NCBI RefSeq assembly: GCF_003332305.1
Contig: NZ_QOIO01000029.1
Location: 1 to 64,000 of the forward strand
Length of the DNA: 64,000 nt
Direction of reading: 5' to 3'
Source: Microvirga aerophila
GTDB taxonomy: Bacteria; Pseudomonadota; Alphaproteobacteria; Rhizobiales; Beijerinckiaceae
The notes under the pieces were generated by a model. The model saw only the letters and a program-made list of their open reading frames with translations. It did no database searches and was not told where the DNA came from. A program made the translations under genes and the position numbers. Positions 1 to 64,000 of this stretch are shown here, piece after piece; position 1 is the stretch's first letter; the number at the start of each line of letters is the position of its first letter.

Positions 1-181
1 TCGACAGCCCCAAGGGGCCGTCCGCAAGGACACCGCCGTCCACGCTTCTCTCTCTCATCTTCACTTGTCAAAAAGCACGCCCCGTCCAAAGACAGGGACA
101 CTCCCCAAAACCCGCCGCCCTTAAGGCGGCCCGGATCGTGGGGCTTTCCGGCCGCCGGCTCCTCGGAGCCGCGCCGTTGAT
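1..181 (-). other. rRNA operon leader with boxA, running off the left edge
   Basis: Read on the minus strand this is a GC-rich leader that starts about 7 nt downstream of the promoter at 188-216 and leaves the window at base 1. It holds TGCTTTTTGACA (66-77), one mismatch from the boxA antitermination consensus TGCTCTTTGACA, followed by a purine-rich stretch like those seen before 16S rRNA in Rhizobiales. Seen: promoter, boxA and no open frame. Inferred: the 16S gene lies just beyond the left end. Confidence 0.7.
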
Positions 182-187
182 GAAGCT

Positions 188-216
188 TATTTAGCCAAAC
201 CCCATTCGGATGTCAA
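188..216 (-). promoter_or_regulatory. Strong sigma-70 promoter, probable rrn promoter
   Basis: On the minus strand a consensus -35 hexamer TTGACA (211-216) is followed after exactly 17 nt by TAAATA (188-193). A perfect -35 with ideal spacing, followed by a boxA-bearing leader, is the layout of an rRNA operon promoter. The start of transcription should lie near 181. Confidence 0.7.
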
Positions 217-995
217 CACCCGTTTGAAAGAATTTGCCGTCTCTTCGACAGTATCGCGTCGCGCTCTTCAAGAACAGACGCAGCATCATCCAAGAACAGG
301 CAAAGCAACAGCGCGCGCCGGACACGCCTGCGCGTCCACGCCCACCGCGCCAAAGGGACCAAACCCTTCAGCCATCCTGCCGAAATCTCGCCAGAGGAGC
401 TCGTAAAACCCGTAAAAACATAACAGGTAACGCTCATGGCTATGGTCAGAAGGGCAATGCTGCCTTCAGACCCTACGGACGGGACCGCCGACCCAAGCAG
501 AGCTGCCTAGGTTGTAATGGTCATTCGGTCCGAGAGACGGTGCTCATCCTTTGATGGGATATGCGCCGGGGAGTGCGGATATAATCGATTCGCCCGCGAT
601 TGCAAGGACAATGATCGGCCCGTTCCTGCCGTCAGTCTATAAAGCGGCGAGCGGGCAAAAATCCCTCGGCACACTCCCAAGCGCCACCTTCGAGATCGGA
701 ATGGCGTCTATACATGGATATATAGGAATGGAGGTGCCGCCTGCCTATATATCGGTCGAAACTTTGTTCATTCCTTGAATGAGATCTGGATAGGGCCCGT
801 CGCTTCGGGATCCTCTGTTCCTGTCCGCCTGCTAGCCAAGCCTTTGATGGTGGACGAACGATGACCGAGCCAGTGCATTAAACATCGACGTTCGTGAAGG
901 GCTGTAAATGTTCGTGAGTGGCGCGTTCTGCTAATTCGGGCGCGATCAACAACAGTGCCTGGGTTCAAGGACCCTGCCAATAACCGGATTTGTTA
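217..995. other. Gap without a recognisable gene
   Basis: Short open frames here on both strands have no recognisable motif and no convincing ribosome binding site. The middle (about 700-760) is AT-rich against its surroundings and holds a perfect inverted repeat at 717-753. The octamer GTTCGTGA occurs twice near 890-920. I see no RNA gene. The stretch could carry the promoter of the helicase downstream, but I cannot point to clear hexamers. Confidence 0.4.
717..753. repeat. Perfect 10-bp inverted repeat, spacer 17
   Basis: GATATATAGG (717-726) and CCTATATATC (744-753) are exact reverse complements separated by 17 nt. This is the geometry of an operator for a dimeric regulator, or of a cruciform. 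It is an AT-rich element in GC-rich DNA and lies about 240 nt upstream of the helicase start. No neighbouring gene explains it. Confidence 0.45.
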
Positions 996-3476
996 ATGTC
1001 TAAGAAGCCGAGAGACCAAGTCGCCGTCAACCATCTGCCGGGGATCCTCCTTGCCAGCATGGCTGAGTGCGAGCGCTGGATCGCCGCCGGATTGATCCCC
1101 GTCTCGGAGCGGAAAACCTTCCGTAAGGGAGGGCGCATCGTAGAGACCCGCATGTTCGACCCTGAGACCATCGCCGCCCTCGCGGCGGAGGTGCCCTCCT
1201 GGCGGGTGAAGGAGGAGGGCGAGGGGCGTCGGGATCATGCCGCGCAGGAGCCGGTACAGGCCAGACGGGGCAGTGGGTTTGAAAGTGCTTCCGTCAAGCC
1301 GCTGGACGATGTCGCTCATCGGCGCAGACAGAGCATACTAGCGCCTGTTCGGAAGAACACCGGCATCTACATCGTCGAAGACGTCCGCAAGCTAGGTGAT
1401 CGAGCCCAGTCCGGTGGCGGGCGGCACCACTCCCAATCCAAACCCGACAGGGAGTTCGTAGGCTACCGCGCGGCCTTCAGCTGGCCGATCTCGATTTTGC
1501 CCGAAGACGCGCCCGCGGAGATCGTGGTCGAGTTCACCTTCGCCGAACCCCTGGAAGTCGCGGCGGCCGTTCTATCGCCTGGACGCATCGACCGGGCGGA
1601 GACCGCCAACGCGGCCGAAGCGCTTCAGGCAAGGCTGGTCGAGCTGAGGGACGCTACATTCGACGCATGCGAACGAGAGGTGGCCGCTTGGCGAGACGAG
1701 CTGGGCACATACCTGGCAGCCCATGAGGACGAGGCCGAGCGCCAGGCAATCCTTGACGGAATCAGGTCCTCCCTTGGCAAGCTCGACCGCATTTCGGTTT
1801 CTGACAAGCAGGGCCCGGAGGGAGCCGGACGTAAGCTTCATCAGAAGCTCGACAATTTTCGATCCCGGTCGGCGGCGAGGCGGCTCCGTCATTTGCGCGA
1901 AGTTCAGATTCGCGAGGCCTCCGGCTACGAACGATACGCGACAATCTTTCCGATCGCCCGTTCCCTTGAACGCAAGTTCGTTTTCCTTGCCGGCCCGACC
2001 AATTCGGGCAAGACCCACGAAGCGCTCCGCCTGGCGGGTGAGGCGGAGACCGCTGAAATTCTCTCGCCTTTGCGGCTTCTGGCGCTCGAGCATTACGAGC
2101 GGATGAGCGAGGACGGCCTCGCGGCCGGCATGGTGACCGGTGAGGAGCGCATTCTGCCGGAGGGAACGACCCACATCGCGCGCACCATCGAAACCTTGGA
2201 TCTGCGCCACGTGGTGGATGTCTGCGTTATCGACGAGGTCCAGATGCTGGGAGATCCCAACCGTGGCTGGGCCTGGACCCAGGCTCTCGTCGGAGCGCCC
2301 GCGCGCCTGGTCGTCCTGACTGGCGCACCGGAGGCGATCCCGCTCGTCGAGCATCTGCTGGCGATGACCGGGGAACCGCTGGAGGTCAAGATCCTCAAGC
2401 GCAAGGGCCGGCTAAGGGTCGAGGATGCGCCAGTCGACCTTAGGAGGCTATCCAAAGGGGACGCCGTCATCGCGTTTTCTCGGGCGAATGTTCACGATCT
2501 GCGGACGCGGCTCGTGCAGGCCGGACGCACGGTTGCAACGGTCTACGGCGCTCTAGGACCCGAGGTTCGCAGGGCAGAGGCCGCCCGTTTCCGTGATGGC
2601 GAGGCGGAAATTCTCGTCGCAACCGATGCGATTGGGATGGGCCTGAACATCGGTCCCCTTCGAAGAGTGGTCTTCTCGACCCTTTCGAAGTTCGATGGCG
2701 TTCAACAGCGGCAGCTCTCGGCCATGGAGATCAAGCAGATCGCCGGCCGGGCAGGGCGCTTCGGACACCACGACGAAGGACTCGTGACCGCGCTTCCTGA
2801 CGCTGGGGCTTACGGAAGCATCGCGACCGTGGTTTCAAAAGCCTTGACGGGAGAGGGAACGAAGTTGACGGGCAAGGCCTATGTCAGGCCCAACCAGGAA
2901 ACCGTCCTGTCCGCCAGCGAGGTTCTCCGGTCCAACCGACTCGGTCAAGTGCTGCAGCATTTGAACGACACCCTGGTGGCGGGCCACCCGGATCTCCAGA
3001 TGGCGGATATCGAGGAGACGATCGAGCTTGCCCGTCTTCTCGATACGGTCGATCTGCCCATTCTCGACCGGCTGTCATATTCAATGGCGCCTGTCGATGG
3101 ACGGGAGCGGCTCGCCGTGGAACTTCTTCTCGACTGGGCGCGGCAGCATGCGAGCGCTGGCTGGGTGGCCCCTCCGAACTTCGGCGCCCATGCCGATCTG
3201 GTGAAGCTCGAAGCCCGCGTGAAGATCGCCACGAGTTGGCTCTGGCTCGCGCAGCGCTATCCTGACGTTTTCGAGGATGTGGAGGCCGTCGTGGATCAGC
3301 GCGCGAATCTGAATGCCAGGATCGAGGAAAAGCTGGTTGCGACTTCGGTTTCCCGCCGCAGAAAGAGCGACGAGAAGCGCGGGCGCGATCAGGGCGATAG
3401 GAAACAGCGGCAAAAGAAAGCCCGAAATGAGCGGACTGAGCCTCGGGTGCGAGGCTCGCAGGGTTATCGTGCCTAG
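996..3476 (+). CDS. SUV3-like ATP-dependent RNA helicase
   Basis: A superfamily 2 helicase related to mitochondrial SUV3/SUPV3L1, which unwinds RNA for degradation. Visible motifs are Walker A GPTNSGKT (about 333-340), the DExH-type box DEVQ (about 413-416) and motif VI QIAGRAGRFG (about 581-590). The first 300 residues form a poorly conserved N-terminal region and the last 35 are rich in Arg and Lys, as expected of an RNA-binding tail. ATG at 996 (MSKKPRDQ) is preferred over a TTG two codons upstream. It stands alone, convergent with the oxidoreductase gene on its right. Bacterial members are mainly alphaproteobacterial; which RNA it works on is unknown. Confidence 0.85.
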   Translation: MSKKPRDQVAVNHLPGILLASMAECERWIAAGLIPVSERKTFRKGGRIVETRMFDPETIAALAAEVPSWRVKEEGEGRRDHAAQEPVQARRGSGFESASVKPLDDVAHRRRQSILAPVRKNTGIYIVEDVRKLGDRAQSGGGRHHSQSKPDREFVGYRAAFSWPISILPEDAPAEIVVEFTFAEPLEVAAAVLSPGRIDRAETANAAEALQARLVELRDATFDACEREVAAWRDELGTYLAAHEDEAERQAILDGIRSSLGKLDRISVSDKQGPEGAGRKLHQKLDNFRSRSAARRLRHLREVQIREASGYERYATIFPIARSLERKFVFLAGPTNSGKTHEALRLAGEAETAEILSPLRLLALEHYERMSEDGLAAGMVTGEERILPEGTTHIARTIETLDLRHVVDVCVIDEVQMLGDPNRGWAWTQALVGAPARLVVLTGAPEAIPLVEHLLAMTGEPLEVKILKRKGRLRVEDAPVDLRRLSKGDAVIAFSRANVHDLRTRLVQAGRTVATVYGALGPEVRRAEAARFRDGEAEILVATDAIGMGLNIGPLRRVVFSTLSKFDGVQQRQLSAMEIKQIAGRAGRFGHHDEGLVTALPDAGAYGSIATVVSKALTGEGTKLTGKAYVRPNQETVLSASEVLRSNRLGQVLQHLNDTLVAGHPDLQMADIEETIELARLLDTVDLPILDRLSYSMAPVDGRERLAVELLLDWARQHASAGWVAPPNFGAHADLVKLEARVKIATSWLWLAQRYPDVFEDVEAVVDQRANLNARIEEKLVATSVSRRRKSDEKRGRDQGDRKQRQKKARNERTEPRVRGSQGYRA

Positions 3477-3564
3477 GCAGGATAAACCCGCTCGTTGAAT
3501 CAACGCACAGTCACCGGAACACTATTCGTTCCTGTATTCTAACAGGTCAGTCGCGGATAGGCGC

Positions 3565-6500
3565 TCACGCCCGAAGCTGCTCCCGTTCGCGGGCGGCTTC
3601 CGCGCGAGGCTCTGCGCTCAGCCGCGCTAATAGAGTACCGACTTCCGAATGCACCTTATGGATCGCAGCCTCCTTGACCGGGCCGTAGCCTCGGATGTCC
3701 ATCGGAGCCTTGGCAATCGCCACGAGATCACTGAAATGCTCTCTGTCGAGCTGGCGGATGATCCTGTCGATCTGCTCCTCGTACCAGCCGATCAACGCCC
3801 GCTCCGTACGCCTCTCCGCCGTGTAGCCGAAAATGTTGAAGGGCGTGCCGCGCAGAACCTTTAGGCGAGCCAGAACCTTCATGGGTGCTTGGATCCACGG
3901 CCCGAAGGCGCGCTTGAGGGGGCGGCCCCGGGCATCGTTCTTTGCCGGCAGGAGTGGTGGCGCCAAGTGGTACTTCACCGTGAAGTCGCCTTCGAACTCG
4001 CGCTGCAACTCAACGAGAAAGCCGGTTTCCATGTGAAGGCGCGCCACCTCGTACTCATCCTTGTAGGCCATGAGCTTGAAGAGAGAACGTGCGACCGCGT
4101 CGGTCAGGGTCTCGGATCCGAGAGCGGATTCCGCCTTGCGGACCCGCGCAACCGTCGCCTCGTAGCGGGCGGCGTAAGCAGCATTCTGGTAGGAGGTCAG
4201 GAAGGCTGCCCGCCGTACGATCACCTGATCGAGGGTTTCCGGTTCGTCGGGCTTGTGCCCGGTCGTCTGCTGCACGAAGTCCGGGTCCGCACTCAGCAAT
4301 CGGCCCCAGGCGAAAGCCTCCTTGTTCTTCTCGATCGTGACCCCGTTGAGTTCGATAGCGCGCATGAGCGCTGCGAGCGAGACCGGAACGAGACCCTGTT
4401 GCCACGCAAATCCGAGCATCATCACGTTGGCATACACGGTGTCGCCGAGAAGGCTCTCAGCCAAGGCGTTGGCGTTGACCGCCGAAAGGTGATCTTCCCC
4501 CAGCACCCGCGCGATAGACTTCAGGCGCATTTTGCCGGCAAGATCGGCGTCGCGGAACCGGACCACGTCGCCAGTCGGCATCTCGGCCAGGTTGATGACA
4601 GCACGAGTGCCTTTTCGATAGGTTCCGGATGCCTTGGGCGAGGAGCTGACCACCAGATCGCAGCCGATGAGAGCATCTGCGGCTCCCTGATCGATGCGAA
4701 CCTGATTGAGCTGCTCCGGACTTGCGGCGAGACGGACGAAACTCAGAACGGGACCGAATTTCTGGGCAAACCCCGTAAAGTCGAGCACCGAGACGCCGCG
4801 CCCTTCCAGATGAGCCGCCATACTGATGAGTGCGCCGATCGTCACGACGCCTGTGCCGCCGACGCCCGTCACCAGCAGATCGAAGGGCTTGTCCAGGCGC
4901 GGGACTGTTGGCGCTGCAAGGCCTTGAGCCCGTGCGCTAGCGACGGTTCCTTTGGACTCCTTGGTTCGGCGCTTGGCGCCCTCGACCGTCACGAAGCTCG
5001 GGCAGAAGCCACCCAGGCAGGAGAAGTCCTTGTTGCAAGTGGACAGGTTGATCTTGCGTTTGCGGCCGAACGGGGTTTCCTTCGGTTCCACGCTGAGGCA
5101 GTTGGAGGCGATGGAGCAATCCCCGCAGCCTTCGCACACGAGATCGTTGATATAGGCAAAGCGGGCCGGGTCCTTCATCTGGCCGCGTTTGCGGCGTCGG
5201 CGCTTTTCGGTCGCGCAGGTCTGCTCGTAGATCAGCACCGTGACGCCGGGAACTTGCCGCAGCTCCTTCTGTACGGCATCCAGATCCTCGCGCGGATGGA
5301 TGATCACGCCCTTGGGGAGGTCCTTGGACTCGAACTTGGACGGATCGTCGGATACCAACGCGATGCGGTTCACACCCTCGGCGCGAACGCTGTGCGCGAT
5401 GGCATGGACGCTGACCGGGCCGTCGACCGGTTGGCCGCCAGTCATCGCGACCGCGTCGTTGAAGAGGATCTTGTAAGTGATGTTAGCGCCCGCCGCGATG
5501 GCCTGCCGGATCGCCATGGAGCCGGAGTGGTAATATGTGCCTTCGCCAAGGTTCTGAAAAATATGGCCCTTGCCGGTAAACATCGATGAGGCGGCCCAGT
5601 TGACGCCTTCGCCGCCCATCTGGATCAGTGATGAGGTTTCCCGATCCATCCAGCTTGCCATGAAATGGCAGCCGATGCCGGCTAGCGCCTTCGAACCCTC
5701 AGGCACCTTCGTGGATGTGTTATGCGGGCAGCCAGAGCAGAAGTAAGGCGTTCGCGTTGCGCCCGCGACAGCGATGACCCGTTCCGCATCAGGGGTCAGC
5801 GCAGCGGCCCGGTCGGTGAGATTGAGATCGGGGAAGATAGGCCCAAGACGTTTCGCCAGGACCCCGGCGAGAAACCGTGGTGACAGTTCTCCCGTCCAGG
5901 GAATGAGCCGCGTGCCGGTCTCGTCGTGCTTGCCGACCATCCGCTGTGGCTTGGAGCCCGGATAGTCGTAGAAATATTCCTTGAACTGGCTCTCGATGAT
6001 GCCGCGCTTTTCCTCGACGACGAGGATTTCGCGCTTGCCCTTCACGAATTCCAAAGCATCGTGGAGCGCAAGGGGCCAAACCATGCCGACTTTGTAGATA
6101 TCAATGCCGTGCGAACGGCAGGCTGCCTCATCGAGGCCGATCAGGCGCAGGGCCTCCATCAGGTCCAGGTGAGCCTTGCCGGCGGTGACGATGCCGTAGG
6201 TTGCTCCGGGGATGTCGTAGATGCGCCGGTCGATCGGGTTGGCTTTCGCGAAGGCGTAGACCGCGTGCTTCTTGGCCTCCATCCGTTCCTCGATCTGAGG
6301 TCCAGGCAGATCGGGCCAGCGATAATGAAGGCCTCCGGGTGGCGGCGTGAACTCAGGCTCGAGGAACCGTCGCGCGGGATGCAGATCGAACGAGACGCCG
6401 GATTCCACGATTTCCGACACGGCCTTGAACCCGACCCACATGCCCGAGAAACGGCTGAGCGCGTACCCGTACTCGCCGAACTCGAGATACTCGCTGACGC

Positions 6501-7035
6501 TCGCCGGGTGGAGCGTCGGCATGAACCAACTCATGAATGCCACATCGGATTGATGCGGCATGGATGAGGAGACGCAGCCGTGGTCGTCGCCCGCAATCAC
6601 AAGCACGCCCCCATGGGGAGACGACCCATAGGCATTGCCGTGCTTCAAGGCATCGCCGGAGCGGTCGACGCCGGGCCCTTTTCCGTACCAGAGGCCGAAG
6701 ACGCCCTGAACCTGCCGATCAGGGTTGGTCTCCACCTGCTGAGAGCCCAGGACGGCTGTCGCGGCCAGATCCTCATTGACGGCTGGCAAAAACTCAATCT
6801 TGTGCGCCTTCAACTGCTCCTTGACGCGCCAGAGTTCGAGATCGACCCCACCCAGCGGGGAGCCGCGATAACCGGACACAAATCCGGCTGTGTCGAGACC
6901 CGCCGCCCGGTCGCGCCGGGCCTGATCCAGAACGATGCGGACGATGGCCTGCGTCCCCGTCAGAAAAACGCGGCCCCCCTCGCGGGCATAGCGGTCAGCC
7001 AGCTGATAGGAGTCCAGCAAAGTACCATGATCCAT
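3565..7035 (-). CDS. Fused indolepyruvate:ferredoxin oxidoreductase
   Basis: A 1156-residue single-chain 2-oxoacid oxidoreductase that fuses the alpha (IorA) and beta (IorB) parts. It decarboxylates aryl-pyruvates such as indolepyruvate and phenylpyruvate to aryl-acetyl-CoA with ferredoxin as acceptor. The N-terminal part carries the pyrimidine-binding and ThDP domains (CSGCPHNTS near 440). A ferredoxin-like cysteine cluster CEGCGDC begins near 634, with further cysteines to about 670. The gamma-type domain follows (VTGVGGTGVVTIG near 725). It is divergent from an Lrp-type regulator. Phenylpyruvate oxidation would give phenylacetyl-CoA, the entry compound of the adjacent paa pathway; that link is inferred from position. 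Confidence 0.9.
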   Translation of the reverse strand: MDHGTLLDSYQLADRYAREGGRVFLTGTQAIVRIVLDQARRDRAAGLDTAGFVSGYRGSPLGGVDLELWRVKEQLKAHKIEFLPAVNEDLAATAVLGSQQVETNPDRQVQGVFGLWYGKGPGVDRSGDALKHGNAYGSSPHGGVLVIAGDDHGCVSSSMPHQSDVAFMSWFMPTLHPASVSEYLEFGEYGYALSRFSGMWVGFKAVSEIVESGVSFDLHPARRFLEPEFTPPPGGLHYRWPDLPGPQIEERMEAKKHAVYAFAKANPIDRRIYDIPGATYGIVTAGKAHLDLMEALRLIGLDEAACRSHGIDIYKVGMVWPLALHDALEFVKGKREILVVEEKRGIIESQFKEYFYDYPGSKPQRMVGKHDETGTRLIPWTGELSPRFLAGVLAKRLGPIFPDLNLTDRAAALTPDAERVIAVAGATRTPYFCSGCPHNTSTKVPEGSKALAGIGCHFMASWMDRETSSLIQMGGEGVNWAASSMFTGKGHIFQNLGEGTYYHSGSMAIRQAIAAGANITYKILFNDAVAMTGGQPVDGPVSVHAIAHSVRAEGVNRIALVSDDPSKFESKDLPKGVIIHPREDLDAVQKELRQVPGVTVLIYEQTCATEKRRRRKRGQMKDPARFAYINDLVCEGCGDCSIASNCLSVEPKETPFGRKRKINLSTCNKDFSCLGGFCPSFVTVEGAKRRTKESKGTVASARAQGLAAPTVPRLDKPFDLLVTGVGGTGVVTIGALISMAAHLEGRGVSVLDFTGFAQKFGPVLSFVRLAASPEQLNQVRIDQGAADALIGCDLVVSSSPKASGTYRKGTRAVINLAEMPTGDVVRFRDADLAGKMRLKSIARVLGEDHLSAVNANALAESLLGDTVYANVMMLGFAWQQGLVPVSLAALMRAIELNGVTIEKNKEAFAWGRLLSADPDFVQQTTGHKPDEPETLDQVIVRRAAFLTSYQNAAYAARYEATVARVRKAESALGSETLTDAVARSLFKLMAYKDEYEVARLHMETGFLVELQREFEGDFTVKYHLAPPLLPAKNDARGRPLKRAFGPWIQAPMKVLARLKVLRGTPFNIFGYTAERRTERALIGWYEEQIDRIIRQLDREHFSDLVAIAKAPMDIRGYGPVKEAAIHKVHSEVGTLLARLSAEPRAEAAREREQLRA

Positions 7036-7188
7036 AGGCCTGATCCCCGACTGGCACCATCTTTGACGGTATAAGAATAACCCTAAACTGCTGGTAGGTG
7101 TTTCCTATTTATTCCTCGAATGGGTGGGAAAATGGATGGTTCTTGCAGAATGCGTTCTCTGATGGCAGAAATTATCCGCGAGGGAGCA

Positions 7189-7644
7189 ATGATCGAGAAG
7201 CAGGACGAGCATATCCTGGCGCAGCTGCAGAGGGATGGGCGCGCGACAAACCAGCAATTGGCGGAGGATGTCGGCATGTCCACATCGGCCTGCTGGCGCC
7301 GGGTGAGGGTCTTGGAGCAATCCGGCGTGATTGTCGGTTATTCGGCCCTCGTGGACAGGGAGAAGGCGGGGTTTGCCACCTCGGCGATCCTCCATGTTTC
7401 GCTGGAACGGCACGATGCCAAGTTCGTGGACGAGTTCGTCTCGCGGGTGACGGCCCGTGCGGAAGTTCTGGAGTGCTTCGCGACAACAGGGGATGCCGAC
7501 TATCACCTTCACGTGGTCGTGCGTGACATGAAGGCCTACAACCAGTTTCTCGACGACTTCATGTTTCGCCTTCCCGGCATCCGCTACGTTCGCACCAACG
7601 TAATCCTGAAAGAAATCAAGACGAGCGTGGCGCTCCCGTTCTAA
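7189..7644 (+). CDS. Lrp/AsnC family transcriptional regulator
   Basis: A 151-residue feast/famine regulator. The N-terminal winged HTH (NQQLAEDVGMSTSACWRRV) is followed by the RAM ligand-binding fold that oligomerises and senses amino acids. ATG at 7189 with GAGGGAG just upstream gives the normal family length; in-frame ATGs at 7120 and 7162 would add an unusual tail. It is divergent from the indolepyruvate oxidoreductase gene across about 150 nt. Lrp-type genes commonly control the gene beside them, so an aromatic amino acid or keto acid effector is a reasonable inference. Confidence 0.85.
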   Translation: MIEKQDEHILAQLQRDGRATNQQLAEDVGMSTSACWRRVRVLEQSGVIVGYSALVDREKAGFATSAILHVSLERHDAKFVDEFVSRVTARAEVLECFATTGDADYHLHVVVRDMKAYNQFLDDFMFRLPGIRYVRTNVILKEIKTSVALPF

Positions 7645-7659
7645 ATCGGGCCCAACCGG

Positions 7660-8085
7660 CTACTTGCTTTCGGAAAGCAGCGCATAGGCGAGTTGCGCCA
7701 TGGCGGCCGGGCGTTCATCGCCTTCAGCCGTGAGCGTCACACTGCCAAAGGCCATGGTGCGCCCGAGGCGGACGACTTCCGCCGCCGCGAGCACATCCGC
7801 ATTCGCGACCGGCTGGAGGAAATGCATGGTCTGGTCGACGGTGGTCATCGGCCGGTACGCTCCTGAGGCGGACGACACCGCAAAGACCATGGCCGTGTCC
7901 GCAAGGCTCATCAGAGCTTGCCCGCACACGACACCATTATCGCGGCATAATTTTTCCGAGAACTTCATGCGAAGGATCACCCCGTTGGCTTCGAGACTCT
8001 CAACCGAGAGGTCGAGCTCCTGCACCCACGGCGCGAATACGCCGGTCAGCATGTGTTCGGCGACCGCCTTGTCGAACTGGGTCAT
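7660..8085 (-). CDS. PaaI-type hotdog thioesterase
   Basis: A 141-residue single hotdog-domain protein of the PaaI/acyl-CoA thioesterase superfamily. The central segment DNGVVCGQALMSLADTA corresponds to the N-x-x-x-x-G-G-x-x-x-x-L-x-D motif of PaaI-like enzymes, with Gly-Gly replaced by Cys-Gly. It would hydrolyse acyl- or aryl-CoA esters and release trapped CoA. It is the last gene of a leftward series with the fused hydratase/dehydrogenase (70-nt gap) and paaZ. It is distinct from the paaI copy at 20150-20611, so the locus has two thioesterases of this fold. Confidence 0.75.
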   Translation of the reverse strand: MTQFDKAVAEHMLTGVFAPWVQELDLSVESLEANGVILRMKFSEKLCRDNGVVCGQALMSLADTAMVFAVSSASGAYRPMTTVDQTMHFLQPVANADVLAAAEVVRLGRTMAFGSVTLTAEGDERPAAMAQLAYALLSESK

Positions 8086-8155
8086 TATTCTCTCTATGAA
8101 TGGTGCGACCGAGGCCGACGGCCTGATCGTGGCTCCCGTGGGCCTTCACTCGACG

Positions 8156-10258
8156 TCAGGGATAGAAGCGGGCGCCGGATGCGGCGCGCCTCACCAGGCC
8201 GGCCGCAGGCTCCCAACCCGGCCCATCCTGGGGTGCCCGCTCGTTCACCTGGTCGAGGATAACCTTCAGGCCTATGCGGTCGGCCTCGAATAGGGGCCCT
8301 CCGCGCCAGGCTGGATAGCCATAGCCATGCATCATCACCACGTCCACGTCGAGGGGCCGCTCGACGATGCGCTCGTCCAGAATCTTGCACGCCTCGTTGA
8401 CGATGGCAGCGCGGATCCGCGCCTGGATCTCGTCGACGGAGATCGTCCGACGAAGAACCTTACGACGTTGCGAGGCCTCCTCGACCAACCCCGTGACGAA
8501 CGGGTCGGGCTCCCGCTTTCCCGCTGTATAGCGATACCAGCCTGCTCCCGTCTTGCGACCGAAGCGGCCCGCCTCGCAGAGACGATCAGCAACATCCACG
8601 TAGCGCTCGTGCGGATCGCGCGTCGGGGCGAGACGCTTGCGCCGGGCCCAGGCGATGTCGAGCCCGGCGAGGTCCGACACCGCAAAAGGCCCCATGGGGA
8701 ACCCGAACGCTTCCATGGCGGCATCGACCTCCTGCGGCAGAGCGCCTTCCTCCAGTAGGTATTCGGCCTGCTGGCGATAACGGGCCAGGATGCGGTTGCC
8801 CACGAACCCGTCGCAAACGCGGCAAACCACCGGAACCTTGCGCAAGCGCTTCGCGACCGCCAGTCCCGTCGCAATGACCTCGGGCGCCGTCGCATCGGTT
8901 TTCACGATCTCGACAAGCTTCATTACATTCGCTGGACTGAAGAAGTGAAGCCCGAGCACATCGGCGGGCCGCGCCGTAGCATCGGCAATGAGGCCGATAT
9001 CCAGGTAGCTCGTATTCGTCGCCAGCACCGCCCCGGGCGCGAGGACTCCATCGAGGTCGCGAAAGAGGGAGCGCTTCACCTCCATATCCTCGAACACGGC
9101 CTCGACGACCAGATCGCGATCCGCCAGGGATGGCGTTCCCACCTCGTAGCTGAGCGAGCTCAGGCGCTCGTCCCGGACCGCAGACGTGAGCCGGCCGCTG
9201 GAAACCTGCTTGTCGTAAATATCCGTGATTCTCGCCTGTCCTGCGGCAAAGGCGCTCTCGCTGGTTTCAACGACTTTGACGTCGAACCCCGCGTCCGCGA
9301 ACGCGACCGCAATCCCCGAGCCCATCGTTCCGGCTCCGACGACTCCGACCTTCTGAATCGAGCGTGGCTCGACCTTCTCCAATCCTGGGACACGGGTCAC
9401 CTCCCGCTCGGCGAAGAAGGCGTGCCGCAGGGCCGCCGATTGCTCCGACGAGCGAAGCTCCAGGAAAGTTTCGCGCTCGCGCGCCATGCCTTCCAGCAGG
9501 GGAAGGTCTGCCGCGAGAAGAACCAGTTCAGCCGCCTTGCACGGTGCTTCCGCGCCTCTGGCCTTTTTGCGGACCTCTGCGACTTTGGCCGATGCAGCAT
9601 GGGCATCCATGGCCGCTACGGGCCGCTCCCCCGTCCGTGCCGGTTGCACGCCGATCATCTCCTGTGCGAGATCCATCGCCTCTGCCCGGAGGTCGCCGGA
9701 GGAAAGTCGGTCGACCAGACCAAGGCGCAGGGCTTCCGCCGCTTTCACCGTTCGGCCGGTCGATACCAAGTCAATGGCGGCCTCCATCCCGACGAGTCGG
9801 GGCAGCCTTTGCGTGCCGCCCGCTCCCGGAACCAGCCCAAGCCTTACCTCCGGCAGGCCGAACGTGGCGCCGGGTTCGGCCACGCGAGCGTGGCAGGCGA
9901 GGGCGATTTCGCAGCCGCCGCCAAGGGCTGATCCGTGAACCGCTGCGACGACCGGCTTTAAGCAGGCTTCGATCGCATTGATCACATCGGGCAAATGCGG
10001 CTCGCGCGGAGGCTGCCCGAACTCGCGGATATCCGCGCCGGCCACGAAGGTACGGCCTGCGCATGCGATTACGACGGCCTCGGTTTGTGGGTTCCGGTCG
10101 ATCTCCTGGATTGCGGAGAGCAGGCCGGCCCTGACCGCCTGCGACGTCGCGTTGACCGGCGGGTTGTCGATCTCGATCAGAGCCACGGGGGATGTGGCCA
10201 GGATCCGGACCGGCTCACTGCTCTCCCCGGATCGGGTTGGTGTCTGTGACGAAGTCAT
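8156..10258 (-). CDS. Fused enoyl-CoA hydratase / 3-hydroxyacyl-CoA dehydrogenase
   Basis: A 700-residue FadB/FadJ-type enzyme that replaces separate PaaF and PaaH. The crotonase half (about 15-200) has the oxyanion-hole segment ALGGGCEIA and the paired catalytic glutamates (E117, E137). The dehydrogenase half starts near 303 with the NAD-binding GAGTMGSG (308-315) and carries the catalytic-His stretch LHFFSPANVMKLVE. It hydrates 2,3-dehydroadipyl-CoA and oxidises 3-hydroxyadipyl-CoA in phenylacetate breakdown. Its ATG overlaps the stop of paaZ by 4 nt (ATGA), which indicates translational coupling. Activity on ordinary fatty acyl-CoAs is possible. Confidence 0.88.
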   Translation of the reverse strand: MTSSQTPTRSGESSEPVRILATSPVALIEIDNPPVNATSQAVRAGLLSAIQEIDRNPQTEAVVIACAGRTFVAGADIREFGQPPREPHLPDVINAIEACLKPVVAAVHGSALGGGCEIALACHARVAEPGATFGLPEVRLGLVPGAGGTQRLPRLVGMEAAIDLVSTGRTVKAAEALRLGLVDRLSSGDLRAEAMDLAQEMIGVQPARTGERPVAAMDAHAASAKVAEVRKKARGAEAPCKAAELVLLAADLPLLEGMARERETFLELRSSEQSAALRHAFFAEREVTRVPGLEKVEPRSIQKVGVVGAGTMGSGIAVAFADAGFDVKVVETSESAFAAGQARITDIYDKQVSSGRLTSAVRDERLSSLSYEVGTPSLADRDLVVEAVFEDMEVKRSLFRDLDGVLAPGAVLATNTSYLDIGLIADATARPADVLGLHFFSPANVMKLVEIVKTDATAPEVIATGLAVAKRLRKVPVVCRVCDGFVGNRILARYRQQAEYLLEEGALPQEVDAAMEAFGFPMGPFAVSDLAGLDIAWARRKRLAPTRDPHERYVDVADRLCEAGRFGRKTGAGWYRYTAGKREPDPFVTGLVEEASQRRKVLRRTISVDEIQARIRAAIVNEACKILDERIVERPLDVDVVMMHGYGYPAWRGGPLFEADRIGLKVILDQVNERAPQDGPGWEPAAGLVRRAASGARFYP

Positions 10259-12282
10259 GAGCCCACTGCGTTCATCGTCAGAAGATCGTAAGTGGCGACC
10301 GTTTCCCCTGTGTCGGTCATGATCTCAACATCCCATCGCACCTCGCCATATTGCTCGTTGCGCGGCGACTTGGCTTTCGTCGTTAGCCGGACTTTCACGG
10401 CTTCGCTTGGCTGAACCGGCTTGAGGAAGCGCAGATTGTCTAGGCCATAGTTGGCGAGTACGGGGCCCGGATCGGGATCGACGAAGAGGCCGGCCGCGAA
10501 GGACAGAAGCAGATAGCCATGGGCAACACGACCCGGGAAGAACGGATGGTCCTTGGTGGCCTCCTCGTTCGTATGAGCATAGAAGGCGTCGCCCGTGAAT
10601 TCGGCGAAATGCTCAATATCTTCGAGGCTGATCGTGCGCTCCTTGGAGACGAAGGTCTGCCCGATCTCCAGATCGTCGAAGTGGTAACGGAACGGATGCC
10701 GGTCCTTCTCGATGACCGGCGCCCCCTTGATCCAGCTTTTCGTCACGCGGGAGAGCATGCCGGGGGAGCCCTGCAGGGCGGTGCGCTGCATGTAGTGGTG
10801 CACGCCCCGCATGCCGCCGAGCTCCTCGCCGCCGCCGGCCCGCCCCGGTCCGCCATGGACCATATGAGGCATCGGTGAGCCGTGACCGGTCTGCTCCTTG
10901 GCGCAGTCCCGGTCGATCAGCACGAGACGTCCATGGAAGGCGCCGACGCCGAAGGTGAGATCGGCGGCGGTGGAGGGGTCGTAGGTGTAGAGAGAGGCGA
11001 CGAGGCTGCCGTCGCCCCGGTTCGCCAGCGCGACAGCTTCATCAAGTCCGTCATAGCCCATCACCGTGCAGACCGGACCAAAGGCCTCGACGCTGTGCAC
11101 GTTGACGGCGCGGATCGGATCCGGGCAATGGAGGAGGAGCGGGGGGATAAAGGCTCCGCGCTCGCGATCCGCGCCCTCGACCGAGAAATTGTCCGGGTCG
11201 CCGACGACGATGTCGGCCTCGCTGCGCAGTTTGGCCACCTGGGCGAGCACGTCGCGGCGCTGTCCAAGGCCGACCACCGGTCCCATGCGGACGCTTTCAA
11301 GCTCGGGGTTTCCGATCCGGACCTTTCCAAGACGCTCACGCAGCGCTTCGATGACGGCCGGCACATGCGCATTCGGCGCAATGGCGCGCCGGATGGCGGT
11401 GCATTTCTGTCCGGCCTTAACAGTCATCTCCTTTGCGACCTCCTTAACGAAAAGGTCGAATTCCGGCGTTCCCGGCCCAGCGTCGGGTGCAAGGATCGCG
11501 GCATTAAGGGAATCTCGCTCCGCGATGAAGCGGACTGACTCGCGTGCGATGACTGGATGGCGCTGCAGCTTCTGGGCCGTGTCTGCCGAGCCGGTGAAGG
11601 AGACGACGTCCTGGCAGGTGAGATGGTCGAAGAGATCCCCGGTGGACCCGACAATGCACTGGAGCGCGCCCTCGGGAAGGATGCCGGATTCTGCAATCAT
11701 CCGCACGAGAGCATGGGCCACGTAGGAGGTGATGGTCGCCGGCTTCGTGACGATGGGCATGCCGGCCAGGAGGGCGGGGGCGAGCTTTTCAAGAAGTCCC
11801 CAGCACGGGAAATTGAAGGCATTGATGTGAACCGCGACGCCATGCATCGAAGTCACGACGTGCTGTCCAACGAAGCTCCCTCCCTTGGAGAGAGGTTCGA
11901 CCGCTCCATCCAGCAGGAAGGTCGAGTTCGGCAGTTCACGGCGGCCCTTGGAGGCGTACACAAAGAGAGTGCCGATTCCCCCATCCACATCAATGAAGTT
12001 GTCGGATCGCGTGGTGCCGGTCTGGTAGGAAATCTTGTAGAGCTGCTCCTTGCGCTCCGACAAATAAAGCGCAAGGCGCTTCAGGAGTTCGGCACGCTGA
12101 TGGAACGTCAGCCGCCGAAGGTTGGGGCCCCCTACCTTCCGGGCATAGGCCAGCACCTCTCCCATATCGAGACCGCCATTGGCGACCTGCGCGACCACAT
12201 CGCTGGTGACGGCGCTGCGAACCTCCGCCAGCTCCTGGCCGGGTGACATCCAACTGCCGCGAACGAAGCTCTCAAGTCTCAT
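10255..12282 (-). CDS. PaaZ: oxepin-CoA hydrolase / semialdehyde dehydrogenase
   Basis: The bifunctional ring-opening enzyme of aerobic phenylacetate catabolism (675 residues). The N-terminal aldehyde dehydrogenase has the catalytic Cys in GQKCTAIRRA (C294) and the general base E255. The C-terminal MaoC-like hydratase domain (from about 528) has the Asp-x4-His pair D565/H570. It hydrolyses oxepin-CoA and oxidises the resulting aldehyde. It is the first gene of a leftward operon with the hydratase/dehydrogenase and is divergent from paaX. A candidate PaaR operator lies upstream at 12348-12365. Both catalytic sets are intact, so it can do the work of the broken paaN at 21537. Confidence 0.95.
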   Translation of the reverse strand: MRLESFVRGSWMSPGQELAEVRSAVTSDVVAQVANGGLDMGEVLAYARKVGGPNLRRLTFHQRAELLKRLALYLSERKEQLYKISYQTGTTRSDNFIDVDGGIGTLFVYASKGRRELPNSTFLLDGAVEPLSKGGSFVGQHVVTSMHGVAVHINAFNFPCWGLLEKLAPALLAGMPIVTKPATITSYVAHALVRMIAESGILPEGALQCIVGSTGDLFDHLTCQDVVSFTGSADTAQKLQRHPVIARESVRFIAERDSLNAAILAPDAGPGTPEFDLFVKEVAKEMTVKAGQKCTAIRRAIAPNAHVPAVIEALRERLGKVRIGNPELESVRMGPVVGLGQRRDVLAQVAKLRSEADIVVGDPDNFSVEGADRERGAFIPPLLLHCPDPIRAVNVHSVEAFGPVCTVMGYDGLDEAVALANRGDGSLVASLYTYDPSTAADLTFGVGAFHGRLVLIDRDCAKEQTGHGSPMPHMVHGGPGRAGGGEELGGMRGVHHYMQRTALQGSPGMLSRVTKSWIKGAPVIEKDRHPFRYHFDDLEIGQTFVSKERTISLEDIEHFAEFTGDAFYAHTNEEATKDHPFFPGRVAHGYLLLSFAAGLFVDPDPGPVLANYGLDNLRFLKPVQPSEAVKVRLTTKAKSPRNEQYGEVRWDVEIMTDTGETVATYDLLTMNAVGS

Positions 12283-12347
12283 CTGGACACCCTGGAATGC
12301 ATTGATGAGCCTGCCCCATCAAGGGGCTTGGCCTTACCCCGCATTAT

Positions 12348-12365
12348 TAACCGACCGACCGGTTA
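12348..12365. promoter_or_regulatory. Candidate PaaR (TetR) operator before paaZ/paaX
   Basis: TAACCG-ACCGAC-CGGTTA is an inverted repeat in the paaZ-paaX gap. Its core CCGACCGACCGGTTA matches CCAACCGTCCGGTCA in the paaG/paaN gap (21463-21477) at 12 of 15 positions. Both sites sit between divergent paa transcription units and a TetR-type gene, paaR, is in the cluster. The assignment to PaaR is inferred. Confidence 0.6.
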
Positions 12366-12495
12366 GTCAAGGAATATTGACGGGTGCCGTGCTGTTGGTT
12401 CCTGGCTCGACAGACGCAGAGGGAACGTGAATAGGTTAGCTGCGCGATAAGCCTTATGGGTGCCTGTAGTCTCGTGAGGAACCGGAGTGGGTTGA

Positions 12496-13392
12496 ATGGC
12501 CGCGTTTGTTGAGGCCCTGCTGGATAAGTTTCACGAGCGGACGCCGATCCGTGCAGGTTCACTGATCGTGACGGTTTTCGGGGACGCGGTCGCTCCCCGG
12601 GGCGGTGCCCTGTCCTTAGCGTCGCTTCACGAGATCATGAGGGCTTTTCGCATCAGCGACACCCTCGTGAGGACTGCCATGTCCCGTCTTGTGACTGATG
12701 GCTGGTTCGAGCGATGGAAGGTTGGCCGCAACAGCTACTATCAACTGACCGGTCGGGGGCGGGAAGCCTTCGCGCAGGCCACGCAGCGAATTTATGCGGA
12801 CCCGCCGCAGGAATGGGCAGGCGCGTTTGACCTCCTGCTCTTGGAGAACGCCCAGGATCGGAGTGCACTCCGGGCTCAGTTGTCGGAGGCTGGATATGGA
12901 GTTCTTGGAGCGGATCTCTTCATCGCCGCCGCGGTATCCTCCACGGAAGGAGGGCCCTTCCTGCGCCTATCAGGGACCCCAGCGGATCTTCAGACCTCAA
13001 GGCGGCTCGTGGAGCGTGCCTGGCCGCTTGAGGAGATTGAGGACCGCTATAAGCGCTTCACGAGCACCTATTCGGGAACGCTCGGTGCCCTCGAACAAGG
13101 AACCAGGTTTGCTGATCTCGATGCGCTTCTGATCCGTATCCTCCTGATCCACGATTATCGGCGGGCTGTCCTGAAGGATCCCCTGCTGCCGCCACAACTG
13201 CTTCCCAAGCCTTGGGCCGGAACCGCCGCCCGCGCCCTGTGTGGAACGATCTACAAGACGCTGTTCCCCGCCGCCGAGCGGTGGATCGACACCCACGCCC
13301 AGAACGATAGGGGCCCGTTGCCGAAGGCAGACCGAAGTTTCAGGGAGCGCTTTGCCGCAATCGAGCCAGTTGCCGAGGTGAGTGCAACTTAG
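12496..13392 (+). CDS. PaaX family transcriptional regulator
   Basis: A 298-residue PaaX-type protein, the phenylacetyl-CoA-responsive repressor of paa genes. It has an N-terminal GntR-like winged helix (SLASLHEIMRAFRISDTLVR), a central PaaX domain and the C-terminal PaaX-C region ending in an Arg/Glu-rich helix. It is divergent from paaZ and lies directly before the paaABCDE operon, so it can sense the product of PaaK. Having both PaaX and the TetR-type PaaR in one cluster suggests two layers of control. ATG at 12496 gives the usual family length. Confidence 0.9.
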   Translation: MAAFVEALLDKFHERTPIRAGSLIVTVFGDAVAPRGGALSLASLHEIMRAFRISDTLVRTAMSRLVTDGWFERWKVGRNSYYQLTGRGREAFAQATQRIYADPPQEWAGAFDLLLLENAQDRSALRAQLSEAGYGVLGADLFIAAAVSSTEGGPFLRLSGTPADLQTSRRLVERAWPLEEIEDRYKRFTSTYSGTLGALEQGTRFADLDALLIRILLIHDYRRAVLKDPLLPPQLLPKPWAGTAARALCGTIYKTLFPAAERWIDTHAQNDRGPLPKADRSFRERFAAIEPVAEVSAT

Positions 13393-13398
13393 CCGATT

Positions 13399-13442
13399 TG
13401 TTACAGAAATATCTTGCTATGCACAATTTTTGTGACATATTA
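13399..13442 (+). promoter_or_regulatory. Candidate paaA promoter with overlapping inverted repeat
   Basis: TGTTACAGAAA (13399-13409) and TTTTTGTGACA (13427-13437) form an inverted repeat (9 of 11 positions) with a 17-nt spacer. A possible sigma-70 promoter, TTGCTA (13414-13419), 17 nt, ATATTA (13437-13442), runs through the same bases, so a bound regulator would block it. This would leave a leader of about 180 nt before paaA. PaaX is the most likely binder; this is inferred from position. Confidence 0.45.
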
Positions 13443-13628
13443 ATCAAGCTCGTGAAACGCATCGAGGCATGCTGCCTGGCATCCGAACGCCGATGGTCGC
13501 AACAGCGTTGACTTGCTGCAGTCCCATGGGCGGACGCACCGATCTGAGAGAGCGGCTCAGCTGCCTCTTCCAGGGCGCGGGACCAAAGGCGAAGCGAAGA
13601 CGAGGCAACGAAGGCAGGGAGAAACGCC

Positions 13629-14624
13629 ATGTACGCACAGATGGTGAAGACGGGCGTCGATCACATCCAATCCAAGGAGGAGATGTCTCCGGAGGAGCGC
13701 GCCTTCCAGGACCGCGTCGATCAAGATATCAAGATCGAGCCGAAGGAATGGATGCCCGAGGCCTACCGCAAGACCCTAATCCGGCAGATTTCCCAACACG
13801 CCCATTCCGAAATCATCGGCATGCAACCGGAGGGGAACTGGATCACCCGCGCACCGACCCTAGAGCGGAAGGCCATTCTGCTCGCCAAGGTGCAGGACGA
13901 GGCAGGCCACGGCCTCTATCTCTACTGCGCCGCAGAGACCCTCGGCGTGACTCGCGACGAGCTCATGGAGCAACTCAACAGCGGCAAGGCGAAATATTCG
14001 AGCATCTTCAATTATCCCACCCTGACTTGGGCCGATATCGCCGCCATCGGATGGCTGGTGGACGGTGCTGCGATCATGAACCAGGTGCCGCTGCAAAGGT
14101 GCTCCTACGGACCCTACTCCCGCGCCATGGTTCGGATCTGCAAGGAGGAGAGCTTCCATCAGCGGCAGGGTTACGACGCGATGACCAAGCTCGCGCGCGG
14201 GACGCCTGAGCAGAAGCAGATGGCGCAGGATGCGCTGAACCGCTGGTGGTGGCCGTCGCTCATGATGTTTGGACCGTCCGATGCGGAGTCGGTTCACAGC
14301 GCCCAATCCATGCGGTGGAAGATCAAGATCAACACCAACGACGAGTTGCGCCAGAAATTCGTCGATCAGACGGTGCCGCAGGCGGAATATCTCGGTCTCA
14401 CGGTTCCCGATCCGGACCTCAAATGGAATGCCGGTCGCGGCCAGTACGATTTCGGCGAGGTCAATTGGGAAGAGTTTTACCAGGTGATCAGCGGCAACGG
14501 TCCCTGCAACCGCCAGCGGCTGCGCACACGGGTCAAGGCCTACGAGGAGGGACGCTGGGTGCGCGATGCCGCCGATGCCTATGCGGCCAAGAAGGGCGCC
14601 CGGGCCAAGGCGCAGGCGGCGTGA
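13629..14624 (+). CDS. PaaA: phenylacetyl-CoA epoxidase catalytic subunit
   Basis: The diiron oxygenase subunit of the PaaABCE complex, which converts phenylacetyl-CoA to its ring 1,2-epoxide. The ferritin-like fold shows the two ExxH iron motifs: E91-A-G-H94 within KVQDEAGHG and E174-S-F-H177 within CKEESFHQR, with E61 as a further candidate ligand. Its 331 residues are normal for the family. It is the first gene of a rightward operon paaA-B-C-D-E plus a PaaA/PaaC-like gene, following a long leader with a candidate operator. Confidence 0.96.
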
Positions 14625-14635
14625 GCGGGAGTACG

Positions 14636-14929
14636 ATGATGGCCGACAAGAAAGAATGGCCCCTCTGGGAGGTTTTCATCCGCAGCCAGCATGGGTTGGC
14701 GCACCGGCACGTGGGCAGTCTGCACGCGCCTGATGCCGAAATGGCGATCCTGAATGCCCGCGACGTCTATACCCGCCGCAACGAAGGCGTGAGCATCTGG
14801 GTCGTGCGGGCCTCCGATATTTCGGCCAGTTCTCCGAGTGAGAAGGGTCCCATGTTCGATCCCGCTAACAGCAAGGTCTACCGACACCCCACCTTCTACG
14901 AAATTCCAGAAGAGCTGGGGCATATGTGA
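14636..14929 (+). CDS. PaaB: epoxidase subunit B
   Basis: The small subunit (97 residues) of phenylacetyl-CoA epoxidase, thought to bridge PaaAC dimers. The start KKEWPLWEVFIRSQHGL and the segment AILNARDVYTRRNEGVSIWV are typical of the family. ATG at 14636 follows a GGGAG ribosome site, 11 nt after paaA; a second ATG follows directly at 14639. Its stop overlaps the ATG of paaC (TGATG). It has no catalytic residues of its own. Confidence 0.94.
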   Translation: MMADKKEWPLWEVFIRSQHGLAHRHVGSLHAPDAEMAILNARDVYTRRNEGVSIWVVRASDISASSPSEKGPMFDPANSKVYRHPTFYEIPEELGHM

Positions 14930-15687
14930 TGAGCGATCAGGCCGCCCTGTTCGAGTATCTGCTGCGCCTCGGCGATAATGCTCTGATCCTGGGGCACCGC
15001 CTCTCCGAGTGGTGCGGACATTCGCCTGCCCTCGAGGAAGATTTGGCCCTGTCAAACGTGGCTCTTGATCTGATCGGGCAAACGCAGCTCTGGCTCAACC
15101 TCGCCGGCGACGTCGAGGGCAGGGGGCGAGACGCCGACAAACTGGCCTATCTCCGCGACGCCCGGGACTTTCGCAACGTGCTGCTGGTCGAGCAGCCCAA
15201 CGGGGACTTCGCCGCCACCATGGCGCGGCAGTTCTACTTCGATGCCTGGCATTATCTGCTGTTGCGGGAGCTGACGGGCTCCAAGGACAGCCGCATCGCT
15301 GAGATTGCCGCGAAGGGCCTCAAGGAGGTCACGTATCATCTCGAGCGGAGCCGCGAGTGGGTCCTGCGCCTCGGCGACGGTACGGAAGAGAGCCATGAGC
15401 GCATGCAGACGGCGCTCGACGATCTCTGGATGTATACGGGCGAACTGTTTGAGACTGACGAGGTCGACCAAGCCATGATCCGCAGCGGCATGGGCCCTGA
15501 TCTGTCGACGCTTCATGAGCCGTGGCTCGGGCTCATGCATGCGACCGCCGAAGAGGCGACGCTGACGCTGCCGCAGCCCGGGTGGGCGCAACGGGGCGGG
15601 AAACGCGGAATGCATTCGGAACATCTCGGTTACATTCTCGCCGATCTCCAATTCCTGCAGCGCGCCTATCCCAACGCTACGTGGTGA
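14929..15687 (+). CDS. PaaC: epoxidase structural subunit
   Basis: The ferritin-like but metal-free partner of PaaA (252 residues). Family segments are DLALSNVALDLIGQ near 40, FDAWHYLLLR near 105 and KEVTYHLERSREWVLRLGDG near 130. PaaC is needed to hold PaaA in an active complex. ATG at 14929 shares its A with the stop of paaB, so the two are coupled; a GTG one codon upstream is less likely. Confidence 0.95.
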   Translation: MSDQAALFEYLLRLGDNALILGHRLSEWCGHSPALEEDLALSNVALDLIGQTQLWLNLAGDVEGRGRDADKLAYLRDARDFRNVLLVEQPNGDFAATMARQFYFDAWHYLLLRELTGSKDSRIAEIAAKGLKEVTYHLERSREWVLRLGDGTEESHERMQTALDDLWMYTGELFETDEVDQAMIRSGMGPDLSTLHEPWLGLMHATAEEATLTLPQPGWAQRGGKRGMHSEHLGYILADLQFLQRAYPNATW

Positions 15688-15702
15688 GGAGGCAAGGTGC
15701 CG

Positions 15703-16215
15703 ATGACGACTGTCACGACACGGCCCAGTCTCGATGAGATCCGCGGCTGGCTGGGAGACGTCCCTGATCCGGAGGTGCCGGCGGTCTCGGTCATGGACCT
15801 TGGCATCGTGCGAGATGTGCAATGGTCCGGCGACGAACTCGTCGTTGCGATTACGCCCACCTATTCCGGTTGCCCGGCAACAAGCGTCATCGCCTTCGAC
15901 ATCGAAACCGCATTGCGCCAGAGAGGCATCGAAAATCTCCGGATCGAGCGCCGCCTCTCGCCTCCCTGGACCACGGACTGGGTCACCGAAGAAGGCAAGC
16001 GGCGGCTTGAGGCTTATGGCATTGCTCCCCCGGCGGAAGAGGCGGGCGGCCCTTCGCCGTTCGAGCGCTTACTGCGCAAGCCGTTGGTGATCGCGTGCCC
16101 ACGCTGCAAGTCTGAAAATACCCGCCGCATCAGCGAGTTCGGATCTACACCGTGCAAGGCGCAGTATCAGTGTCACGATTGCCTTGAGCCCTTCGACTAT
16201 TTCAAGTGCATTTGA
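15703..16215 (+). CDS. PaaD: Fe-S/metal assembly factor for the epoxidase
   Basis: A 170-residue MIP18/DUF59-family protein that helps mature the epoxidase metal centres. The N-terminal DUF59 domain holds DPEVPAVSVMDLGIV and the conserved cysteine in PTYSGCPAT. The C-terminal zinc ribbon has four cysteines as two Cys-x2-Cys pairs (CPRC and CHDC). AGGAGG at 15687-15692 precedes both a GTG at 15697 (spacing 4) and an ATG at 15703 (spacing 10); I chose the ATG. It lies between paaC and paaE as in most paa operons. Confidence 0.93.
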   Translation: MTTVTTRPSLDEIRGWLGDVPDPEVPAVSVMDLGIVRDVQWSGDELVVAITPTYSGCPATSVIAFDIETALRQRGIENLRIERRLSPPWTTDWVTEEGKRRLEAYGIAPPAEEAGGPSPFERLLRKPLVIACPRCKSENTRRISEFGSTPCKAQYQCHDCLEPFDYFKCI

Positions 16216-16231
16216 ACCGAGCGGATGCTCC

Positions 16232-17308
16232 ATGACGAAGTTCTACCCGGTCACCGTCTCCGATATCAGGCGCGAGACCCGCGATGCCATCATCCTCACG
16301 CTCGATGTGCCAGAGGAGCACAAGGACGCATTCCGGTTTTCGCAGGGCCAGTACCTGACGCTGCGAACGAATATCGACGGCGATGAGGTCCGCCGGTCGT
16401 ACTCGATCTGTGCTGCAGCGACGGACGCCCAGTTGCGGGTCGGCATCAAGAAGATCGCCGATGGCCTGTTTTCCAATTGGGCGAGCAGCCAGCTCGCCCC
16501 CGGACAGGTCATCGAGGCCATGCCTCCCATGGGCAACTTTTTTGTGCCGCTGGACGAAAGCCGAAAGAGGCATTTTGTGGGGTTCTCGGCCGGCAGCGGG
16601 ATCACGCCCCTTCTCAGCATCGTCAAGACGACCCTCGTGGCGGAGCCACGGTCATCCTTCACCTTGTTTTACGGAAACCGCGCCTCAAGCTCGATCATGT
16701 TCCGCGAGGAACTTGAGGATCTCAAGAACGAGCATCTCGACCGATTCAGCCTTATTCATATTCTCAGCCGCGAGCAGCAGGACATCGATTTGTTCAATGG
16801 TCGCCTGAACAAGGAAAAATGCGACCAGCTCCTCGATCACTGGATTGATGTGGCGTCCATCGACACTGCCTTCATCTGCGGGCCGCAGGACATGATGCTC
16901 GGTGTCGCCCAGAGTCTCGAGGAGCATGGCCTCGACAAACGCCAAATCAAGTTCGAGCTTTTCGCAACCTCGACCCCTGGCCGCCGTCAGCGCCGGCCCG
17001 ACGAGGCGAGGGCGGAGGACCGCGAGAATCTCTGCGAGGCGACGGTCGTGATTGACGGGCGAGCCCGAACCTTCTCCTTCGAGAAGGGAGCCGCATCCGT
17101 TCTGGACGCGGGAACTGCCGAGGGATTGGAGCTTCCCTATGCGTGCAAGGGCGGAGTCTGCTCCACATGCCGGGCGATGCTGGTCGAAGGCGAGGTCGAC
17201 ATGGATGCGAACTTTGCCCTTGAGGATTATGAGATCGCGAGGGGCTACATCCTGACTTGTCAGAGCTATCCGGTCACCGACAGGATCGTGGTCGATTTCG
17301 ATAAGTGA
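16232..17308 (+). CDS. PaaE: epoxidase reductase (FAD, 2Fe-2S)
   Basis: A 358-residue NAD(P)H oxidoreductase that passes electrons to the PaaA diiron centre. Domains in order: FAD-binding barrel with RRSYSICAA, NAD(P)-binding domain with FSAGSGITPLLSI, and a C-terminal plant-type 2Fe-2S ferredoxin with CKGGVCSTCRA plus a last cysteine in ILTCQSYP. ATG at 16232 (MTKFYPVTV) fits the family start, 16 nt after paaD. It is the reductase component of the complex. Confidence 0.95.
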   Translation: MTKFYPVTVSDIRRETRDAIILTLDVPEEHKDAFRFSQGQYLTLRTNIDGDEVRRSYSICAAATDAQLRVGIKKIADGLFSNWASSQLAPGQVIEAMPPMGNFFVPLDESRKRHFVGFSAGSGITPLLSIVKTTLVAEPRSSFTLFYGNRASSSIMFREELEDLKNEHLDRFSLIHILSREQQDIDLFNGRLNKEKCDQLLDHWIDVASIDTAFICGPQDMMLGVAQSLEEHGLDKRQIKFELFATSTPGRRQRRPDEARAEDRENLCEATVVIDGRARTFSFEKGAASVLDAGTAEGLELPYACKGGVCSTCRAMLVEGEVDMDANFALEDYEIARGYILTCQSYPVTDRIVVDFDK

Positions 17309-17321
17309 TAAGGGACACCCC

Positions 17322-18125
17322 ATGGTTGATGAAGAGAGCCTCGTCAGCTTCGTGGCCGGTGGCGGCAGGCTGAGCGCGCCGGACAACGTGACCCCCCGCT
17401 ACCGCGGCGAGCTCATGCGCCTGATGGCGATTTTCGTCGACTCGGAAATGGCGGGAGCGTCGGGCTTTGCCGATTGCATCAACCTCGCGCCTGGGCTGAA
17501 AGAGCGGATCACAGCCACTCGCATGGTCGTCGACAAGTTCACCCATGCGCGGCGGGTCCTGGAGCTGATGGAGCAGTTCGGGGCCAATACTGGTCAATAC
17601 GTTGGAGCGCATCCCTGGTCATCACGCCTCGACCGGAGCATGAACCTCGGCACACGCCGCACCGAGGGGGACATGCGCCTCAATGTGTTTCATTACCCGA
17701 TCAACGGCTGGGTCGATGCGGTGGTGATGAACTTTCTTATGGGGCAGGCGACCGTGGTGCAGCTCGACGAGTTGACCCGCGGTTCCTATCAGCCGTTGGC
17801 GGATCTGTTGTCCGAGATTGTCCCCGTCGAACGGCGTCATGCGGAGCTTGGGGAACAGGGACTGCGTGTGGCCTTGGACAAGGGGCACGACAAGACCGAC
17901 GCTCAGGCATCTGTGAACTATTGGTATCCGCGGGTTACTGACACGTTCGGCCGCAGCACCTCGGATCACTTCGATCAGCACCGCAAATATGGGTTGCGTC
18001 AGAAGAGCAGGGAGGAGCTCCTATCGAGCTGGCAGAGCCTGGTTCATCCGGTTCTGGACGAGCTTGGACTAAGTGCCCCGGAAGGCGGTCTCGATCCAGC
18101 GTCCCGGCAGAAGGCACTTGCCTGA
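17322..18125 (+). CDS. Extra PaaA/PaaC-like protein at the end of the paa operon
   Basis: A 267-residue protein of the phenylacetic acid catabolic (PaaA/PaaC) ferritin-like family, 13 nt after paaE and so almost certainly in the same transcript. It is neither PaaA nor PaaC. Aligned by eye to PaaA, the first ExxH motif reads K72-F-T-H75, so one iron ligand appears lost, while the second, E170-R-R-H173, is kept; E42 may match the first PaaA glutamate. It may be an accessory subunit, a regulator of assembly, or an oxygenase for another CoA thioester. I know of no established role. Confidence 0.8.
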   Translation: MVDEESLVSFVAGGGRLSAPDNVTPRYRGELMRLMAIFVDSEMAGASGFADCINLAPGLKERITATRMVVDKFTHARRVLELMEQFGANTGQYVGAHPWSSRLDRSMNLGTRRTEGDMRLNVFHYPINGWVDAVVMNFLMGQATVVQLDELTRGSYQPLADLLSEIVPVERRHAELGEQGLRVALDKGHDKTDAQASVNYWYPRVTDTFGRSTSDHFDQHRKYGLRQKSREELLSSWQSLVHPVLDELGLSAPEGGLDPASRQKALA

Positions 18126-18137
18126 TCTGATCACAGG

Positions 18138-18773
18138 CTACTCGGCTGCCTTGGCATGGCGTGCTGCCCCGAATTGCTGTGCTTGGAGATTTCGAGTTCC
18201 ATCGATGATCAGCTGCGCGACAAGCTCCGCGTAGTCGGCGCGGGAGACTTCTCCAGTGCTTTTGAACCAGAGGTAATGCCAGTTGATCATGCCGAAAAGC
18301 GACATGGTCACCGGCTTCAGGAGCTTTGTCCTTTCCAACTGGGGCGCTACGCCCGCCACCGCGCCGGAGAAAAGGCGAACCAGATCGCGTTCCATCGCCT
18401 TGAGCTCGATCTGGCGCTCGGCCGGGAGAAGACGGAGGCCGTTGATCTGCACATTGTGCTGGGCATCGGCATCCCGATAAGCCTCTAACAGGGCGGCAAT
18501 CAGTTCCTTTAAGCGCGGTTCGGGCGAAAGTTCCGGGCGATCGGCGGCTTCGACCACCTCAAGCAATTCCTCGAGGTGAAAGCGAATGACGTCGAAGAGC
18601 AGTTCTTCCTTGTCCTTATAGTAATGATAGAGGTTGGCCTTCGAGACGCCGCATGCCTCTGCGATCTTGCTCATTGACGCGCGATCATAGCCATGCGCTG
18701 CAAAAAGCTCGGCCGAGCGATTCAAAATCGCCCGACGCTTCTCATCATAATCGTTGGCGCGGGTGCGGGCCAT
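18138..18773 (-). CDS. PaaR: TetR family regulator
   Basis: A 211-residue TetR-type repressor. The N-terminal HTH (about 18-60; MSKIAEACGVSKANLYHYY) is followed by an all-helical ligand domain. It starts 9 nt after the stop of paaK, so it is the last gene of paaG-paaI-paaK-paaR. TetR regulators in paa clusters usually respond to phenylacetyl-CoA or a downstream CoA ester. The matching inverted repeats at 12348-12365 and 21458-21479 are candidate operators, the latter in front of its own operon. Confidence 0.85.
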   Translation of the reverse strand: MARTRANDYDEKRRAILNRSAELFAAHGYDRASMSKIAEACGVSKANLYHYYKDKEELLFDVIRFHLEELLEVVEAADRPELSPEPRLKELIAALLEAYRDADAQHNVQINGLRLLPAERQIELKAMERDLVRLFSGAVAGVAPQLERTKLLKPVTMSLFGMINWHYLWFKSTGEVSRADYAELVAQLIIDGTRNLQAQQFGAARHAKAAE

Positions 18774-18782
18774 TTGACACTT

Positions 18783-20117
18783 CTATTCTTTCGGTCTGCG
18801 GTCTATGACGCGTCTCGCCTTGCCTAGCGAGCGCTCGATTCCCTCGGGATCCAGGACGTTTACCTGCGCAGTGATCCCAATGGTATCCTTTATCGCCTGG
18901 CTCAGCCGGTCGGCAGCGGCTTTCCGGGTTTCGTGATAATCAGCTTCGGCGCGGATCTCTGTGCGGATCTCCATCTGGTCCATGCGCCCCTCACGGGTCA
19001 GAATGATCTGATAATGGCCTGAAAGAGCCGGGATGGTCAGGAGCTTTTCCTCGATCTGGCTGGGGAAGACGTTGACCCCGCGGATGATCATCATATCGTC
19101 CGTGCGGCCCGTGACCTTCTCCATGCGGCGCATCGCCCGGGAGGTCCCGGGCATGAGCCGCGTCAGGTCGCGGGTGCGATATCGGATGATGGGCATCGCC
19201 TCCTTGGTGAGGGACGTGAAAACCAGTTCCCCTTCCTCGCCGTCCGGCAGCACTTCGCCGGTAACAGGGTCGATCACCTCGGGGTAGAAATGATCCTCCC
19301 AGATGTGCAGGCCGTCCTTGCTCTCGATGCATTCGCAGGCGACACCCGGACCCATGACCTCCGATAGGCCATAGATGTCCACCGCGTGAATATCGAACGC
19401 CTCCTCGATTTCCGCCCGCATGGCGTTCGTCCAGGGTTCGGCGCCGAAGATGCCGATCTTGAGCGAGGACTTGCGCGGGTCGAGCCCTTGCTTCCGGAAT
19501 TGGTCCAGAATCGCCAGCATGTAGGAGGGTGTGACCATGATCACGTCAGGCTCGAAATCGTGGATGAGCTGCACCTGCCGCTCGGTCATGCCGCCGGACA
19601 TGGGGATCACCATGCAGCCGAGCCTCTCGGCTCCATAATGTGCGCCCAAGCCTCCCGTGAAGAGGCCGTAGCCGTAAGCCACGTGCACCTTCATGCCCGG
19701 CCGCCCGCCGCTTGCCCGGATCGAGCGGGCCACAACGTCCGCCCATGTGTCGATATCGTGCTTGGTATAGCCGACGACCGTAGGCTTGCCGGTGGTTCCG
19801 GACGAGCCGTGGACGCGGGCAACCTGGCTCTGAGGCACGGCGAACATGCCGAAGGGATAATTGTCGCGCAGGTCGTGCTTGGTGGTGAACGGGAACTTTG
19901 CGAGATCGCTCAGTTCCTTGAAATCGTCCGGGTGAACACCGGCCGCGTCGAACTTGGCCTTGTAGTGCGGCACGTTCTCGTAAGCGTGCCGCAAGGACCA
20001 GGCCAGTCGGTCACGCTGCCAGGCAGCAAGCTCATCCTTCGATGCCAGTTCGAACCGGTCGAGATCTGTCGGTTGCGGCTTGAGTTCGGAAAGCTTGCGG
20101 AGCGGAATCTGAAACAA
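18783..20117 (-). CDS. PaaK: phenylacetate-CoA ligase
   Basis: The AMP-forming ligase (444 residues) that activates phenylacetate with CoA and ATP, the committed first step. Visible are the nucleotide-binding loop SSGTTGKPTVVGYT near 104, the YGLSEVMGPG motif near 245, and the C-terminal hinge after RTDDMMIIRGVNVFPSQIE. Length and motifs match PaaK closely. It lies downstream of paaI (33-nt gap) and upstream of paaR on the minus strand. Confidence 0.96.
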   Translation of the reverse strand: MFQIPLRKLSELKPQPTDLDRFELASKDELAAWQRDRLAWSLRHAYENVPHYKAKFDAAGVHPDDFKELSDLAKFPFTTKHDLRDNYPFGMFAVPQSQVARVHGSSGTTGKPTVVGYTKHDIDTWADVVARSIRASGGRPGMKVHVAYGYGLFTGGLGAHYGAERLGCMVIPMSGGMTERQVQLIHDFEPDVIMVTPSYMLAILDQFRKQGLDPRKSSLKIGIFGAEPWTNAMRAEIEEAFDIHAVDIYGLSEVMGPGVACECIESKDGLHIWEDHFYPEVIDPVTGEVLPDGEEGELVFTSLTKEAMPIIRYRTRDLTRLMPGTSRAMRRMEKVTGRTDDMMIIRGVNVFPSQIEEKLLTIPALSGHYQIILTREGRMDQMEIRTEIRAEADYHETRKAAADRLSQAIKDTIGITAQVNVLDPEGIERSLGKARRVIDRRPKE

Positions 20118-20149
20118 AGTAACCTCCCATACGCAGTTTTTTAGTAGAT

Positions 20150-20611
20150 TTATTTAGTACCCGGCGAGAGAAGCATGCCGGCGATGGTTCTCGAATGCCC
20201 GCGAAACTCTGCGACGACTTCGTCCCGGCTGTTCCGAACTGTTACGTCGTAGATACCGGAGCGGCCCGTCCGGGTGCGTTCCACAGCATGGGCCGTGAGC
20301 GTGTCTCCGCGACGGCCGGGTTGCAGGAACGTTACCGCGCATTGCTGGGCGACCGTGCGCTGGTTGTATGTGTTGCAGGCAAAAGCGAAAGCCGAGTCCG
20401 CCAAGGTAAAGATGAACCCGCCGTGGCAAATGCCGTGTCCATTTGTCATGTCGGCTCGGATCTTCATCGAGATGACGGCCTCGCCGGGCGAGACCCGCTC
20501 GACGAGCATCCCGAGCCCCTGGCTCGCCTGATCCTCTGCCCACATGGCCTCGGCGCAAGCTCGCGCAACTTCCTGCGCGTCGTTCCCGGAAGCGGTCGGC
20601 TGTGCGTCCAT
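20150..20611 (-). CDS. PaaI: aryl/acyl-CoA thioesterase
   Basis: A 153-residue hotdog thioesterase of the PaaI subfamily that rescues CoA from dead-end ring-hydroxylated phenylacetyl-CoA derivatives. The motif NGHGICHGGFIFTLADSAFA carries the conserved Asn, Gly-Gly and catalytic Asp. Its ATG overlaps the stop of paaG by one base (TGATG), so translation is coupled. This copy has a much more typical motif than the hotdog protein at 7660-8085. Confidence 0.93.
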   Translation of the reverse strand: MDAQPTASGNDAQEVARACAEAMWAEDQASQGLGMLVERVSPGEAVISMKIRADMTNGHGICHGGFIFTLADSAFAFACNTYNQRTVAQQCAVTFLQPGRRGDTLTAHAVERTRTGRSGIYDVTVRNSRDEVVAEFRGHSRTIAGMLLSPGTK

Positions 20612-21402
20612 CAGGTCCTCCCGGTAAATTTAGGACGCCGCTTTTCGAAGAAAGCCGTGACGCCTTCCATGTAGTCTGGCGTGCGGCCCGCTTGCCCTTG
20701 AAAATCCCGCTCCAGATCGAGCTGCTGGTCGAGATCGTTCGTTTCGGATGCATCTAGGGCCTGCTTGATCAGGCCGAGCCCGACGGTGGGCTGGGACGAG
20801 AAATGAACGGCAAGACGATGCGCTTCCTCCATGAGCACTGCATCATCAACAGCCTTCCAGATCATGCCCCAGGTTTCGGCCTGTTCGGCAGGAACCGGCT
20901 CGGCCAGGAGGGCGAGAGCCCGCGCCCGCGCAGGACCGACGAGCCGCGGCAGAAACCAGGTTCCGCCTGAGTCAGGGACGAGACCAAGCTTTGCGAATGC
21001 CTGGATGAACTTGGCGGACCGCGCCGCCAGAACGATGTCGCACGCGAACGCGATGTTTGCGCCGGCACCGGCCGCAACGCCGTTGACCGCACAGAGCACA
21101 GGCATCCGTAGGTCCCGAAGCTTGCGCACGAGCGGATTGTAAAGCCGTTCAAGGGTGGAAGAGAGATCTGGAACCTCGCCTGGGCTGAAGACCCGATCCG
21201 ACAGATCCTGGCCAGCGCAGAACCCGCGTCCGGCACCGGTGAGAATGAGCGTTCGGCAGTCCTTGTCAGCTTCCGCATCGAGAAGAGCTGTCATCAAAGC
21301 CGCATGCATCGCCTCGTTGAAGGAGTTGAGACGGTCAGGGCGATTGAGAGTGATGACGCGATACCCCTCTCGCCTGTCCATGAGGATGAAGTCATTCTCC
21401 AA
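20611..21402 (-). CDS. PaaG: ring epoxide isomerase
   Basis: A 263-residue crotonase-fold enzyme that isomerises ring-1,2-epoxyphenylacetyl-CoA to oxepin-CoA. The oxyanion-hole region GVAAGAGANIAFACDIV is present, and the catalytic Asp of PaaG-type isomerases is D144 in LVPDSGGTWFLPRL. The hydratase glutamate pair is absent, which separates it from a PaaF-type hydratase. It is first in the leftward operon paaG-paaI-paaK-paaR, with a candidate PaaR operator 55 nt upstream. Confidence 0.93.
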   Translation of the reverse strand: MENDFILMDRREGYRVITLNRPDRLNSFNEAMHAALMTALLDAEADKDCRTLILTGAGRGFCAGQDLSDRVFSPGEVPDLSSTLERLYNPLVRKLRDLRMPVLCAVNGVAAGAGANIAFACDIVLAARSAKFIQAFAKLGLVPDSGGTWFLPRLVGPARARALALLAEPVPAEQAETWGMIWKAVDDAVLMEEAHRLAVHFSSQPTVGLGLIKQALDASETNDLDQQLDLERDFQGQAGRTPDYMEGVTAFFEKRRPKFTGRT

Positions 21403-21457
21403 CGTGGCCCTCCCGGATTCCGGTGGATCGCAGACAGTTGCTTCGACTTGTTTTACT

Positions 21458-21479
21458 ATTGACCAACCGTCCGGTCAAT
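21458..21479. promoter_or_regulatory. Candidate PaaR operator between paaG and the paaN remnant
   Basis: ATTGACC (21458-21464) and GGTCAAT (21473-21479) form an inverted repeat around a centre that also contains CCAACCGTCCGGTCA. It resembles the site before paaZ at 12 of 15 core positions. From here it can control both the leftward paaG operon and rightward transcription into the paaN remnant and ABC transporter genes. Assignment to PaaR is inferred. Confidence 0.6.
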
Positions 21480-21536
21480 TATATTGATGCTATGGATAGC
21501 GTCAATGAGCGTATGGCCGGCGTTCAGGAGGACGGG

Positions 21537-21908
21537 ATGGGATTTTTCGACAACCATCGAGATACACTCAATCAACCCCTTCAAGCGGTGCGGTCGCGTG
21601 GTTATTGGAGCGCCTATCCGGAAATCCCAAGCGGCAAGATCTACGGCGAAACCGCTAAAGCCGCCAACGAACCGCTGATCGACAAGGCGTCCGAGGCTTT
21701 TGCATCCGCTGGCGTTGCGCTTTCGGTCGATCTCAAAGGAGGGGTGTTCGTCAATCAGTCCGCCCGTTTCAGCGACTATCACGCGACAGGGACGAATCTG
21801 ACCGAAGCAGCCTGCTTTACCGGCGCGGCCTTCGTAGCCGACCGCTTTCACATTGCAACGGCATGCAGGCCTTTGGTGGCCTCACCCGTCGCGCAGCACG
21901 TACAATAA
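21537..21908 (+). pseudogene. paaN remnant with a large internal deletion
   Basis: This frame joins the two ends of PaaN, an aldehyde dehydrogenase-type ring-opening protein of about 550 residues, and lacks the middle. The first 40 residues (FFDNHRDTL, then RSRGYWSAYPEIPSGKIYGE) match the PaaN N-terminus as I recall it. The last 60 (AGVALSVDLKGGVFVNQSAR, then FSDYHATG) match its C-terminus. All cofactor-binding and catalytic parts, over 400 residues, are gone and the junction is still in frame. ATG at 21537 follows AGGAGG; an ATG at 21492 is also in frame. The intact paaZ makes paaN redundant, which would explain its decay. Whether the 123-residue peptide is still made is unknown. Confidence 0.8.
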
Positions 21909-21946
21909 GAACAAGAACATTCGGCAATTCATCCAGGAGGAAACAG

Positions 21947-23113
21947 ATGAAATCACCCTCGACGCTCAAGTACATGCTCGCCGCCAGTGCGATCAGCTTA
22001 GGCTTTTCCAATGGCGCGCTCGCTCAGGACACCGTCAAGATTGGCTCGGTCCTGTCTGTCACTGGCCCGTCCTCCTTTCTGGGTGAACCCGAGGACAAGA
22101 CGCTCCGGATTTATGTCGACCAGATTAACGCCGCAGGCGGTGTTGCCGGCAAGAAGATCGAGCTCGTGATCTACGATGACGGGGGTGACGCCAACAAGGC
22201 CCGGACCTTTGCGACCCGCCTTATCGAGGACGATGAGGTTATCGCCATGGTGGGAGGAACCTCGACAGGTTCCACCATGGCGATGGTCCCTGTGTTCGAG
22301 GACGCGCAGGTTCCGTTCATCTCACTGGCAGGCGCGATCGAGGTGGTCGATCCCGTGCGCAAGTTCGTGTTCAAGACGCCCCACACGGACAAAATGGCGT
22401 GCGAGAAAATTTTTGAGGATCTGAAGAAACGCAACCTCACGAAGATCGGGATGATTTCGGGCACGGACGGGTTCGGCGCTTCCATGCGGGCGCAGTGCGT
22501 CAAGGTTGCACCCAACTACGGAATGCAGATCGTTATCGATGAGACTTATGGTCCTCGCGACAGCGATATGACGGCCCAGCTTACCAAGATCAAGAACACG
22601 GCCGGCCTGCAGGCTGTCGTTAATCCAGGTTTCGGCCAGGGGCCGGCGATCGTGACCCGCAACTATGCGCAGCTCGGCATGACCGGAACGCCGTTCTACC
22701 AGAGCCACGGCGTAGCGTCGAAGAGCTTCATTGATCTGGCAGGCGCAGCCGCAGAAGGTGTCCGGCTCCCGGCCGCAGCGCTTCTCGTGGGGGACAAGCT
22801 CCCTGAGAGCGATCCGCAGAAGAAGGTCGTGACCGAGTACAAGAAGACCTACGAGAGCGCCACGAAGCAGCCTGTCTCGACCTTTGGCGGCCATGCCTAT
22901 GATGGATTGTTCATTCTGGTCGAAGCGATGAAGCGCGCGAACTCCACGGATCCCAAGAAAATCCGCGATGAGATCGAAAAAACCAAGGGGTTTGTCGGCA
23001 CGGGCGGCATCGTCACCATGTCGGCGACAGACCACCTCGGGCTCGACCTCTCCGCGTTCCGCATGCTCGAGATCAAGGGCGGCGACTGGAATCTGGCTGA
23101 ATCGGGAAGCTGA
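21947..23113 (+). CDS. Branched-chain/aromatic ABC transporter substrate-binding protein
   Basis: A 388-residue periplasmic binding protein of the Leu/Ile/Val type (Peripla_BP_6), with a Sec signal peptide ending at GALAQ-DTVKIG (about residue 27). The mature start VKIGSVLSVTGPSSFLGEP is typical. AGGAGG lies 6 nt before the ATG at 21947. It leads an operon with two permeases and two ATPases, right after the paaN remnant. In aromatic-catabolic clusters such proteins bind aromatic acids as often as amino acids, so phenylacetate or a relative is a fair guess. A strong hairpin follows it. Confidence 0.88.
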   Translation: MKSPSTLKYMLAASAISLGFSNGALAQDTVKIGSVLSVTGPSSFLGEPEDKTLRIYVDQINAAGGVAGKKIELVIYDDGGDANKARTFATRLIEDDEVIAMVGGTSTGSTMAMVPVFEDAQVPFISLAGAIEVVDPVRKFVFKTPHTDKMACEKIFEDLKKRNLTKIGMISGTDGFGASMRAQCVKVAPNYGMQIVIDETYGPRDSDMTAQLTKIKNTAGLQAVVNPGFGQGPAIVTRNYAQLGMTGTPFYQSHGVASKSFIDLAGAAAEGVRLPAAALLVGDKLPESDPQKKVVTEYKKTYESATKQPVSTFGGHAYDGLFILVEAMKRANSTDPKKIRDEIEKTKGFVGTGGIVTMSATDHLGLDLSAFRMLEIKGGDWNLAESGS

Positions 23114-23124
23114 TCCTGCTCACA

Positions 23125-23163
23125 ACGCCTCCGGGCCATACACACATGGAAGCCCGGAGGCGT
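23125..23163 (+). terminator. Hairpin after the first Liv binding protein
   Basis: ACGCCTCCGGGC (23125-23136) pairs perfectly with GCCCGGAGGCGT (23152-23163), a 12-bp stem with a 15-nt loop and no strong T-run after it. It sits between the binding-protein gene and the permeases. Such a hairpin can stop part of the transcripts or protect the upstream message, so that more binding protein than membrane protein is made. Confidence 0.6.
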
Positions 23164-23237
23164 CGCTTCCTATTCCTCAGGACTGACGGCTGCTCGTTTG
23201 CCGCCGGTCCAGTAACCAGAGGCTGCGGGACCGCATA

Positions 23238-24110
23238 ATGGCCGAGTTTCTCCAGTTTCTTATCTCCGGATTGACGGTCGGAGCGGTCTACGCCCTGGTC
23301 GCACTGGGTTTTACCCTGATCTATAATGCGTCGGGCGTGGTGAACTTCGCCCAGGGCGAGTTCGTCATGCTTGGCGGGATGGTCACGGTGTTTGTTTCGG
23401 CCGCAGGGGTGCCGTTGCCGCTGGCTGCGTTGATTGCAGTATGCGTTGCCGTCGTCATTGGGCTTCTGCTGCACCGTTTCGCCATCGAGCCCGCGCGCGG
23501 CGCATCGGCTGTAACACTCATCATCATAACGATTGGCGCATCGATCCTGCTCCGTGGCATTGCGCAGATCGTCTTCGACAAGCAATTTCACAAGCTGCCC
23601 TCGTTCTCCGGAGATACGCCAGTCGACATCTTTGGAGCAGCGGTTCAGCCGCAGAGCTTCTGGGTCCTCGGCGGAGCCGCGGTCGTGGTTTTGGGGTTAT
23701 ACGCCTTCCTGGAACGCACGGTGCTCGGCAAGGCTGTGCTGGCAACCGCCGCAAACCGCCTAGCCGCTCGCCTAGTCGGCATCAACACGACCACGATCAT
23801 GGCGCTTGCCTTCGGAGGGTCCGCGGCGATCGGCGCGATCGCTGGCATTCTCGTGACGCCGATCACTCTCACAAGCTACGATGTCGGCACGCTTCTTGCG
23901 CTGAAAGGGTTTGCCGCCGCGATGCTGGGAGGCATGGGTAATCCGCTGGGCGCCGTCGTCGGCGGGCTCCTGATCGGGCTTCTCGAGGCATTCGGCGCGG
24001 GCTACCTCAGCTCGACCTATAAGGACGCCTTTGCGTTCCTTGTCATTCTTGTCGTGTTGTTTGCTGCGCCTCAAGGACTGTTCGGCCGGCGAGCCGTCGA
24101 GAGGGTATGA
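23238..24110 (+). CDS. Liv-type ABC transporter permease (LivH-like)
   Basis: A 290-residue inner-membrane permease with about eight hydrophobic segments. The start FLQFLISGLTVGAVYALVAL and the motif ASGVVNFAQGEFVMLGGM are characteristic of LivH. It forms the translocation channel together with the LivM-type protein that follows. Its stop overlaps the ATG of the next gene by 4 nt (ATGA). Confidence 0.9.
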   Translation: MAEFLQFLISGLTVGAVYALVALGFTLIYNASGVVNFAQGEFVMLGGMVTVFVSAAGVPLPLAALIAVCVAVVIGLLLHRFAIEPARGASAVTLIIITIGASILLRGIAQIVFDKQFHKLPSFSGDTPVDIFGAAVQPQSFWVLGGAAVVVLGLYAFLERTVLGKAVLATAANRLAARLVGINTTTIMALAFGGSAAIGAIAGILVTPITLTSYDVGTLLALKGFAAAMLGGMGNPLGAVVGGLLIGLLEAFGAGYLSSTYKDAFAFLVILVVLFAAPQGLFGRRAVERV

Positions 24111-25060
24111 GCATGCGTGCTCTTGTCAATCAACGCTTTACGACGCTCGCCATTCTGGCAGTCGTGATTGCCGTTCTGCCCCTCATTTTCCCTTCCAGCT
24201 ACTATTTCCGCGTTGCATCCCTCGTCTGGGTGTCGGCGCTCGCTGCCATCGGCCTTAACATTCTCATGGGCCAGGCAGGGCAGGTCAGCCTCGGTCATGC
24301 GGCGTTCTTCGGCATTGGCGCCTATGCGGTCGCCATCGGCCCAGCCCATCTCGGTCTACCCACCTGGGCTGCGCTTCTCATTGGGGCTCTTCTTTCAGCT
24401 GCGCTCGCTTTTCTGGTGGGGCGTCCCATCCTGCGGCTGAAAGGACACTATCTCGCGATTGCCACACTAGGCCTTGGCGTCCTCGTCGCGCTCGTCATCT
24501 CGACCGAAAGTCGATGGACTGGCGGGCCGGACGGCATGCCAGTAGCTCGGCTGACCTTGTTCGGATGGCGGGTGACCGGATCGGATACATGGTATTGGGT
24601 GACGGGGGGCCTCCTGCTCATTGGCGCTTGGATTGCACTCAACCTCGATGAAACTCCCACCGGCAGAGCATTTCGGGCGCTTCACGACAGTGAGGTGGCG
24701 GCGCAGGTCGTCGGAGTCGACGTCGCTCGTTTCAAACTGCAGGCCTTCGTGATCGCAGCGGTCTACGCGTCTTTGGCCGGCTCCGCGCTCGCGATGATGA
24801 ACGGCTTCATCAACCCGGATCAGGCTGGCTTCCTACACTCCGTGGAACTCGTCACCATGGTGGTGCTAGGGGGGCTCGGATCAGTGGTCGGAAGCATCGT
24901 TGGCGCGGCCTTGCTCGTGACGCTTCCCCAAGTGCTGACTGTTTTTCATGAGTACGAGCACCTCCTGCTCGGGCTCATCATCATCGTGTCGATGATCTTT
25001 ATGCGCAGCGGCATCGTACCGACTTTGTCGTCCCTGTTCTTCCAGAGGACACGGTCATGA
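24107..25060 (+). CDS. Liv-type ABC transporter permease (LivM-like)
   Basis: A 317-residue permease of the LivM type with many membrane segments. ALAAIGLNILMGQAGQVSLG and the later LGGLGSVVGSIVGAA are family signatures. It overlaps its neighbours by 4 nt on both sides (24107-24110 and 25057-25060), so the transport genes are tightly coupled. It pairs with the LivH-like protein to move the ligand delivered by the binding protein at 21947. Confidence 0.9.
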   Translation: MSMRALVNQRFTTLAILAVVIAVLPLIFPSSYYFRVASLVWVSALAAIGLNILMGQAGQVSLGHAAFFGIGAYAVAIGPAHLGLPTWAALLIGALLSAALAFLVGRPILRLKGHYLAIATLGLGVLVALVISTESRWTGGPDGMPVARLTLFGWRVTGSDTWYWVTGGLLLIGAWIALNLDETPTGRAFRALHDSEVAAQVVGVDVARFKLQAFVIAAVYASLAGSALAMMNGFINPDQAGFLHSVELVTMVVLGGLGSVVGSIVGAALLVTLPQVLTVFHEYEHLLLGLIIIVSMIFMRSGIVPTLSSLFFQRTRS

Positions 25061-25839
25061 CAATCCTACAGGCAATGGATATCGGCATTTCCTTCGGCGG
25101 CGTGAAGGCGGTCGATGGGGTGAGCTTCTCGGTCAGTCCCGGCCAGATTCTTTCGATCATCGGTCCCAACGGCGCAGGAAAGACAACGCTCTTCAACGTG
25201 ATCTCGGGTGTCTATACCGCCAGTCGCGGCACCATCCACCTCTCCGGCGAAAACGTGACCGGGCTGGCGCCACACAACCTAGCGACCCGAGGTCTTTCAC
25301 GGACCTTCCAGAATCTCCAGATCTTTCAGCGCATGACGGCCTGCGAGAACGTAATGGTTGGACGCCACCTGCGGGAGAAGTGCAGCCTTCTGCCTGCCCT
25401 GTTCAGAATGCCCGCGGTCACGCGCCAGAACCGGGAGACGAGGGCGGCGGCTCTCGAACTCCTGAGCTATGTGGGGCTGAAGGACTCGGCTGATGTCCTG
25501 GCGGGTTCGCTTCCCTACGGCGCGTGCAAGCGTCTCGAGATCGCGCGCGCGCTCGCGGCTGAGCCGCGCGTGCTTCTCCTCGACGAACCGGCCGCCGGCT
25601 GCAATGCGGTCGAGACGGAGGAAATTGACCACCTCATCCGACAGGTCGCGGACCGGGGAGTCGCGGTTGTGCTCGTCGAGCACGACATGAAGCTCGTGAT
25701 GAAGATCTCCGACCGGATCCTGGTTCTTGAGCGGGGCAGGCCGCTTGCCGAAGGATCGCCGCGCGAGGTTCGTGACAACCCCAAGGTTCTAGAGGCTTAT
25801 CTCGGGCGTCATGGGGCCCAGGAGGCAGCCCGTGCTTGA
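25057..25839 (+). CDS. Liv-type ABC transporter ATPase (LivG-like)
   Basis: A 260-residue cytoplasmic ATPase. Walker A GPNGAGKTT lies near residue 36, Walker B is LLLDEPAAG, and VLVEHDMKLVMKISDRILVL is the switch region usual in LivG proteins. The signature loop reads LPYGACKRLEIARAL, with ACKR in place of the common GxQR. It overlaps the next gene by 8 nt if that gene starts at its GTG. Confidence 0.9.
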   Translation: MTILQAMDIGISFGGVKAVDGVSFSVSPGQILSIIGPNGAGKTTLFNVISGVYTASRGTIHLSGENVTGLAPHNLATRGLSRTFQNLQIFQRMTACENVMVGRHLREKCSLLPALFRMPAVTRQNRETRAAALELLSYVGLKDSADVLAGSLPYGACKRLEIARALAAEPRVLLLDEPAAGCNAVETEEIDHLIRQVADRGVAVVLVEHDMKLVMKISDRILVLERGRPLAEGSPREVRDNPKVLEAYLGRHGAQEAARA

Positions 25840-26536
25840 GATCAAAGGTCTTCGCAGCGCCTACGGCCGGATTGAGGTGCTCAAGGGCGTTACGCTTCAC
25901 GTCGAGACAGGCGAAGTGGTTGCTCTCGTTGGGTCCAATGGCGCTGGTAAGACGACACTCCTTCGTGCGCTGTCCGGAGTCCAGCCGATCACCGGCGGCG
26001 AAATCCTGTTCAACGGTGAGCCGATTCATCGCCTGCCGCCCCATCGGCGGGTCGATCGCGGGATTACGCAATCGCCGGAGGGACGCCAGGTATTCGGCCC
26101 CTTGACCGTAGAGGACAACCTGCGGCTTGGCGCTTATCGGCGAAGCGATAAGGACATCGGTTCGGATCGCGACCGTGTTTTCACGATGTTTCCGATCCTA
26201 GCCGAGAAGAGACATCTTCTGGCCGGCGGATTGTCGGGAGGGCAGCAGCAGATGCTGGCTATCGGCCGGGCGTTGATGGGACGACCCAAACTCTTGCTTC
26301 TCGACGAACCGTCGCTGGGACTGTCGCCGCTCCTGGTCGATCAGATCCTGGACGCCATCGTGTCGCTCAGGAAAGACGGCATTACGGTGCTTCTTGTCGA
26401 GCAGAACGCAAGCGCCGCCTTGGCGATCGCGGATCGTGGCTATGTACTCGAAACCGGAAAGGTCGCTTACACTGGCGCAGGTTCGGCGCTCTTGGCCGAT
26501 CCCCAGGTCAAGGCCGCATACCTCGGTATCGAGTAA
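25832..26536 (+). CDS. Liv-type ABC transporter ATPase (LivF-like)
   Basis: The second ATPase of the importer, about 234 residues. It has Walker A GSNGAGKTT, signature LSGGQQQMLAIGRALM and Walker B LLLDEPSLGLSP. I prefer the GTG at 25832 (MLEIKGLRSAYG), which has AGGAGG 6 nt upstream and gives the standard family start; an ATG at 25811 is also in frame. It is the last gene of the operon and is convergent with the DUF2783 gene. Confidence 0.88.
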   Translation: MLEIKGLRSAYGRIEVLKGVTLHVETGEVVALVGSNGAGKTTLLRALSGVQPITGGEILFNGEPIHRLPPHRRVDRGITQSPEGRQVFGPLTVEDNLRLGAYRRSDKDIGSDRDRVFTMFPILAEKRHLLAGGLSGGQQQMLAIGRALMGRPKLLLLDEPSLGLSPLLVDQILDAIVSLRKDGITVLLVEQNASAALAIADRGYVLETGKVAYTGAGSALLADPQVKAAYLGIE

Positions 26537-26569
26537 GGGACCACTATGGTCTTGCGCTGAAGCAGGGGA

Positions 26570-26788
26570 TCAACTCGAAGCACTTTCCGGCTGCACCATG
26601 CTTTTCTTCGCGAGGGCAAGAGCGTCCTGAAGAACAGCCTGATCGCCGATGTGGTTGGCCAGGATCAGCACAAGGCGGCTGTTGAGCGCCGCGCTCGCCT
26701 CATCCGATAGACCACGATGCGCTTCTATGAGGGCCCGATAGGCGCGGTCCGGGTCTGAGAAGCGGTTGTCGGCGACAAGAAAAGTCAT
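26570..26788 (-). CDS. DUF2783 family small protein
   Basis: A 72-residue protein recognisable as DUF2783, a family often found beside flavin-dependent aromatic hydroxylases. It is mainly helical, without signal peptide or cysteines. Its ATG overlaps the stop of the monooxygenase by 4 nt, so the two are translated together. The role is unknown; a helper or stabilising partner of the hydroxylase is plausible from conserved context only. Confidence 0.75.
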   Translation of the reverse strand: MTFLVADNRFSDPDRAYRALIEAHRGLSDEASAALNSRLVLILANHIGDQAVLQDALALAKKSMVQPESASS

Positions 26789-28389
26789 GCGGCTCCTCCG
26801 TCAAAACCACGCAAACGGCGGGTGGCACGTTCGATCATCGAGGAGTCCGGATGTCGCCAGCGGGCCGCCAGATGCTGGTCGGGACGAACCAGGTAGGCGC
26901 TGCCGGGAGATGCATCGAACCGTTGTTCGAAAAACCCGTTCTCGTCGATCAGGTCGTGGCCGATCGTGAGAATGCGGCAACTGCACGGTGGGGGATCGCC
27001 GTTCGAGACGTAAAGGATGGTTTCCTGGCCACCCAGTGCTTCAAGCAGCCAGATGGGCCGCCCCTCGCGGTCGCGCATGGGTGCATCGGGGAGGGGCGCT
27101 CCAAGGCGAGCGGATCCAGCCCAGGCGTCACGATCGGGCGTCGAGAGAGAGGTCTCGTAGGTGGAGGGCGTCGAGAGCCTGCCTGAGTTCACCATGCGCT
27201 TCGCAAAGGGTGCATGGCGGGCAAGAGCAAGCGCGGCATCGCGAAAGCGTAGCTCCTGAGCGGAGCGTGGGGCGATGAAGTCGGTCGAGCGGGTCGAGTG
27301 GCCGATATTCTCATCCGTCGCGGCGGAGCGCTCAAACTCATAGGTCTCCATCAAACGTTCGGGCGCTGCATCGTTTACAACGAGGGCGAGCTTCCAGGCT
27401 AGATTCTCCGCATCTTGGATGCCGGAATTCGCGCCGCGTGCACCGAACGGCGAAACCTGGTGGGCAGCATCCCCCACGAATACCACGCGCCCGTGCACGA
27501 AGCGCTCGAGGCGACGGCACTGGAAGGTGTAGACTGACACCCATTCGAGGGCAAAGTTGTCGTGCCCGAGCATCTGTCTGAGACGCGGCAGGACCCGCTC
27601 CGGGGCCTGTTCGGCTTTTGCGTCCGCATCAGGACCAAGCTGGAGATCGATGCGCCAGACGTCGTCCGGCTGCTTGTGGAGGAGGGCCGAGCGGCCATCA
27701 TGGAAGGGTGGATCGAACCAGAACCACCGCTCCGTTGGAAAATCGCCCCGCATTTTCACATCGGCGATGAGAAACCGGTCCTCGAAAACCTCGCCTGTGA
27801 AGCTGAGACCGAGCATGCTGCGCAAGGCTGAGCGCGCCCCATCGGCAGCCACCACCCAATCGGCGTCCAGATCATAGGAGCCTTCAGGTGTCTCGACCGT
27901 GAGCCTCGCGCCGTCATTGCGTGGCTTTAGACCGGTCGCCTTGTTGCGCCAGCGGATATCGAGATCCGGCAACTGCGCGGCGCGCTCCACGAGCGCGTGC
28001 TCGAGGTAGTATTGCTGAAGATTGATGAAGGCCGGCATCTTGTGCCCATCCTCGGGCAAAAGATCGAACGCGTAGAGCAGCTCCTCACGCTGGAACACCT
28101 TGCCGACCTTCCAGGTCACGCCCTTGGAAAGGCAGGTCTGGGCCACGCCGAGCCGGTCGAGGATTTCGAGCGTTCTCTTGGCATAGCAGATGCCGCGCGA
28201 GCCTTCCCCGATCCGATCCGCATCGTCAAGTAGGATGACCGGCACACCGCGCTGGACAAGGTCGATGGCCGTGCAAAGTCCAACAGGCCCCGCGCCGACC
28301 ACGACCACAGGATGGTGAGCTGGAGTGGGGCGGTCCTGATCCGGGCTGCGGCGATAGCCGAACTGGTAGAGAGCTTTGCGGGTGTTCAT
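26785..28389 (-). CDS. FAD-dependent aromatic hydroxylase (MhpA/PheA type)
   Basis: A 534-residue class A flavoprotein monooxygenase. The FAD-binding GxGxxG motif is VVVGAGPVGLCTAIDL near 30. The DG motif appears as WVVAADGARSALR, and the second FAD motif as VVFVGDAAHQVSPFGARGAN. The C-terminal thioredoxin-like domain seen in phenol and 3-hydroxyphenylpropionate hydroxylases is present. It should insert oxygen ortho or para to a ring hydroxyl using NAD(P)H. It is grouped with DUF2783 and an MBL-fold gene on the minus strand. The exact phenolic substrate cannot be read from sequence. Confidence 0.85.
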   Translation of the reverse strand: MNTRKALYQFGYRRSPDQDRPTPAHHPVVVVGAGPVGLCTAIDLVQRGVPVILLDDADRIGEGSRGICYAKRTLEILDRLGVAQTCLSKGVTWKVGKVFQREELLYAFDLLPEDGHKMPAFINLQQYYLEHALVERAAQLPDLDIRWRNKATGLKPRNDGARLTVETPEGSYDLDADWVVAADGARSALRSMLGLSFTGEVFEDRFLIADVKMRGDFPTERWFWFDPPFHDGRSALLHKQPDDVWRIDLQLGPDADAKAEQAPERVLPRLRQMLGHDNFALEWVSVYTFQCRRLERFVHGRVVFVGDAAHQVSPFGARGANSGIQDAENLAWKLALVVNDAAPERLMETYEFERSAATDENIGHSTRSTDFIAPRSAQELRFRDAALALARHAPFAKRMVNSGRLSTPSTYETSLSTPDRDAWAGSARLGAPLPDAPMRDREGRPIWLLEALGGQETILYVSNGDPPPCSCRILTIGHDLIDENGFFEQRFDASPGSAYLVRPDQHLAARWRHPDSSMIERATRRLRGFDGGAA

Positions 28390-28422
28390 GGCGCGTCCGT
28401 TTCTCGACCTTGCCCCAAAGAC

Positions 28423-29382
28423 CTACCCCTGCAGAGCCGCCCAAAGCTCCCGGTCCCGCTCAGCGGTCCATATCACGGGATGATCGATCCCGGAGGCCTC
28501 GTCAAATGCCCGGGAAACGTTGAATGGGAGACAATGTTCGTAGATGGCGAAACTGCCGAATTTCGGGTCCATGACGTCTCGAGCGGCCGCGAACGTCTGC
28601 TTCAGGTTGCGGCCACGAGCGACCGATAGTTCCGCGGCTCCGTATAGGCTGGTGACGAAATCCCGTGTCATGGCAATGGCTTCGCGCACCATCTGCTCGC
28701 CCTTGAGCGCATCACCGCGGCCGGGCACAAGGGCTTTGGGCCTGAAAGCCCGGATTTCCTCCAGTGTTTCAGGCCATTCGCGCAAGTGGGCATCGCCGCA
28801 ATAACAGGCAGAGTGATACTCTACGAGGTCGCCGGAAAACATCACCTGCGCGTCCGGCACCCAAGCGACGATGTCGCCTGCGGTATGGCCCGCGCCTAAA
28901 TGAAAGAGCTTCACCTCGCGCTTGCCGAGAAAAACCGACATGCTGTTCTCGAAGGTGATCGTCGGCCAGGTTAGCCCTTCCGGGATGCTGTTTTCGCCAC
29001 GGAAAAGGCGTGGGAAACGGCCGATTTCTGAGGCTTTGTCCTGTTCGCCCCGTTCGACGATCAGGTCGTAGGTCGCGTTCGACGCGATGATGCCCTGAGC
29101 CTCATAGGCCGAGGCGCCAAGCACCCGCACAGCATGATAGTGGGAGAGGACGACGTACTTGATCGGCTTGTCGGTGACAGTGCGCACGCGCGAGATCACG
29201 TCCTCGGCCATGGCGGGAGTCGCCTGGGCGTCAATCACCATGCAGCCGTCGTCGCCTACGATGATGCCGGAATTCGGGTCGCCTTGAGCCGTATAGGCAT
29301 AAAGCCCCGGACCGACTTCCGTGAACGAGACCATCTTGTCCGTCGTGTCTGCGGTCGACGCGAAGGCTTTCTCAGCCATCAT
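28423..29382 (-). CDS. MBL-fold metallohydrolase-like protein with altered metal motif
   Basis: A 319-residue metallo-beta-lactamase-fold protein. The usual HxHxDH zinc motif reads SHYHAVRVLGA, so the Asp-His of the second metal site is missing. Later positions keep GAGHTAGDIVAW and FSGDLVEYHSACYCGD. Its position behind a flavin hydroxylase and DUF2783 suggests a hydrolase in an aromatic ring pathway. The ATG at 29382 has GGAG 5 nt upstream, and an upstream in-frame start lacks such a site. One-metal catalysis or loss of hydrolase activity are both possible. Confidence 0.75.
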   Translation of the reverse strand: MMAEKAFASTADTTDKMVSFTEVGPGLYAYTAQGDPNSGIIVGDDGCMVIDAQATPAMAEDVISRVRTVTDKPIKYVVLSHYHAVRVLGASAYEAQGIIASNATYDLIVERGEQDKASEIGRFPRLFRGENSIPEGLTWPTITFENSMSVFLGKREVKLFHLGAGHTAGDIVAWVPDAQVMFSGDLVEYHSACYCGDAHLREWPETLEEIRAFRPKALVPGRGDALKGEQMVREAIAMTRDFVTSLYGAAELSVARGRNLKQTFAAARDVMDPKFGSFAIYEHCLPFNVSRAFDEASGIDHPVIWTAERDRELWAALQG

Positions 29383-29914
29383 GGTTCTCCGTAAGGTAAA
29401 TTGCTCCCGTCGATGTTTTCTCATGGCGGGAGAGCGGGGTCGAACGGGGAAGGGCGAGGCCCATGTGTGATCGTCTCCACCTCAAAGAGGACGTACGTTA
29501 TTCGTCATGATGGGGTGCCTGAAATGCAAGGAGGCTTTCATGCGCTTCAACAGTCGTAGGGAATGAGTTGGAGATACCGTCCTTGTAGGGTTAGGTGACT
29601 GCTCGCATCAGCCGCATTCGTAGTGACTTTATCAAGTGGATTGTTGCATAAGCAACGGTTTTCTGGCCGCCTAGCTTATGGGGAAATGTTTGCGAGCACG
29701 GTCCTGTTCGTTCTCAAGGTATCAAGCTAAGATGCCGTAGCGTCGGTCGAAGAGTAATGGTGCGCTGCACCATTTCAACGCCTCAGAACGGTACTGCACG
29801 AAGCCTGTCACAACCCGAACCTTTATATATAATTTTCAACCGATAAATAATCTTGACCGCCTCTTGGCGGGCCTATTTACTGTCGCAAACTTACAGCGGA
29901 TGAGGAAGCCGGCC
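29383..29914. other. Divergent intergenic region before the molybdenum hydroxylase
   Basis: About 530 nt between the leftward MBL gene and the rightward hydroxylase genes. The right part (about 29820-29855) is AT-rich, with TTATATATAATTTT and GATAAATAAT as possible -10 material. A short hairpin CCGCC-tctt-GGCGG occupies 29857-29870, 44 nt before the CoxM-like start. I see no open frame with a ribosome site and no RNA gene. Promoters for both flanking units must lie here. Confidence 0.4.
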
Positions 29915-30799
29915 ATGAAGGCGTCGGATTTCAATTATGTCTGCCCGTCTTCCGTTGAGGAAGCGACAAGTCTGCTTGCTCTCCATGGGGACGGAGCCAA
30001 GGTTATTGCCGGTGGCCAGAGCTTGGTCCCGGCCCTCAACCTTCGACTGCTAGCTCCAGAAATCCTCATCGACATCGGCCGCATCGGCACGTTGCGCTAC
30101 ATTTCCGTAGCCGACGGGATGGTCCGGATCGGCGCGCTCGCGCGTCATGTCGATCTCCTGAATTCGCAAGAGATCGCAGAGCACGTGCCTCTCCTGGCCG
30201 AGGCAATCACCTACGTGGCCCACCCGGCTATCCGCAATCGGGGCACGATCGGAGGCAACCTCGCCCATGCGGATCCCGCATCGGAGTTGCCTGCCTGTAT
30301 GATGGCGCTCGATGCCGTCATGGTTATTTCCGGTCCTTCCGGTGAGAGGCGCGTCGCGGCATCCGAGTTCTTCCTCGGGATCTATGAGACAGCATTGGCC
30401 CCGGACGAGCTGCTTATCGGTTTGGAAATCCCCGTAACTGCGGCTGGAAGCCGGTTTTACTTCCACGAGTTTTCGCGCCGCAACGGTGACTTTGCCATTG
30501 CGGGGCTGGCTGCTCAGGCCAATGTCCGAGATGGGACGGTCGAAAGCCTCCGTCTTGCTTATTTTGCGATTGGCGGCAGACCAACGCTTGCCGCCCATGC
30601 GGCGGCCAAGGTCGCCCGCCAACCGATCGGCCCGGCGGTCATAGCCGACGCTCAGTCCGCCCTTGCGGAGGATCTTGAGCCGCATGATGACCAGCAGGCT
30701 TCCTCTGCAATGCGGCTTCATCTTGCGAAGGTTCTGCTGGAACGATGCATGTCTGATCTCGTGCAAGACCAGGAAATGAAAAGGAAGGCATTGCAGTGA
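29915..30799 (+). CDS. Molybdenum hydroxylase FAD subunit (CoxM-like)
   Basis: A 294-residue FAD-binding medium subunit of the xanthine dehydrogenase/CO dehydrogenase family. FAD motifs AGGQSLVPALNLRL (near 34) and RNRGTIGGNLAHADPASELP (near 105) are clear. It passes electrons from the 2Fe-2S subunit to FAD. ATG at 29915 (MKASDFNYVCP) is the normal family start. It overlaps the small subunit gene by 4 nt (GTGA) and leads a CoxM-S-L type operon. Confidence 0.9.
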   Translation: MKASDFNYVCPSSVEEATSLLALHGDGAKVIAGGQSLVPALNLRLLAPEILIDIGRIGTLRYISVADGMVRIGALARHVDLLNSQEIAEHVPLLAEAITYVAHPAIRNRGTIGGNLAHADPASELPACMMALDAVMVISGPSGERRVAASEFFLGIYETALAPDELLIGLEIPVTAAGSRFYFHEFSRRNGDFAIAGLAAQANVRDGTVESLRLAYFAIGGRPTLAAHAAAKVARQPIGPAVIADAQSALAEDLEPHDDQQASSAMRLHLAKVLLERCMSDLVQDQEMKRKALQ

Positions 30800-31281
30800 T
30801 TGCTCCCGTCTCCATCACCCTCATGGTCAACGACGAGCACGTGAATGCTCACGTTTCTCCCCGCACGCATCTCGCCGATTTTCTGCGCGACCATCTTGGT
30901 CTCACCGGCACCCATCTTGGATGCGAGCACGGGGTATGCGGAGCATGTACCGTTCGCCTTGACGGCGACATCGTGCGAGGCTGTCTGGTTCTTGCGGTTC
31001 AAGCGGACGGAGCCGTCGTCGAGACGATCGAGGGGCTGTCCGACAGCGGCGAAATCGCCGATCTGCAGGAGGCCTTCCGCAATCGGAATGCTCTTCAGTG
31101 CGGCTATTGCACTCCCGGCATGCTGATCGCGGTCCAGGAACTGCTGCGCCAGCAGAGCAACCCTAGCCGGGAGACGATCCGAGAGCATCTTTCAGGAAAC
31201 TATTGCCGGTGCACCGGGTACCACGCAATTGTTGATGCGGTCGAGGCCACGGTGCGCGCCCGCAATGGAGCCAATGCATGA
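30796..31281 (+). CDS. Molybdenum hydroxylase 2Fe-2S subunit (CoxS-like)
   Basis: A 161-residue small subunit with two 2Fe-2S clusters. The plant-type cluster is CEHGVCGACTVRLDG and the helical cluster uses CGYCTPGM and CRCTGYH. It starts with GTG at 30796, overlapping the FAD subunit stop, and its own stop overlaps the large subunit ATG by 4 nt. Electrons flow from the Mo site through it to the FAD subunit. Confidence 0.92.
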   Translation: MIAPVSITLMVNDEHVNAHVSPRTHLADFLRDHLGLTGTHLGCEHGVCGACTVRLDGDIVRGCLVLAVQADGAVVETIEGLSDSGEIADLQEAFRNRNALQCGYCTPGMLIAVQELLRQQSNPSRETIREHLSGNYCRCTGYHAIVDAVEATVRARNGANA

Positions 31282-33671
31282 GCGGCAGCGCCGACACTCC
31301 CTCGGGACTCTCCGCCCTCGACCGGCCGAACTCCTATATCGGTCGAGCGGTTCCGCGCCCCAACCTCACGCGCCTCATGCAGGGACGCGGACAGTACGTG
31401 AGCGACATGACGCTGCCTCGCATGGGGCACGTGGTCTATGTCCGGTCCCCATATGCGCATGCGCGCATACTGGGGATCGACTCGACGGATGCCAAGGCAA
31501 TGCCTGGCGTGATCGCGGTTGTAACTGGCGCCGAACTTGCTCAGGTCTGCACGCCCTGGGTAGGGGTTCTGTCGCATCTCAAGGGCCTGAAATCTGCCCC
31601 TCAGTACCCCATCGCCGTCGACCGCGCCTGTTGGCAAGGTGAGGCTGTGGCCGCAGTGATCGCCACAAGCCGGGCAATTGCAGAAGATGCCGCAGAACAG
31701 GTCATCGTCGATTATGAAGAGCTTGAACCGGTTACGGACATGCGCACGGCGCTTGATCCCGAGACGCCGGTCATTCATCCCGACCTCGGCGATAACCTCG
31801 CCTTTGAGCGGAAGCTCGATGCAGGTGAAGTGGACAGGGCCTTCGCCGAAGCGGACGCGGTTGTGGATGCGGAGTTCGTGTTCGGCCGTCACACGGGAGT
31901 AACCCTCGAATCGCGGTCGGTCCTCGCCGACTGGAACGCCGGGGAGGGGCGGCTCACGGTCTATCAGGGCACCCAAGCTCCTCATATGATGCAGAACATC
32001 TTTGCCAAGCATTTAAGCCTCGAGGAGGCTCAGGTGCGAGTGGTCTGTAAGGACGTCGGCGGATCCTTTGGGATCAAGGTTCATGTCTATGCAGACGAGA
32101 TGGCCACTGCTGCGCTCTCGAAGCTCCTTCGCCGTCCTGTCAAGTTCGTGGCTGATCGCATCGAAAGCTTTGCAACCGACATCCATGCCCGTGACCATCG
32201 CTGTTATGGCAAGATCGGCGTCATGAAAGACGGCACCATCACCGCTTTCGAGATCGATGATCTCACCGGGATCGGCCCTTACTCGATGTATCCGCGCACC
32301 AGCGCCATCGAGGCCAACCAAGTCGTCAACCTTGTCGGCGGGCCCTATACGGCACAGAACTATCGCGCCAGGGCGCGGGTGGTTTTCCAGAACAAGAACG
32401 TGACGTGCCAATACCGCGCCGTCGGCCACCCCATCGCCTGCTCCGTCACAGAGGGACTGGTCGATCTTGCGGCGCGCGCGATCGGAATGGATCCAGCTGA
32501 GATCCGGCGACGCAACCTCATTCAGGACGACGCCTATCCGTGCGGATCGCCGTCCGGTCTCAAGTTCGAAGCGCTCTCCCATCACGCAGCTTTGAACAAG
32601 CTCCTCGCGATGATGAATTATGACGCCCTCCGGGTGGAGCAGGCCGAGTTGCGCCAGAGAGGAATTTATCGCGGAATCGGACTAGCAAGCTTCATCGAGG
32701 TGACCAACCCCAGTGCTGCCTTCTATGGTGTCGGCGGCGCCAGGATTTCATCGCAGGATGGCGTGACGGTAAGGCTCGACGCAACCGGCTCCGTGACCTG
32801 CCAAACCAGCATCACGGAGCAGGGACAGGGCTCGGAAGCGATTACGGCGCAGGTTGTCGCGACGGCGATCGGTGTGCCGATGGAGCGGGTTCGGGTCATC
32901 CTCGGCGATACGGACAACACGCCTTATGGCGGTGGTACCTGGGCGTCGCGCGCAGCGGGCATTGGCGGTGAGGCGGCGTGGCAGGCGGGCAAGGCGCTGC
33001 GCAACAATATCTTGGCTGCGGCGGCAACCATCCTGCAGGCGGATCCCGCAACCCTCGACGTTGTGGACGGCGTCGTAGTGGACAAGGGGACGACGCGTCA
33101 ACGCATCGGTCTCGATGAAATGGCACGCATTACTTACTTCCGTCCCGATACGCTTCCGCCAGGGTTCCAGGCCGAGCTGATGGCCACCCGGCACTTCGTG
33201 CCGCGCCAATACCCATTCGCCTTCACCAACGGCGTTCAGGCCAGTTGGCTTGAAGTGGATATCGAGACCGGCTTCGTAACCCTGCTCAAGCACTGGGTGG
33301 TCGAGGATTGCGGTACGATCATCAATCCCCAGCTCGTCGACGAGCAGATCCGCGGCGGCGTGGTGCAGGGTCTGGGGCCGGCGCTTTATGAGCACTGCCG
33401 GTATGATGAGAGCGGCCAGCTCACGAATGGCAACATGGCCGACTACCTTGTGCCCATGGCGGCCGAGATGCCGGATATCGAGGTAGGTCACGTCGTTTCG
33501 CCAACTCTGGAAACCGAACTCGGCGCCAAAGGGGCAGGGGAAGCCGGCACCGCCGGGGCGGCGGCTGCCGTGGCCAATGCGGTGAATGACGCCCTCTCGC
33601 CCTTCGATGTGCTCATCACCGAAATTCCGCTGACCCCTGAACTTATCCTGAAGGAGCTTAAACGCTTCTGA
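31278..33671 (+). CDS. Molybdenum hydroxylase large subunit (CoxL-like)
   Basis: A 797-residue molybdopterin-binding subunit of the xanthine oxidase family. It has the aldehyde oxidase a/b hammerhead domain followed by the Mo-binding domain. The catalytic Glu is E755 in GAKGAGEAGT. The active-site loop reads QYRAVGHP (378-385), unlike AYRCSFR of true CO dehydrogenase or AYRGAGR of form II, so I do not call it CO dehydrogenase. It probably hydroxylates an aromatic or N-heterocyclic compound. A Liv-type importer and a CoxG-like protein follow, likely for its substrate and cofactor loading. Confidence 0.85.
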   Translation: MSGSADTPSGLSALDRPNSYIGRAVPRPNLTRLMQGRGQYVSDMTLPRMGHVVYVRSPYAHARILGIDSTDAKAMPGVIAVVTGAELAQVCTPWVGVLSHLKGLKSAPQYPIAVDRACWQGEAVAAVIATSRAIAEDAAEQVIVDYEELEPVTDMRTALDPETPVIHPDLGDNLAFERKLDAGEVDRAFAEADAVVDAEFVFGRHTGVTLESRSVLADWNAGEGRLTVYQGTQAPHMMQNIFAKHLSLEEAQVRVVCKDVGGSFGIKVHVYADEMATAALSKLLRRPVKFVADRIESFATDIHARDHRCYGKIGVMKDGTITAFEIDDLTGIGPYSMYPRTSAIEANQVVNLVGGPYTAQNYRARARVVFQNKNVTCQYRAVGHPIACSVTEGLVDLAARAIGMDPAEIRRRNLIQDDAYPCGSPSGLKFEALSHHAALNKLLAMMNYDALRVEQAELRQRGIYRGIGLASFIEVTNPSAAFYGVGGARISSQDGVTVRLDATGSVTCQTSITEQGQGSEAITAQVVATAIGVPMERVRVILGDTDNTPYGGGTWASRAAGIGGEAAWQAGKALRNNILAAAATILQADPATLDVVDGVVVDKGTTRQRIGLDEMARITYFRPDTLPPGFQAELMATRHFVPRQYPFAFTNGVQASWLEVDIETGFVTLLKHWVVEDCGTIINPQLVDEQIRGGVVQGLGPALYEHCRYDESGQLTNGNMADYLVPMAAEMPDIEVGHVVSPTLETELGAKGAGEAGTAGAAAAVANAVNDALSPFDVLITEIPLTPELILKELKRF

Positions 33672-33689
33672 AAGTATCGCCTGACCGAT

Positions 33690-33703
33690 GGCGGCTTGCC
33701 GCC
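33690..33703 (+). other. Small hairpin before the second Liv binding protein
   Basis: GGCGG-cttg-CCGCC forms a 5-bp GC stem just after the large subunit gene, followed by A-rich sequence and not a T-run. It may modestly separate expression of the hydroxylase genes from the transporter genes. Its strength as a terminator is doubtful. Confidence 0.3.
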
Positions 33704-33744
33704 TTCCAAAATCAAAAAAGCGACATCCCTTAGGAGGAAACACC

Positions 33745-34998
33745 ATGACGAGTTCCGGCAAGAAGCCGACAGACATTAGCCGCCGTAGCCTTCTCGGCAC
33801 GGCGGGCGCGGGAGCATTGCTCGCCGTATCTCCGTTCTCGATCAACATTCTTCGGGCTCAGGAGCAGACGATCAAGATCGGTTTTCCTGTTCCCCTGACC
33901 GGCCCCTACGGGACAGAAGCGCAAGACCAAGTGCGGGCGGCGGAGGTCGCAATCGCGGAGTTCAACGAGGCCGGTGGTCTGAACGGCCGTAAAGCTGAGT
34001 TGCTCGTACGCGACGACAAGCTCAATCCTGGCGAAGCCGCCACCCGTGCGCTCGAGCTGATCGAGAAGGACAAGGTCAACTTCATCGTCGGCAGCCTTTC
34101 CGCCGCCGTACAGCTTGCCGTCAACAACGTTACCAAAGAGCGCGGGGTCATATTCAATTCGATCAGTCAATCGGACGCCATCAACGAGATTGCGGACTTC
34201 AGCAAATTTACGTTCCACGAGGCCCTTAACCCGCATATGACGGCGGGCGCCGTCGGGCGTTATGCGTTCCCGAAATTCGGCAAGAAGGTTGCATTTCTTA
34301 CCGCCGATTATGCTTATGGTCATGAAATGGTCCGGGGGTTCCGGGAGGCGGGGAAGGCAGTTGGCATCGAAGAGCTGGCGGACATCCGCCACCCGATCGG
34401 GGCGACTGATTTTTCGACTCTTCTCCCTCGCATCCAAGCCTTGAAGCCGGATATCCTCTGCATCTGTAATTTTGGCCGTGATCAGCAGATCGCTTTGAAG
34501 CAGGCGACCGACTTCGGTCTCAAAAGGAATATCAAGCTCATCACGCCCATCCTGCTCTACACCGGTCGCTTGGCCGCAGGAGCCCAGGCATTTAATGGCG
34601 TCATTGGCGGCACATCGTACTACTGGGGTATCGAGGACCAGTTCGCTTCAGCCAAAGCCTTCAACGATCGCTTCCGCAAGATGCATGACGGGAAGGTTCC
34701 GTCGGACTACGGCGCGCTCGGATATGGCGGAGTGAAGACGCTCCTGATGGCCGCGAAAGAGGCCGGCAGCGTGGAAAGCGAGATGGTCATCGCCGCAATG
34801 GAAGCCTTGAAGTACGACTACTACAAGGGACCGCAATACTTCCGGAAGTGCGATCACCAATCCGTCCAGTCGGTGTTCATCATCGAATCCAAGACGCAGA
34901 ACCAGCGCAACGAGGCGGACGTATTTGACGTCGTTGCTACGGAGCAGCCCAACGAAGCGAACCTTCGTTCGTGCGAATCTTTAGGCCACAAGGCGTAA
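33745..34998 (+). CDS. ABC transporter substrate-binding protein (Liv type), second operon
   Basis: A 417-residue Peripla_BP_6 protein. The N-terminus SRRSLLGTAGAGALLAVS resembles a twin-arginine signal, with cleavage likely after ILRAQ. The mature part begins IKIGFPVPLTGPYGTEAQ. AGGAGG sits before the ATG at 33745. It leads a complete importer operon directly after the CoxMSL-type genes, suggesting uptake of the compound that the hydroxylase oxidises. It is quite different from the binding protein at 21947, so the two importers probably have different ligands. Confidence 0.87.
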   Translation: MTSSGKKPTDISRRSLLGTAGAGALLAVSPFSINILRAQEQTIKIGFPVPLTGPYGTEAQDQVRAAEVAIAEFNEAGGLNGRKAELLVRDDKLNPGEAATRALELIEKDKVNFIVGSLSAAVQLAVNNVTKERGVIFNSISQSDAINEIADFSKFTFHEALNPHMTAGAVGRYAFPKFGKKVAFLTADYAYGHEMVRGFREAGKAVGIEELADIRHPIGATDFSTLLPRIQALKPDILCICNFGRDQQIALKQATDFGLKRNIKLITPILLYTGRLAAGAQAFNGVIGGTSYYWGIEDQFASAKAFNDRFRKMHDGKVPSDYGALGYGGVKTLLMAAKEAGSVESEMVIAAMEALKYDYYKGPQYFRKCDHQSVQSVFIIESKTQNQRNEADVFDVVATEQPNEANLRSCESLGHKA

Positions 34999-35012
34999 CC
35001 AGTCAGACAGCG

Positions 35013-35034
35013 GCGGGCTCCCCAGTGAGCCCGC
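35013..35034 (+). terminator. Hairpin after the second Liv binding protein
   Basis: GCGGGCTC (35013-35020) and GAGCCCGC (35027-35034) form a perfect 8-bp stem with a 6-nt loop between the binding-protein gene and the permease genes. The position is the same as that of the hairpin at 23125-23163 in the first Liv operon. It probably tunes the ratio of binding protein to membrane components. Confidence 0.55.
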
Positions 35035-35053
35035 TTGCGCTTTGGAGATATAA

Positions 35054-35938
35054 ATGGCGGGTCTGACCCTGGACTTGATAGGATTGCAACTGTTCACTGG
35101 CCTCGCACTCGGGGCGGTCTACGTGCTTCTTGCAATCGGCCTTTCGCTCATTTTCGGCATGTTGACCGTCGTGAACTTTGCTCACGGCGCTTTCTATATG
35201 CTGGGCGCCTATGTGGGGGTCTACCTCCTCGCTCTAGGCGGGAATTTCTGGCTTTGCCTTGTGGCTGTTCCGATCATTGTCGGGACGATCGGCCTGGTGG
35301 TTGAACGGTTTCTCATTCGACCACTCTACGGACGCGGAATCGATTATCCGCTCCTGCTCACCTTCGGCCTAAGCTACGTGATCGTCGAGCTCGTCCGGAT
35401 CGCGTTCGGCAAGGCAGGCTACCCCTTCGATACGCCGGAACTGCTGCAAGGCGCCGTGGATATCGGCATCGGCTACTTCCCGCTCTATCGTCTTTTCGTC
35501 ATCGCAGCCGCGGGCGTTGTCCTTCTCGGCCTCTGGCTGTTCCTGGAACGGACGAGCTTCGGCCTCATCATCCGGGCCGGGGCTCGAGACCCACAGATCG
35601 TGCGGGTCCTAGGGGTCGATGTGGCCCGGGTATGGCTGGTGGTCTTTGGGATTGGAACTGGGATTGCTGCCCTTGCCGGATTGCTTGCCGCGCCGCTCCA
35701 GGGCGTCATCCCCGAAATGGGGGGGCCGATCCTCGTCGAGGCGTTCGTCGTCACTGTGGTCGGCGGCATGGGGTCCCTGCTCGGGGCCGTCCTCGCCGGA
35801 CTTCTGGTTGGAGTGGTGGTGAGCTTGTCGTCGCTCTTCGTGCCTGAAATGGCGAAGGTTTCCATTTTCGCGCTCATGGCGATCGTTCTGCTGATCCGCC
35901 CGCAGGGCTTCTTTGGCCGAGCCGGTCTGATGAGCTGA
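35054..35938 (+). CDS. Liv-type ABC permease (LivH-like), second operon
   Basis: A 294-residue polytopic permease. GLALGAVYVLLAIGLSLIFG and LTVVNFAHGAFYMLGAY are typical LivH sequences. Ribosome site GGAG lies 6 nt before the ATG at 35054. It is separated by 13 nt from the LivM-like gene and forms the channel with it. Confidence 0.9.
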   Translation: MAGLTLDLIGLQLFTGLALGAVYVLLAIGLSLIFGMLTVVNFAHGAFYMLGAYVGVYLLALGGNFWLCLVAVPIIVGTIGLVVERFLIRPLYGRGIDYPLLLTFGLSYVIVELVRIAFGKAGYPFDTPELLQGAVDIGIGYFPLYRLFVIAAAGVVLLGLWLFLERTSFGLIIRAGARDPQIVRVLGVDVARVWLVVFGIGTGIAALAGLLAAPLQGVIPEMGGPILVEAFVVTVVGGMGSLLGAVLAGLLVGVVVSLSSLFVPEMAKVSIFALMAIVLLIRPQGFFGRAGLMS

Positions 35939-35951
35939 CGGAATTATCATC

Positions 35952-36947
35952 ATGCATGAAGCTTCCCACATCTCCGAACCATTGGCGGCTGCTCCCAGGC
36001 ATCGCGCCAGCTGGTTCGAACTTGCCCGACAGCACCGGGTTCTGCTGTCATCGGCTTTCCTGCTGGCCTTTCCGCTGGTGATGCCGTTCACCGCCTTGGC
36101 GGTGAACATCCTGATCTACGGGCTATACGCTCTCGGCTTCAACCTGCTGTTCGGATATCTGGGCCTTTTATCCTTTGGGCACGCTGCGCTCTTCGGGACA
36201 GGAGCTTATTTATGCGGCATCGCGATCGTGCATTTCGGAATGCCCTGGTACGCTGCGATAGTGGTAGGTGTCTTGGGTGGCGTCGCCATGGCGGCTGCGA
36301 TCGGCGTGCTGGCGATCCGCACCCGGGGCATTTACTTCGCTATGGTCACCATGGCCCTGTCGCAGTGCGTCTATTACCTGTTCTATCAGGCAATCGACTG
36401 GACAGGAGGCGAAAACGGCCTGCGCGGCATCAACGTGCGTGAAATCTCGATCTTCGGGCTGAAGTTCGACTTCATCGATCCGCTGACGCGCTACTATGTG
36501 GTTGCAGCTTTTGTAATCCTCGCCCTGATCTTTCTGTCGCGCATCCTTGCGTCGCCTTTTGGCGCAGTCATCGAAGCCGTACGCGAGAATGAAGCCCGTG
36601 CCCGTGCCTCTGGCTACAACGTCACGGCTACTCGTTTGATAGCGTTCATTCTATCGGGCGCATTCTGCGGACTGGCGGGAGCCCTTCAGGCATTGCATCT
36701 CTCGATCGTACCGATCGAGATCATGCATTACGAGACGTCGGGCCTTGCGGTCATGATGTCGCTTCTCGGCGGTATGGGAACCTTCTTCGGCCCCTTCGTT
36801 GGGGCTGCCGTATTCCTGCTTCTCGAGAATCTCGTCTCCCTCTGGACCGTGCACTGGCAGCTCTTCGTGGGAGCCGTTTTCATGGTGTGCGTCCTGTTCT
36901 TCCCGAAGGGAATTTGGGGAACCTTGCTGCAGAGGGTTCAAAAGTGA
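35952..36947 (+). CDS. Liv-type ABC permease (LivM-like), second operon
   Basis: A 331-residue permease with LivM signatures YALGFNLLFGYLGLLSFGHA and, near the end, LLGGMGTFFGPFVGAAVF. A soluble stretch of about 25 residues precedes the first membrane segment. Its stop overlaps the GTG start of the ATPase gene by 4 nt (GTGA). Confidence 0.9.
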   Translation: MHEASHISEPLAAAPRHRASWFELARQHRVLLSSAFLLAFPLVMPFTALAVNILIYGLYALGFNLLFGYLGLLSFGHAALFGTGAYLCGIAIVHFGMPWYAAIVVGVLGGVAMAAAIGVLAIRTRGIYFAMVTMALSQCVYYLFYQAIDWTGGENGLRGINVREISIFGLKFDFIDPLTRYYVVAAFVILALIFLSRILASPFGAVIEAVRENEARARASGYNVTATRLIAFILSGAFCGLAGALQALHLSIVPIEIMHYETSGLAVMMSLLGGMGTFFGPFVGAAVFLLLENLVSLWTVHWQLFVGAVFMVCVLFFPKGIWGTLLQRVQK

Positions 36948-37711
36948 TCGGTCAGACAGCAACCTCAGACGTCATTCTGCGTACCGAAAGGGTCAGCAAG
37001 CAGTTCGGCAAGTTTACAGCGCTGAAAGACATCACGGCTGAGTTTCGTCGTGGTGCCATCACGTCCATCATTGGGCCGAATGGAGCCGGCAAGAGCACCT
37101 ATTTCAACCTGTTGTCAGGGGCCTTTCCTCCCACAAGCGGTCAGGTTGAGTTCGAGGGGCGGGACGTGACCGGGCTCCCGCAGCATAAATTCGCTCACAT
37201 GGGCGTGGCCAAGTCCTTCCAGATCACGAACGTGTTTCCGCAACTGTCCACGCACGAGAACATCCGGGTCGCCCTCCAGGCGCTTTCCTCCCGGTACAAC
37301 ATCTGGACGCCCCGGACCTCCTACAAGGATCTGGTCGTCCAAGCCGATGAACTGCTTCATCGAGTTGGGCTTTGGAGCCGGCGCGGCCGTCTTGCGGGAA
37401 CACTCGCCCACGGCGAACAGCGTGCGCTTGAAATCGGCATGGCGCTTGCAAGTCACCCCCGGCTTTTATTGCTCGATGAGCCGACTGCCGGAATGAGCCC
37501 TGAGGAAACCCGCGTGATGATGGACCTGATCGTACAGCTTGCGCAGGAGCGGACAGTCATTCTCGTGGAGCACAAGATGAAACTCGTAATGGGGATCAGC
37601 GACCGGTTGCTCGTTCTGCACCACGGCGAACTCCTGGCAGAGGGAACGCCTGCGGATATCCGTCGGAACGAAACCGTCAAGCGCGTCTATCTCGGCCAGC
37701 GGGAGCACTGA
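36944..37711 (+). CDS. Liv-type ABC ATPase (LivG-like), second operon
   Basis: A 255-residue ATPase. Walker A is GPNGAGKST, Walker B is LLLDEPTAGMSPEE, and the signature loop reads LAHGEQRALEIGMALA. I chose the GTG at 36944, coupled to the end of the LivM-like gene; an upstream in-frame ATG would lie deep inside that gene. It drives import together with the LivF-like protein that follows after 4 nt. Confidence 0.9.
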   Translation: MIGQTATSDVILRTERVSKQFGKFTALKDITAEFRRGAITSIIGPNGAGKSTYFNLLSGAFPPTSGQVEFEGRDVTGLPQHKFAHMGVAKSFQITNVFPQLSTHENIRVALQALSSRYNIWTPRTSYKDLVVQADELLHRVGLWSRRGRLAGTLAHGEQRALEIGMALASHPRLLLLDEPTAGMSPEETRVMMDLIVQLAQERTVILVEHKMKLVMGISDRLLVLHHGELLAEGTPADIRRNETVKRVYLGQREH

Positions 37712-37715
37712 ATCG

Positions 37716-38420
37716 ATGCTGAGGGTCGAAAAGCTCAATGCCTGGTACGGATCAAGTCACGTTCTTCAGGACATCAGCCTTGACGTCAACAATGGCGAGA
37801 TCGTTTGTCTCATCGGACGTAACGGGGCAGGCAAGACCACCACGCTCAAGTCGATTATCGGTCTGATCGACAAGACAGCCGGCCGGGTCGAGTTTGAAGG
37901 CCGGGAGGTCTTGAGCAAGCCGGCGCATGCCCGCTTCGGAGCGGGCCTTGCCTATGTGCCTGAGGAGCGCCGAATTGTTCCTGGCCTCTCCGTGCGCGAA
38001 AACCTGAGGCTGGGCTTGGTCGCATCGCCCAACAAAAAGAAAGAGGCGGAACTGATCGACCGAACCGCTACGATCTTTCCTCGTCTGGCGGAACGTCTCG
38101 ATCAAGTGGCCATCACCATGTCCGGAGGCGAGCAGCAAATGTTGGCGATCGCGCGGGCCATGATCTCGGACCCGAAGCTGATCATGCTCGACGAGCCGTC
38201 GGAAGGCATTATGCCGGTGCTGGTGGACGAGATGTTTGAGCTGTTCCGCAACATGAAGGCACAAGGCACGACCATTCTGCTCGTGGAGCAGAATGTGGAG
38301 CTTGCCCTCAGCATTGCGGATCGGGCGTACGTGGTCGATCAAGGCACTGTCGTGCATCATGCTTCGGCGTCGGAACTTCTGGCGGACGCAGAGATTCAGG
38401 AGCGTTACTGCTCGGTCTGA
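37716..38420 (+). CDS. Liv-type ABC ATPase (LivF-like), second operon
   Basis: A 234-residue ATPase with Walker A GRNGAGKTT, signature MSGGEQQMLAIARAM and Walker B IMLDEPSEGIMP. It is the last gene of the second importer operon. A strong hairpin 26 nt after its stop ends the operon. Confidence 0.9.
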   Translation: MLRVEKLNAWYGSSHVLQDISLDVNNGEIVCLIGRNGAGKTTTLKSIIGLIDKTAGRVEFEGREVLSKPAHARFGAGLAYVPEERRIVPGLSVRENLRLGLVASPNKKKEAELIDRTATIFPRLAERLDQVAITMSGGEQQMLAIARAMISDPKLIMLDEPSEGIMPVLVDEMFELFRNMKAQGTTILLVEQNVELALSIADRAYVVDQGTVVHHASASELLADAEIQERYCSV

Positions 38421-38445
38421 CAGGTTCGACGCGCCACTAAGAAAA

Positions 38446-38482
38446 GCTCAGGGTGGAACTCGTTATGGGTTCCACCCTGAGC
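38446..38482. terminator. Bidirectional terminator hairpin
   Basis: GCTCAGGGTGGAAC (38446-38459) pairs perfectly with GTTCCACCCTGAGC (38469-38482), a 14-bp stem with a 9-nt loop. It separates the convergent LivF-like and CoxG-like genes. On the minus strand the hairpin is followed by CTTTTCTTAG, a T-rich run, so it probably serves the CoxG-like gene best and the transporter operon as well. Confidence 0.8.
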
Positions 38483-38508
38483 CTTGTAGGCACGTCTTCT
38501 TCGAGCCT

Positions 38509-39042
38509 TCAGGGAACCGGCTGATCCTTCTTTGAGAATACCCCTCCCAACCAACCCTGTTTCTGCGGACTCGCAGGGGCTTCTTCTGCCTCCGGTTGTC
38601 GGACCGGAGCTACAAGCTCACTAAACTTGGTGAAGAATTCGCCAGCAAGCTTTTTGGCCGTTGCGTCTATCAGCCGGCCGCCAAGTTGAGCCAGCTTGCC
38701 GCCGATCTGCACCTTGACCGCATAGCGCAGGGTCGTGCCGGCATCATTCTCTTCCAATTGTACGAAAGCCGACCCCTTTGCATGACCTGCTGCGCCGCCA
38801 GTGCCTTCGCCGCTGATGGTGTAAGCGTTGGGAGGATCCAGATCCTTGAGGGTGACCGCACCTTTGAACGTGGCCTTCACAGGGCCAATCTTGAGCGTCA
38901 CCTTGGCCTGCATCTCCGTATCGGACAGCTTCTCGAGACTTTCGCAGCCTGGAATGCATTGTCTTAGGATCTCGGGGTCATTCAGCCCAGCCCATACAAC
39001 CGCACGAGGGGCGCCGATTTCCCGGCTCTCGGTCATTTCCAT
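38509..39042 (-). CDS. CoxG-like SRPBCC protein
   Basis: A 178-residue protein of the CO dehydrogenase subunit G family (START/SRPBCC fold), which helps molybdenum hydroxylases by membrane attachment or maturation. Typical features are the start ESREIGAPRAVVWAGLNDPE, the middle MQAKVTLKIGPVKATFKG and LAQLGGRLIDATAKKLAGEF. The last 30 residues are Pro- and Ala-rich. ATG at 39042 has GGAG upstream. It lies between two molybdenum hydroxylase loci and could serve either. Confidence 0.85.
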   Translation of the reverse strand: MEMTESREIGAPRAVVWAGLNDPEILRQCIPGCESLEKLSDTEMQAKVTLKIGPVKATFKGAVTLKDLDPPNAYTISGEGTGGAAGHAKGSAFVQLEENDAGTTLRYAVKVQIGGKLAQLGGRLIDATAKKLAGEFFTKFSELVAPVRQPEAEEAPASPQKQGWLGGVFSKKDQPVP

Positions 39043-39206
39043 AAAATTACTCCGATTGGCTAATCGCCGGTTGGGTGAGGCCGGCTGGTATTTTGGAATG
39101 AGGATGTTCCGGCGCTTCCAGCGTGAAGCAAACCTTATTTTACTCGCGTGCGAAGCCAAGCGAGGAACTCATCGAAAAAGTGGGGAGCCGAAGCTCCCCG
39201 CTTCCT

Positions 39207-41426
39207 TCAAACGGTGAGGCCCGCCTTGACACGTTCGGGGGTAAATGGAAGCCGCCGGAAACGAACTCCTGTCGCGTCGAAGACCGCATTAGCGAGCGCT
39301 GCCGATGTAGGTCCTTGCGAGGCCTCGCCCGTTCCGAGGTATGGTTCGCCTGGTCGATCGATGATCGAGACTTCGACAGGCGGGACTTCCGAGAACGTGA
39401 GGATTGGGTAGCTCGCCCAATCTTCGGAGAGCACCCTGGAGTTGTCGAACTTGACCTCCTCCTTGAGGCTCCAGCTCAGGGACTGAATGACGCCACCCTC
39501 GATCTGGTTGGAGATACCGTCCGGACTGACGACATGGCCGCTATCGGCAGCCGTTGCCACCCGCACCACGCGAACCCTGCCATTGCGTCGATTGACGTCC
39601 ACCTCCATGGCGACCGCGCACAGCCCGGCATAGTTTTTGTACTGAGCGAATGCGATGCCGCGTCCGCGATTTTCCTTCTTCTCGAACTTATCCCAGCCGA
39701 ATGTCTCGGCGGCTTTGACCAGGACATCGCGGGCTCGCTTGTCCTTCAAGAAACGCAGCCGATACTCGAGCGGGTCTGCGCCTGCGGACCGAGCCAGTTC
39801 GTCGATGAACGACTCAATTGCGAACACATTCGCGTAAGCCCCCAAGCCCCGGGTGGAGGAAACCCGAAGGGGCATCTCCGTGATGTAATGCAAAAGGACC
39901 CGTTGGCCAGGGAAGTCATAGAGAGCAATGGCGTTTCTGTCGGCCGCGTAGTTTGGCGGTCCGCCATTGCGCGGAACCGGCTGTTTGAAGGGCTTCTCCA
40001 GGTAGCGTGCAGACAGCAGGTTGCCCGGTTCTCCGCCTGGTCGGGTTCCATGGGGCGTGGACCAAACTTCGAGGTCCCAATCGAGAACGTTTCCTTTGTC
40101 GTCGACGGCTGCCTTGGTTTTGATCACCATGGCGGAACCGTAGGGTTCCCATTTATGCTCTTGGTCTCGCGTATAGAGCAGTCGAACCGGCCGGCCCGGC
40201 AAGGCAACGGCAAGAAGCGCTGCGTCGGCCGCAGCATCGTCAGCCATATTATGTCCGTAGCATCCGGACCCCTGCATGTGCTGGCACCGTACCTTTGCAG
40301 GGTCCATGCTGAGCATCTTGGCGATTGCCGGGGCGGTCTCGAAGACGCTCTGGCTATGTGTTTGGATCGTCAAGGTGCCATCATTGCCCATCGTAGCAAT
40401 CGCCGCCGAGGGCCCGATCGAGGCATGCATGTGGTATGGCCGTTGATAGGTTGCCTCGATGACCTTGGCGGTTTCGCCCCCTCCTGATCTGGCCTTCTTA
40501 TGGATCTCCTTATCCTCAGACTTAGCCTTGAGTAGCCAGTCGTAGATGCCTTCATGTCCTGGAAGGAGGTTGTCGACCTCCCACTTGGCCGCATTCTCCA
40601 GTTCGGCGGCGGCGGCAAGCGCCTGGTCCTCACGTTCCGCAATAACCCCAAGGAAGCTGCCGTTGCGAACGACTTTAAGGACGCCAGGCATGCTCTCGAC
40701 TTGATCGGTTTTCGCATCGGCTAACCGAGCGGAATAAGTCGGCGGACGAACGATGCGTCCGTGAACCATACCTTCCGGTCGGTATTCCTGAAGGAAGATG
40801 GCCTCGCCGGTCATCTTTGCCGGGATATCGACACGCGTAACCGACTTCCCGATATATCGGTGTTCCGATGCGGGCTTTAGAGGCGTCTTTCCGGTTGCTT
40901 CTCTCTCCAACTCCTTGCCGGTGACGAGTTCCCAATAGGTAGCCTGCGAGCCTCCTTGGCCCGTGATCGTTCCATCACTGACTTTTAGAGACTCTACCGG
41001 CTGCCCAAGTTTCGCGGCGGCCAGCCCGAGCAGGATCTGGCGGACTTCGGCGGAGGCTTGTTGAACGGCCGGCGCACAGCCCGGCATTGATTGGGAGCCT
41101 GCTGTCGTTCCTTCGTCCGGCACGACAGCAGTATCGCCGGAGATGATTTTGACGCGCCCAAGGTCCACGTCGAGTTCGTCGGCGCAGATCTGTGTGACAG
41201 CTGTCAGGATGCCTTGGCCAAGCTCAACCTTTCCGATCATCAGAGTGACGGTGCCGTCAGCATTGATCTTAAGCCATGCGCTCAGCATCGGCGATGTCTT
41301 GAGATCGCCGGGCAGTTTTGGAGGAGTTTGCGCAACCGCAAGATCCAGGGGGACCGCGAAGGATAGAGTCAGGGAACCCAAGCCTTGGAGTAGGCGGCGG
41401 CGATCGAGAGTGAAGGGCTTGTTCAT
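39207..41426 (-). CDS. Two-subunit molybdenum hydroxylase, large subunit (IorB type)
   Basis: A 739-residue molybdopterin-binding subunit of the isoquinoline 1-oxidoreductase type. The N-terminus LDRRRLLQGLGSLTLSF is a twin-arginine signal cleaved near AVAQ, so the enzyme is periplasmic. The IorB architecture carries two Mo-binding halves, and the catalytic Glu region is GTGEASQGPTSAALANA near 705. It lies 3 nt after the 2Fe-2S subunit on the minus strand. No FAD subunit is present, which fits this subfamily's use of cytochromes as acceptor; no cytochrome gene is adjacent. Substrates in the family include N-heterocycles and aldehydes. Confidence 0.9.
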   Translation of the reverse strand: MNKPFTLDRRRLLQGLGSLTLSFAVPLDLAVAQTPPKLPGDLKTSPMLSAWLKINADGTVTLMIGKVELGQGILTAVTQICADELDVDLGRVKIISGDTAVVPDEGTTAGSQSMPGCAPAVQQASAEVRQILLGLAAAKLGQPVESLKVSDGTITGQGGSQATYWELVTGKELEREATGKTPLKPASEHRYIGKSVTRVDIPAKMTGEAIFLQEYRPEGMVHGRIVRPPTYSARLADAKTDQVESMPGVLKVVRNGSFLGVIAEREDQALAAAAELENAAKWEVDNLLPGHEGIYDWLLKAKSEDKEIHKKARSGGGETAKVIEATYQRPYHMHASIGPSAAIATMGNDGTLTIQTHSQSVFETAPAIAKMLSMDPAKVRCQHMQGSGCYGHNMADDAAADAALLAVALPGRPVRLLYTRDQEHKWEPYGSAMVIKTKAAVDDKGNVLDWDLEVWSTPHGTRPGGEPGNLLSARYLEKPFKQPVPRNGGPPNYAADRNAIALYDFPGQRVLLHYITEMPLRVSSTRGLGAYANVFAIESFIDELARSAGADPLEYRLRFLKDKRARDVLVKAAETFGWDKFEKKENRGRGIAFAQYKNYAGLCAVAMEVDVNRRNGRVRVVRVATAADSGHVVSPDGISNQIEGGVIQSLSWSLKEEVKFDNSRVLSEDWASYPILTFSEVPPVEVSIIDRPGEPYLGTGEASQGPTSAALANAVFDATGVRFRRLPFTPERVKAGLTV

Positions 41427-41429
41427 TGC

Positions 41430-41885
41430 TTAAACCTCCCTTGCCGCACGCAGCACGGCCCGAACGATACGGTTGTGCGAGCCACACCTGCACAGGTTGG
41501 CGTCCAGCGCCGCTCGTACCTCGCCGTCGCTCGGAGTGGGATTGCGATCGAGAAGGGCTTGCGCTTGGAGGATCATTCCGGAGGAGCAGTACCCACATTG
41601 CGCAGCCTGCTCGTCGATAAATGCCTGCTGAAGTCTGCCGGGCTTCTCGCCGTCACGCAGGCCTTCCAGGGTTGTGACCGAACGTCCAGCGGCGGCAGAG
41701 GTTGCGGTGAGGCATGACCGGACCGGTTCGCCGTCAATGAGCACCGTACATGCTCCGCATTGCGCGCGGCCGCAGCCATATTTCGCCCCATTGATCCGGA
41801 GATCATTGACAAGCACATAGAGCAAGAACGTATCGTCAGGCGCATCCACGCTGACAGCTTTACCATTCAAACTGAAGTCAACCAC
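41430..41885 (-). CDS. Two-subunit molybdenum hydroxylase, 2Fe-2S subunit (IorA type)
   Basis: A 151-residue subunit with two 2Fe-2S clusters: CGRAQCGACTVLIDG for the first, CGYCSSGM and CRCGSHNRI for the second. It has no signal peptide of its own and would be exported together with the large subunit. I chose the GTG at 41885 (MVDFSLNGK), which has GGGAGG 7 nt upstream and gives the family's usual start; an in-frame ATG at 41924 adds 13 unrelated residues. Confidence 0.9.
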   Translation of the reverse strand: MVDFSLNGKAVSVDAPDDTFLLYVLVNDLRINGAKYGCGRAQCGACTVLIDGEPVRSCLTATSAAAGRSVTTLEGLRDGEKPGRLQQAFIDEQAAQCGYCSSGMILQAQALLDRNPTPSDGEVRAALDANLCRCGSHNRIVRAVLRAAREV

Positions 41886-42164
41886 GTGCCATCCTCCCAG
41901 TTTCGTATTGTGCTGGTGCAGCAAATTCGCTGCAGTGCAAAATAGAGCTTATCTGCGAAACAAATGAATCTCACTGCCAGCTATTGCAGTATCGTAAGTT
42001 GGCGCAATAATTCCGACAAGTTTTATTCGAGACAGTTACGTAAGCTCGTACTTGTTATGAGCTTTATCGGAAGGTGCCGTATCGGCATCCATTTTGGAGC
42101 TCGGCCGGATCCGAGTGAAACAATTCACGTTGTTCAGAGACAGCTAGGCTGAGGAGCATAACGA

Positions 42165-42728
42165 ATGAGGTACGCAACTGGGATAACGTTTCTGGCGATG
42201 GCGGCCAGTGCTGTTGCCTTCGCGCAAGGGCCGACCTCTCAACCTGGCGCGCGGCCGCAGTTGTCCGAAACTCCATCCACTCAGGCGCCACTTATCGGCG
42301 GTATTCCGAATGCCAACCAGACCAATTCAGGAAGTACGAACACCTCAAGTGTCGTCACGGAGCAGATGGAGGGGGAATTGCTCTCCAGCGACCTTATCGG
42401 CCGGCCTCTTCATGACGCCGCTGGAACGCGAGTTGGAACCGTACGGGACATTCTTATCAGTCGTGATCATAAAATGACGGCGCTGGTTGCTGACCTAGAC
42501 GCTGCTTCCGGAGCAAACGGCAGGAGAGTTGGCATTCCCGTCGGCGCCATCGAACAGAAGACGGTGAACCGTCGGGATGTTCATCTCCTGGTAAAGATGG
42601 ATCTGAGCATACTGAAAAATGCCAAGGGGTTCGAACCGCTCGCACGAGAGGCTGGTCTCGATGACAATCAGGACCTCACGAAGGGAAGTGGTACGGCGAC
42701 CGGAGGCTCCGTTCCGCAATCTCGCTAG
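42165..42728 (+). CDS. Secreted PRC-barrel domain protein
   Basis: A 187-residue protein with a Sec signal peptide (cleavage near AVAFAQ), a low-complexity linker rich in Ser, Thr and Asn, and a PRC-barrel domain starting near 68 (LLSSDLIGRPLHDAAG). PRC-barrels occur in ribosome maturation factor RimM, photosynthetic reaction centre H subunits and many stress-linked periplasmic proteins. GAGGAG precedes the ATG. It stands alone between the hydroxylase and its maturation genes and need not belong to that function. Confidence 0.8.
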   Translation: MRYATGITFLAMAASAVAFAQGPTSQPGARPQLSETPSTQAPLIGGIPNANQTNSGSTNTSSVVTEQMEGELLSSDLIGRPLHDAAGTRVGTVRDILISRDHKMTALVADLDAASGANGRRVGIPVGAIEQKTVNRRDVHLLVKMDLSILKNAKGFEPLAREAGLDDNQDLTKGSGTATGGSVPQSR

Positions 42729-42902
42729 ATCTGTGCATCTTGATGTCGCTGGGGATGCGGCGCAACATCCATAGAACAAGCTCTGTTCAGGATGCGGAGC
42801 GCTCACATGGGGCTTCTGGATAATCACAGTCCCGATATGGTAAAGAGTAAGCCGTTTTACCACCAAGCTAGCGTCGTTTGGGCCTCATGATGATGAACCG
42901 AA

Positions 42903-43226
42903 ATGCTCTCTACCGATACTGATGTGCTGAAAGCGGCGGAAGACTGGAGGCGGGCCGGAAAAGGCGTTGCGCTGGCGACCGTGATCGAAACCTGGGGATC
43001 GGCCCCTCGGGCCATTGGCAGCCATCTGATCATCGATGAGGATGCGAACTTTCTGGGCTCGGTCTCCGGCGGCTGCGTGGAGGGCTCTGTCATCACCGAA
43101 GCGCTTGATGTCATCGCGGACGGAAGGCCACGTGTGCTCGAATTCGGGGTCGCGGATGAAACTGCTTGGCGTGTCGGGCTCTCCTGTGGCGGGCGCATCA
43201 AGATTTACGTGGAGCGCGTGGAATAA
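42903..43226 (+). CDS. XdhC/CoxI-type protein, N-terminal domain only
   Basis: A 107-residue protein containing the XdhC/CoxI domain without the Rossmann part. The motif GKGVALATVIETWGSAPRAIG and the conserved Cys in GSVSGGCVEG are clear. XdhC proteins bind molybdenum cofactor, protect it during sulfuration and insert it into molybdenum hydroxylases. It starts an operon with a second XdhC-type protein, a molybdopterin-binding protein and a MobA-like enzyme. Confidence 0.85.
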   Translation: MLSTDTDVLKAAEDWRRAGKGVALATVIETWGSAPRAIGSHLIIDEDANFLGSVSGGCVEGSVITEALDVIADGRPRVLEFGVADETAWRVGLSCGGRIKIYVERVE

Positions 43227-43227
43227 C

Positions 43228-43341
43228 ATGGCTTCAGAAATGGACGGGTCGCCATCTAAGCATCTCGCTTTCCCTGAGAACATCTCCGAACTGCCTCTAG
43301 GTCAGCGTCCTGGCAGCGCTTCGGCAAGGGCCTGTCTATGA
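43228..43341 (+). CDS. Possible 37-residue peptide between the two XdhC-type genes
   Basis: ATG at 43228 comes one base after the stop of the first XdhC-type gene. The frame ends in a TGA that overlaps the ATG of the second XdhC-type gene by 4 nt. The peptide has no recognisable motif. The exact fit suggests translational coupling through a small ORF. It could also be the relic of a once continuous coding region, or chance. Confidence 0.35.
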   Translation: MASEMDGSPSKHLAFPENISELPLGQRPGSASARACL

Positions 43342-44030
43342 AACTGGAGATGCTCTCACGGCTCAACGGCGAGCGAGCCGCCCGCCGTGCCGCTATTATC
43401 ATCACCGATATCCAATCCGGCGAGCAGCGTCTCGTAGGTCAGGACGCAATCGCACAGGATCCGCTCGCCCCGCTGCTGGATCTGCATCTGACGCGAGGCA
43501 AGAGCGCTCTTGTAGAACATGATGGGCGCCAGTTCTTTCTGACAGTGCAAGAGCCACCGTTGAAGGTCGTTATTATAGGAGCTGTGCATATCAGCCAGGC
43601 GTTGATCCCTATGATGAAGCAACTCGACCTGAGCATCACAGTCGTCGACCCACGTACGGCCTTTGCGACGCCAGATCGCTTCCCAGATGTTTCGCTCTTA
43701 ACAATGTGGCCGGACGCCGTCCTACCAAGTCTTGGCTTCGATCGGTACACAGCGCTAGTCGCGCTGACACATGATCCGAAAATAGATGACCCTGCGATCA
43801 TAACTGCTCTTCGTTCACAATGCTTCTACATCGGTGCTCTCGGATCGCGCAAAACACATGAACGACGTATTGAACGCCTGACCAACGCGGGCTTCATAGA
43901 GGCTGATCTGTCCCGTATTCGTGCACCTATCGGTCTCGATATAGGCGCAACGTCGCCTGCGGAGATTGCCGTCTCGATTCTAGCCGAAATCGTCGCTGCC
44001 TTTCGGAATGAGCGGAGAGGATCAGCGTGA
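43338..44030 (+). CDS. XdhC family protein with Rossmann domain
   Basis: A 230-residue XdhC-type protein. A short N-terminal XdhC-like part (MKLEMLSRLNGERAARRAAI) is followed by the XdhC Rossmann domain with VVIIGAVHISQALIPMMKQL and IGALGSRKTHERR. The glycine-rich loop reads GAVHISQ where relatives have GxGHxxx. It would handle the molybdenum cofactor for the hydroxylase at 39207-41885. It overlaps the next gene by 4 nt (GTGA). Confidence 0.85.
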   Translation: MKLEMLSRLNGERAARRAAIIITDIQSGEQRLVGQDAIAQDPLAPLLDLHLTRGKSALVEHDGRQFFLTVQEPPLKVVIIGAVHISQALIPMMKQLDLSITVVDPRTAFATPDRFPDVSLLTMWPDAVLPSLGFDRYTALVALTHDPKIDDPAIITALRSQCFYIGALGSRKTHERRIERLTNAGFIEADLSRIRAPIGLDIGATSPAEIAVSILAEIVAAFRNERRGSA

Positions 44031-45046
44031 AGTTCGGTCCTGTCGCGATCGAGGATGCTATCGGGGCGATTGCCGTTCACAGTGTACGCGCAGGCAAAAC
44101 GTTCATCAGGAAAGGAAGCTCCATCACGGCGGAGCTGGCCCTGTGTTTGAAGCGAGAAGGCGTTGACATGATCGTCGCCGCCCAGCTGGAACATGGCGAT
44201 GTCGGCGAGGATGACGCTGCGCGAAGGATCGCCGAGACACTCGCGGGGGAGAGTGTCATTGTAGAACGGCCCTTTACGGGCCGATCCAATCTTTACGCCG
44301 GCGCTTCCGGCGTTCTCATGGTTGATAAGCTGTCGATCGACCGTCTCAATGCTGTCGACGAGGCGATTACCGCTGCAACATTGCCTGCCTACAAACCCGT
44401 GGTCGAAGGGGAAATGATCGGAACCGTGAAGGTCATCCCGTATGCAGTTCCCGATTTGGTGCTCAAGCGCGGTTTGGCTGTCGTCGGTGGGGGAGCTTTG
44501 CATGTCGCTCCCTATGCCTGCCGAACGGTCGGGGTGATTTCTACCTTCCTGCCAGGCATGAAGCAGACGATCATCGATAAGACGATCACCGTGCTGTCGA
44601 CGCGGCTGGAGCCTGCCGGCGCGACGGTCACGGCGGATCGTCGCATTCCCCACGATACCTATGTGCTTGCCGATGAACTGCTGCGGCAGGCGGCTGATGA
44701 GACCGAGATCATCATCGTGTTCGGGGCATCTGCCATTGCAGACCGGCGGGATGTGATTCCAGCCGCGATCGACAAGGCTGGTGGGCATGTGGAAAGCCTC
44801 GGCATGCCCGTTGATCCTGGAAACCTGCTCCTTGTCGGAACCATAACGGGCAAACCGGTCATTGGCGCGCCGGGTTGCGCCAGGTCTCCCAAGGAAAATG
44901 GATTTGACTGGGTCCTTCAACGCATGCTGGCGAAAGTCCCCGTCACCCGCGCCGACATCAACGCTATGGGAGTAGGGGGGCTTCTCATGGAGATCTTTTC
45001 CCGGCCGCAACCGCGCGCTGGCGGTGAAAGCGAGGATGAAGCGTGA
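44027..45046 (+). CDS. Molybdopterin-binding protein (MoeA/CinA-like domain)
   Basis: A 339-residue protein with a MoCF-biosynthesis-type fold: the region ADETEIIIVFGASAIADRRD resembles the molybdopterin-binding loop of MoeA and MogA. GNLLLVGTITGKPVIGAPGC near the end recalls the MoeA segment that fixes the pterin. It starts with GTG and is coupled at both ends by 4-nt overlaps. In XdhC-MobA operons such proteins are thought to prepare the dinucleotide form of the cofactor. It is not a full-length MoeA. Confidence 0.8.
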   Translation: MKFGPVAIEDAIGAIAVHSVRAGKTFIRKGSSITAELALCLKREGVDMIVAAQLEHGDVGEDDAARRIAETLAGESVIVERPFTGRSNLYAGASGVLMVDKLSIDRLNAVDEAITAATLPAYKPVVEGEMIGTVKVIPYAVPDLVLKRGLAVVGGGALHVAPYACRTVGVISTFLPGMKQTIIDKTITVLSTRLEPAGATVTADRRIPHDTYVLADELLRQAADETEIIIVFGASAIADRRDVIPAAIDKAGGHVESLGMPVDPGNLLLVGTITGKPVIGAPGCARSPKENGFDWVLQRMLAKVPVTRADINAMGVGGLLMEIFSRPQPRAGGESEDEA

Positions 45047-45627
45047 GTGGTGTGGCGGCCATTATTCTTGCTGCCGGGCGTGGCACCCGCTTTGGCCAGG
45101 AGCCTAAGTTGCTCGCCACGTTGCAGGGCAAACCCTTGCTCCTCTATGGAGTCGAGGCGGCAATGGGGTCCGCGGCGCAGCCCGTTATCGTCGTAACAGG
45201 GCACCGCAGCGGTGAGATTGAGGTCGTGCTGGAAGGTCTTCCGATTCAGATTGTCCACAACGCTTCTTTCGCAGAGGGCCTCTCGACATCGCTTAAGGCC
45301 GGGTTCGCTGCGCTCCCGCCGAAAGCAAAAGCCGCCATCATTCTTCTGGGAGATATGCCGCTGGTGACAGCTGCCCTTATCGACGAGCTCGTGGTCGCCT
45401 GGGAGGAGGCGGGTGAACCAGCCGCTTTGGTTCCGACGTTGAACGGGCAACGGGGTAACCCGGTCATAATCTCACGAAGGCTCCACGGCCTGATCGATGA
45501 GCTTTCCGGAGACAGCGGCGCAGGTCTCGTCCTTCGCGGTCGGTCCGACGTGGTCGAGTGGCCCACGAGCAGGCAAGCGGTTCTACGAGACGTCGATACG
45601 AAGGAAGAATTCTCCAGCCTTGGTTGA
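45043..45627 (+). CDS. MobA/MocA-like molybdenum cofactor nucleotidyltransferase
   Basis: A 194-residue nucleotidyltransferase. The N-terminal signature AAIILAAGRGTRFGQEPK and the metal-binding LLGDMPLVTAALID are typical of MocA, which makes molybdopterin cytosine dinucleotide, the cofactor form used by xanthine oxidase-type enzymes. It starts with GTG, overlapping the molybdopterin-binding protein, and closes the maturation operon. The products fit the two molybdenum hydroxylases nearby. Confidence 0.85.
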   Translation: MSGVAAIILAAGRGTRFGQEPKLLATLQGKPLLLYGVEAAMGSAAQPVIVVTGHRSGEIEVVLEGLPIQIVHNASFAEGLSTSLKAGFAALPPKAKAAIILLGDMPLVTAALIDELVVAWEEAGEPAALVPTLNGQRGNPVIISRRLHGLIDELSGDSGAGLVLRGRSDVVEWPTSRQAVLRDVDTKEEFSSLG

Positions 45628-45682
45628 GAAGGCGAGCGTAAAGCACTGGCAGCGCCATGGCTGGCCCTGTGGACAGTTCTCT

Positions 45683-45708
45683 GGAACGGGGCGGGCGGCC
45701 CATACGTT
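45683..45708 (+). promoter_or_regulatory. EcfG-type general stress promoter
   Basis: GGAAC (45683-45687), 17 nt, CGTT (45705-45708) is an exact match to the promoter of EcfG, the general stress sigma factor of alphaproteobacteria (GGAAC-N16/17-CGTT). It ends 27 nt before the ATG at 45736, in the right direction. Use under stress is inferred from the consensus. Confidence 0.7.
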
Positions 45709-45735
45709 TCAAGACAAACGCTCTAGGAGGTTTTG

Positions 45736-46158
45736 ATGCGTTTGCGCCACCTTCTTGCCGCCATGGCGGTTTCCATAGCCTGGGGCGGTGCCGCCGAGGC
45801 GTCGCCCAAGGCCGTAGTGCCTGATTTCGACCGGGTCGAGACGGCTTATACCCAGTATCGCTACCGCGTTGTCGAGCGACGCCCACGCTACCGTAGGGTC
45901 GTTTATCGGAATTGGAACAACCGGCGTCCCGTTCGCGTGGTCCGATACGCCCGGCCTTACAGGTATGCCCGGCCGTATCGCTACGCCCGACCGTACCCCG
46001 TCTATCGGCCTGCTCGCGTCGTCCCGTACGGATATTACGGTCCGGCCTATGGGTACTACCGGCCCGTCCGGTATTATGCAGGCTATGGCCGCCCCTATTA
46101 TCCCTATTATGGATACGGACGGCCCTACGGGGGCATCTCGATCGGGGTCGGGTTTTAA
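45736..46158 (+). CDS. Secreted Tyr/Arg-rich repeat protein
   Basis: A 140-residue protein with a signal peptide (cleavage near GGAAEA). The mature part is built of Tyr, Arg, Pro and Gly, including repeats such as RYARPYRYARPY and, near the end, YYPYYGYGRPYGG. No catalytic domain is visible. Such proteins are common in Rhizobiales envelopes and are poorly understood. TAGGAGG lies 5 nt before the ATG at 45736, and an EcfG-type promoter upstream suggests induction by stress. A perfect terminator follows. Confidence 0.75.
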   Translation: MRLRHLLAAMAVSIAWGGAAEASPKAVVPDFDRVETAYTQYRYRVVERRPRYRRVVYRNWNNRRPVRVVRYARPYRYARPYRYARPYPVYRPARVVPYGYYGPAYGYYRPVRYYAGYGRPYYPYYGYGRPYGGISIGVGF

Positions 46159-46183
46159 GCTGGACGCCTAGACATCAAGAACG

Positions 46184-46208
46184 AGGCGGACCATCGGTCC
46201 GCCTTTAT
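46184..46208 (+). terminator. Rho-independent terminator
   Basis: AGGCGGACC (46184-46192) pairs perfectly with GGTCCGCCT (46196-46204) around a 3-nt loop and runs into TTTAT. It is 25 nt after the stop of the Tyr/Arg-rich protein gene and separates it from the convergent small gene at 46245-46556. Confidence 0.85.
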
Positions 46209-46244
46209 CCATTGGTCCAACTGGATAAAGCGCGCCGGCTTTCC

Positions 46245-46556
46245 TCAGGGTCCGCCACACGCGATCTTGGCCCTTGGACAGGTGGCGACGTATTGCGTTG
46301 TCGGGCAATACGTTTGCATAAAACTATCGTCCAAAGTGCATGTCACATGCACCCGGTAGCCACGGGATGAGGGGCCTGTGTCATGCAGGACCGAGTAACC
46401 AAGCTCCTGATCCGCCAGCCTGATGATCGGTCGACTGGTCTGCTGGCCTCGGATTACGGTGTCCCGGCTTCGGGTCATGGTGGTTAAATCTGCCGCGGTC
46501 GCCGCTGTGCTGAACGCAGCGGCCGCGAGTGCAATCCAGACATATGATGTTTTCAT
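46245..46556 (-). CDS. Small secreted protein of unknown function
   Basis: A 103-residue protein with a clear signal peptide (KTSYVWIALAAAAFSTAATA) and a mature part of about 80 residues with four cysteines (in HVTCTLD, QTYCPTT, VATCPRA and KIACGGP), likely forming two disulfides. GAGG precedes the ATG at 46556. I do not recognise a family. It is transcribed towards the Tyr/Arg-rich protein gene. Confidence 0.65.
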   Translation of the reverse strand: MKTSYVWIALAAAAFSTAATAADLTTMTRSRDTVIRGQQTSRPIIRLADQELGYSVLHDTGPSSRGYRVHVTCTLDDSFMQTYCPTTQYVATCPRAKIACGGP

Positions 46557-46741
46557 ACGAACCTCACAGGCTCTCCAACAGGGTCAACGATCAGGCTTCG
46601 CCATTCGAATAATGCCGGGCCGCCTCCAAAGATCCGGAATATGGGGAGGGGGGCGCGAGCCCGACGGCAGATGTGGAGGCCGGCTTGACCTGGGCCGGCG
46701 CTCGTGTTCCTTCGCGCCCGCGTTGCAGGCCCGAGGATAAG

Positions 46742-47092
46742 ATGAGCCCTTACAAGATACTGACTGCCGCTCTTGCGGCCTTTCTGGCGGCCTCCCTGGC
46801 GAACGGAGCTTCGACCGCTTTCGCGCAGGGTAAGGAGCCGCAAAGCTGGCCTGAGGTGAAGTGCGCCCGCTATAAGGCGGCGTGGACCGAGGCTCTGGCA
46901 CGACGGGGCACGCGAGGTCTAGGATCAGAATTTCTCAGTCGTCATGATGCCTTCCTGGCATCGGGTTGCACGACGAAAGGTGATGTCTGCCCCCGTTCTA
47001 CCGAGGAACTCGAACTCGCAAACATCATGGTGGTTGCAGCGATGAACGCCGGAACAGCGAGCACCTTCCCGCCTTTCGCTTGCCGTAAGTGA
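46742..47092 (+). CDS. Small secreted protein of unknown function
   Basis: A 116-residue protein with a signal peptide (cleavage near STAFAQ) and about 88 mature residues with four cysteines (VKCARYK, ASGCTTK, GDVCPRS and FACRK). GAGGAT is just before the ATG at 46742. It shows no known domain. It shares only the general type, small and Cys-containing, with the protein at 46245. Confidence 0.65.
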   Translation: MSPYKILTAALAAFLAASLANGASTAFAQGKEPQSWPEVKCARYKAAWTEALARRGTRGLGSEFLSRHDAFLASGCTTKGDVCPRSTEELELANIMVVAAMNAGTASTFPPFACRK

Positions 47093-47307
47093 GGCTCGTT
47101 TCACTCGGTCAGTCCGCCCGATCTAACGAGACAGTCGGCAAAGACCGAAGTCCCGAAACATGGCCAAAGCGATACCGCTCTGCGGGAGACGGAGTTCAGC
47201 GCCCGTCAGAACGAGCCCCACCGCAAGGCTGCGGTTCCGTGGCGGCCTCCATGCAACTTTAAAGGAGCGGCCTGGGTTTAAGGGCAGAACCCTGACAGGA
47301 GCCGGTC

Positions 47308-49095
47308 ATGGCCGATACCGTCGCAGATTTCATCTGGCAGCGTTTGCAGGAATGGGGCGTACGCCGTGTCTACGGCTATCCGGGAGATGGGATCGGCGGT
47401 TTGATCGCGGCACTTGCGAGGACCGAGGGCGCGGTCGACTTCGTCCAGGTGCGGCATGAGGAAATGGCGGGCTTGATGGCCTGCGCAGACGCGAAGTTCA
47501 CCGGTGACATGGGCATCTGCATCGCAACCTCCGGGCCCGGCGCGATTCACCTTTTGAACGGCCTCTACGACGCGAAATTGGACCACCAGCCTGTTCTGGC
47601 GCTCGTCGGCCAGCAGGCGCGCACGGCCATCGGCTCGCATTACCAGCAGGACCTCGACCTCCAGTCCCTCTTCAAGGACGTGGCCGGCGCTTACGTGGAG
47701 ACCGCTGTCGCGCCGGCCCAGGTCCGGCATCTGATCGACCGGGCCTACCGAATCGCGAAAGCGGAGCGTCGCGTCACGTGCGTGATCCTGCCGAACGATC
47801 TCCAGGTTGCGCCGATGGAGCAGCCGACGCACGAGCATGCCATGACCCATTCGGGGACCGGTATAGAAATGTCGCCCGTCGTTCCCGACCCGAGCGCCTT
47901 AGCCCGGGCTGCCGAGGTGCTGAATGCGGGGGAGAGGGTCGCTCTCCTGGTGGGCGCTGGCGCGCTTAGGGCCACGGATGAGGTCATCGCCGTGGCGGAA
48001 CGGCTTGGCGCTGGGGTCGCCAAGGCGCTTCTAGGCAAAGCCGCCGTCCCGGACGACCTATCGTTCTGCACGGGTTCGATCGGCCTTCTGGGTACAAAGG
48101 CCAGCTGGGACCTCATGCAAGACTGCGACACGCTCCTTATGGTTGGTTCGGGCTTTCCCTATGCGGAATTCCTGCCGAAGGAAGGCCAAGCCCGAGGTGT
48201 GCAGATCGATCGTGACGCTGGCATGTTGGGACTGCGCTACCCAACGGAGGTCAACCTTGTCGGCGATTCCGCCGCGACGCTGGCAGCGCTTCTGCTGCTG
48301 CTCGACGAAAAGCCGGATCGGTCGTGGCGTGAAACGATCGAGGCCAGCGTTGTTTCCTCGCGGGAGCAAATCCACGGCATGGCGATGGCCGAGGCCGATC
48401 CGATCAACCCACAGCGGGTCGTATTGGAGCTCTCACAGCGTTTGCCGGACCGATCCATCGTCACGGCCGACAGCGGCACTACGTCGGTCTGGTATGCGCG
48501 CAATCTCAGCTTCAGGCGGGGAATGATGGGCTCCGTCTCGGGAACTCTCGCCACCATGGGATGCGCGGTTCCTTATGCCATTGCGGCGAAGTTCGCCTAT
48601 CCCGAGCGTCCGGTGATTGCTCTCGTCGGCGACGGCGCCATGCAGATGAACGGCTTGGCGGAACTCATTACGATTGCGAAATACTGGCGACGGTGGGCGG
48701 ATCCACGTCTGATCGTGATGGCGCTGAACAACCGCGACCTTGCCTATGTCACCTGGGAGGAGCGCGTTCAGGCGGGCGACCCGAAATGGGAGGCCTCGCA
48801 GACGCTTCCTGACGTACCCTATGCGGAGTTTGCCAAATCCATCGGTCTTGCGGGCCGTCGGGTTGAGGATCCGGAGCAGGTCGGTCGGGCCTGGGACGAG
48901 GCCCTTGCGGCGGACCGACCTTTCGTACTCGATATGGTGACGGATCCCAATGTGTCCCCGATCCCACCTCATATCACGCTGAAGCAGGCGCGACACTTCA
49001 TGGGCGCACTCGTCAAGGGTGACGCGGAGGCTCGCAACGTGCTCGTCGATACCGCCCGTGGCCTTATCGGATCGATCGTGCCTTCGAGGGAGTGA
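47308..49095 (+). CDS. Thiamine diphosphate enzyme (pyruvate oxidase/acetolactate synthase-like)
   Basis: A 595-residue ThDP-dependent enzyme with the three-domain layout of pyruvate oxidases and acetolactate synthases. The catalytic Glu is in VRHEEMAGLMA (E51), and the ThDP motif is GDGAMQMNGLAELITIAKYW ending in the NN pair of MALNNRD. CAGGAG precedes the ATG at 47308. The nearest described enzymes are PoxB-like, decarboxylating pyruvate, but 2-oxoacid specificity cannot be read here. It stands next to an SDR gene with about 150 nt between them. Confidence 0.85.
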   Translation: MADTVADFIWQRLQEWGVRRVYGYPGDGIGGLIAALARTEGAVDFVQVRHEEMAGLMACADAKFTGDMGICIATSGPGAIHLLNGLYDAKLDHQPVLALVGQQARTAIGSHYQQDLDLQSLFKDVAGAYVETAVAPAQVRHLIDRAYRIAKAERRVTCVILPNDLQVAPMEQPTHEHAMTHSGTGIEMSPVVPDPSALARAAEVLNAGERVALLVGAGALRATDEVIAVAERLGAGVAKALLGKAAVPDDLSFCTGSIGLLGTKASWDLMQDCDTLLMVGSGFPYAEFLPKEGQARGVQIDRDAGMLGLRYPTEVNLVGDSAATLAALLLLLDEKPDRSWRETIEASVVSSREQIHGMAMAEADPINPQRVVLELSQRLPDRSIVTADSGTTSVWYARNLSFRRGMMGSVSGTLATMGCAVPYAIAAKFAYPERPVIALVGDGAMQMNGLAELITIAKYWRRWADPRLIVMALNNRDLAYVTWEERVQAGDPKWEASQTLPDVPYAEFAKSIGLAGRRVEDPEQVGRAWDEALAADRPFVLDMVTDPNVSPIPPHITLKQARHFMGALVKGDAEARNVLVDTARGLIGSIVPSRE

Positions 49096-49246
49096 CGTCC
49101 CGCCAGGGTTCGCTGGCCTCGAGCGTGCGGCCCATGGGGTGGAACTCACTAACTGGGCCGTTCTTATATCTAGGCACTGTCGTTCCAAACGTACCGAAGA
49201 GCCCGATGTGATTGACAATTTTCATGATGAAAACCGGGCTGACGCG

Positions 49247-50329
49247 ATGGCGCACCAGACACCGCCGGCATCCCGGGCGACCAGTCCTGTGGTCGTCATC
49301 ACAGGGGCGTCCGCGGGCGTCGGGCGCGCCGTAGCGGTGGCGTTCGGCCGGGATGGCTGGCACGTGGCCCTCATCGCCCGCGGGCGCGGGCGCCTTGCGA
49401 GCGCGGCTCGCGAGGTCGAAAAAGCGGGCGGCAAAGCTCTGGTCATCGCGGCTGATGTAGCGGATGCCGACGCCATGGAGGCTGCGGCCGACCAAGTGGT
49501 CGGCGTATGGGGACGCATCGATGTCTGGATCAACAACGCAATGGCGTCGGTCTTCGGCCCAGCCAGCGCGTTGAACTCTGACGAAATCCGCCGTGTCACC
49601 GAAGTGACCTATCTCGGGCAGGTCCACGGAACACTAGCGGCCCTGCGTCATATGCAGAAGACGGGCGAAGGAACCATCGTCCAAATCGGGTCGGCGCTGA
49701 GCTATCGGTCGATCCCGCTGCAGTCGGCCTATTGCGCGGCGAAATTCGCCGTGCGCGGGTTCACGGATTCGCTGCGCAGCGAATTACAGCACGAAGGCAG
49801 CCGGATCAGACTTACCATGGTGCAGCTTCCTGCCGTGGACACCCCTCAGTTTGATTGGGTGCGCAGTCATCTGCCCAAGGAATTACAGCCCGTTCCTCCG
49901 ATCCACGAGCCCGAGGCTGTGGCGGAGGCAATCGTGCGGGCTGCCCGGAACGCCCCCCGCGAGATGTGGGTCGGCAGTCCCACGATTCAGGCGATCCTCG
50001 GAACAATGGTTGCGCCGAGACTCCTGGACCGCATGATGGCGCGCCGGGCTTGGGAGGGGCAGATGACCGGAAAGCCAGCGCGGCCTCGCGAGGGTAACCT
50101 GTTCGATGCGCCTCCTGGCGATCCGGGAGTCGGCGGCCGGTTCGGCCCATGCTCCCGCAAGCGCGTAATGGCAGTTTCCGAAACGGCTGCGCGCGGGATC
50201 CTGGCCGCGGTTGCGCTCGGCTGCGTGGCGGGCGCCGTCGCTGCAGGGTGGAGACTGGGTACGAGAAGCACCTCGTCGGGGGATCGCCGCTTGGCCGCTC
50301 GGGAACGCGCCGCGCGCATGATCATCTAA
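49247..50329 (+). CDS. Short-chain dehydrogenase/reductase with C-terminal extension
   Basis: A 360-residue SDR. The N-terminal NAD(P)-binding motif is VVITGASAGVGRAVAVAFG, NNAMASV stands at the NNAG position, and the active-site Tyr-x3-Lys is YCAAK. The 100 residues after the Rossmann core are variable and end in a hydrophobic segment (GILAAVALGCVAGAVAAGW) that may anchor it to the membrane. The start is uncertain: ATG at 49247 or GTG at 49208. The substrate is unknown. Confidence 0.8.
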   Translation: MAHQTPPASRATSPVVVITGASAGVGRAVAVAFGRDGWHVALIARGRGRLASAAREVEKAGGKALVIAADVADADAMEAAADQVVGVWGRIDVWINNAMASVFGPASALNSDEIRRVTEVTYLGQVHGTLAALRHMQKTGEGTIVQIGSALSYRSIPLQSAYCAAKFAVRGFTDSLRSELQHEGSRIRLTMVQLPAVDTPQFDWVRSHLPKELQPVPPIHEPEAVAEAIVRAARNAPREMWVGSPTIQAILGTMVAPRLLDRMMARRAWEGQMTGKPARPREGNLFDAPPGDPGVGGRFGPCSRKRVMAVSETAARGILAAVALGCVAGAVAAGWRLGTRSTSSGDRRLAARERAARMII

Positions 50330-50403
50330 ACCATATTGAGGTGCTTGAGAGCGAGCAGGTGGTGGACCTGCCAGCGGACGCATCTGCGGTCTGAAGACTT
50401 ATT

Positions 50404-50430
50404 GCTTGTTCGGCTTTACGCGAAACAAGC
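50404..50430. terminator. Imperfect hairpin between convergent genes
   Basis: GCTTGTT-CG and CG-AAACAAGC form a stem with one bulge, between the SDR and the LysR-type gene. T-rich and A-rich flanks on either side allow weak termination in both directions. Confidence 0.4.
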
Positions 50431-50462
50431 TAGTATAAGAGGCTCCATTCCTGCTCAGGATC

Positions 50463-51410
50463 TCAGGCAGAGCAGGCAAGTGTAATAGAGGCTTCTTGGT
50501 GGCAGTTGAGCAGTTGCTTGCGAAACAGCGCGACGGCAGGCGAGGGGGAGCGGCTTCGCTCGATCACGACAGAGAACGGGGCACGATAGATCAGTTCCGT
50601 AGCGCCCTTCACCTCACGGAAGGCGCTCAGCCGCGGAAGTCCAGCCACGTAGTGGGTCGGGAGAAAGGCCGCATAGCCACCACTTGCGAGAAGTGTCGCA
50701 ACCGATTCGAGGCCGGATGCTACAGCAGTGTGCTCGACCCCAAGCCGTTTCGCTAGCGCGAGGCTATGACGATCCTGCTCGCGCACGATCAAGGATGCCT
50801 TGCCGGCAGCGACATCTTTGAGGTCCAGTTCCTCCTCGCCCTCCATAGGGCCTGCGTATAGGCGGAACTCCTCGATGAACAATTCCTCGTATTCGAAGTG
50901 GCTGTCGCCGACGGGCGCGCCGGTGATACCGATGTGGATATGGCGGGACAGAAGGTCATCGAGCAGTTCGCGGGGCGGACGGACTCGAACATCCAACGTG
51001 ACGTCAGGCGCGAGAGATCTGAATTGCCTGATGGCTGGAACAAGCCGGGTCTGCGGATTGGTGATGCAATTATCGGCAATGCCAACGCGCACTTCTCCGA
51101 CAATCACGTTCCTGGCGAAGTTCAATTCGTTGCGAACTGCCTCCAAGGTGTCGCATGCAGCGATCGACGCCCGCAATGCAACGCGGCCGAATTCCGTGAG
51201 CTCGAAGCCCGAGGGGCCCCGGTGACACAAGCGCGCGCCCAAGCGCGCTTCAAGGGATTGGATATGTCGACTGATCGTCGAGCGCTCCATCCGCAGTTTT
51301 GTTTCCGCAGCGGTCAGTCCGCCTGCTTCGGCTACAGCTCTAAAAATACCTAATAATCGTAGATCACCCTCCGTAAATGACGGGATTGCAGAAACTTCAG
51401 AACGTATCAT
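50463..51410 (-). CDS. LysR family regulator of the ureohydrolase operon
   Basis: A regulator of about 315 residues with an N-terminal winged HTH (LGIFRAVAEAGGLTAAETKL, then ISRHIQSLEARLGARL) and a two-lobe effector domain. It is divergent from the ureohydrolase operon, the classic arrangement for LysR control. I chose the ATG at 51410; a start at 51461 is possible but would put the perfect inverted repeat 51423-51452 inside the gene. The effector is probably the guanidino compound or amino acid handled by the operon. Confidence 0.85.
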   Translation of the reverse strand: MIRSEVSAIPSFTEGDLRLLGIFRAVAEAGGLTAAETKLRMERSTISRHIQSLEARLGARLCHRGPSGFELTEFGRVALRASIAACDTLEAVRNELNFARNVIVGEVRVGIADNCITNPQTRLVPAIRQFRSLAPDVTLDVRVRPPRELLDDLLSRHIHIGITGAPVGDSHFEYEELFIEEFRLYAGPMEGEEELDLKDVAAGKASLIVREQDRHSLALAKRLGVEHTAVASGLESVATLLASGGYAAFLPTHYVAGLPRLSAFREVKGATELIYRAPFSVVIERSRSPSPAVALFRKQLLNCHQEASITLACSA

Positions 51411-51422
51411 GTTGCGTGCTCT

Positions 51423-51452
51423 ACAAGTATGCGTGTACTCTGGCATACTTGT
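51423..51452. promoter_or_regulatory. Perfect inverted repeat, candidate LysR operator
   Basis: ACAAGTATGC (51423-51432) and GCATACTTGT (51443-51452) are exact reverse complements with a 10-nt spacer. They lie just before the regulator start and about 115 nt before the ureohydrolase start. LysR proteins bind such dyads in the gap between their own gene and the target. A second, shorter dyad, TGCAC-N7-GTGCA, lies near 51527-51543. Confidence 0.65.
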
Positions 51453-51565
51453 GAGTGACAATGAATTGCATAGAATTCTTATATGTCTAAATGATGTGCA
51501 TATTGAATACGCTGTTTAGGCATCCTGCACGATGATTGTGCACTAGGATTATTCAAGGGGTATCG

Positions 51566-52573
51566 ATGTCCTTGCCGCTAACGGTCCCGCCGAGGGCCGG
51601 TCACCAGAGCTTCCTCTACTCGCCAGTCGTCACGGATCTCGACGCGCTTGAGGCCGATGTCGCAATCCTCGGCATTCCATATGGCAGCGCCTACGAGCCG
51701 CATGCGATCGCGAACGATCAGATCAAGGCTCCGGATGCTGTCCGCGCTGTAACGGATCGGATCAGCCGGGGGCTTGAGCGCTACGATTTCGACGTAGGCG
51801 GCACGATCTATGGCGACCGCGACCTGAAGGTCGTCGATGTCGGGAACGTCCCGTTCGATATTCATGACCGGAGCAGCCATTACAGGCGGGCCGAGGAAGC
51901 GGTCCGAAAGATCCTGGCCGCCGGCGCGATGCCAATCACGATCGGCGGCGACCACGGCATCCCGATTCCTATCCTGCGCGCCTTCGAAGGCCGCGGACCC
52001 ATCACGCTGATCCAAGTGGATGCGCATATCGATTGGCGCGATCACGTGAACGGCGTCTATGACGGCCTTTCAAGTCCGATCCGCCGGGCCTCCGAGATGG
52101 ACCATATCGGCGACATCTTCCAGATCGGCATCAGGTCCCAGGGAAGCGCCCGTCCCGAGGAGGTGGAGGCTGCGCTTGCCTACGGCGCAAACATCATCCC
52201 GGCTTTCGAGGTCCACGATGGCGGTATCGACGCCGTGTTGGCTCGCATTCCCGATGGGGGGCAGTACTACATCACCATCGACGCCGACGGCCTGGACCCA
52301 TCCGTCATGCCGGCCGTGGAGGGGCCTGCTCCCGGAGGTCTGACGTTCCATCAGGTCCGCCGTCTCATCCACGGGCTGGTCGGTAAGGGGCGGGTGCTCG
52401 GCATGGATATCGTCGAGATCACGCCGTCGTTCGACGTGAACAACATCACCAGCATCACAGCCGGGAGACTTATGGTGAATCTCATCGGATCAGCCGTTCG
52501 AGCTGGCTATTTCGACGCTTCTTCAACTGAACGCCGTCTCGCTCCAGAAACCACGAGGTTGTGCAATGTCTAA
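51566..52573 (+). CDS. Ureohydrolase (agmatinase/arginase family), first copy
   Basis: A 335-residue binuclear metal hydrolase that releases urea from a guanidino compound. All metal ligands are visible: H130 in GGDHG, D152/H154/D156 in VDAHIDWRD, D239 and D241 in TIDADGLDP. The segment YDGLSSPIRRASEM is unlike classic arginases and near to guanidinobutyrase-like proteins. AAGGGG lies 5 nt before the ATG. It leads an operon with an amino acid importer and a second ureohydrolase. Agmatine, guanidinobutyrate or another guanidino acid are candidate substrates; the sequence does not decide. Confidence 0.87.
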   Translation: MSLPLTVPPRAGHQSFLYSPVVTDLDALEADVAILGIPYGSAYEPHAIANDQIKAPDAVRAVTDRISRGLERYDFDVGGTIYGDRDLKVVDVGNVPFDIHDRSSHYRRAEEAVRKILAAGAMPITIGGDHGIPIPILRAFEGRGPITLIQVDAHIDWRDHVNGVYDGLSSPIRRASEMDHIGDIFQIGIRSQGSARPEEVEAALAYGANIIPAFEVHDGGIDAVLARIPDGGQYYITIDADGLDPSVMPAVEGPAPGGLTFHQVRRLIHGLVGKGRVLGMDIVEITPSFDVNNITSITAGRLMVNLIGSAVRAGYFDASSTERRLAPETTRLCNV

Positions 52574-53420
52574 TATCGATCGCAGGCAATTCGGCCTTCT
52601 GGCGGGAGGCGCAGCGCTGGGCCTATTCGCGCCGCGCCCCGCCTTTGCCGAAACGACCCTTGAAAAGATCAGGCGCACGGGCGTGCTCAGGGTCGGCACC
52701 GAGGCGGCCTTCCCGCCCTTTGAGTTCGTCAAGGATGGCAAGATCGTCGGCTACGGCAAGGACATCCTCGATGAGGTCGTGGCCGCGCTCGGCGTCAAGC
52801 TCGAACAACTCGACCTGCCGTGGCAAGGCATCCTGCCGGGCATCCTGGCGGGCAAGTTCGATCTCGTAGCAACTACCGTCGGCATCAACGAGGAGCGCGC
52901 AAAGCGCTACGCGTACACCCTGCCCATCGCCGATGGGGTGCCCTATGCGGCAAAGCGCAAGGGCGAAGCGATGAAGAGCATGGCAGATCTCAACGGCAAG
53001 GTCGTCGCCACGCAACTTGCCTCCTCGACCGAACCGGTCGCCAAGGCCGTCGACGCCAAGCTCAAGGCGGATGGCGGGAAGGGGTTTGCGGACCTCAAGC
53101 TTTATACGGCCTTCACGGAGAGTTACGTGGCACTGGCGAACGGGGAGGTCGACGCCGTGATCCAGTCCCTCCCGAGTCTTGCGGTGCTCGTCAAGGAGCG
53201 TCCGGAGACCTTCGAGCTTCTCGCACCGATGACTGCAGGCGCGAACTACACCTACCTGTCATGGGTCACGCGTCCGAACGATCTGGATCTGCGGGACTTC
53301 GTATCCGGCGTGATCCGCACCATGCGCGACGACGGCCGGCTGGGCAAGCTGCAAGACAAGTGGTTCGGATTCCAGATGAAAATTCCGGAAACCGGCTACC
53401 TGCCCCCGGGTTCGTTCTAA
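52566..53420 (+). CDS. Polar amino acid ABC transporter substrate-binding protein
   Basis: A 284-residue SBP_bac_3 family protein. The signal DRRQFGLLAGGAALGLFA has twin arginines and cleavage near PAFAE. The mature start VLRVGTEAAFPPFEFVKDGK is typical of binding proteins for polar amino acids and opines. It overlaps the ureohydrolase by 8 nt. Given its neighbours it probably binds a guanidino compound or a related cationic amino acid. Confidence 0.88.
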   Translation: MSNIDRRQFGLLAGGAALGLFAPRPAFAETTLEKIRRTGVLRVGTEAAFPPFEFVKDGKIVGYGKDILDEVVAALGVKLEQLDLPWQGILPGILAGKFDLVATTVGINEERAKRYAYTLPIADGVPYAAKRKGEAMKSMADLNGKVVATQLASSTEPVAKAVDAKLKADGGKGFADLKLYTAFTESYVALANGEVDAVIQSLPSLAVLVKERPETFELLAPMTAGANYTYLSWVTRPNDLDLRDFVSGVIRTMRDDGRLGKLQDKWFGFQMKIPETGYLPPGSF

Positions 53421-53446
53421 TTGGGACTGGAAGGATCTCGAGGGCG

Positions 53447-54106
53447 ATGGTTTTCCAGACTGCTCATCTCATTTCGGTGATGCCGAACCTGTCGGCCGCC
53501 GCCCTCGTCAACCTCCGCCTCGCGTTGATCATCATCGCGATCGCCCTGATCCTCGGCACGGCGCTCACGATCCTCCGGTCACTCAAGATCGCTCCCGTGA
53601 ATGCGGTGATCGACGTGCTGATCAGCTTCATCCGCGGAACGCCGCTGCTGGTCCAGATCTTCATCTTCTACTACGCTTTGCCGAATGCCGGGTTGGATTT
53701 GAGCGCCGAGGTCGCCGGAGTGCTGGCCATCTCGTTCAACAGCGCGGTCTTCGTCAGCGAGATCATGCGCGGCAGCCTTCCAACGATCGATCCTGGACAG
53801 ATCGAGGCCGCCACGGCGCTGGGATTGCGTCGCCACGTGATCTGGCTGCGGGTGATCCTGCCCCAGCTCTTTCGTCGAACCCTCCCGGTCCTCATCAACG
53901 AGTCCACCATCGTCGTGAAGGGCACGGCGCTGCTCTCGGTCATCACGGTGGTGGATGTCCTGCGCACCGCCCAGCAGATCGCCAGCTCTACCTTCCGTCC
54001 CTTCGAGACCCTCGTAGGCGCGGCCATCGTCTTCCTCGTCATCAATCTGGCAGTGAGCTTCGTGGGCATGACCCTCGAGGCACGCCTCGCCGCAAGGCGG
54101 ATGTAA
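53447..54106 (+). CDS. Amino acid ABC transporter permease 1
   Basis: A 219-residue HisM/GlnP-type permease with about five membrane segments. The loop that contacts the ATPase is EAATALGLRRHVIWLRVILP, and FIRGTPLLVQIFIFYYALP is a family hallmark. ATG at 53447 follows GAGGGCG. It forms a channel with the second permease, which begins 4 nt after its stop. Confidence 0.9.
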   Translation: MVFQTAHLISVMPNLSAAALVNLRLALIIIAIALILGTALTILRSLKIAPVNAVIDVLISFIRGTPLLVQIFIFYYALPNAGLDLSAEVAGVLAISFNSAVFVSEIMRGSLPTIDPGQIEAATALGLRRHVIWLRVILPQLFRRTLPVLINESTIVVKGTALLSVITVVDVLRTAQQIASSTFRPFETLVGAAIVFLVINLAVSFVGMTLEARLAARRM

Positions 54107-54110
54107 GCCT

Positions 54111-54833
54111 ATGGGTTTCGACGTCTCGGTCTTCACCACCTATTGGCCCCTGTTTCTTCAAGGCGCGCTCCTGACGATCCGGGTTTGCTTGGCGGCCTTC
54201 GTGGTTGGCTTCGCGCTCGGCACTGTGCTCGCGCTCCTTGCGCTTGTGCCCCTACGGCCGCTGCGGTTCCTGATCGGTGTATATCTTGCAGTGCTGCGGG
54301 GCATCCCGTTCATCATCATCCTGTTCCTGGTGCATTACGGCCTGCCTTTTGCAGGCGTCCGCCTCCCGGCCGTCTTCACCGGCACCATCGCTCTCTCCCT
54401 GTTCGCCAGCGCCTATTTCGCCGAGATTGTAAGAGCTGCCATCGTCGCTCTGCCGAAGGGACAGTTCGAATCCGCGAGAGCGATCGGCATGTCGCCCGGG
54501 CAGGCCATGCGCTACGTGGTGGCTCCACAGATCCTTCGTCCTCTCGTGCCGCCTTCCACCAACATGACGCTCACGATGATCAAGGAATCGTCCGTCCTGA
54601 GCTCCATCACAGTGGCGGAGCTGACCTATCAGGGGTTGGTGGTGCAGGGGAACACCTTCGCGCCCTTCGAGGTCTTCGCCGTGGTGGCCGGCGTATACTG
54701 GATTATCTCCATCGCCGTGGCGCGGGCCGCAACTCTGCTTGAGCGCAAGGCCGGCGGAGCGCAGTCCAAGGCTGTCACCCGCAACAGCCTTGCGGACAGC
54801 TTCCTTTCCCTCGAACGACGGCCCGCATCATGA
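54111..54833 (+). CDS. Amino acid ABC transporter permease 2
   Basis: A 240-residue permease of the same family, with LRGIPFIIILFLVHYGLPF and the EAA-type loop FESARAIGMSPGQAMRYVVA. Its stop overlaps the ATG of the ATPase by 4 nt. Two different permeases, one binding protein and one ATPase make a complete importer. Confidence 0.9.
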   Translation: MGFDVSVFTTYWPLFLQGALLTIRVCLAAFVVGFALGTVLALLALVPLRPLRFLIGVYLAVLRGIPFIIILFLVHYGLPFAGVRLPAVFTGTIALSLFASAYFAEIVRAAIVALPKGQFESARAIGMSPGQAMRYVVAPQILRPLVPPSTNMTLTMIKESSVLSSITVAELTYQGLVVQGNTFAPFEVFAVVAGVYWIISIAVARAATLLERKAGGAQSKAVTRNSLADSFLSLERRPAS

Positions 54834-55648
54834 GCGACATACCGGTTCTGTCGGTCTCCGCCCTCGTGAAGCGGTTCGGCCGAACGTCGGCCCTGGAACA
54901 GATTTATCTCGACATCCATCGCGGCGAGGTGGTCGCACTCACCGGCCCGAGCGGCTGCGGGAAGAGCACGTTGCTGCGCTGCCTAACCTGGCTCGAACAG
55001 CCTGACGACGGCTTCATTGCTATCGAAGGGAAACCATTCGGGCGCGAGGTGAACCCCGGCGGAGCTGTCCGCCGCCACAGTGGCCGGCAGATCGACACCA
55101 TGCGCCCGCGGATCGGCATGGTGTTCCAGCAACTTCATCTCTGGCCACACCTCAGCGCCCTCGACAACATTGCGCGCCCGCAGGTCGTGGTGCTTGGTCG
55201 GGCGCCCGAGGAAGCGGCCCGTCGAGGCAGGGCTCTGCTGGAACGGCTGGGTCTTGCCGACAAGGCCTCGTCCTTCCCTCATGAGTTGTCCGGCGGTCAA
55301 CGCCAGCGAGTCGCCATCGCCAGGGCGCTTGCCATGGACCCGGCCCTGATGCTGTTCGACGAGCCGACATCGGCTCTCGATCCCGAATTGGTCGGCGAGG
55401 TGCTCGAACTCCTGAGGGATCTCGCCCGGGGCGGCATGACCATGCTGGTCGTCACCCACGAAATCGGCTTCGCGGCCAAAGTGGCGGACCGCATCGCGTT
55501 CATGGATGGCGGCCGCATCGTCGAGGACGGCCCGGCCCAGCAGGTGCTGAACCAGGCTTCCAGCCTGCGCGCGAGGGCGTTCTTCGATCTCGTCATGTCC
55601 CCGGGGCGCGCCGGCGCCGGCGCGCAATCATCATCCACAAAGGAGTAG
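54830..55648 (+). CDS. Amino acid ABC transporter ATPase
   Basis: A 272-residue GlnQ/HisP-type ATPase. Walker A is GPSGCGKSTLLRCL, the signature is ELSGGQRQRVAIARALA and Walker B is LMLFDEPTSALDPE. An insertion of about 25 residues between Walker A and the Q-loop (GREVNPGGAVRRHSGRQI) is usual in this subfamily. It ends 3 nt before the second ureohydrolase, so transport and catabolism genes share one transcript. Confidence 0.92.
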   Translation: MSDIPVLSVSALVKRFGRTSALEQIYLDIHRGEVVALTGPSGCGKSTLLRCLTWLEQPDDGFIAIEGKPFGREVNPGGAVRRHSGRQIDTMRPRIGMVFQQLHLWPHLSALDNIARPQVVVLGRAPEEAARRGRALLERLGLADKASSFPHELSGGQRQRVAIARALAMDPALMLFDEPTSALDPELVGEVLELLRDLARGGMTMLVVTHEIGFAAKVADRIAFMDGGRIVEDGPAQQVLNQASSLRARAFFDLVMSPGRAGAGAQSSSTKE

Positions 55649-55651
55649 AAT

Positions 55652-56620
55652 ATGGACCGCGTGGACCGACCCTATGTCGGTATTCCGTCTTTCCTGCGCA
55701 CGCCGATCTGCGCCGATCTGTCCGATCTCGATGCCGATGTGGCCATTCTGGGCGTGCCGTTCGACGAAGGCTCCCCGTTCCTGCCGGGCAGCCGCATGGG
55801 GCCGCGGGCCCTGCGGGAGCATTCCCTCCGGTTCAGCCCCAGGGGCGTCTATGATCCCGAAACCGGCAACGAATACTTGGCAGCAGAACTGACAGGCGGT
55901 CTCATCGCCGATGTGGGCGATGTGGATATCCGCCCTACCAACACCGAGGCGACGTTCGAGAACATCACAGCTTCCGTGCGCGCCATTCTCGAGCGAGGAG
56001 CCATGCCCGTGGTTCTCGGAGGCGATCATTCGATCACCTATCCGATCTTCCGAGCATTCGACCGCCCGGTCCACGTGATCCAGTTCGACGCCCATTGCGA
56101 CTATGGCTCATTCGAGCACGGGCTGCGCTATACCAATGGGCATGCCTTCCGGCACGTGGCCGCGATGGAAACCGCCCTCAGCCTTACGCAGGTCGGCATC
56201 AGAAGCCTGCGCAACAGCAAGGATCAGATCGACGAGATTCGGGCGGACGGCAATCGCGTCATCCCGATGGGCCAGTTCCGCAGTCTCGGTCCGTCAGGGA
56301 TCGCGGAGCTGCTTCCCCCCGGGTCTCCAGTTTATGTGAGCATCGACGTCGATGCCCTCGACATGTCCCTCGTGCCGGGCTGCGTCTCCGCCGAGCCGGA
56401 TGGCATGTCCTATCCCGAGCTGCGGGACAGCCTGCGGGCGATCGCGGAGCGGCATGAGATCATCGGCTTCGACTTCGTGGAGGTAAACCCGCCCCTCGAC
56501 GTGGGGACGGGCGTCACTGCCTATCTGGGAGCGCTCGTCGTGATCGAGTTTCTGGGGCATATTTGTAATCAACCTCGCTGGATCGAACGCCGCGAGAACC
56601 GTCGCGTAGCGGCGAGGTGA
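55652..56620 (+). CDS. Ureohydrolase (agmatinase/arginase family), second copy
   Basis: A 322-residue ureohydrolase with complete metal ligands: H126 in GGDHS, D146/H148/D150 in FDAHCDYG, D232 and D234 in SIDVDALD. The usual DP after DALD is replaced by M (DALDMSLVPG). It differs strongly from the copy at 51566, so it probably acts on a different guanidino intermediate or forms mixed oligomers. AAAGGAG lies before the ATG. The first DUF1989 gene follows after 7 nt. Confidence 0.87.
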   Translation: MDRVDRPYVGIPSFLRTPICADLSDLDADVAILGVPFDEGSPFLPGSRMGPRALREHSLRFSPRGVYDPETGNEYLAAELTGGLIADVGDVDIRPTNTEATFENITASVRAILERGAMPVVLGGDHSITYPIFRAFDRPVHVIQFDAHCDYGSFEHGLRYTNGHAFRHVAAMETALSLTQVGIRSLRNSKDQIDEIRADGNRVIPMGQFRSLGPSGIAELLPPGSPVYVSIDVDALDMSLVPGCVSAEPDGMSYPELRDSLRAIAERHEIIGFDFVEVNPPLDVGTGVTAYLGALVVIEFLGHICNQPRWIERRENRRVAAR

Positions 56621-56627
56621 GAACGCT

Positions 56628-57248
56628 ATGACGATTAATTGCGATGAGGTCATTCCCGCCCGGCACGGCAAGGCTATCAGACTGCGGAAGGGTGAGGCGG
56701 TGGCCGTGGTCAATACCCACGGCACTCAGGTTGTGGATACCTGGGCGTTCTGCGTGGAGGATCCGGCCCATTATATGTCCATGGAGCATACCCGCGTGGA
56801 GAACGGGCGGCTGATGCCGGCGGTAGGCCACATGCTCTTCACCAACCAGCGCGAGCCGATCCTCGTCCTTGAAGAGGACCGCTCGCCGGGGATTCACGAC
56901 ACCATCATGGCCGCATGCGACCGGTGGCGCTACGAACGCCTCGGCTGCCAGGAGTACCATCGGAACTGCGCCGACAATCTGGTCGAGGCGATGGCTGAAC
57001 TCGGCGTCGCAGTCACCGAGATCCCCGCGCCCCTGAATCTTTTCATGAACATTCCGGTCGGCCAGGACATGAGCCTGACGCAAGGAACACCGCTCGGGCA
57101 GCCTGGCGATCACGTGGTGCTGCGCGCGCAGCGTGATTGCATCGTTGCGTTCTCCGCCTGCCCTCAGGACATAACCCCGATCAACGGCCGCATGCCTACC
57201 GACGCGCATCTGCGGCTCTTCCCCCTCACCATAGGAGCTGACGCATGA
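56628..57248 (+). CDS. DUF1989 protein (CgdA/CgdB, urea amidolyase-associated type), first copy
   Basis: A 206-residue DUF1989 protein. Members once called urea amidolyase-associated proteins include the two subunits of carboxyguanidine deiminase (CgdAB) of the guanidine carboxylase pathway. Conserved features are INCDEVIPARHGKAIRLRKG, NTHGTQVVDTWAF, MSMEHTRVENGR and the probable metal-binding GCQEYHRNCADNL. It overlaps the next DUF1989 gene by 4 nt. No guanidine carboxylase or allophanate hydrolase is in view, so the substrate here may differ. Confidence 0.83.
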   Translation: MTINCDEVIPARHGKAIRLRKGEAVAVVNTHGTQVVDTWAFCVEDPAHYMSMEHTRVENGRLMPAVGHMLFTNQREPILVLEEDRSPGIHDTIMAACDRWRYERLGCQEYHRNCADNLVEAMAELGVAVTEIPAPLNLFMNIPVGQDMSLTQGTPLGQPGDHVVLRAQRDCIVAFSACPQDITPINGRMPTDAHLRLFPLTIGADA

Positions 57249-57857
57249 CCGAAACGAATCTCGAAACCCTTCCGGCGCGCAGCGGCCGCGCCGCGCGGCT
57301 CAAGGCCGGCCAAGCCATCAAGGTCATCAACACGCACGGCCAAGCAGGTGGTGGATTTTTGGGCCTTCAATGCGGAGGACATGCGTGAGTTCATGTCCAT
57401 GGAGCATCTGCGTCCCACCATCGGCACCATCAGGCCGACCGCAGGACACAAGCTTGTCACCAATCGACGCCGGCCTATCCTCCTCTTTGAGGAAGACACG
57501 TCTCCGGGCGTGCACGACACCCTTATGGCCGCCTGCGACAACTACCGTTACGGGTTGCTTGGATGCACCCATTACCACGACAACTGCACGGACAACCTTT
57601 TCGCCGGTATGGCGCGCCTAGGCCTGACGCCCCCTGAATGCCCGAGCCCGCTCAATCTATGGATGAATATTCCGGTTCATCCGGACGGCGCTACGGAATG
57701 GGGCGTCCCGGCTTCGAAGCCGGGGGACTATGTGGTGTTGCGGGCGGTCATGGATTGCGTGGTCGCCATGTCGGCCTGCCCTCAAGACATCCTGCCGATC
57801 AACGGGCAGAATCTGAATCCGACGGTAGCGCACTATATGGTGCTGGATGCGGCGTGA
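57245..57857 (+). pseudogene. DUF1989 protein, second copy, with a one-base frameshift
   Basis: The gene starts with an ATG coupled to the first copy (ATGA) and reads MTETNLETLPARSGRAAR to NTHGQ at 57343. Then the frame must shift by +1: the sister gene has NTHGTQVVD, and here the bases CAAG (57341-57344) sit where three are expected before CAG-GTG-GTG-GAT. From 57345 a normal DUF1989 body runs to the TGA at 57857, with FMSMEHLRPTIGTI and GCTHYHDNCTDNL. Everything else is well kept, so this is a recent mutation, a sequencing error or, less likely, programmed shifting. CgdA/CgdB act as a pair, so loss of one copy would matter. Confidence 0.75.
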
Positions 57858-57881
57858 AGCATCGCGTCGACTTTTGCCCGT

Positions 57882-59561
57882 TTATTCGACGGAGCTCTGA
57901 TGAGGGCGTCCCGCTTCGGGCAGGTGCACGACGTTGTCGCGTGATTGCGCGGCTTCGAGAAGTTCAGCGATGCGGGACGCCAGCTCTGCCTGCCGAAACG
58001 GCTTGGCCAGCCGCGGCAACTCGGCCCCGGGCCCTTGGACCAGATTGGTGTAGCCGGTGATGAGAAGGGCCGGGAGGGCCGGACGGAGCTTGCGCGCCTC
58101 CCGCACCATATCGGCTCCGCCCATTCCGGGCATCAGGTAATCGCTTACGAGAAGATCGACTTCGATCTCGCCCCGGCGCAGGAGGCCGAGCGCCTCCGCG
58201 CCGGAACTGGCCTGGACCACGGAGTAACCGAGATCCATCAGCATTTCGGCGGTGCCGATCCGCACCAGCTCCTCGTCATCGACGAGCAGTACGGTCGACG
58301 GCCGCGCTGCCGGAATGGCCTCGATCTGCGTTTGCTCGCTTGCCGCCGCCTTCTCGTCGGCCACAGGAAGCCAAAGCTCGGCCCGGGTTCCGACCCCTGG
58401 TTTGCTCGACAGCAGGAGCGCTCCGCCTGACTGCGCCGCAAGCCCGTGCACCATCGATAGGCCAAGGCCGGTGCCTTTGCCCACGCCCTTGGTGGAGAAG
58501 AACGGCTCGATGGCGCGCTTCAAGGTAGCGGCATCCATCCCCACGCCCGTATCGACGACGGATATGCAGACGTATTCGCCTACTTTCAAAGCGTCCCGGG
58601 GCTTGGACCGGATCGATTCCTGTCTGATCTCTATGGTCAACCGACCTCCCCCCGGCATGGCGTCCCGCGCATTGATGGCGAGGTTCAGCACGGCGAGTTC
58701 CAGCTGACTTGGATCCACCCGAGCCGCCGGCAGGCTTTGCGGTGACTTCAGGCTGACCGCGATGGTTGGCCCGATGGAACGGGTCACGAGATCCTCGATG
58801 CCGGCGAGAAGTCCCGATACATCCACGGCTTTCGGCTGAAGATCCTGACGACGGGCGAAGGCCAGCAGGCGCTGCACCAGGGTAGCGGCCCGGCTGGTTG
58901 CCTGCAGGGCGTTTTCGACCAGCCGCTGCGATCGCGCATCGTCAGCCGCTATGCGTCGGCGCAGCAAATCGAGGTTGCCCATCACCGGGGTGAGCAGGTT
59001 GTTGAAGTCGTGGGCGACACCGCCGGTCAGCTGCCCAATGGTTTCCAGCTTCTGGGCCTCGTGAAGCTGGGCCAGCGCTTCCTCACGCTCGCGGGTGCGT
59101 TCGAGAACAAGGCGCTCGAGTTCCTCGCGGGACCGGGCGAGAACATCACGGGCTTCGTATTGGCGGCGGCGTGCATTCAGGGCGGACCGCACCGCCCGGA
59201 CCATGCTCTCGGCATGTAGGGGGCGCTCCAGCAGCACCACGTTCCGCAGGCGGTCGAGGGTTTCGAAGGCCCGTGTGGAGCGGACGCCCTTGTGGCCGTT
59301 GGCCAGGACGACGAACGGGAAATCGGACCAGGGTGGTTGCTGCTCCAGCCGCGCCGCGAGAAGGTCGAGATCCGCGCTGGCAAGGGCCTCCTCTGCAACC
59401 AGCGCGGCGCCCGCGCCCTGTTCTACGGCGCTGGAAAGGGCATTCAGATGCTCGCAGATAAGCGCCGGAATGCCATGACGATTCAGCAGATCAGCGGCAA
59501 CCGCCGCGTCCCGGCCGTGGGGTGTCAGGATGAGAACGGTCTTATCCATTGCCGATGCCAT
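57882..59561 (-). CDS. Hybrid sensor histidine kinase with degenerate receiver
   Basis: A protein of about 559 residues. Residues 1-130 form a receiver-like domain lacking the phospho-accepting Asp (LVAEEALASADLDLL), then a coiled linker, a HisKA domain with the phospho-His in GQLTGGVAHDFNN (about 184), a HATPase domain with NARDAMPGGG and DTGVGM, and a C-terminal true receiver (LLVDDEELVRI, Asp in LLVSDYLMPGMGG, about 474). It has no membrane segment. It overlaps the end of the KaiC-like gene by 20 nt if it starts at 59561; starts at 59549 and a TTG at 59576 are possible. It is probably the output partner of the KaiC-like protein. Confidence 0.87.
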   Translation of the reverse strand: MASAMDKTVLILTPHGRDAAVAADLLNRHGIPALICEHLNALSSAVEQGAGAALVAEEALASADLDLLAARLEQQPPWSDFPFVVLANGHKGVRSTRAFETLDRLRNVVLLERPLHAESMVRAVRSALNARRRQYEARDVLARSREELERLVLERTREREEALAQLHEAQKLETIGQLTGGVAHDFNNLLTPVMGNLDLLRRRIAADDARSQRLVENALQATSRAATLVQRLLAFARRQDLQPKAVDVSGLLAGIEDLVTRSIGPTIAVSLKSPQSLPAARVDPSQLELAVLNLAINARDAMPGGGRLTIEIRQESIRSKPRDALKVGEYVCISVVDTGVGMDAATLKRAIEPFFSTKGVGKGTGLGLSMVHGLAAQSGGALLLSSKPGVGTRAELWLPVADEKAAASEQTQIEAIPAARPSTVLLVDDEELVRIGTAEMLMDLGYSVVQASSGAEALGLLRRGEIEVDLLVSDYLMPGMGGADMVREARKLRPALPALLITGYTNLVQGPGAELPRLAKPFRQAELASRIAELLEAAQSRDNVVHLPEAGRPHQSSVE

Positions 59562-61080
59562 CGCTGCCTTCGCCAAGGGCGTGGGCGGCGGCTTCTGACT
59601 GCATAAGCGGGGCGGAGCCGCCGCTATAGGTGGGGGCTCCGGTCAGGATGCCCTGGAAGTCCCGCAACGGAGCCCCGATGCTCAGGCCGTTGGCATCGAC
59701 CCGGAACTCGCGGATGGTGCGCTCATGATCGGTGGTGCGGGTCTTTACCACCGAGATTGCCTTGCGCACCTCGCCCTTGGCCTCGAAGAAACGGAGGAGC
59801 AGGACGGTGTCGGCAAGATAGCTCAGATCGACGTCCGAGCGTATGTCGCCAACCAAGCCATGTTGTCCCAGGATCATAAGAGTGAAAACCCCCTGCTGGC
59901 CAAGATAGGACAGGAGCTCGTGCATCTGCAGGGTGAGATGCCGGTCTTCGGGCATTGCTTGCAGATAGGCATTCAGGCTGTCGACCACGACAACTTTTGC
60001 GCCGTCTCTTTCCACAGCGTCGCGAACGGCGATCGCGAACTCGCCGGGAGAGAGTTCAGCCGGATCTATCTGGCGAATGTTGAGGTGTCCGGAATCGATA
60101 TAGGATTGCAGGTCCATGCCAAGAGCTTCGGACCGAAGCATCAGGGTCGGCAGCCGTTCGTCGAAGAGAAAAAAGGCGGCTCTCTCGCCTTGTTCGAGAG
60201 CGGACACCATGCAGCGCACGGCGGCTGTCGTCTTCCCTACGCCCGCAGGCCCGCTCAAAAGGGTTGTCGTACCGGGAACGAGCCCGCCCCCAAGCAGGGC
60301 GTCCAAGCCGTCGACGCCGGTCCCAAGCATACGACTCGTCACTGTACCGGGATGGTCTGCCGCTATCAGGCGGGGATAGATGCAGACGCCGCCTGTCACG
60401 ATAGCCATGTCGTGGTAGCCGCCGCTGTACTTGATCCCCCGCATTTTGATGACGCGGAGGCGGCGGCGCTCGGCTCCGAACCCCGTAGGGGTCTGATCGA
60501 GGGAGATGACACCATGGGCAATGCTGTGCAGCTGGAGGTCCCCAGGCTCGCCGGTACGGTCGTCCAATACCAGCACCGTGCAGTCGCGGCTCGAGAAGAA
60601 GTGCTTCAGCGCAAGGATTTGCCGCCGGTAGCGCAAGGGGTTCTGCGCGAGCAGCCGCAGCTCGGACAGGCTGTCGAGCACGACGCGCTTGGGCTTGAGC
60701 GCTTCGACCCGCTCCATGACGCCGCGGACGGTTTCGCCGAGCTCCACCTCCGACGGATGTAGAAGCGTTTGCTCCAGTTCTGGATCGAGGCCGGCCTCAG
60801 GCACGAGTTCGAACAGCTCCAGCCCGTCGAGTTCCCAGCCATGGGCTCGCGCGACGGCCCGCAACTCGCCTTCCGTCTCGGACAGGGTGACATAGAGCCC
60901 AGGCTCACCCCGTCGGGCGCCTTCGAGGAGGAACTGGAGCGAGAAGGTGGTTTTGCCGGTGCCGGGGGTGCCTTCGACAAGATAGAGGCGATTGGCGGTG
61001 ACGCCGCCCCCAAGGATATCGTCAAGCCCTTCGATCCCTGTAGGAATTCGCGAAGCTTCCGCAAAGTCAGGAGTTTTCAT
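59542..61080 (-). CDS. KaiC-like double RecA ATPase
   Basis: A 512-residue protein with two KaiC domains. Walker A motifs are GTPGTGKT (37-44) and GPAGVGKT (277-284). Candidate catalytic acids are E68 and E70 in LSETEGE and D307-E308 in LFDERLP. At the position of the cyanobacterial phosphorylation pair S431-T432 it has S420-Y421 (VDLSYLADTVLLL). No kaiA or kaiB is present. Kinase-linked KaiC homologues in alphaproteobacteria have been tied to stress and daily timing. The gene overlaps the kinase gene, and an EcfG-type promoter lies 112 nt upstream. Confidence 0.88.
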   Translation of the reverse strand: MKTPDFAEASRIPTGIEGLDDILGGGVTANRLYLVEGTPGTGKTTFSLQFLLEGARRGEPGLYVTLSETEGELRAVARAHGWELDGLELFELVPEAGLDPELEQTLLHPSEVELGETVRGVMERVEALKPKRVVLDSLSELRLLAQNPLRYRRQILALKHFFSSRDCTVLVLDDRTGEPGDLQLHSIAHGVISLDQTPTGFGAERRRLRVIKMRGIKYSGGYHDMAIVTGGVCIYPRLIAADHPGTVTSRMLGTGVDGLDALLGGGLVPGTTTLLSGPAGVGKTTAAVRCMVSALEQGERAAFFLFDERLPTLMLRSEALGMDLQSYIDSGHLNIRQIDPAELSPGEFAIAVRDAVERDGAKVVVVDSLNAYLQAMPEDRHLTLQMHELLSYLGQQGVFTLMILGQHGLVGDIRSDVDLSYLADTVLLLRFFEAKGEVRKAISVVKTRTTDHERTIREFRVDANGLSIGAPLRDFQGILTGAPTYSGGSAPLMQSEAAAHALGEGSDGIGNG

Positions 61081-61448
61081 CGTTCAGCCTTTAGTACAGC
61101 CTTGCACCTATGCCAGTTGGGCGCGGAGGCGAGGCCTCAAGCCGGACTAAAGGCATATATCGTCGATCCGTATTGAAAAGAATCGACAAACAACGCTTAA
61201 GCACAGCTTTGGGTTCCTGCCAAACTGGCACGGTGGACTGGCCCTGAGGTGGCGCTCTGGTCCTCGGCCAGCACGATATATCACGGCAGACCGGATGCCG
61301 CCTGACCTGCTGGTGACCGTCACGATCCGCCTTGAGGTCTTGCCCGAAGTGAATTCTTCATATTCCTTCAAGGGCCAGGCTTCAGATTCTCGCCGCCGTG
61401 ATGGTGTTCGACCTCACGCTACGGACGGTGATTTGGGAGGAGAGAGTT
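61081..61448. other. Divergent intergenic region, KaiC-like / aminotransferase
   Basis: About 370 nt. It contains the EcfG-type promoter for the leftward KaiC-like gene (61192-61217) and the ribosome site GGGAGGAGAG for the rightward aminotransferase. I see no further gene, hairpin or clear sigma-70 promoter. Confidence 0.4.
61192..61217 (-). promoter_or_regulatory. EcfG-type general stress promoter of the KaiC-like operon
   Basis: On the minus strand GGAAC (61213-61217), 17 nt, CGTT (61192-61195) matches the EcfG consensus exactly. It faces the KaiC-like gene and would give a leader of about 105 nt. This suggests that the KaiC-kinase pair belongs to the general stress response. Confidence 0.7.
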
Positions 61449-62534
61449 TTGGATCATAAACCGGAGTTTCGGGTCGTCCGCAGCCCAAATGCGCTGCTGG
61501 AGGCTGAACGGATGCAGCGCCTGGAAAATCCAGGATTTGGCCGGATCTTTACGGACCATATGGTCACTGTGTCATGGGAGGCCGGGAAGAGCTGGCATGA
61601 TGCGTCCGTGCGCGAGCGGACGCCGTTTCAACTCGATCCTGCGAGCGCCGTCCTGCATTATGCTCAGGAAATTTTTGAAGGGATGAAGGCCTACCGGACG
61701 GAGAAGGGGGGCATTGTCCTGTTCAGGCCCGAGGAGAATGCCCGACGGTTCCGAAGCTCGGCCGAGCGGATGGCGATGCCGGTCATGCCGGAGGAGATGT
61801 TCCTCACAGCGATCGAGGAGCTGGTTCGCATCGACCGCGACTGGATACCTTCCGGGGAGGGCAGCCTGTACCTGCGGCCCTTCATGTTCGCGGACGAAGC
61901 CTTTCTCGGGGTGCGTCCTGCCACGCGGTACACGTTCTGCGTCATTGCCAGTCCGGTCGGGGCGTATTTCAAAGGCGGCGCGAAGCCGATCTCGGTTTGG
62001 GTTTCTGACGCCTATAGCCGGGCGGCCCCTGGCGGCACGGGAGCGGCGAAATGCGGCGGAAACTATGCAGCCAGCCTCATCGCGCAGGCGCAGGCCGCCG
62101 AGAAGGGGTGCGACCAAGTCGTGTTCCTGGACGCCGCCGAGCACCGCTGGGTGGAGGAGCTGGGAGGGATGAACATCTTCTTCGTGATGGAAGACGGAAC
62201 GATCGTGACACCCCCGCTCGGAACGATCCTGCCGGGCATCACCCGCGCCTCCCTGATGATCCTCGCGCGGGATGCCGGCATGAGGGTCGAGGAGAAGGCC
62301 TATTCCTTCGACCAGTGGCAGGATGACGCCGCTCGCGGTCGCCTGAGGGAGGCCTTCGCGTGCGGGACAGCCGCCGTCGTTGCGCCCATCGGCAACGTCC
62401 GCCATGCCCATGGAGAATTCTCTATCGCAGGCGGGGAGGTCGGCCCCGTGACTCGCAAGCTTCGCGAGACGCTGGTCGGAATACAAAAAGGCTCGCAGGC
62501 GGACGCCCATGGCTGGCTTCACGTGATTGCCTGA
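61449..62534 (+). CDS. Branched-chain amino acid aminotransferase
   Basis: A fold-type IV PLP aminotransferase of about 361 residues that interconverts Leu/Ile/Val and their 2-oxoacids with glutamate. YAQEIFEGMKAYRTEKGGIV is the class signature, the PLP lysine is in GTGAAKCGGNYAASL, and EELGGMNIFFVMEDGTIVTP is typical. The start is uncertain: TTG at 61449 has GGAGGAGAG upstream, whereas the longer ATG form at 61398 has no ribosome site. A hairpin terminator follows. It may also act on aromatic amino acids, but nothing here shows that. Confidence 0.88.
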   Translation: MDHKPEFRVVRSPNALLEAERMQRLENPGFGRIFTDHMVTVSWEAGKSWHDASVRERTPFQLDPASAVLHYAQEIFEGMKAYRTEKGGIVLFRPEENARRFRSSAERMAMPVMPEEMFLTAIEELVRIDRDWIPSGEGSLYLRPFMFADEAFLGVRPATRYTFCVIASPVGAYFKGGAKPISVWVSDAYSRAAPGGTGAAKCGGNYAASLIAQAQAAEKGCDQVVFLDAAEHRWVEELGGMNIFFVMEDGTIVTPPLGTILPGITRASLMILARDAGMRVEEKAYSFDQWQDDAARGRLREAFACGTAAVVAPIGNVRHAHGEFSIAGGEVGPVTRKLRETLVGIQKGSQADAHGWLHVIA

Positions 62535-62548
62535 GTATGGGGCTTCTG

Positions 62549-62574
62549 CGGGCCGCGATGAAGATCGCGGCCCG
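62549..62574 (+). terminator. Hairpin after the aminotransferase gene
   Basis: CGGGCCGCGA (62549-62558) pairs perfectly with TCGCGGCCCG (62565-62574), a 10-bp GC-rich stem with a 6-nt loop, followed by GTCTTGCTT. It lies 15 nt after the stop of the aminotransferase and separates it from the stress-type promoter of the next operon. Confidence 0.7.
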
Positions 62575-62617
62575 GTCTTGCTTCCCATGTCTGGGTGGAG
62601 CAAGGGGCAAGGCAGCC

Positions 62618-62642
62618 GGAACAAAAATCGAGCTTGGCCGTT
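62618..62642 (+). promoter_or_regulatory. EcfG-type general stress promoter before the NitT/TauT transporter
   Basis: GGAAC (62618-62622), 16 nt, CGTT (62639-62642) matches the EcfG consensus. It ends 30 nt before the ATG at 62673 in the right direction. It is the third such site in the window. Confidence 0.65.
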
Positions 62643-62672
62643 AACTCGAGCTTTTGTTGCGCGGGTTCGAAC

Positions 62673-63644
62673 ATGTTCTTTAGAACCGCCTGGTTCTTTT
62701 TATTCGTATTCGTTGCAGCGTCAGCGGGCGCGCAGGAGCAGCAAGCCATCAGGATCGGCTTGCTCAGGTTCGGAACGGTCTCCTGGGAAATCGATACCAT
62801 TCAGCATCATGGCCTTGACCGCCGCCACGGCATCGCCGTGGCGCCTGTGGAGTTCGCCTCGAACGAAGCCGCAAAGGTTGCGCTGCAGGCACGCGCCGTG
62901 GACCTTATTGTGACGGATTGGCCCTGGGTCGCGCGGCAGCGCGGGGAAGGGGGCGCCTTCAGCTTCGTGCCTTATTCCAAGGCTGTGGGCACTCTCATGG
63001 TTCGGCGGGGCTCGGACATCAAGACCGCCGCTGACCTTAAGGGTAGACGGATCGGCGTCGTGGGCGGACCGCTCGACAAGAGTTGGCTCGTCCTCCGGGC
63101 TTATACCCAGAAGGATTTCGGGATCGATCTCGCGGCAGACAGCGAACCCGTCTTTGGCGCGCCGCCTCTACTGAACGAGGAATTGACGCGGGGACGCATC
63201 GATGCGGTTCTGACCTATTGGCATTATGCCGCCCGCCTCGAAGCCGCTGGAGCGAGACCGCTTTTGGCCGTGGCCGATATGATCCGCAAACTTGGGATCG
63301 CCCATGACGCGCCGATGCTCGGCTATGCTTTTCGGGAGGAATGGGGCGCGGACCAAAGTAAATTGGTCGAGAGCTTTGTCGCGGCCTCGCGGGAGGCGAA
63401 AGCGCTTCTGGCGGAATCAAAGGACGAGTGGGCCCGCCTTGCTCCTCAGATCGGCTCCGATGATCCCGCGGTTCTATCCGCTTTGCAGGCAGGGTTCCGT
63501 GCGGGCATTCCAGACCAATGGGCGCAGGCCGAGCGGCAGGCGGCCATGGAACTGTATGCTATCCTGGTTGCCATTGGGGGAGAAAAGCTGGTTGGCCAGG
63601 CTATGTCCGTCGATCCTAAAACGTTCTGGCCCCTGACCTACTGA
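62673..63644 (+). CDS. NitT/TauT-type ABC transporter substrate-binding protein
   Basis: A 323-residue periplasmic protein with a signal peptide (FRTAWFFLFVFVAASAGAQ). The mature part IRIGLLRFGTVSWEIDTIQ and LIVTDWPWVARQRGEG has the pattern of SsuA/TauA/THI5-like binding proteins. The ligand, possibly an alkanesulfonate, a pyrimidine precursor or a small organic acid, cannot be told. It precedes a permease gene by 8 nt, and the EcfG-type promoter upstream suggests stress-controlled uptake. Confidence 0.82.
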   Translation: MFFRTAWFFLFVFVAASAGAQEQQAIRIGLLRFGTVSWEIDTIQHHGLDRRHGIAVAPVEFASNEAAKVALQARAVDLIVTDWPWVARQRGEGGAFSFVPYSKAVGTLMVRRGSDIKTAADLKGRRIGVVGGPLDKSWLVLRAYTQKDFGIDLAADSEPVFGAPPLLNEELTRGRIDAVLTYWHYAARLEAAGARPLLAVADMIRKLGIAHDAPMLGYAFREEWGADQSKLVESFVAASREAKALLAESKDEWARLAPQIGSDDPAVLSALQAGFRAGIPDQWAQAERQAAMELYAILVAIGGEKLVGQAMSVDPKTFWPLTY

Positions 63645-63652
63645 GGCCACTC

Positions 63653-64000
63653 ATGCGCGCTGCTGATGTCCGGAGCGGAGGGTGGCAGGGGATTGCCTCT
63701 GTCCTGTTGTTCCTGGCTCTATGGCAAATCGTATCGGGAGCCGCCGAAAGCCGCCTCTTCCCAGGCCCATTGACGGTGATGCAAAGTATGGCGTCGGAGG
63801 CGCGGGACGGCGCGTTGCCTTACCATCTCGGCGTCACGCTCGCGCGCGTCGGGGTCAGCTTCGTCATCGCCTTGGTGGCCGGGGCCGCTCTCGGAATTGC
63901 GCTCGGTCGTTTTCGATGGATCGACCGCTGGTTCCACCCGTGGCTTGTCATCTTCCTCAACGTACCGGCGCTCGTCGTTATCATCCTGACTTACATCTGG
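63653..64000 (+). CDS. NitT/TauT-type ABC transporter permease (partial, runs off the right edge)
   Basis: The first 116 codons of a SsuC/TauC-like permease. A short N-terminal tail is followed by a membrane segment (IASVLLFLALWQIVSG), the family segment RLFPGPLTVMQSM, and further membrane helices (GVSFVIALVAGAALGIALG, WLVIFLNVPALVVIILTYIW). It would pair with the binding protein just upstream; the ATPase should lie to the right of the window. Confidence 0.85.
   Translation, partial: MRAADVRSGGWQGIASVLLFLALWQIVSGAAESRLFPGPLTVMQSMASEARDGALPYHLGVTLARVGVSFVIALVAGAALGIALGRFRWIDRWFHPWLVIFLNVPALVVIILTYIW

Follow-up and report, generated by a model that had tools for sequence, protein, structure and literature searches.

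The question raised by this locus is what an operon would take up and break down when it joins two unlike ureohydrolases to a polar amino acid importer and to DUF1989 proteins. It lies in a stretch of 64,000 nucleotides from Microvirga aerophila, referred to here as the window. The gene order starts with a minus-strand LysR-type regulator (50463-51413; above cut-off for PF00126 and PF03466, with an ATG start at 51413 and an open reading frame extendable to a TTG at 51461) and continues on the plus strand with ureohydrolase 1 (51566-52573), a four-gene importer, ureohydrolase 2 (55652-56620), DUF1989-a (56628-57248), and an interrupted DUF1989-b (57245-57857), with neighboring genes in the operon overlapping by at most 8 bases or lying at most 26 bases apart. 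The importer is of the polar amino acid ABC type, with a family-3 periplasmic binding protein (52566-53420; PF00497), two permeases (53447-54106 and 54111-54833; both PF00528, with TIGR01726 over cut-off), and an ATPase (54830-55648; PF00005). Profile matches and coordinates agree with the earlier note on the regulator, both ureohydrolases, the importer, DUF1989-a, and their close spacing; of the tandem DUF1989 genes that it described, the first is intact and the second is frameshifted in the assembly.

The gene set, made up of a LysR regulator, two ureohydrolases, an importer, and zero to four DUF1989 genes, is conserved beyond chance. Both ureohydrolases and the whole importer are found together in 28 of 80 ureohydrolase 2 loci (the best 80 of 197 relatives, a choice in which complete operons are over-represented) and on three annotated plasmids, one without DUF1989, and the synteny check named in the earlier note therefore came out positive. 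Ureohydrolase 1 occurs inside the 10-kb flanks of ureohydrolase 2 in 33 of these best 80 loci; among the 47 others, 29 had flank room for it and none had it there. A quick tree of ureohydrolase 2 requires at least five gains or losses of the link between the two genes, other arrangements of the linkage occur at L091, L102, L104, and L144, and one of three sampled genomes with both ureohydrolases (the window's included) carries them on different contigs. DUF1989 is lacking in 8 of the 28 complete operons and is present in one copy in 14, two copies in 3, and four copies in 3. No paper describing the two-ureohydrolase, importer, and DUF1989 gene set was found in the literature searched, and the earlier note likewise knew of no described pathway with such genes.

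A LysR match (35-53% identity) lies upstream in all but one of the 28 complete operons and is divergent in 26. The perfect operator-like dyad reported before is present at 51423-51452 as ACAAGTATGC-N10-GCATACTTGT, with 10-base arms (51423-51432 and 51443-51452) that are 100% complementary and 10 bases apart; it is a putative operator, and its sequence is absent from the other upstream regions listed. Another dyad, TGC-N11-GCA at 51526-51542, 40 bases before ureohydrolase 1, is possibly a second LysR site. Of 34 upstream regions, 12 carry this motif at -75 to -18; when the bases were shuffled 1000 times, the mean count was 0.4 and the highest 4. Several of the 12 regions are close relatives, however, and the independence of the count is thereby overstated.

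Both ureohydrolases belong to the ureohydrolase superfamily (PF00491 scores of 201 and 229 bits, cut-off 22), and structure models confirm the fold (pLDDT 85.4 and 86.1 for ureohydrolases 1 and 2), with low confidence in the specificity loops at residues 161-168 and 156-162, respectively. The ligands of both metals (GGDH, DAHxD, DxD) are complete in the window and invariant in 38/38 ureohydrolase 1 rows and 84/84 ureohydrolase 2 rows, and the catalytic glutamate is retained in 38/38 and 83/84. The position aligned with GbuA H168, which we take to be the arginase-type catalytic histidine, is leucine (34) or tyrosine (4) in ureohydrolase 1 and asparagine (84/84) in ureohydrolase 2, and efficient hydrolysis of guanidino groups is therefore not guaranteed. 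In a tree of 63 chosen rows, drawn from 20 of the 80 loci, the two enzymes form two clades with none of six reference enzymes inside, and E. coli agmatinase, GbuA, and GpuA fall outside both. Public records call these clades "agmatinase" or "arginase family protein." Plain agmatinases working with a polyamine or agmatine importer would suit the plasmid records, which label ureohydrolase 1 "agmatinase," and also the nearest solved structure to both proteins, the Deinococcus radiodurans agmatinase 1WOG (30% and 39% identity in a fold search); this explanation is nevertheless improbable, as both scores (148.5 and 144.4 bits) are under the TIGR01230 equivalog cut-off of 174.3, the E. coli enzyme stays outside both clades, and the binding protein retains a carboxylate arginine that agmatine does not need.

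A similarly low probability attaches to HutG-like hydrolysis of N-formimidoyl amino acids to formamide and amino acid. The DAHxDWR motif of ureohydrolase 1, with R158 in 38/38 rows, is presumably HutG-like, the hutG score of ureohydrolase 2 (137.0) is nearly its agmatinase score (144.4), and ureohydrolase 1 adjoins HutF (650 bits, cut-off 525) and an ArgE-type deacylase in Azospirillum and an aspartase, with an asparaginase two genes on, in Aminobacter. Both enzymes (92.3 and 137.0 bits) nevertheless score under the TIGR01227 equivalog cut-off of 229.15, the window's operon contains no hut or imidazole genes, and we know of no role for DUF1989 in a HutG-type formimidoyl pathway. IlvD also lies beside ureohydrolase 1 in two genomes, which was taken as unrelated.

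The two ureohydrolases could also be subunits of one heteromer, as in metformin and dimethylguanidine hydrolase with their alpha and beta subunits, precedents within the family that are described in the available parts of two sources (PMC11399263, PMC11271267). The genetic linkage of such unlike proteins (30% identity) and their direct adjacency in L091, L104, and L144 would be in keeping with this, but the beta subunits of those hydrolases have lost the metal site, whereas the ligands here are invariant in both proteins, and, with one exception among the 28 complete operons, about 4.1 kb of importer genes lies in between. Each ureohydrolase moreover occurs beside an importer without the other: Aminobacter, Ewingella, and Paracoccus have ureohydrolase 1 in this setting, and 8 loci have ureohydrolase 2, of which 4 have flanks that would have revealed the usual order. 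Intact metal sites and separate occurrence led us to set the heteromer aside as quite unlikely, and, since each is found alone, these are probably two enzymes. The same occurrences do not bear out the earlier proposal that they act in series; the two are just as likely to work in parallel on related substrates.

Arg111 of the binding protein is found in 33/33 rows, whereas aspartate is found in 0/33 rows at position 201 (Ser201 in the window), the position at which the five solved relatives listed have aspartate; we take Arg111 to be the carboxylate contact and the aspartate to be the usual alpha-amino contact. An unusual guanidino amino acid, of the D-amino kind or otherwise, is another candidate ligand; D-arginine, for example, would be split into urea and a D-amino acid, and transamination would follow. 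This would be compatible with the altered alpha-amino site and with a D-amino-acid transaminase (355 bits, cut-off 320) directly after ureohydrolase 2 in Winslowiella, but that is the one locus over the cut-off, its binding protein is 27-28% identical to that of the window, and elsewhere the transaminase is of another class or lacking, which makes such a ligand improbable. Aminotransferases of three Pfam classes come next after ureohydrolase 2 in 5 of 38 genes (L120 and L130, two of the five, being near relatives) and are absent among the families listed for 41 control genes, a comparison in which 25 of 54 control families are listed and the class set was scanned after aminotransferases had already been met there. 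The 38 genes exclude the unlabelled L141, include a weak ATPase match at L114, and contain several open reading frames that match no profile and may not be real genes. Further neighbors of ureohydrolase 2, among them amidases, amidohydrolases, an isochorismatase, TauD, a methyltransferase, and a uracil-DNA-glycosylase-like protein, do not recur often enough to name a substrate.

Membership of the DUF1989 family is clear for both proteins, with PF09347 scores of 154 (DUF1989-a) and 132 bits (DUF1989-b) against a cut-off of 27 and three zinc cysteines. DUF1989-b, 58% identical to DUF1989-a over 166 residues, starts with an ATG at 57245 that overlaps the DUF1989-a stop; its frame is family-like up to INTHG, then departs and stops, and the remainder is read in a different frame, whose listed start, a GTG at 57348, falls within the conserved core. 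The frameshift between 57245 and 57348 may be either an assembly error or a real lesion, and the whole zinc site is kept in the intact parts of both proteins (C97, C114, C178, H111, and D181 in DUF1989-a). In a tree of chosen rows from 14 of the 80 loci, two plasmids (L050 and L051), and references, the two proteins sit in different subclades, both outside UAAP1/UAAP2, whose rows form their own clade (support 100/99) and which stand in for CgdAB in the profile and tree tests. The stand-alone clade of the window comprises 29 rows with the three cysteines, His111, and Asp181, and the window proteins keep a histidine and an aspartate missing from UAAP2; a further comparison takes in every DUF1989-labelled row of the 80 loci. 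With profile scores of at most 102.3 against 284.7 bits (TIGR03424) and at most 57.9 against 205.95 bits (TIGR03425), a CgdAB pair is rejected on scores, tree, and zinc-site residues, and the suggestion of a CgdAB-like pair falls further on the frameshift and on the 22 of 28 operons with one DUF1989 gene or none. Members of four subclades of the clade follow ureohydrolase 2, depending on the species, with two of these subclades alternating in first place, and public records name the clade "urea carboxylase-associated" in operons without urea carboxylase.

The lack of a carboxylase and an allophanate hydrolase, noticed earlier in the operon, is true of the whole genome at the curated TIGR02712 and TIGR02713 cut-offs, where urea or guanidine carboxylase and allophanate hydrolase have weaker related-family matches only. 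Guanidinase GdmH is marked by a tryptophan (Synechocystis 305, N. inopinata 313) and a threonine (97/105) in the available part of its description (PMC11410670); the tryptophan is replaced by S246 in 84/84 ureohydrolase 2 rows by direct alignment and by glycine, threonine, or alanine (34/2/2 rows; G253 placed via 1WOG) in ureohydrolase 1, and the threonine position in ureohydrolase 2 is serine or proline. A route in which a guanidinase and a CgdAB-type carboxyguanidine deiminase degrade guanidine, for which the shared superfamilies and the guanidinases among the best fold matches would speak, is accordingly very improbable given these replacements, the position of DUF1989 outside UAAP1/UAAP2, the missing carboxylase and hydrolase, and the lack of any Rfam match, guanidine riboswitches included, in window positions 49000-59000 or in the 7 of 80 loci searched.

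The reading we prefer, at about even probability, is a LysR-controlled operon for the uptake and breakdown of guanidino (N-amidino) carboxylic acids by two ureohydrolases with an accessory DUF1989 protein. It starts from the gene set and its conservation, the metal sites, the missing alpha-amino aspartate, the clades, and the lack of CgdAB and guanidinase signatures, and from these we infer the substrate class, step order, DUF1989 role, and activity of each ureohydrolase alone. The binding protein would recognize a carboxylate without the usual alpha-amino clamp, and the importer would bring in a guanidino acid. The ureohydrolases, as separate and individually active dinuclear-metal hydrolases, would convert it to urea and an amino acid, acting on different substrates or taking two guanidino groups in turn. 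Urea may pass to urease, whose alpha subunit is encoded elsewhere in the window's genome, and the amino acid may enter central metabolism or, in the species with a linked aminotransferase, pass to that enzyme. DUF1989 would be a zinc enzyme in an accessory and exchangeable role, its most likely activity being that of a deiminase that converts guanidino to ureido on the same compound or one related to it; on a Klebsiella plasmid, a DUF1989 relative adjoins a TIGR01879 carbamoylase (369 bits, cut-off 204), as such a step would need. One ureohydrolase annotated as agmatinase has been demonstrated to be a guanidino-acid hydrolase, according to the available part of the report (PMC9772407). The conserved operon, with its ureohydrolases linked mutually and to the importer and DUF1989 in 20 of 28, fits the catabolic route for an imported guanidino compound proposed earlier, whereas the 8 complete operons without DUF1989 count against the guanidino-acid reading. 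More speculatively, and rather against expectation, the stand-alone DUF1989 clade might be an unrecognized guanidino-acid deiminase, so that one operon runs hydrolase and deiminase routes with two ureohydrolase clades of new specificity. The guanidino-acid reading would assign substrates to two ureohydrolase clades and one DUF1989 clade, suggest a guanidino-acid nitrogen-scavenging route across a wide range of Proteobacteria, and offer a system for studying the diversification of DUF1989 chemistry.

Among known systems, GbuA, GpuA, and human GDAH/AGMAT share with the window enzymes the PF00491 fold, the metal ligands, the catalytic glutamate, and likely guanidino carboxylate substrates, but the window enzymes form their own clades, have the catalytic histidine replaced, and are two different enzymes combined with an importer in one operon. 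1WOG likewise has no arginase-type histidine; its identity to them is 30% and 39%. Metformin and dimethylguanidine hydrolases (MefH/DmgH) also have two unlike ureohydrolase genes per operon, and the available part of their description gives as features a subunit whose metal site is degenerate, adjacency of the genes, and HypA/HypB (PMC11399263); the window's operon has no degenerate subunit, no adjacency, and no HypA/HypB among its nine genes, and elsewhere the two genes are mostly non-adjacent and either occurs alone. The Gca/CgdAB/AtzF pathway similarly sets a DUF1989 protein beside an importer with a periplasmic binding protein, but here no carboxylase or allophanate hydrolase exceeds cut-off, the DUF1989 clade and active-site set differ, and half of the complete operons have a single DUF1989 gene rather than a pair. 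The DUF1989 domain of the trimethylamine N-oxide demethylase Tdm has C263, C279, C343, H276, and D346 (PMC12560246). Unlike Tdm, the window protein is a stand-alone domain without GcvT (110 bits, cut-off 1100), but it shares, as matched by motif, the zinc cysteines and the conserved histidine and aspartate.

The window is part of a 6.0-Mb genome (contig G000:C107), and each gene that the earlier note had assigned to the operon was verified, namely a LysR regulator on the minus strand, ureohydrolase 1, a binding protein, two permeases, an ATPase, ureohydrolase 2, DUF1989-a, and DUF1989-b (about 50463-57857), with neighbouring genes overlapping by up to 8 bases or separated by up to 26. The perfect dyad claimed there was found at 51423-51452, and the second of the two tandem DUF1989 genes is frameshifted: the ATG frame of DUF1989-b from 57245 is family-like until INTHG and then ends, with the remainder encoded in another frame. 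A dyad of the pattern TGC-N11-GCA lies 40 bases 5' of ureohydrolase 1, and a site of this pattern occurs at -75 to -18 in 12 of 34 upstream regions, several of the 12 being from close relatives, against a mean of 0.4 and a maximum of 4 in 1000 base shuffles.

The gene set is a real, conserved operon. A contig scan with four ureohydrolase 2 queries provided loci from the best 80 of 197 relatives, and close relatives are over-represented in the resulting counts because the best 80 were retained. Synteny is conserved in 28 of these 80 loci, which contain the two ureohydrolases together with the complete four-gene importer, in hosts including Bradyrhizobium, Bosea, Chelatococcus, Ancylobacter, Methylobacterium, Aurantimonadaceae, Azospirillaceae, Rhodobacterales, and an Enterobacterales MAG. 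Of the 28 complete operons, 27 have a LysR match upstream (divergent in 26), and same-strand DUF1989 genes within 5 kb number zero in 8, one in 14, two in 3, and four in 3. Within flanks of up to 10 kb, 33 of the 80 loci have a ureohydrolase 1 (identity of 50% or more) and 47 do not; in 29 of these 47 the flanks were long enough to reveal it. The gene order of the window recurs on three plasmids, of which one lacks DUF1989. Across 385 evenly sampled genomes of the class, the window's own among them, ureohydrolase 1 occurs in nine genomes (E up to 1e-105), ureohydrolase 2 in six (E up to 1e-85), and both in three, on separate contigs in one. No close ureohydrolase 1 was found among the 36 congeners searched (best 46% identity); the distribution of the operon is therefore sporadic, and it was perhaps acquired. 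The operon of L069, a contig labelled Mycobacterium sp. KBS0706, is no more distant than its nearest alphaproteobacterial counterparts (83% and 78% identity), and this label looks doubtful.

The two ureohydrolases are 30% identical and group into two unassigned clades with strong support (25 rows, 100/100; 23 rows, 100/99), with none of the six reference enzymes in the tree inside either and the Deinococcus radiodurans agmatinase 1WOG a weakly supported sister of the ureohydrolase 2 clade. The six metal ligands are invariant in 38/38 ureohydrolase 1 and 84/84 ureohydrolase 2 rows, and the catalytic glutamate is retained in 38/38 and 83/84, respectively. The position aligned with H168 of the guanidino-acid ureohydrolase GbuA, taken here to be the histidine described as essential in human arginase in an excerpt of PMC9772407, is substituted in both enzymes and likewise in 1WOG, which is the best solved fold match of both structure models (pLDDT 85.4 and 86.1). 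Both enzymes fall below the profile cut-offs for agmatinase and HutG, and the signature tryptophan of guanidinase, as given in an excerpt of PMC11410670, is missing from both.

Presence of ureohydrolase 1 requires at least five changes on a quick ureohydrolase 2 tree, and the arrangement of the two genes varies: they are adjacent in three loci (L091, L104, and L144), lie on opposite strands in L102 with about 4 kb between them, are loosely linked (7.8 kb) in L127, and are linked with the importer distant in L136, which together favours a functional connection over a single inherited block. An obligate heteromer would also link them, but either ureohydrolase occurs beside an importer without the other, which speaks against it: ureohydrolase 1 in Aminobacter, Ewingella, and Paracoccus, and ureohydrolase 2 in 8 of the best 80 loci from 197 relatives, four of which (L101, L119, L124, and L129) have room for ureohydrolase 1. 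The ureohydrolase 1 operons of Aminobacter and Paracoccus also contain an asparaginase (L053 8023-11218; L064 8835-9833), and that of Aminobacter an aspartase, hinting at an aspartate-like product in these operons.

Binding proteins of at least 50% identity were aligned in 33 rows (the 28 complete loci, the window, three plasmids, and L093). The arginine, which we take to bind the carboxylate, is conserved in all 33, and the position of the aspartate that presumably binds the alpha-amino group, present in all five solved relatives listed, is serine in 27, proline in 4, asparagine in 2, and aspartate in none. With the arginine kept and the aspartate replaced, the ligand is probably a carboxylate without a free alpha-amino group. 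Among eight binding proteins adjoining other ureohydrolase or DUF1989 operons, this position is serine in four (contig C110 of the same genome, Mesorhizobium, Caballeronia, and Klebsiella), glycine in Aminobacter, Paracoccus, and Ewingella, and aspartate in Palleronia.

The genome encodes a urease alpha subunit, and neither urea carboxylase nor allophanate hydrolase was found above cut-off in it, which bears out the earlier statement on the latter. Where the gene directly behind ureohydrolase 2 belongs to none of the window's own families (n = 38), it is an aminotransferase in five (L082, L104, L120, L130, and L136), and no aminotransferase is among the 25 families listed of 54 for 41 control genes taken 4 to 9 kb beyond it (61 generated, 20 left out); this excess is suggestive only, because aminotransferases had been noticed before the comparison was made and two of the five loci, L120 and L130, are near relatives.

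A second guanidino-type island in the same genome (G000:C110:26900-51300; L042, L043) contains three ureohydrolases and a polar amino acid importer that has a DUF1989 of its own. Four further members, assigned by eye from how their sequences begin, are an alanine dehydrogenase, a polysaccharide-deacetylase homologue, an M20 hydrolase, and an amidinotransferase-like protein. Also by eye, the operon is preceded by a pyruvate-oxidase-like thiamine diphosphate enzyme (47308-49095) and a short-chain dehydrogenase (49019-50329) and followed by a sensor kinase and a KaiC-like gene (57882-61080); the same pair lies downstream of ureohydrolase 1 in G040, from another family of the order (L047 13135-16333; 41.7% and 58.6% identity).

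DUF1989-a and DUF1989-b belong to different subclades. The first DUF1989 gene behind ureohydrolase 2 belongs either to that of DUF1989-a or to one found in Bosea, Methylobacterium, and other hosts; later positions hold members of two more subclades, which looks like repeated recruitment. Some other operons of the window's DUF1989 clade contain an M20 carbamoylase (in Klebsiella, the one profiled, TIGR01879 369 bits, cut-off 204) and a cupin, with an agmatinase-like gene added in Caballeronia, and others an amidase and a polysaccharide-deacetylase homologue; a guanidino-to-ureido deiminase would be the simplest common role. On Klebsiella plasmid L058, a cassette of importer, M20 carbamoylase, DUF1989, and cupin (1679-7242) lies between IS3-family elements, and a Caballeronia plasmid has the same cassette genes plus the agmatinase-like gene (L058 and L060 are cited for this observation). 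Klebsiella accounts for 19 of the 134 plasmid records matching DUF1989-a.

The operon most likely serves guanidino-acid uptake and hydrolysis, and no description of this gene set was found among the matches listed in open-licence papers. Both window DUF1989 proteins retain three zinc cysteines and also keep the conserved histidine and aspartate of TMAO demethylase, as described in an excerpt of PMC12560246. The CgdAB-like pair proposed in the earlier note is not borne out, as the window proteins fall in a separate clade (29 rows, 100/99) from the CgdAB stand-ins, which were genes above the UAAP1 or UAAP2 cut-offs from two relatives and form their own clade (11 rows, 7 distinct, 100/99) with three UAAP2-like rows below cut-off. 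UAAP2 and UAAP2-like rows have the cysteines and lack the histidine and aspartate, and UAAP1 has lost cysteines. The optional DUF1989 member is thus most likely an enzyme other than CgdAB. In the Aurantimonadaceae loci L078, L081, and L084 (about 11.0-13.7 kb), ureohydrolase 2 is followed by four consecutive DUF1989 genes: the outer two are of the window clade, and in the divergent pair between them one protein has lost the zinc cysteines; this pair resembles CgdAB in pattern, yet falls outside the UAAP clade.
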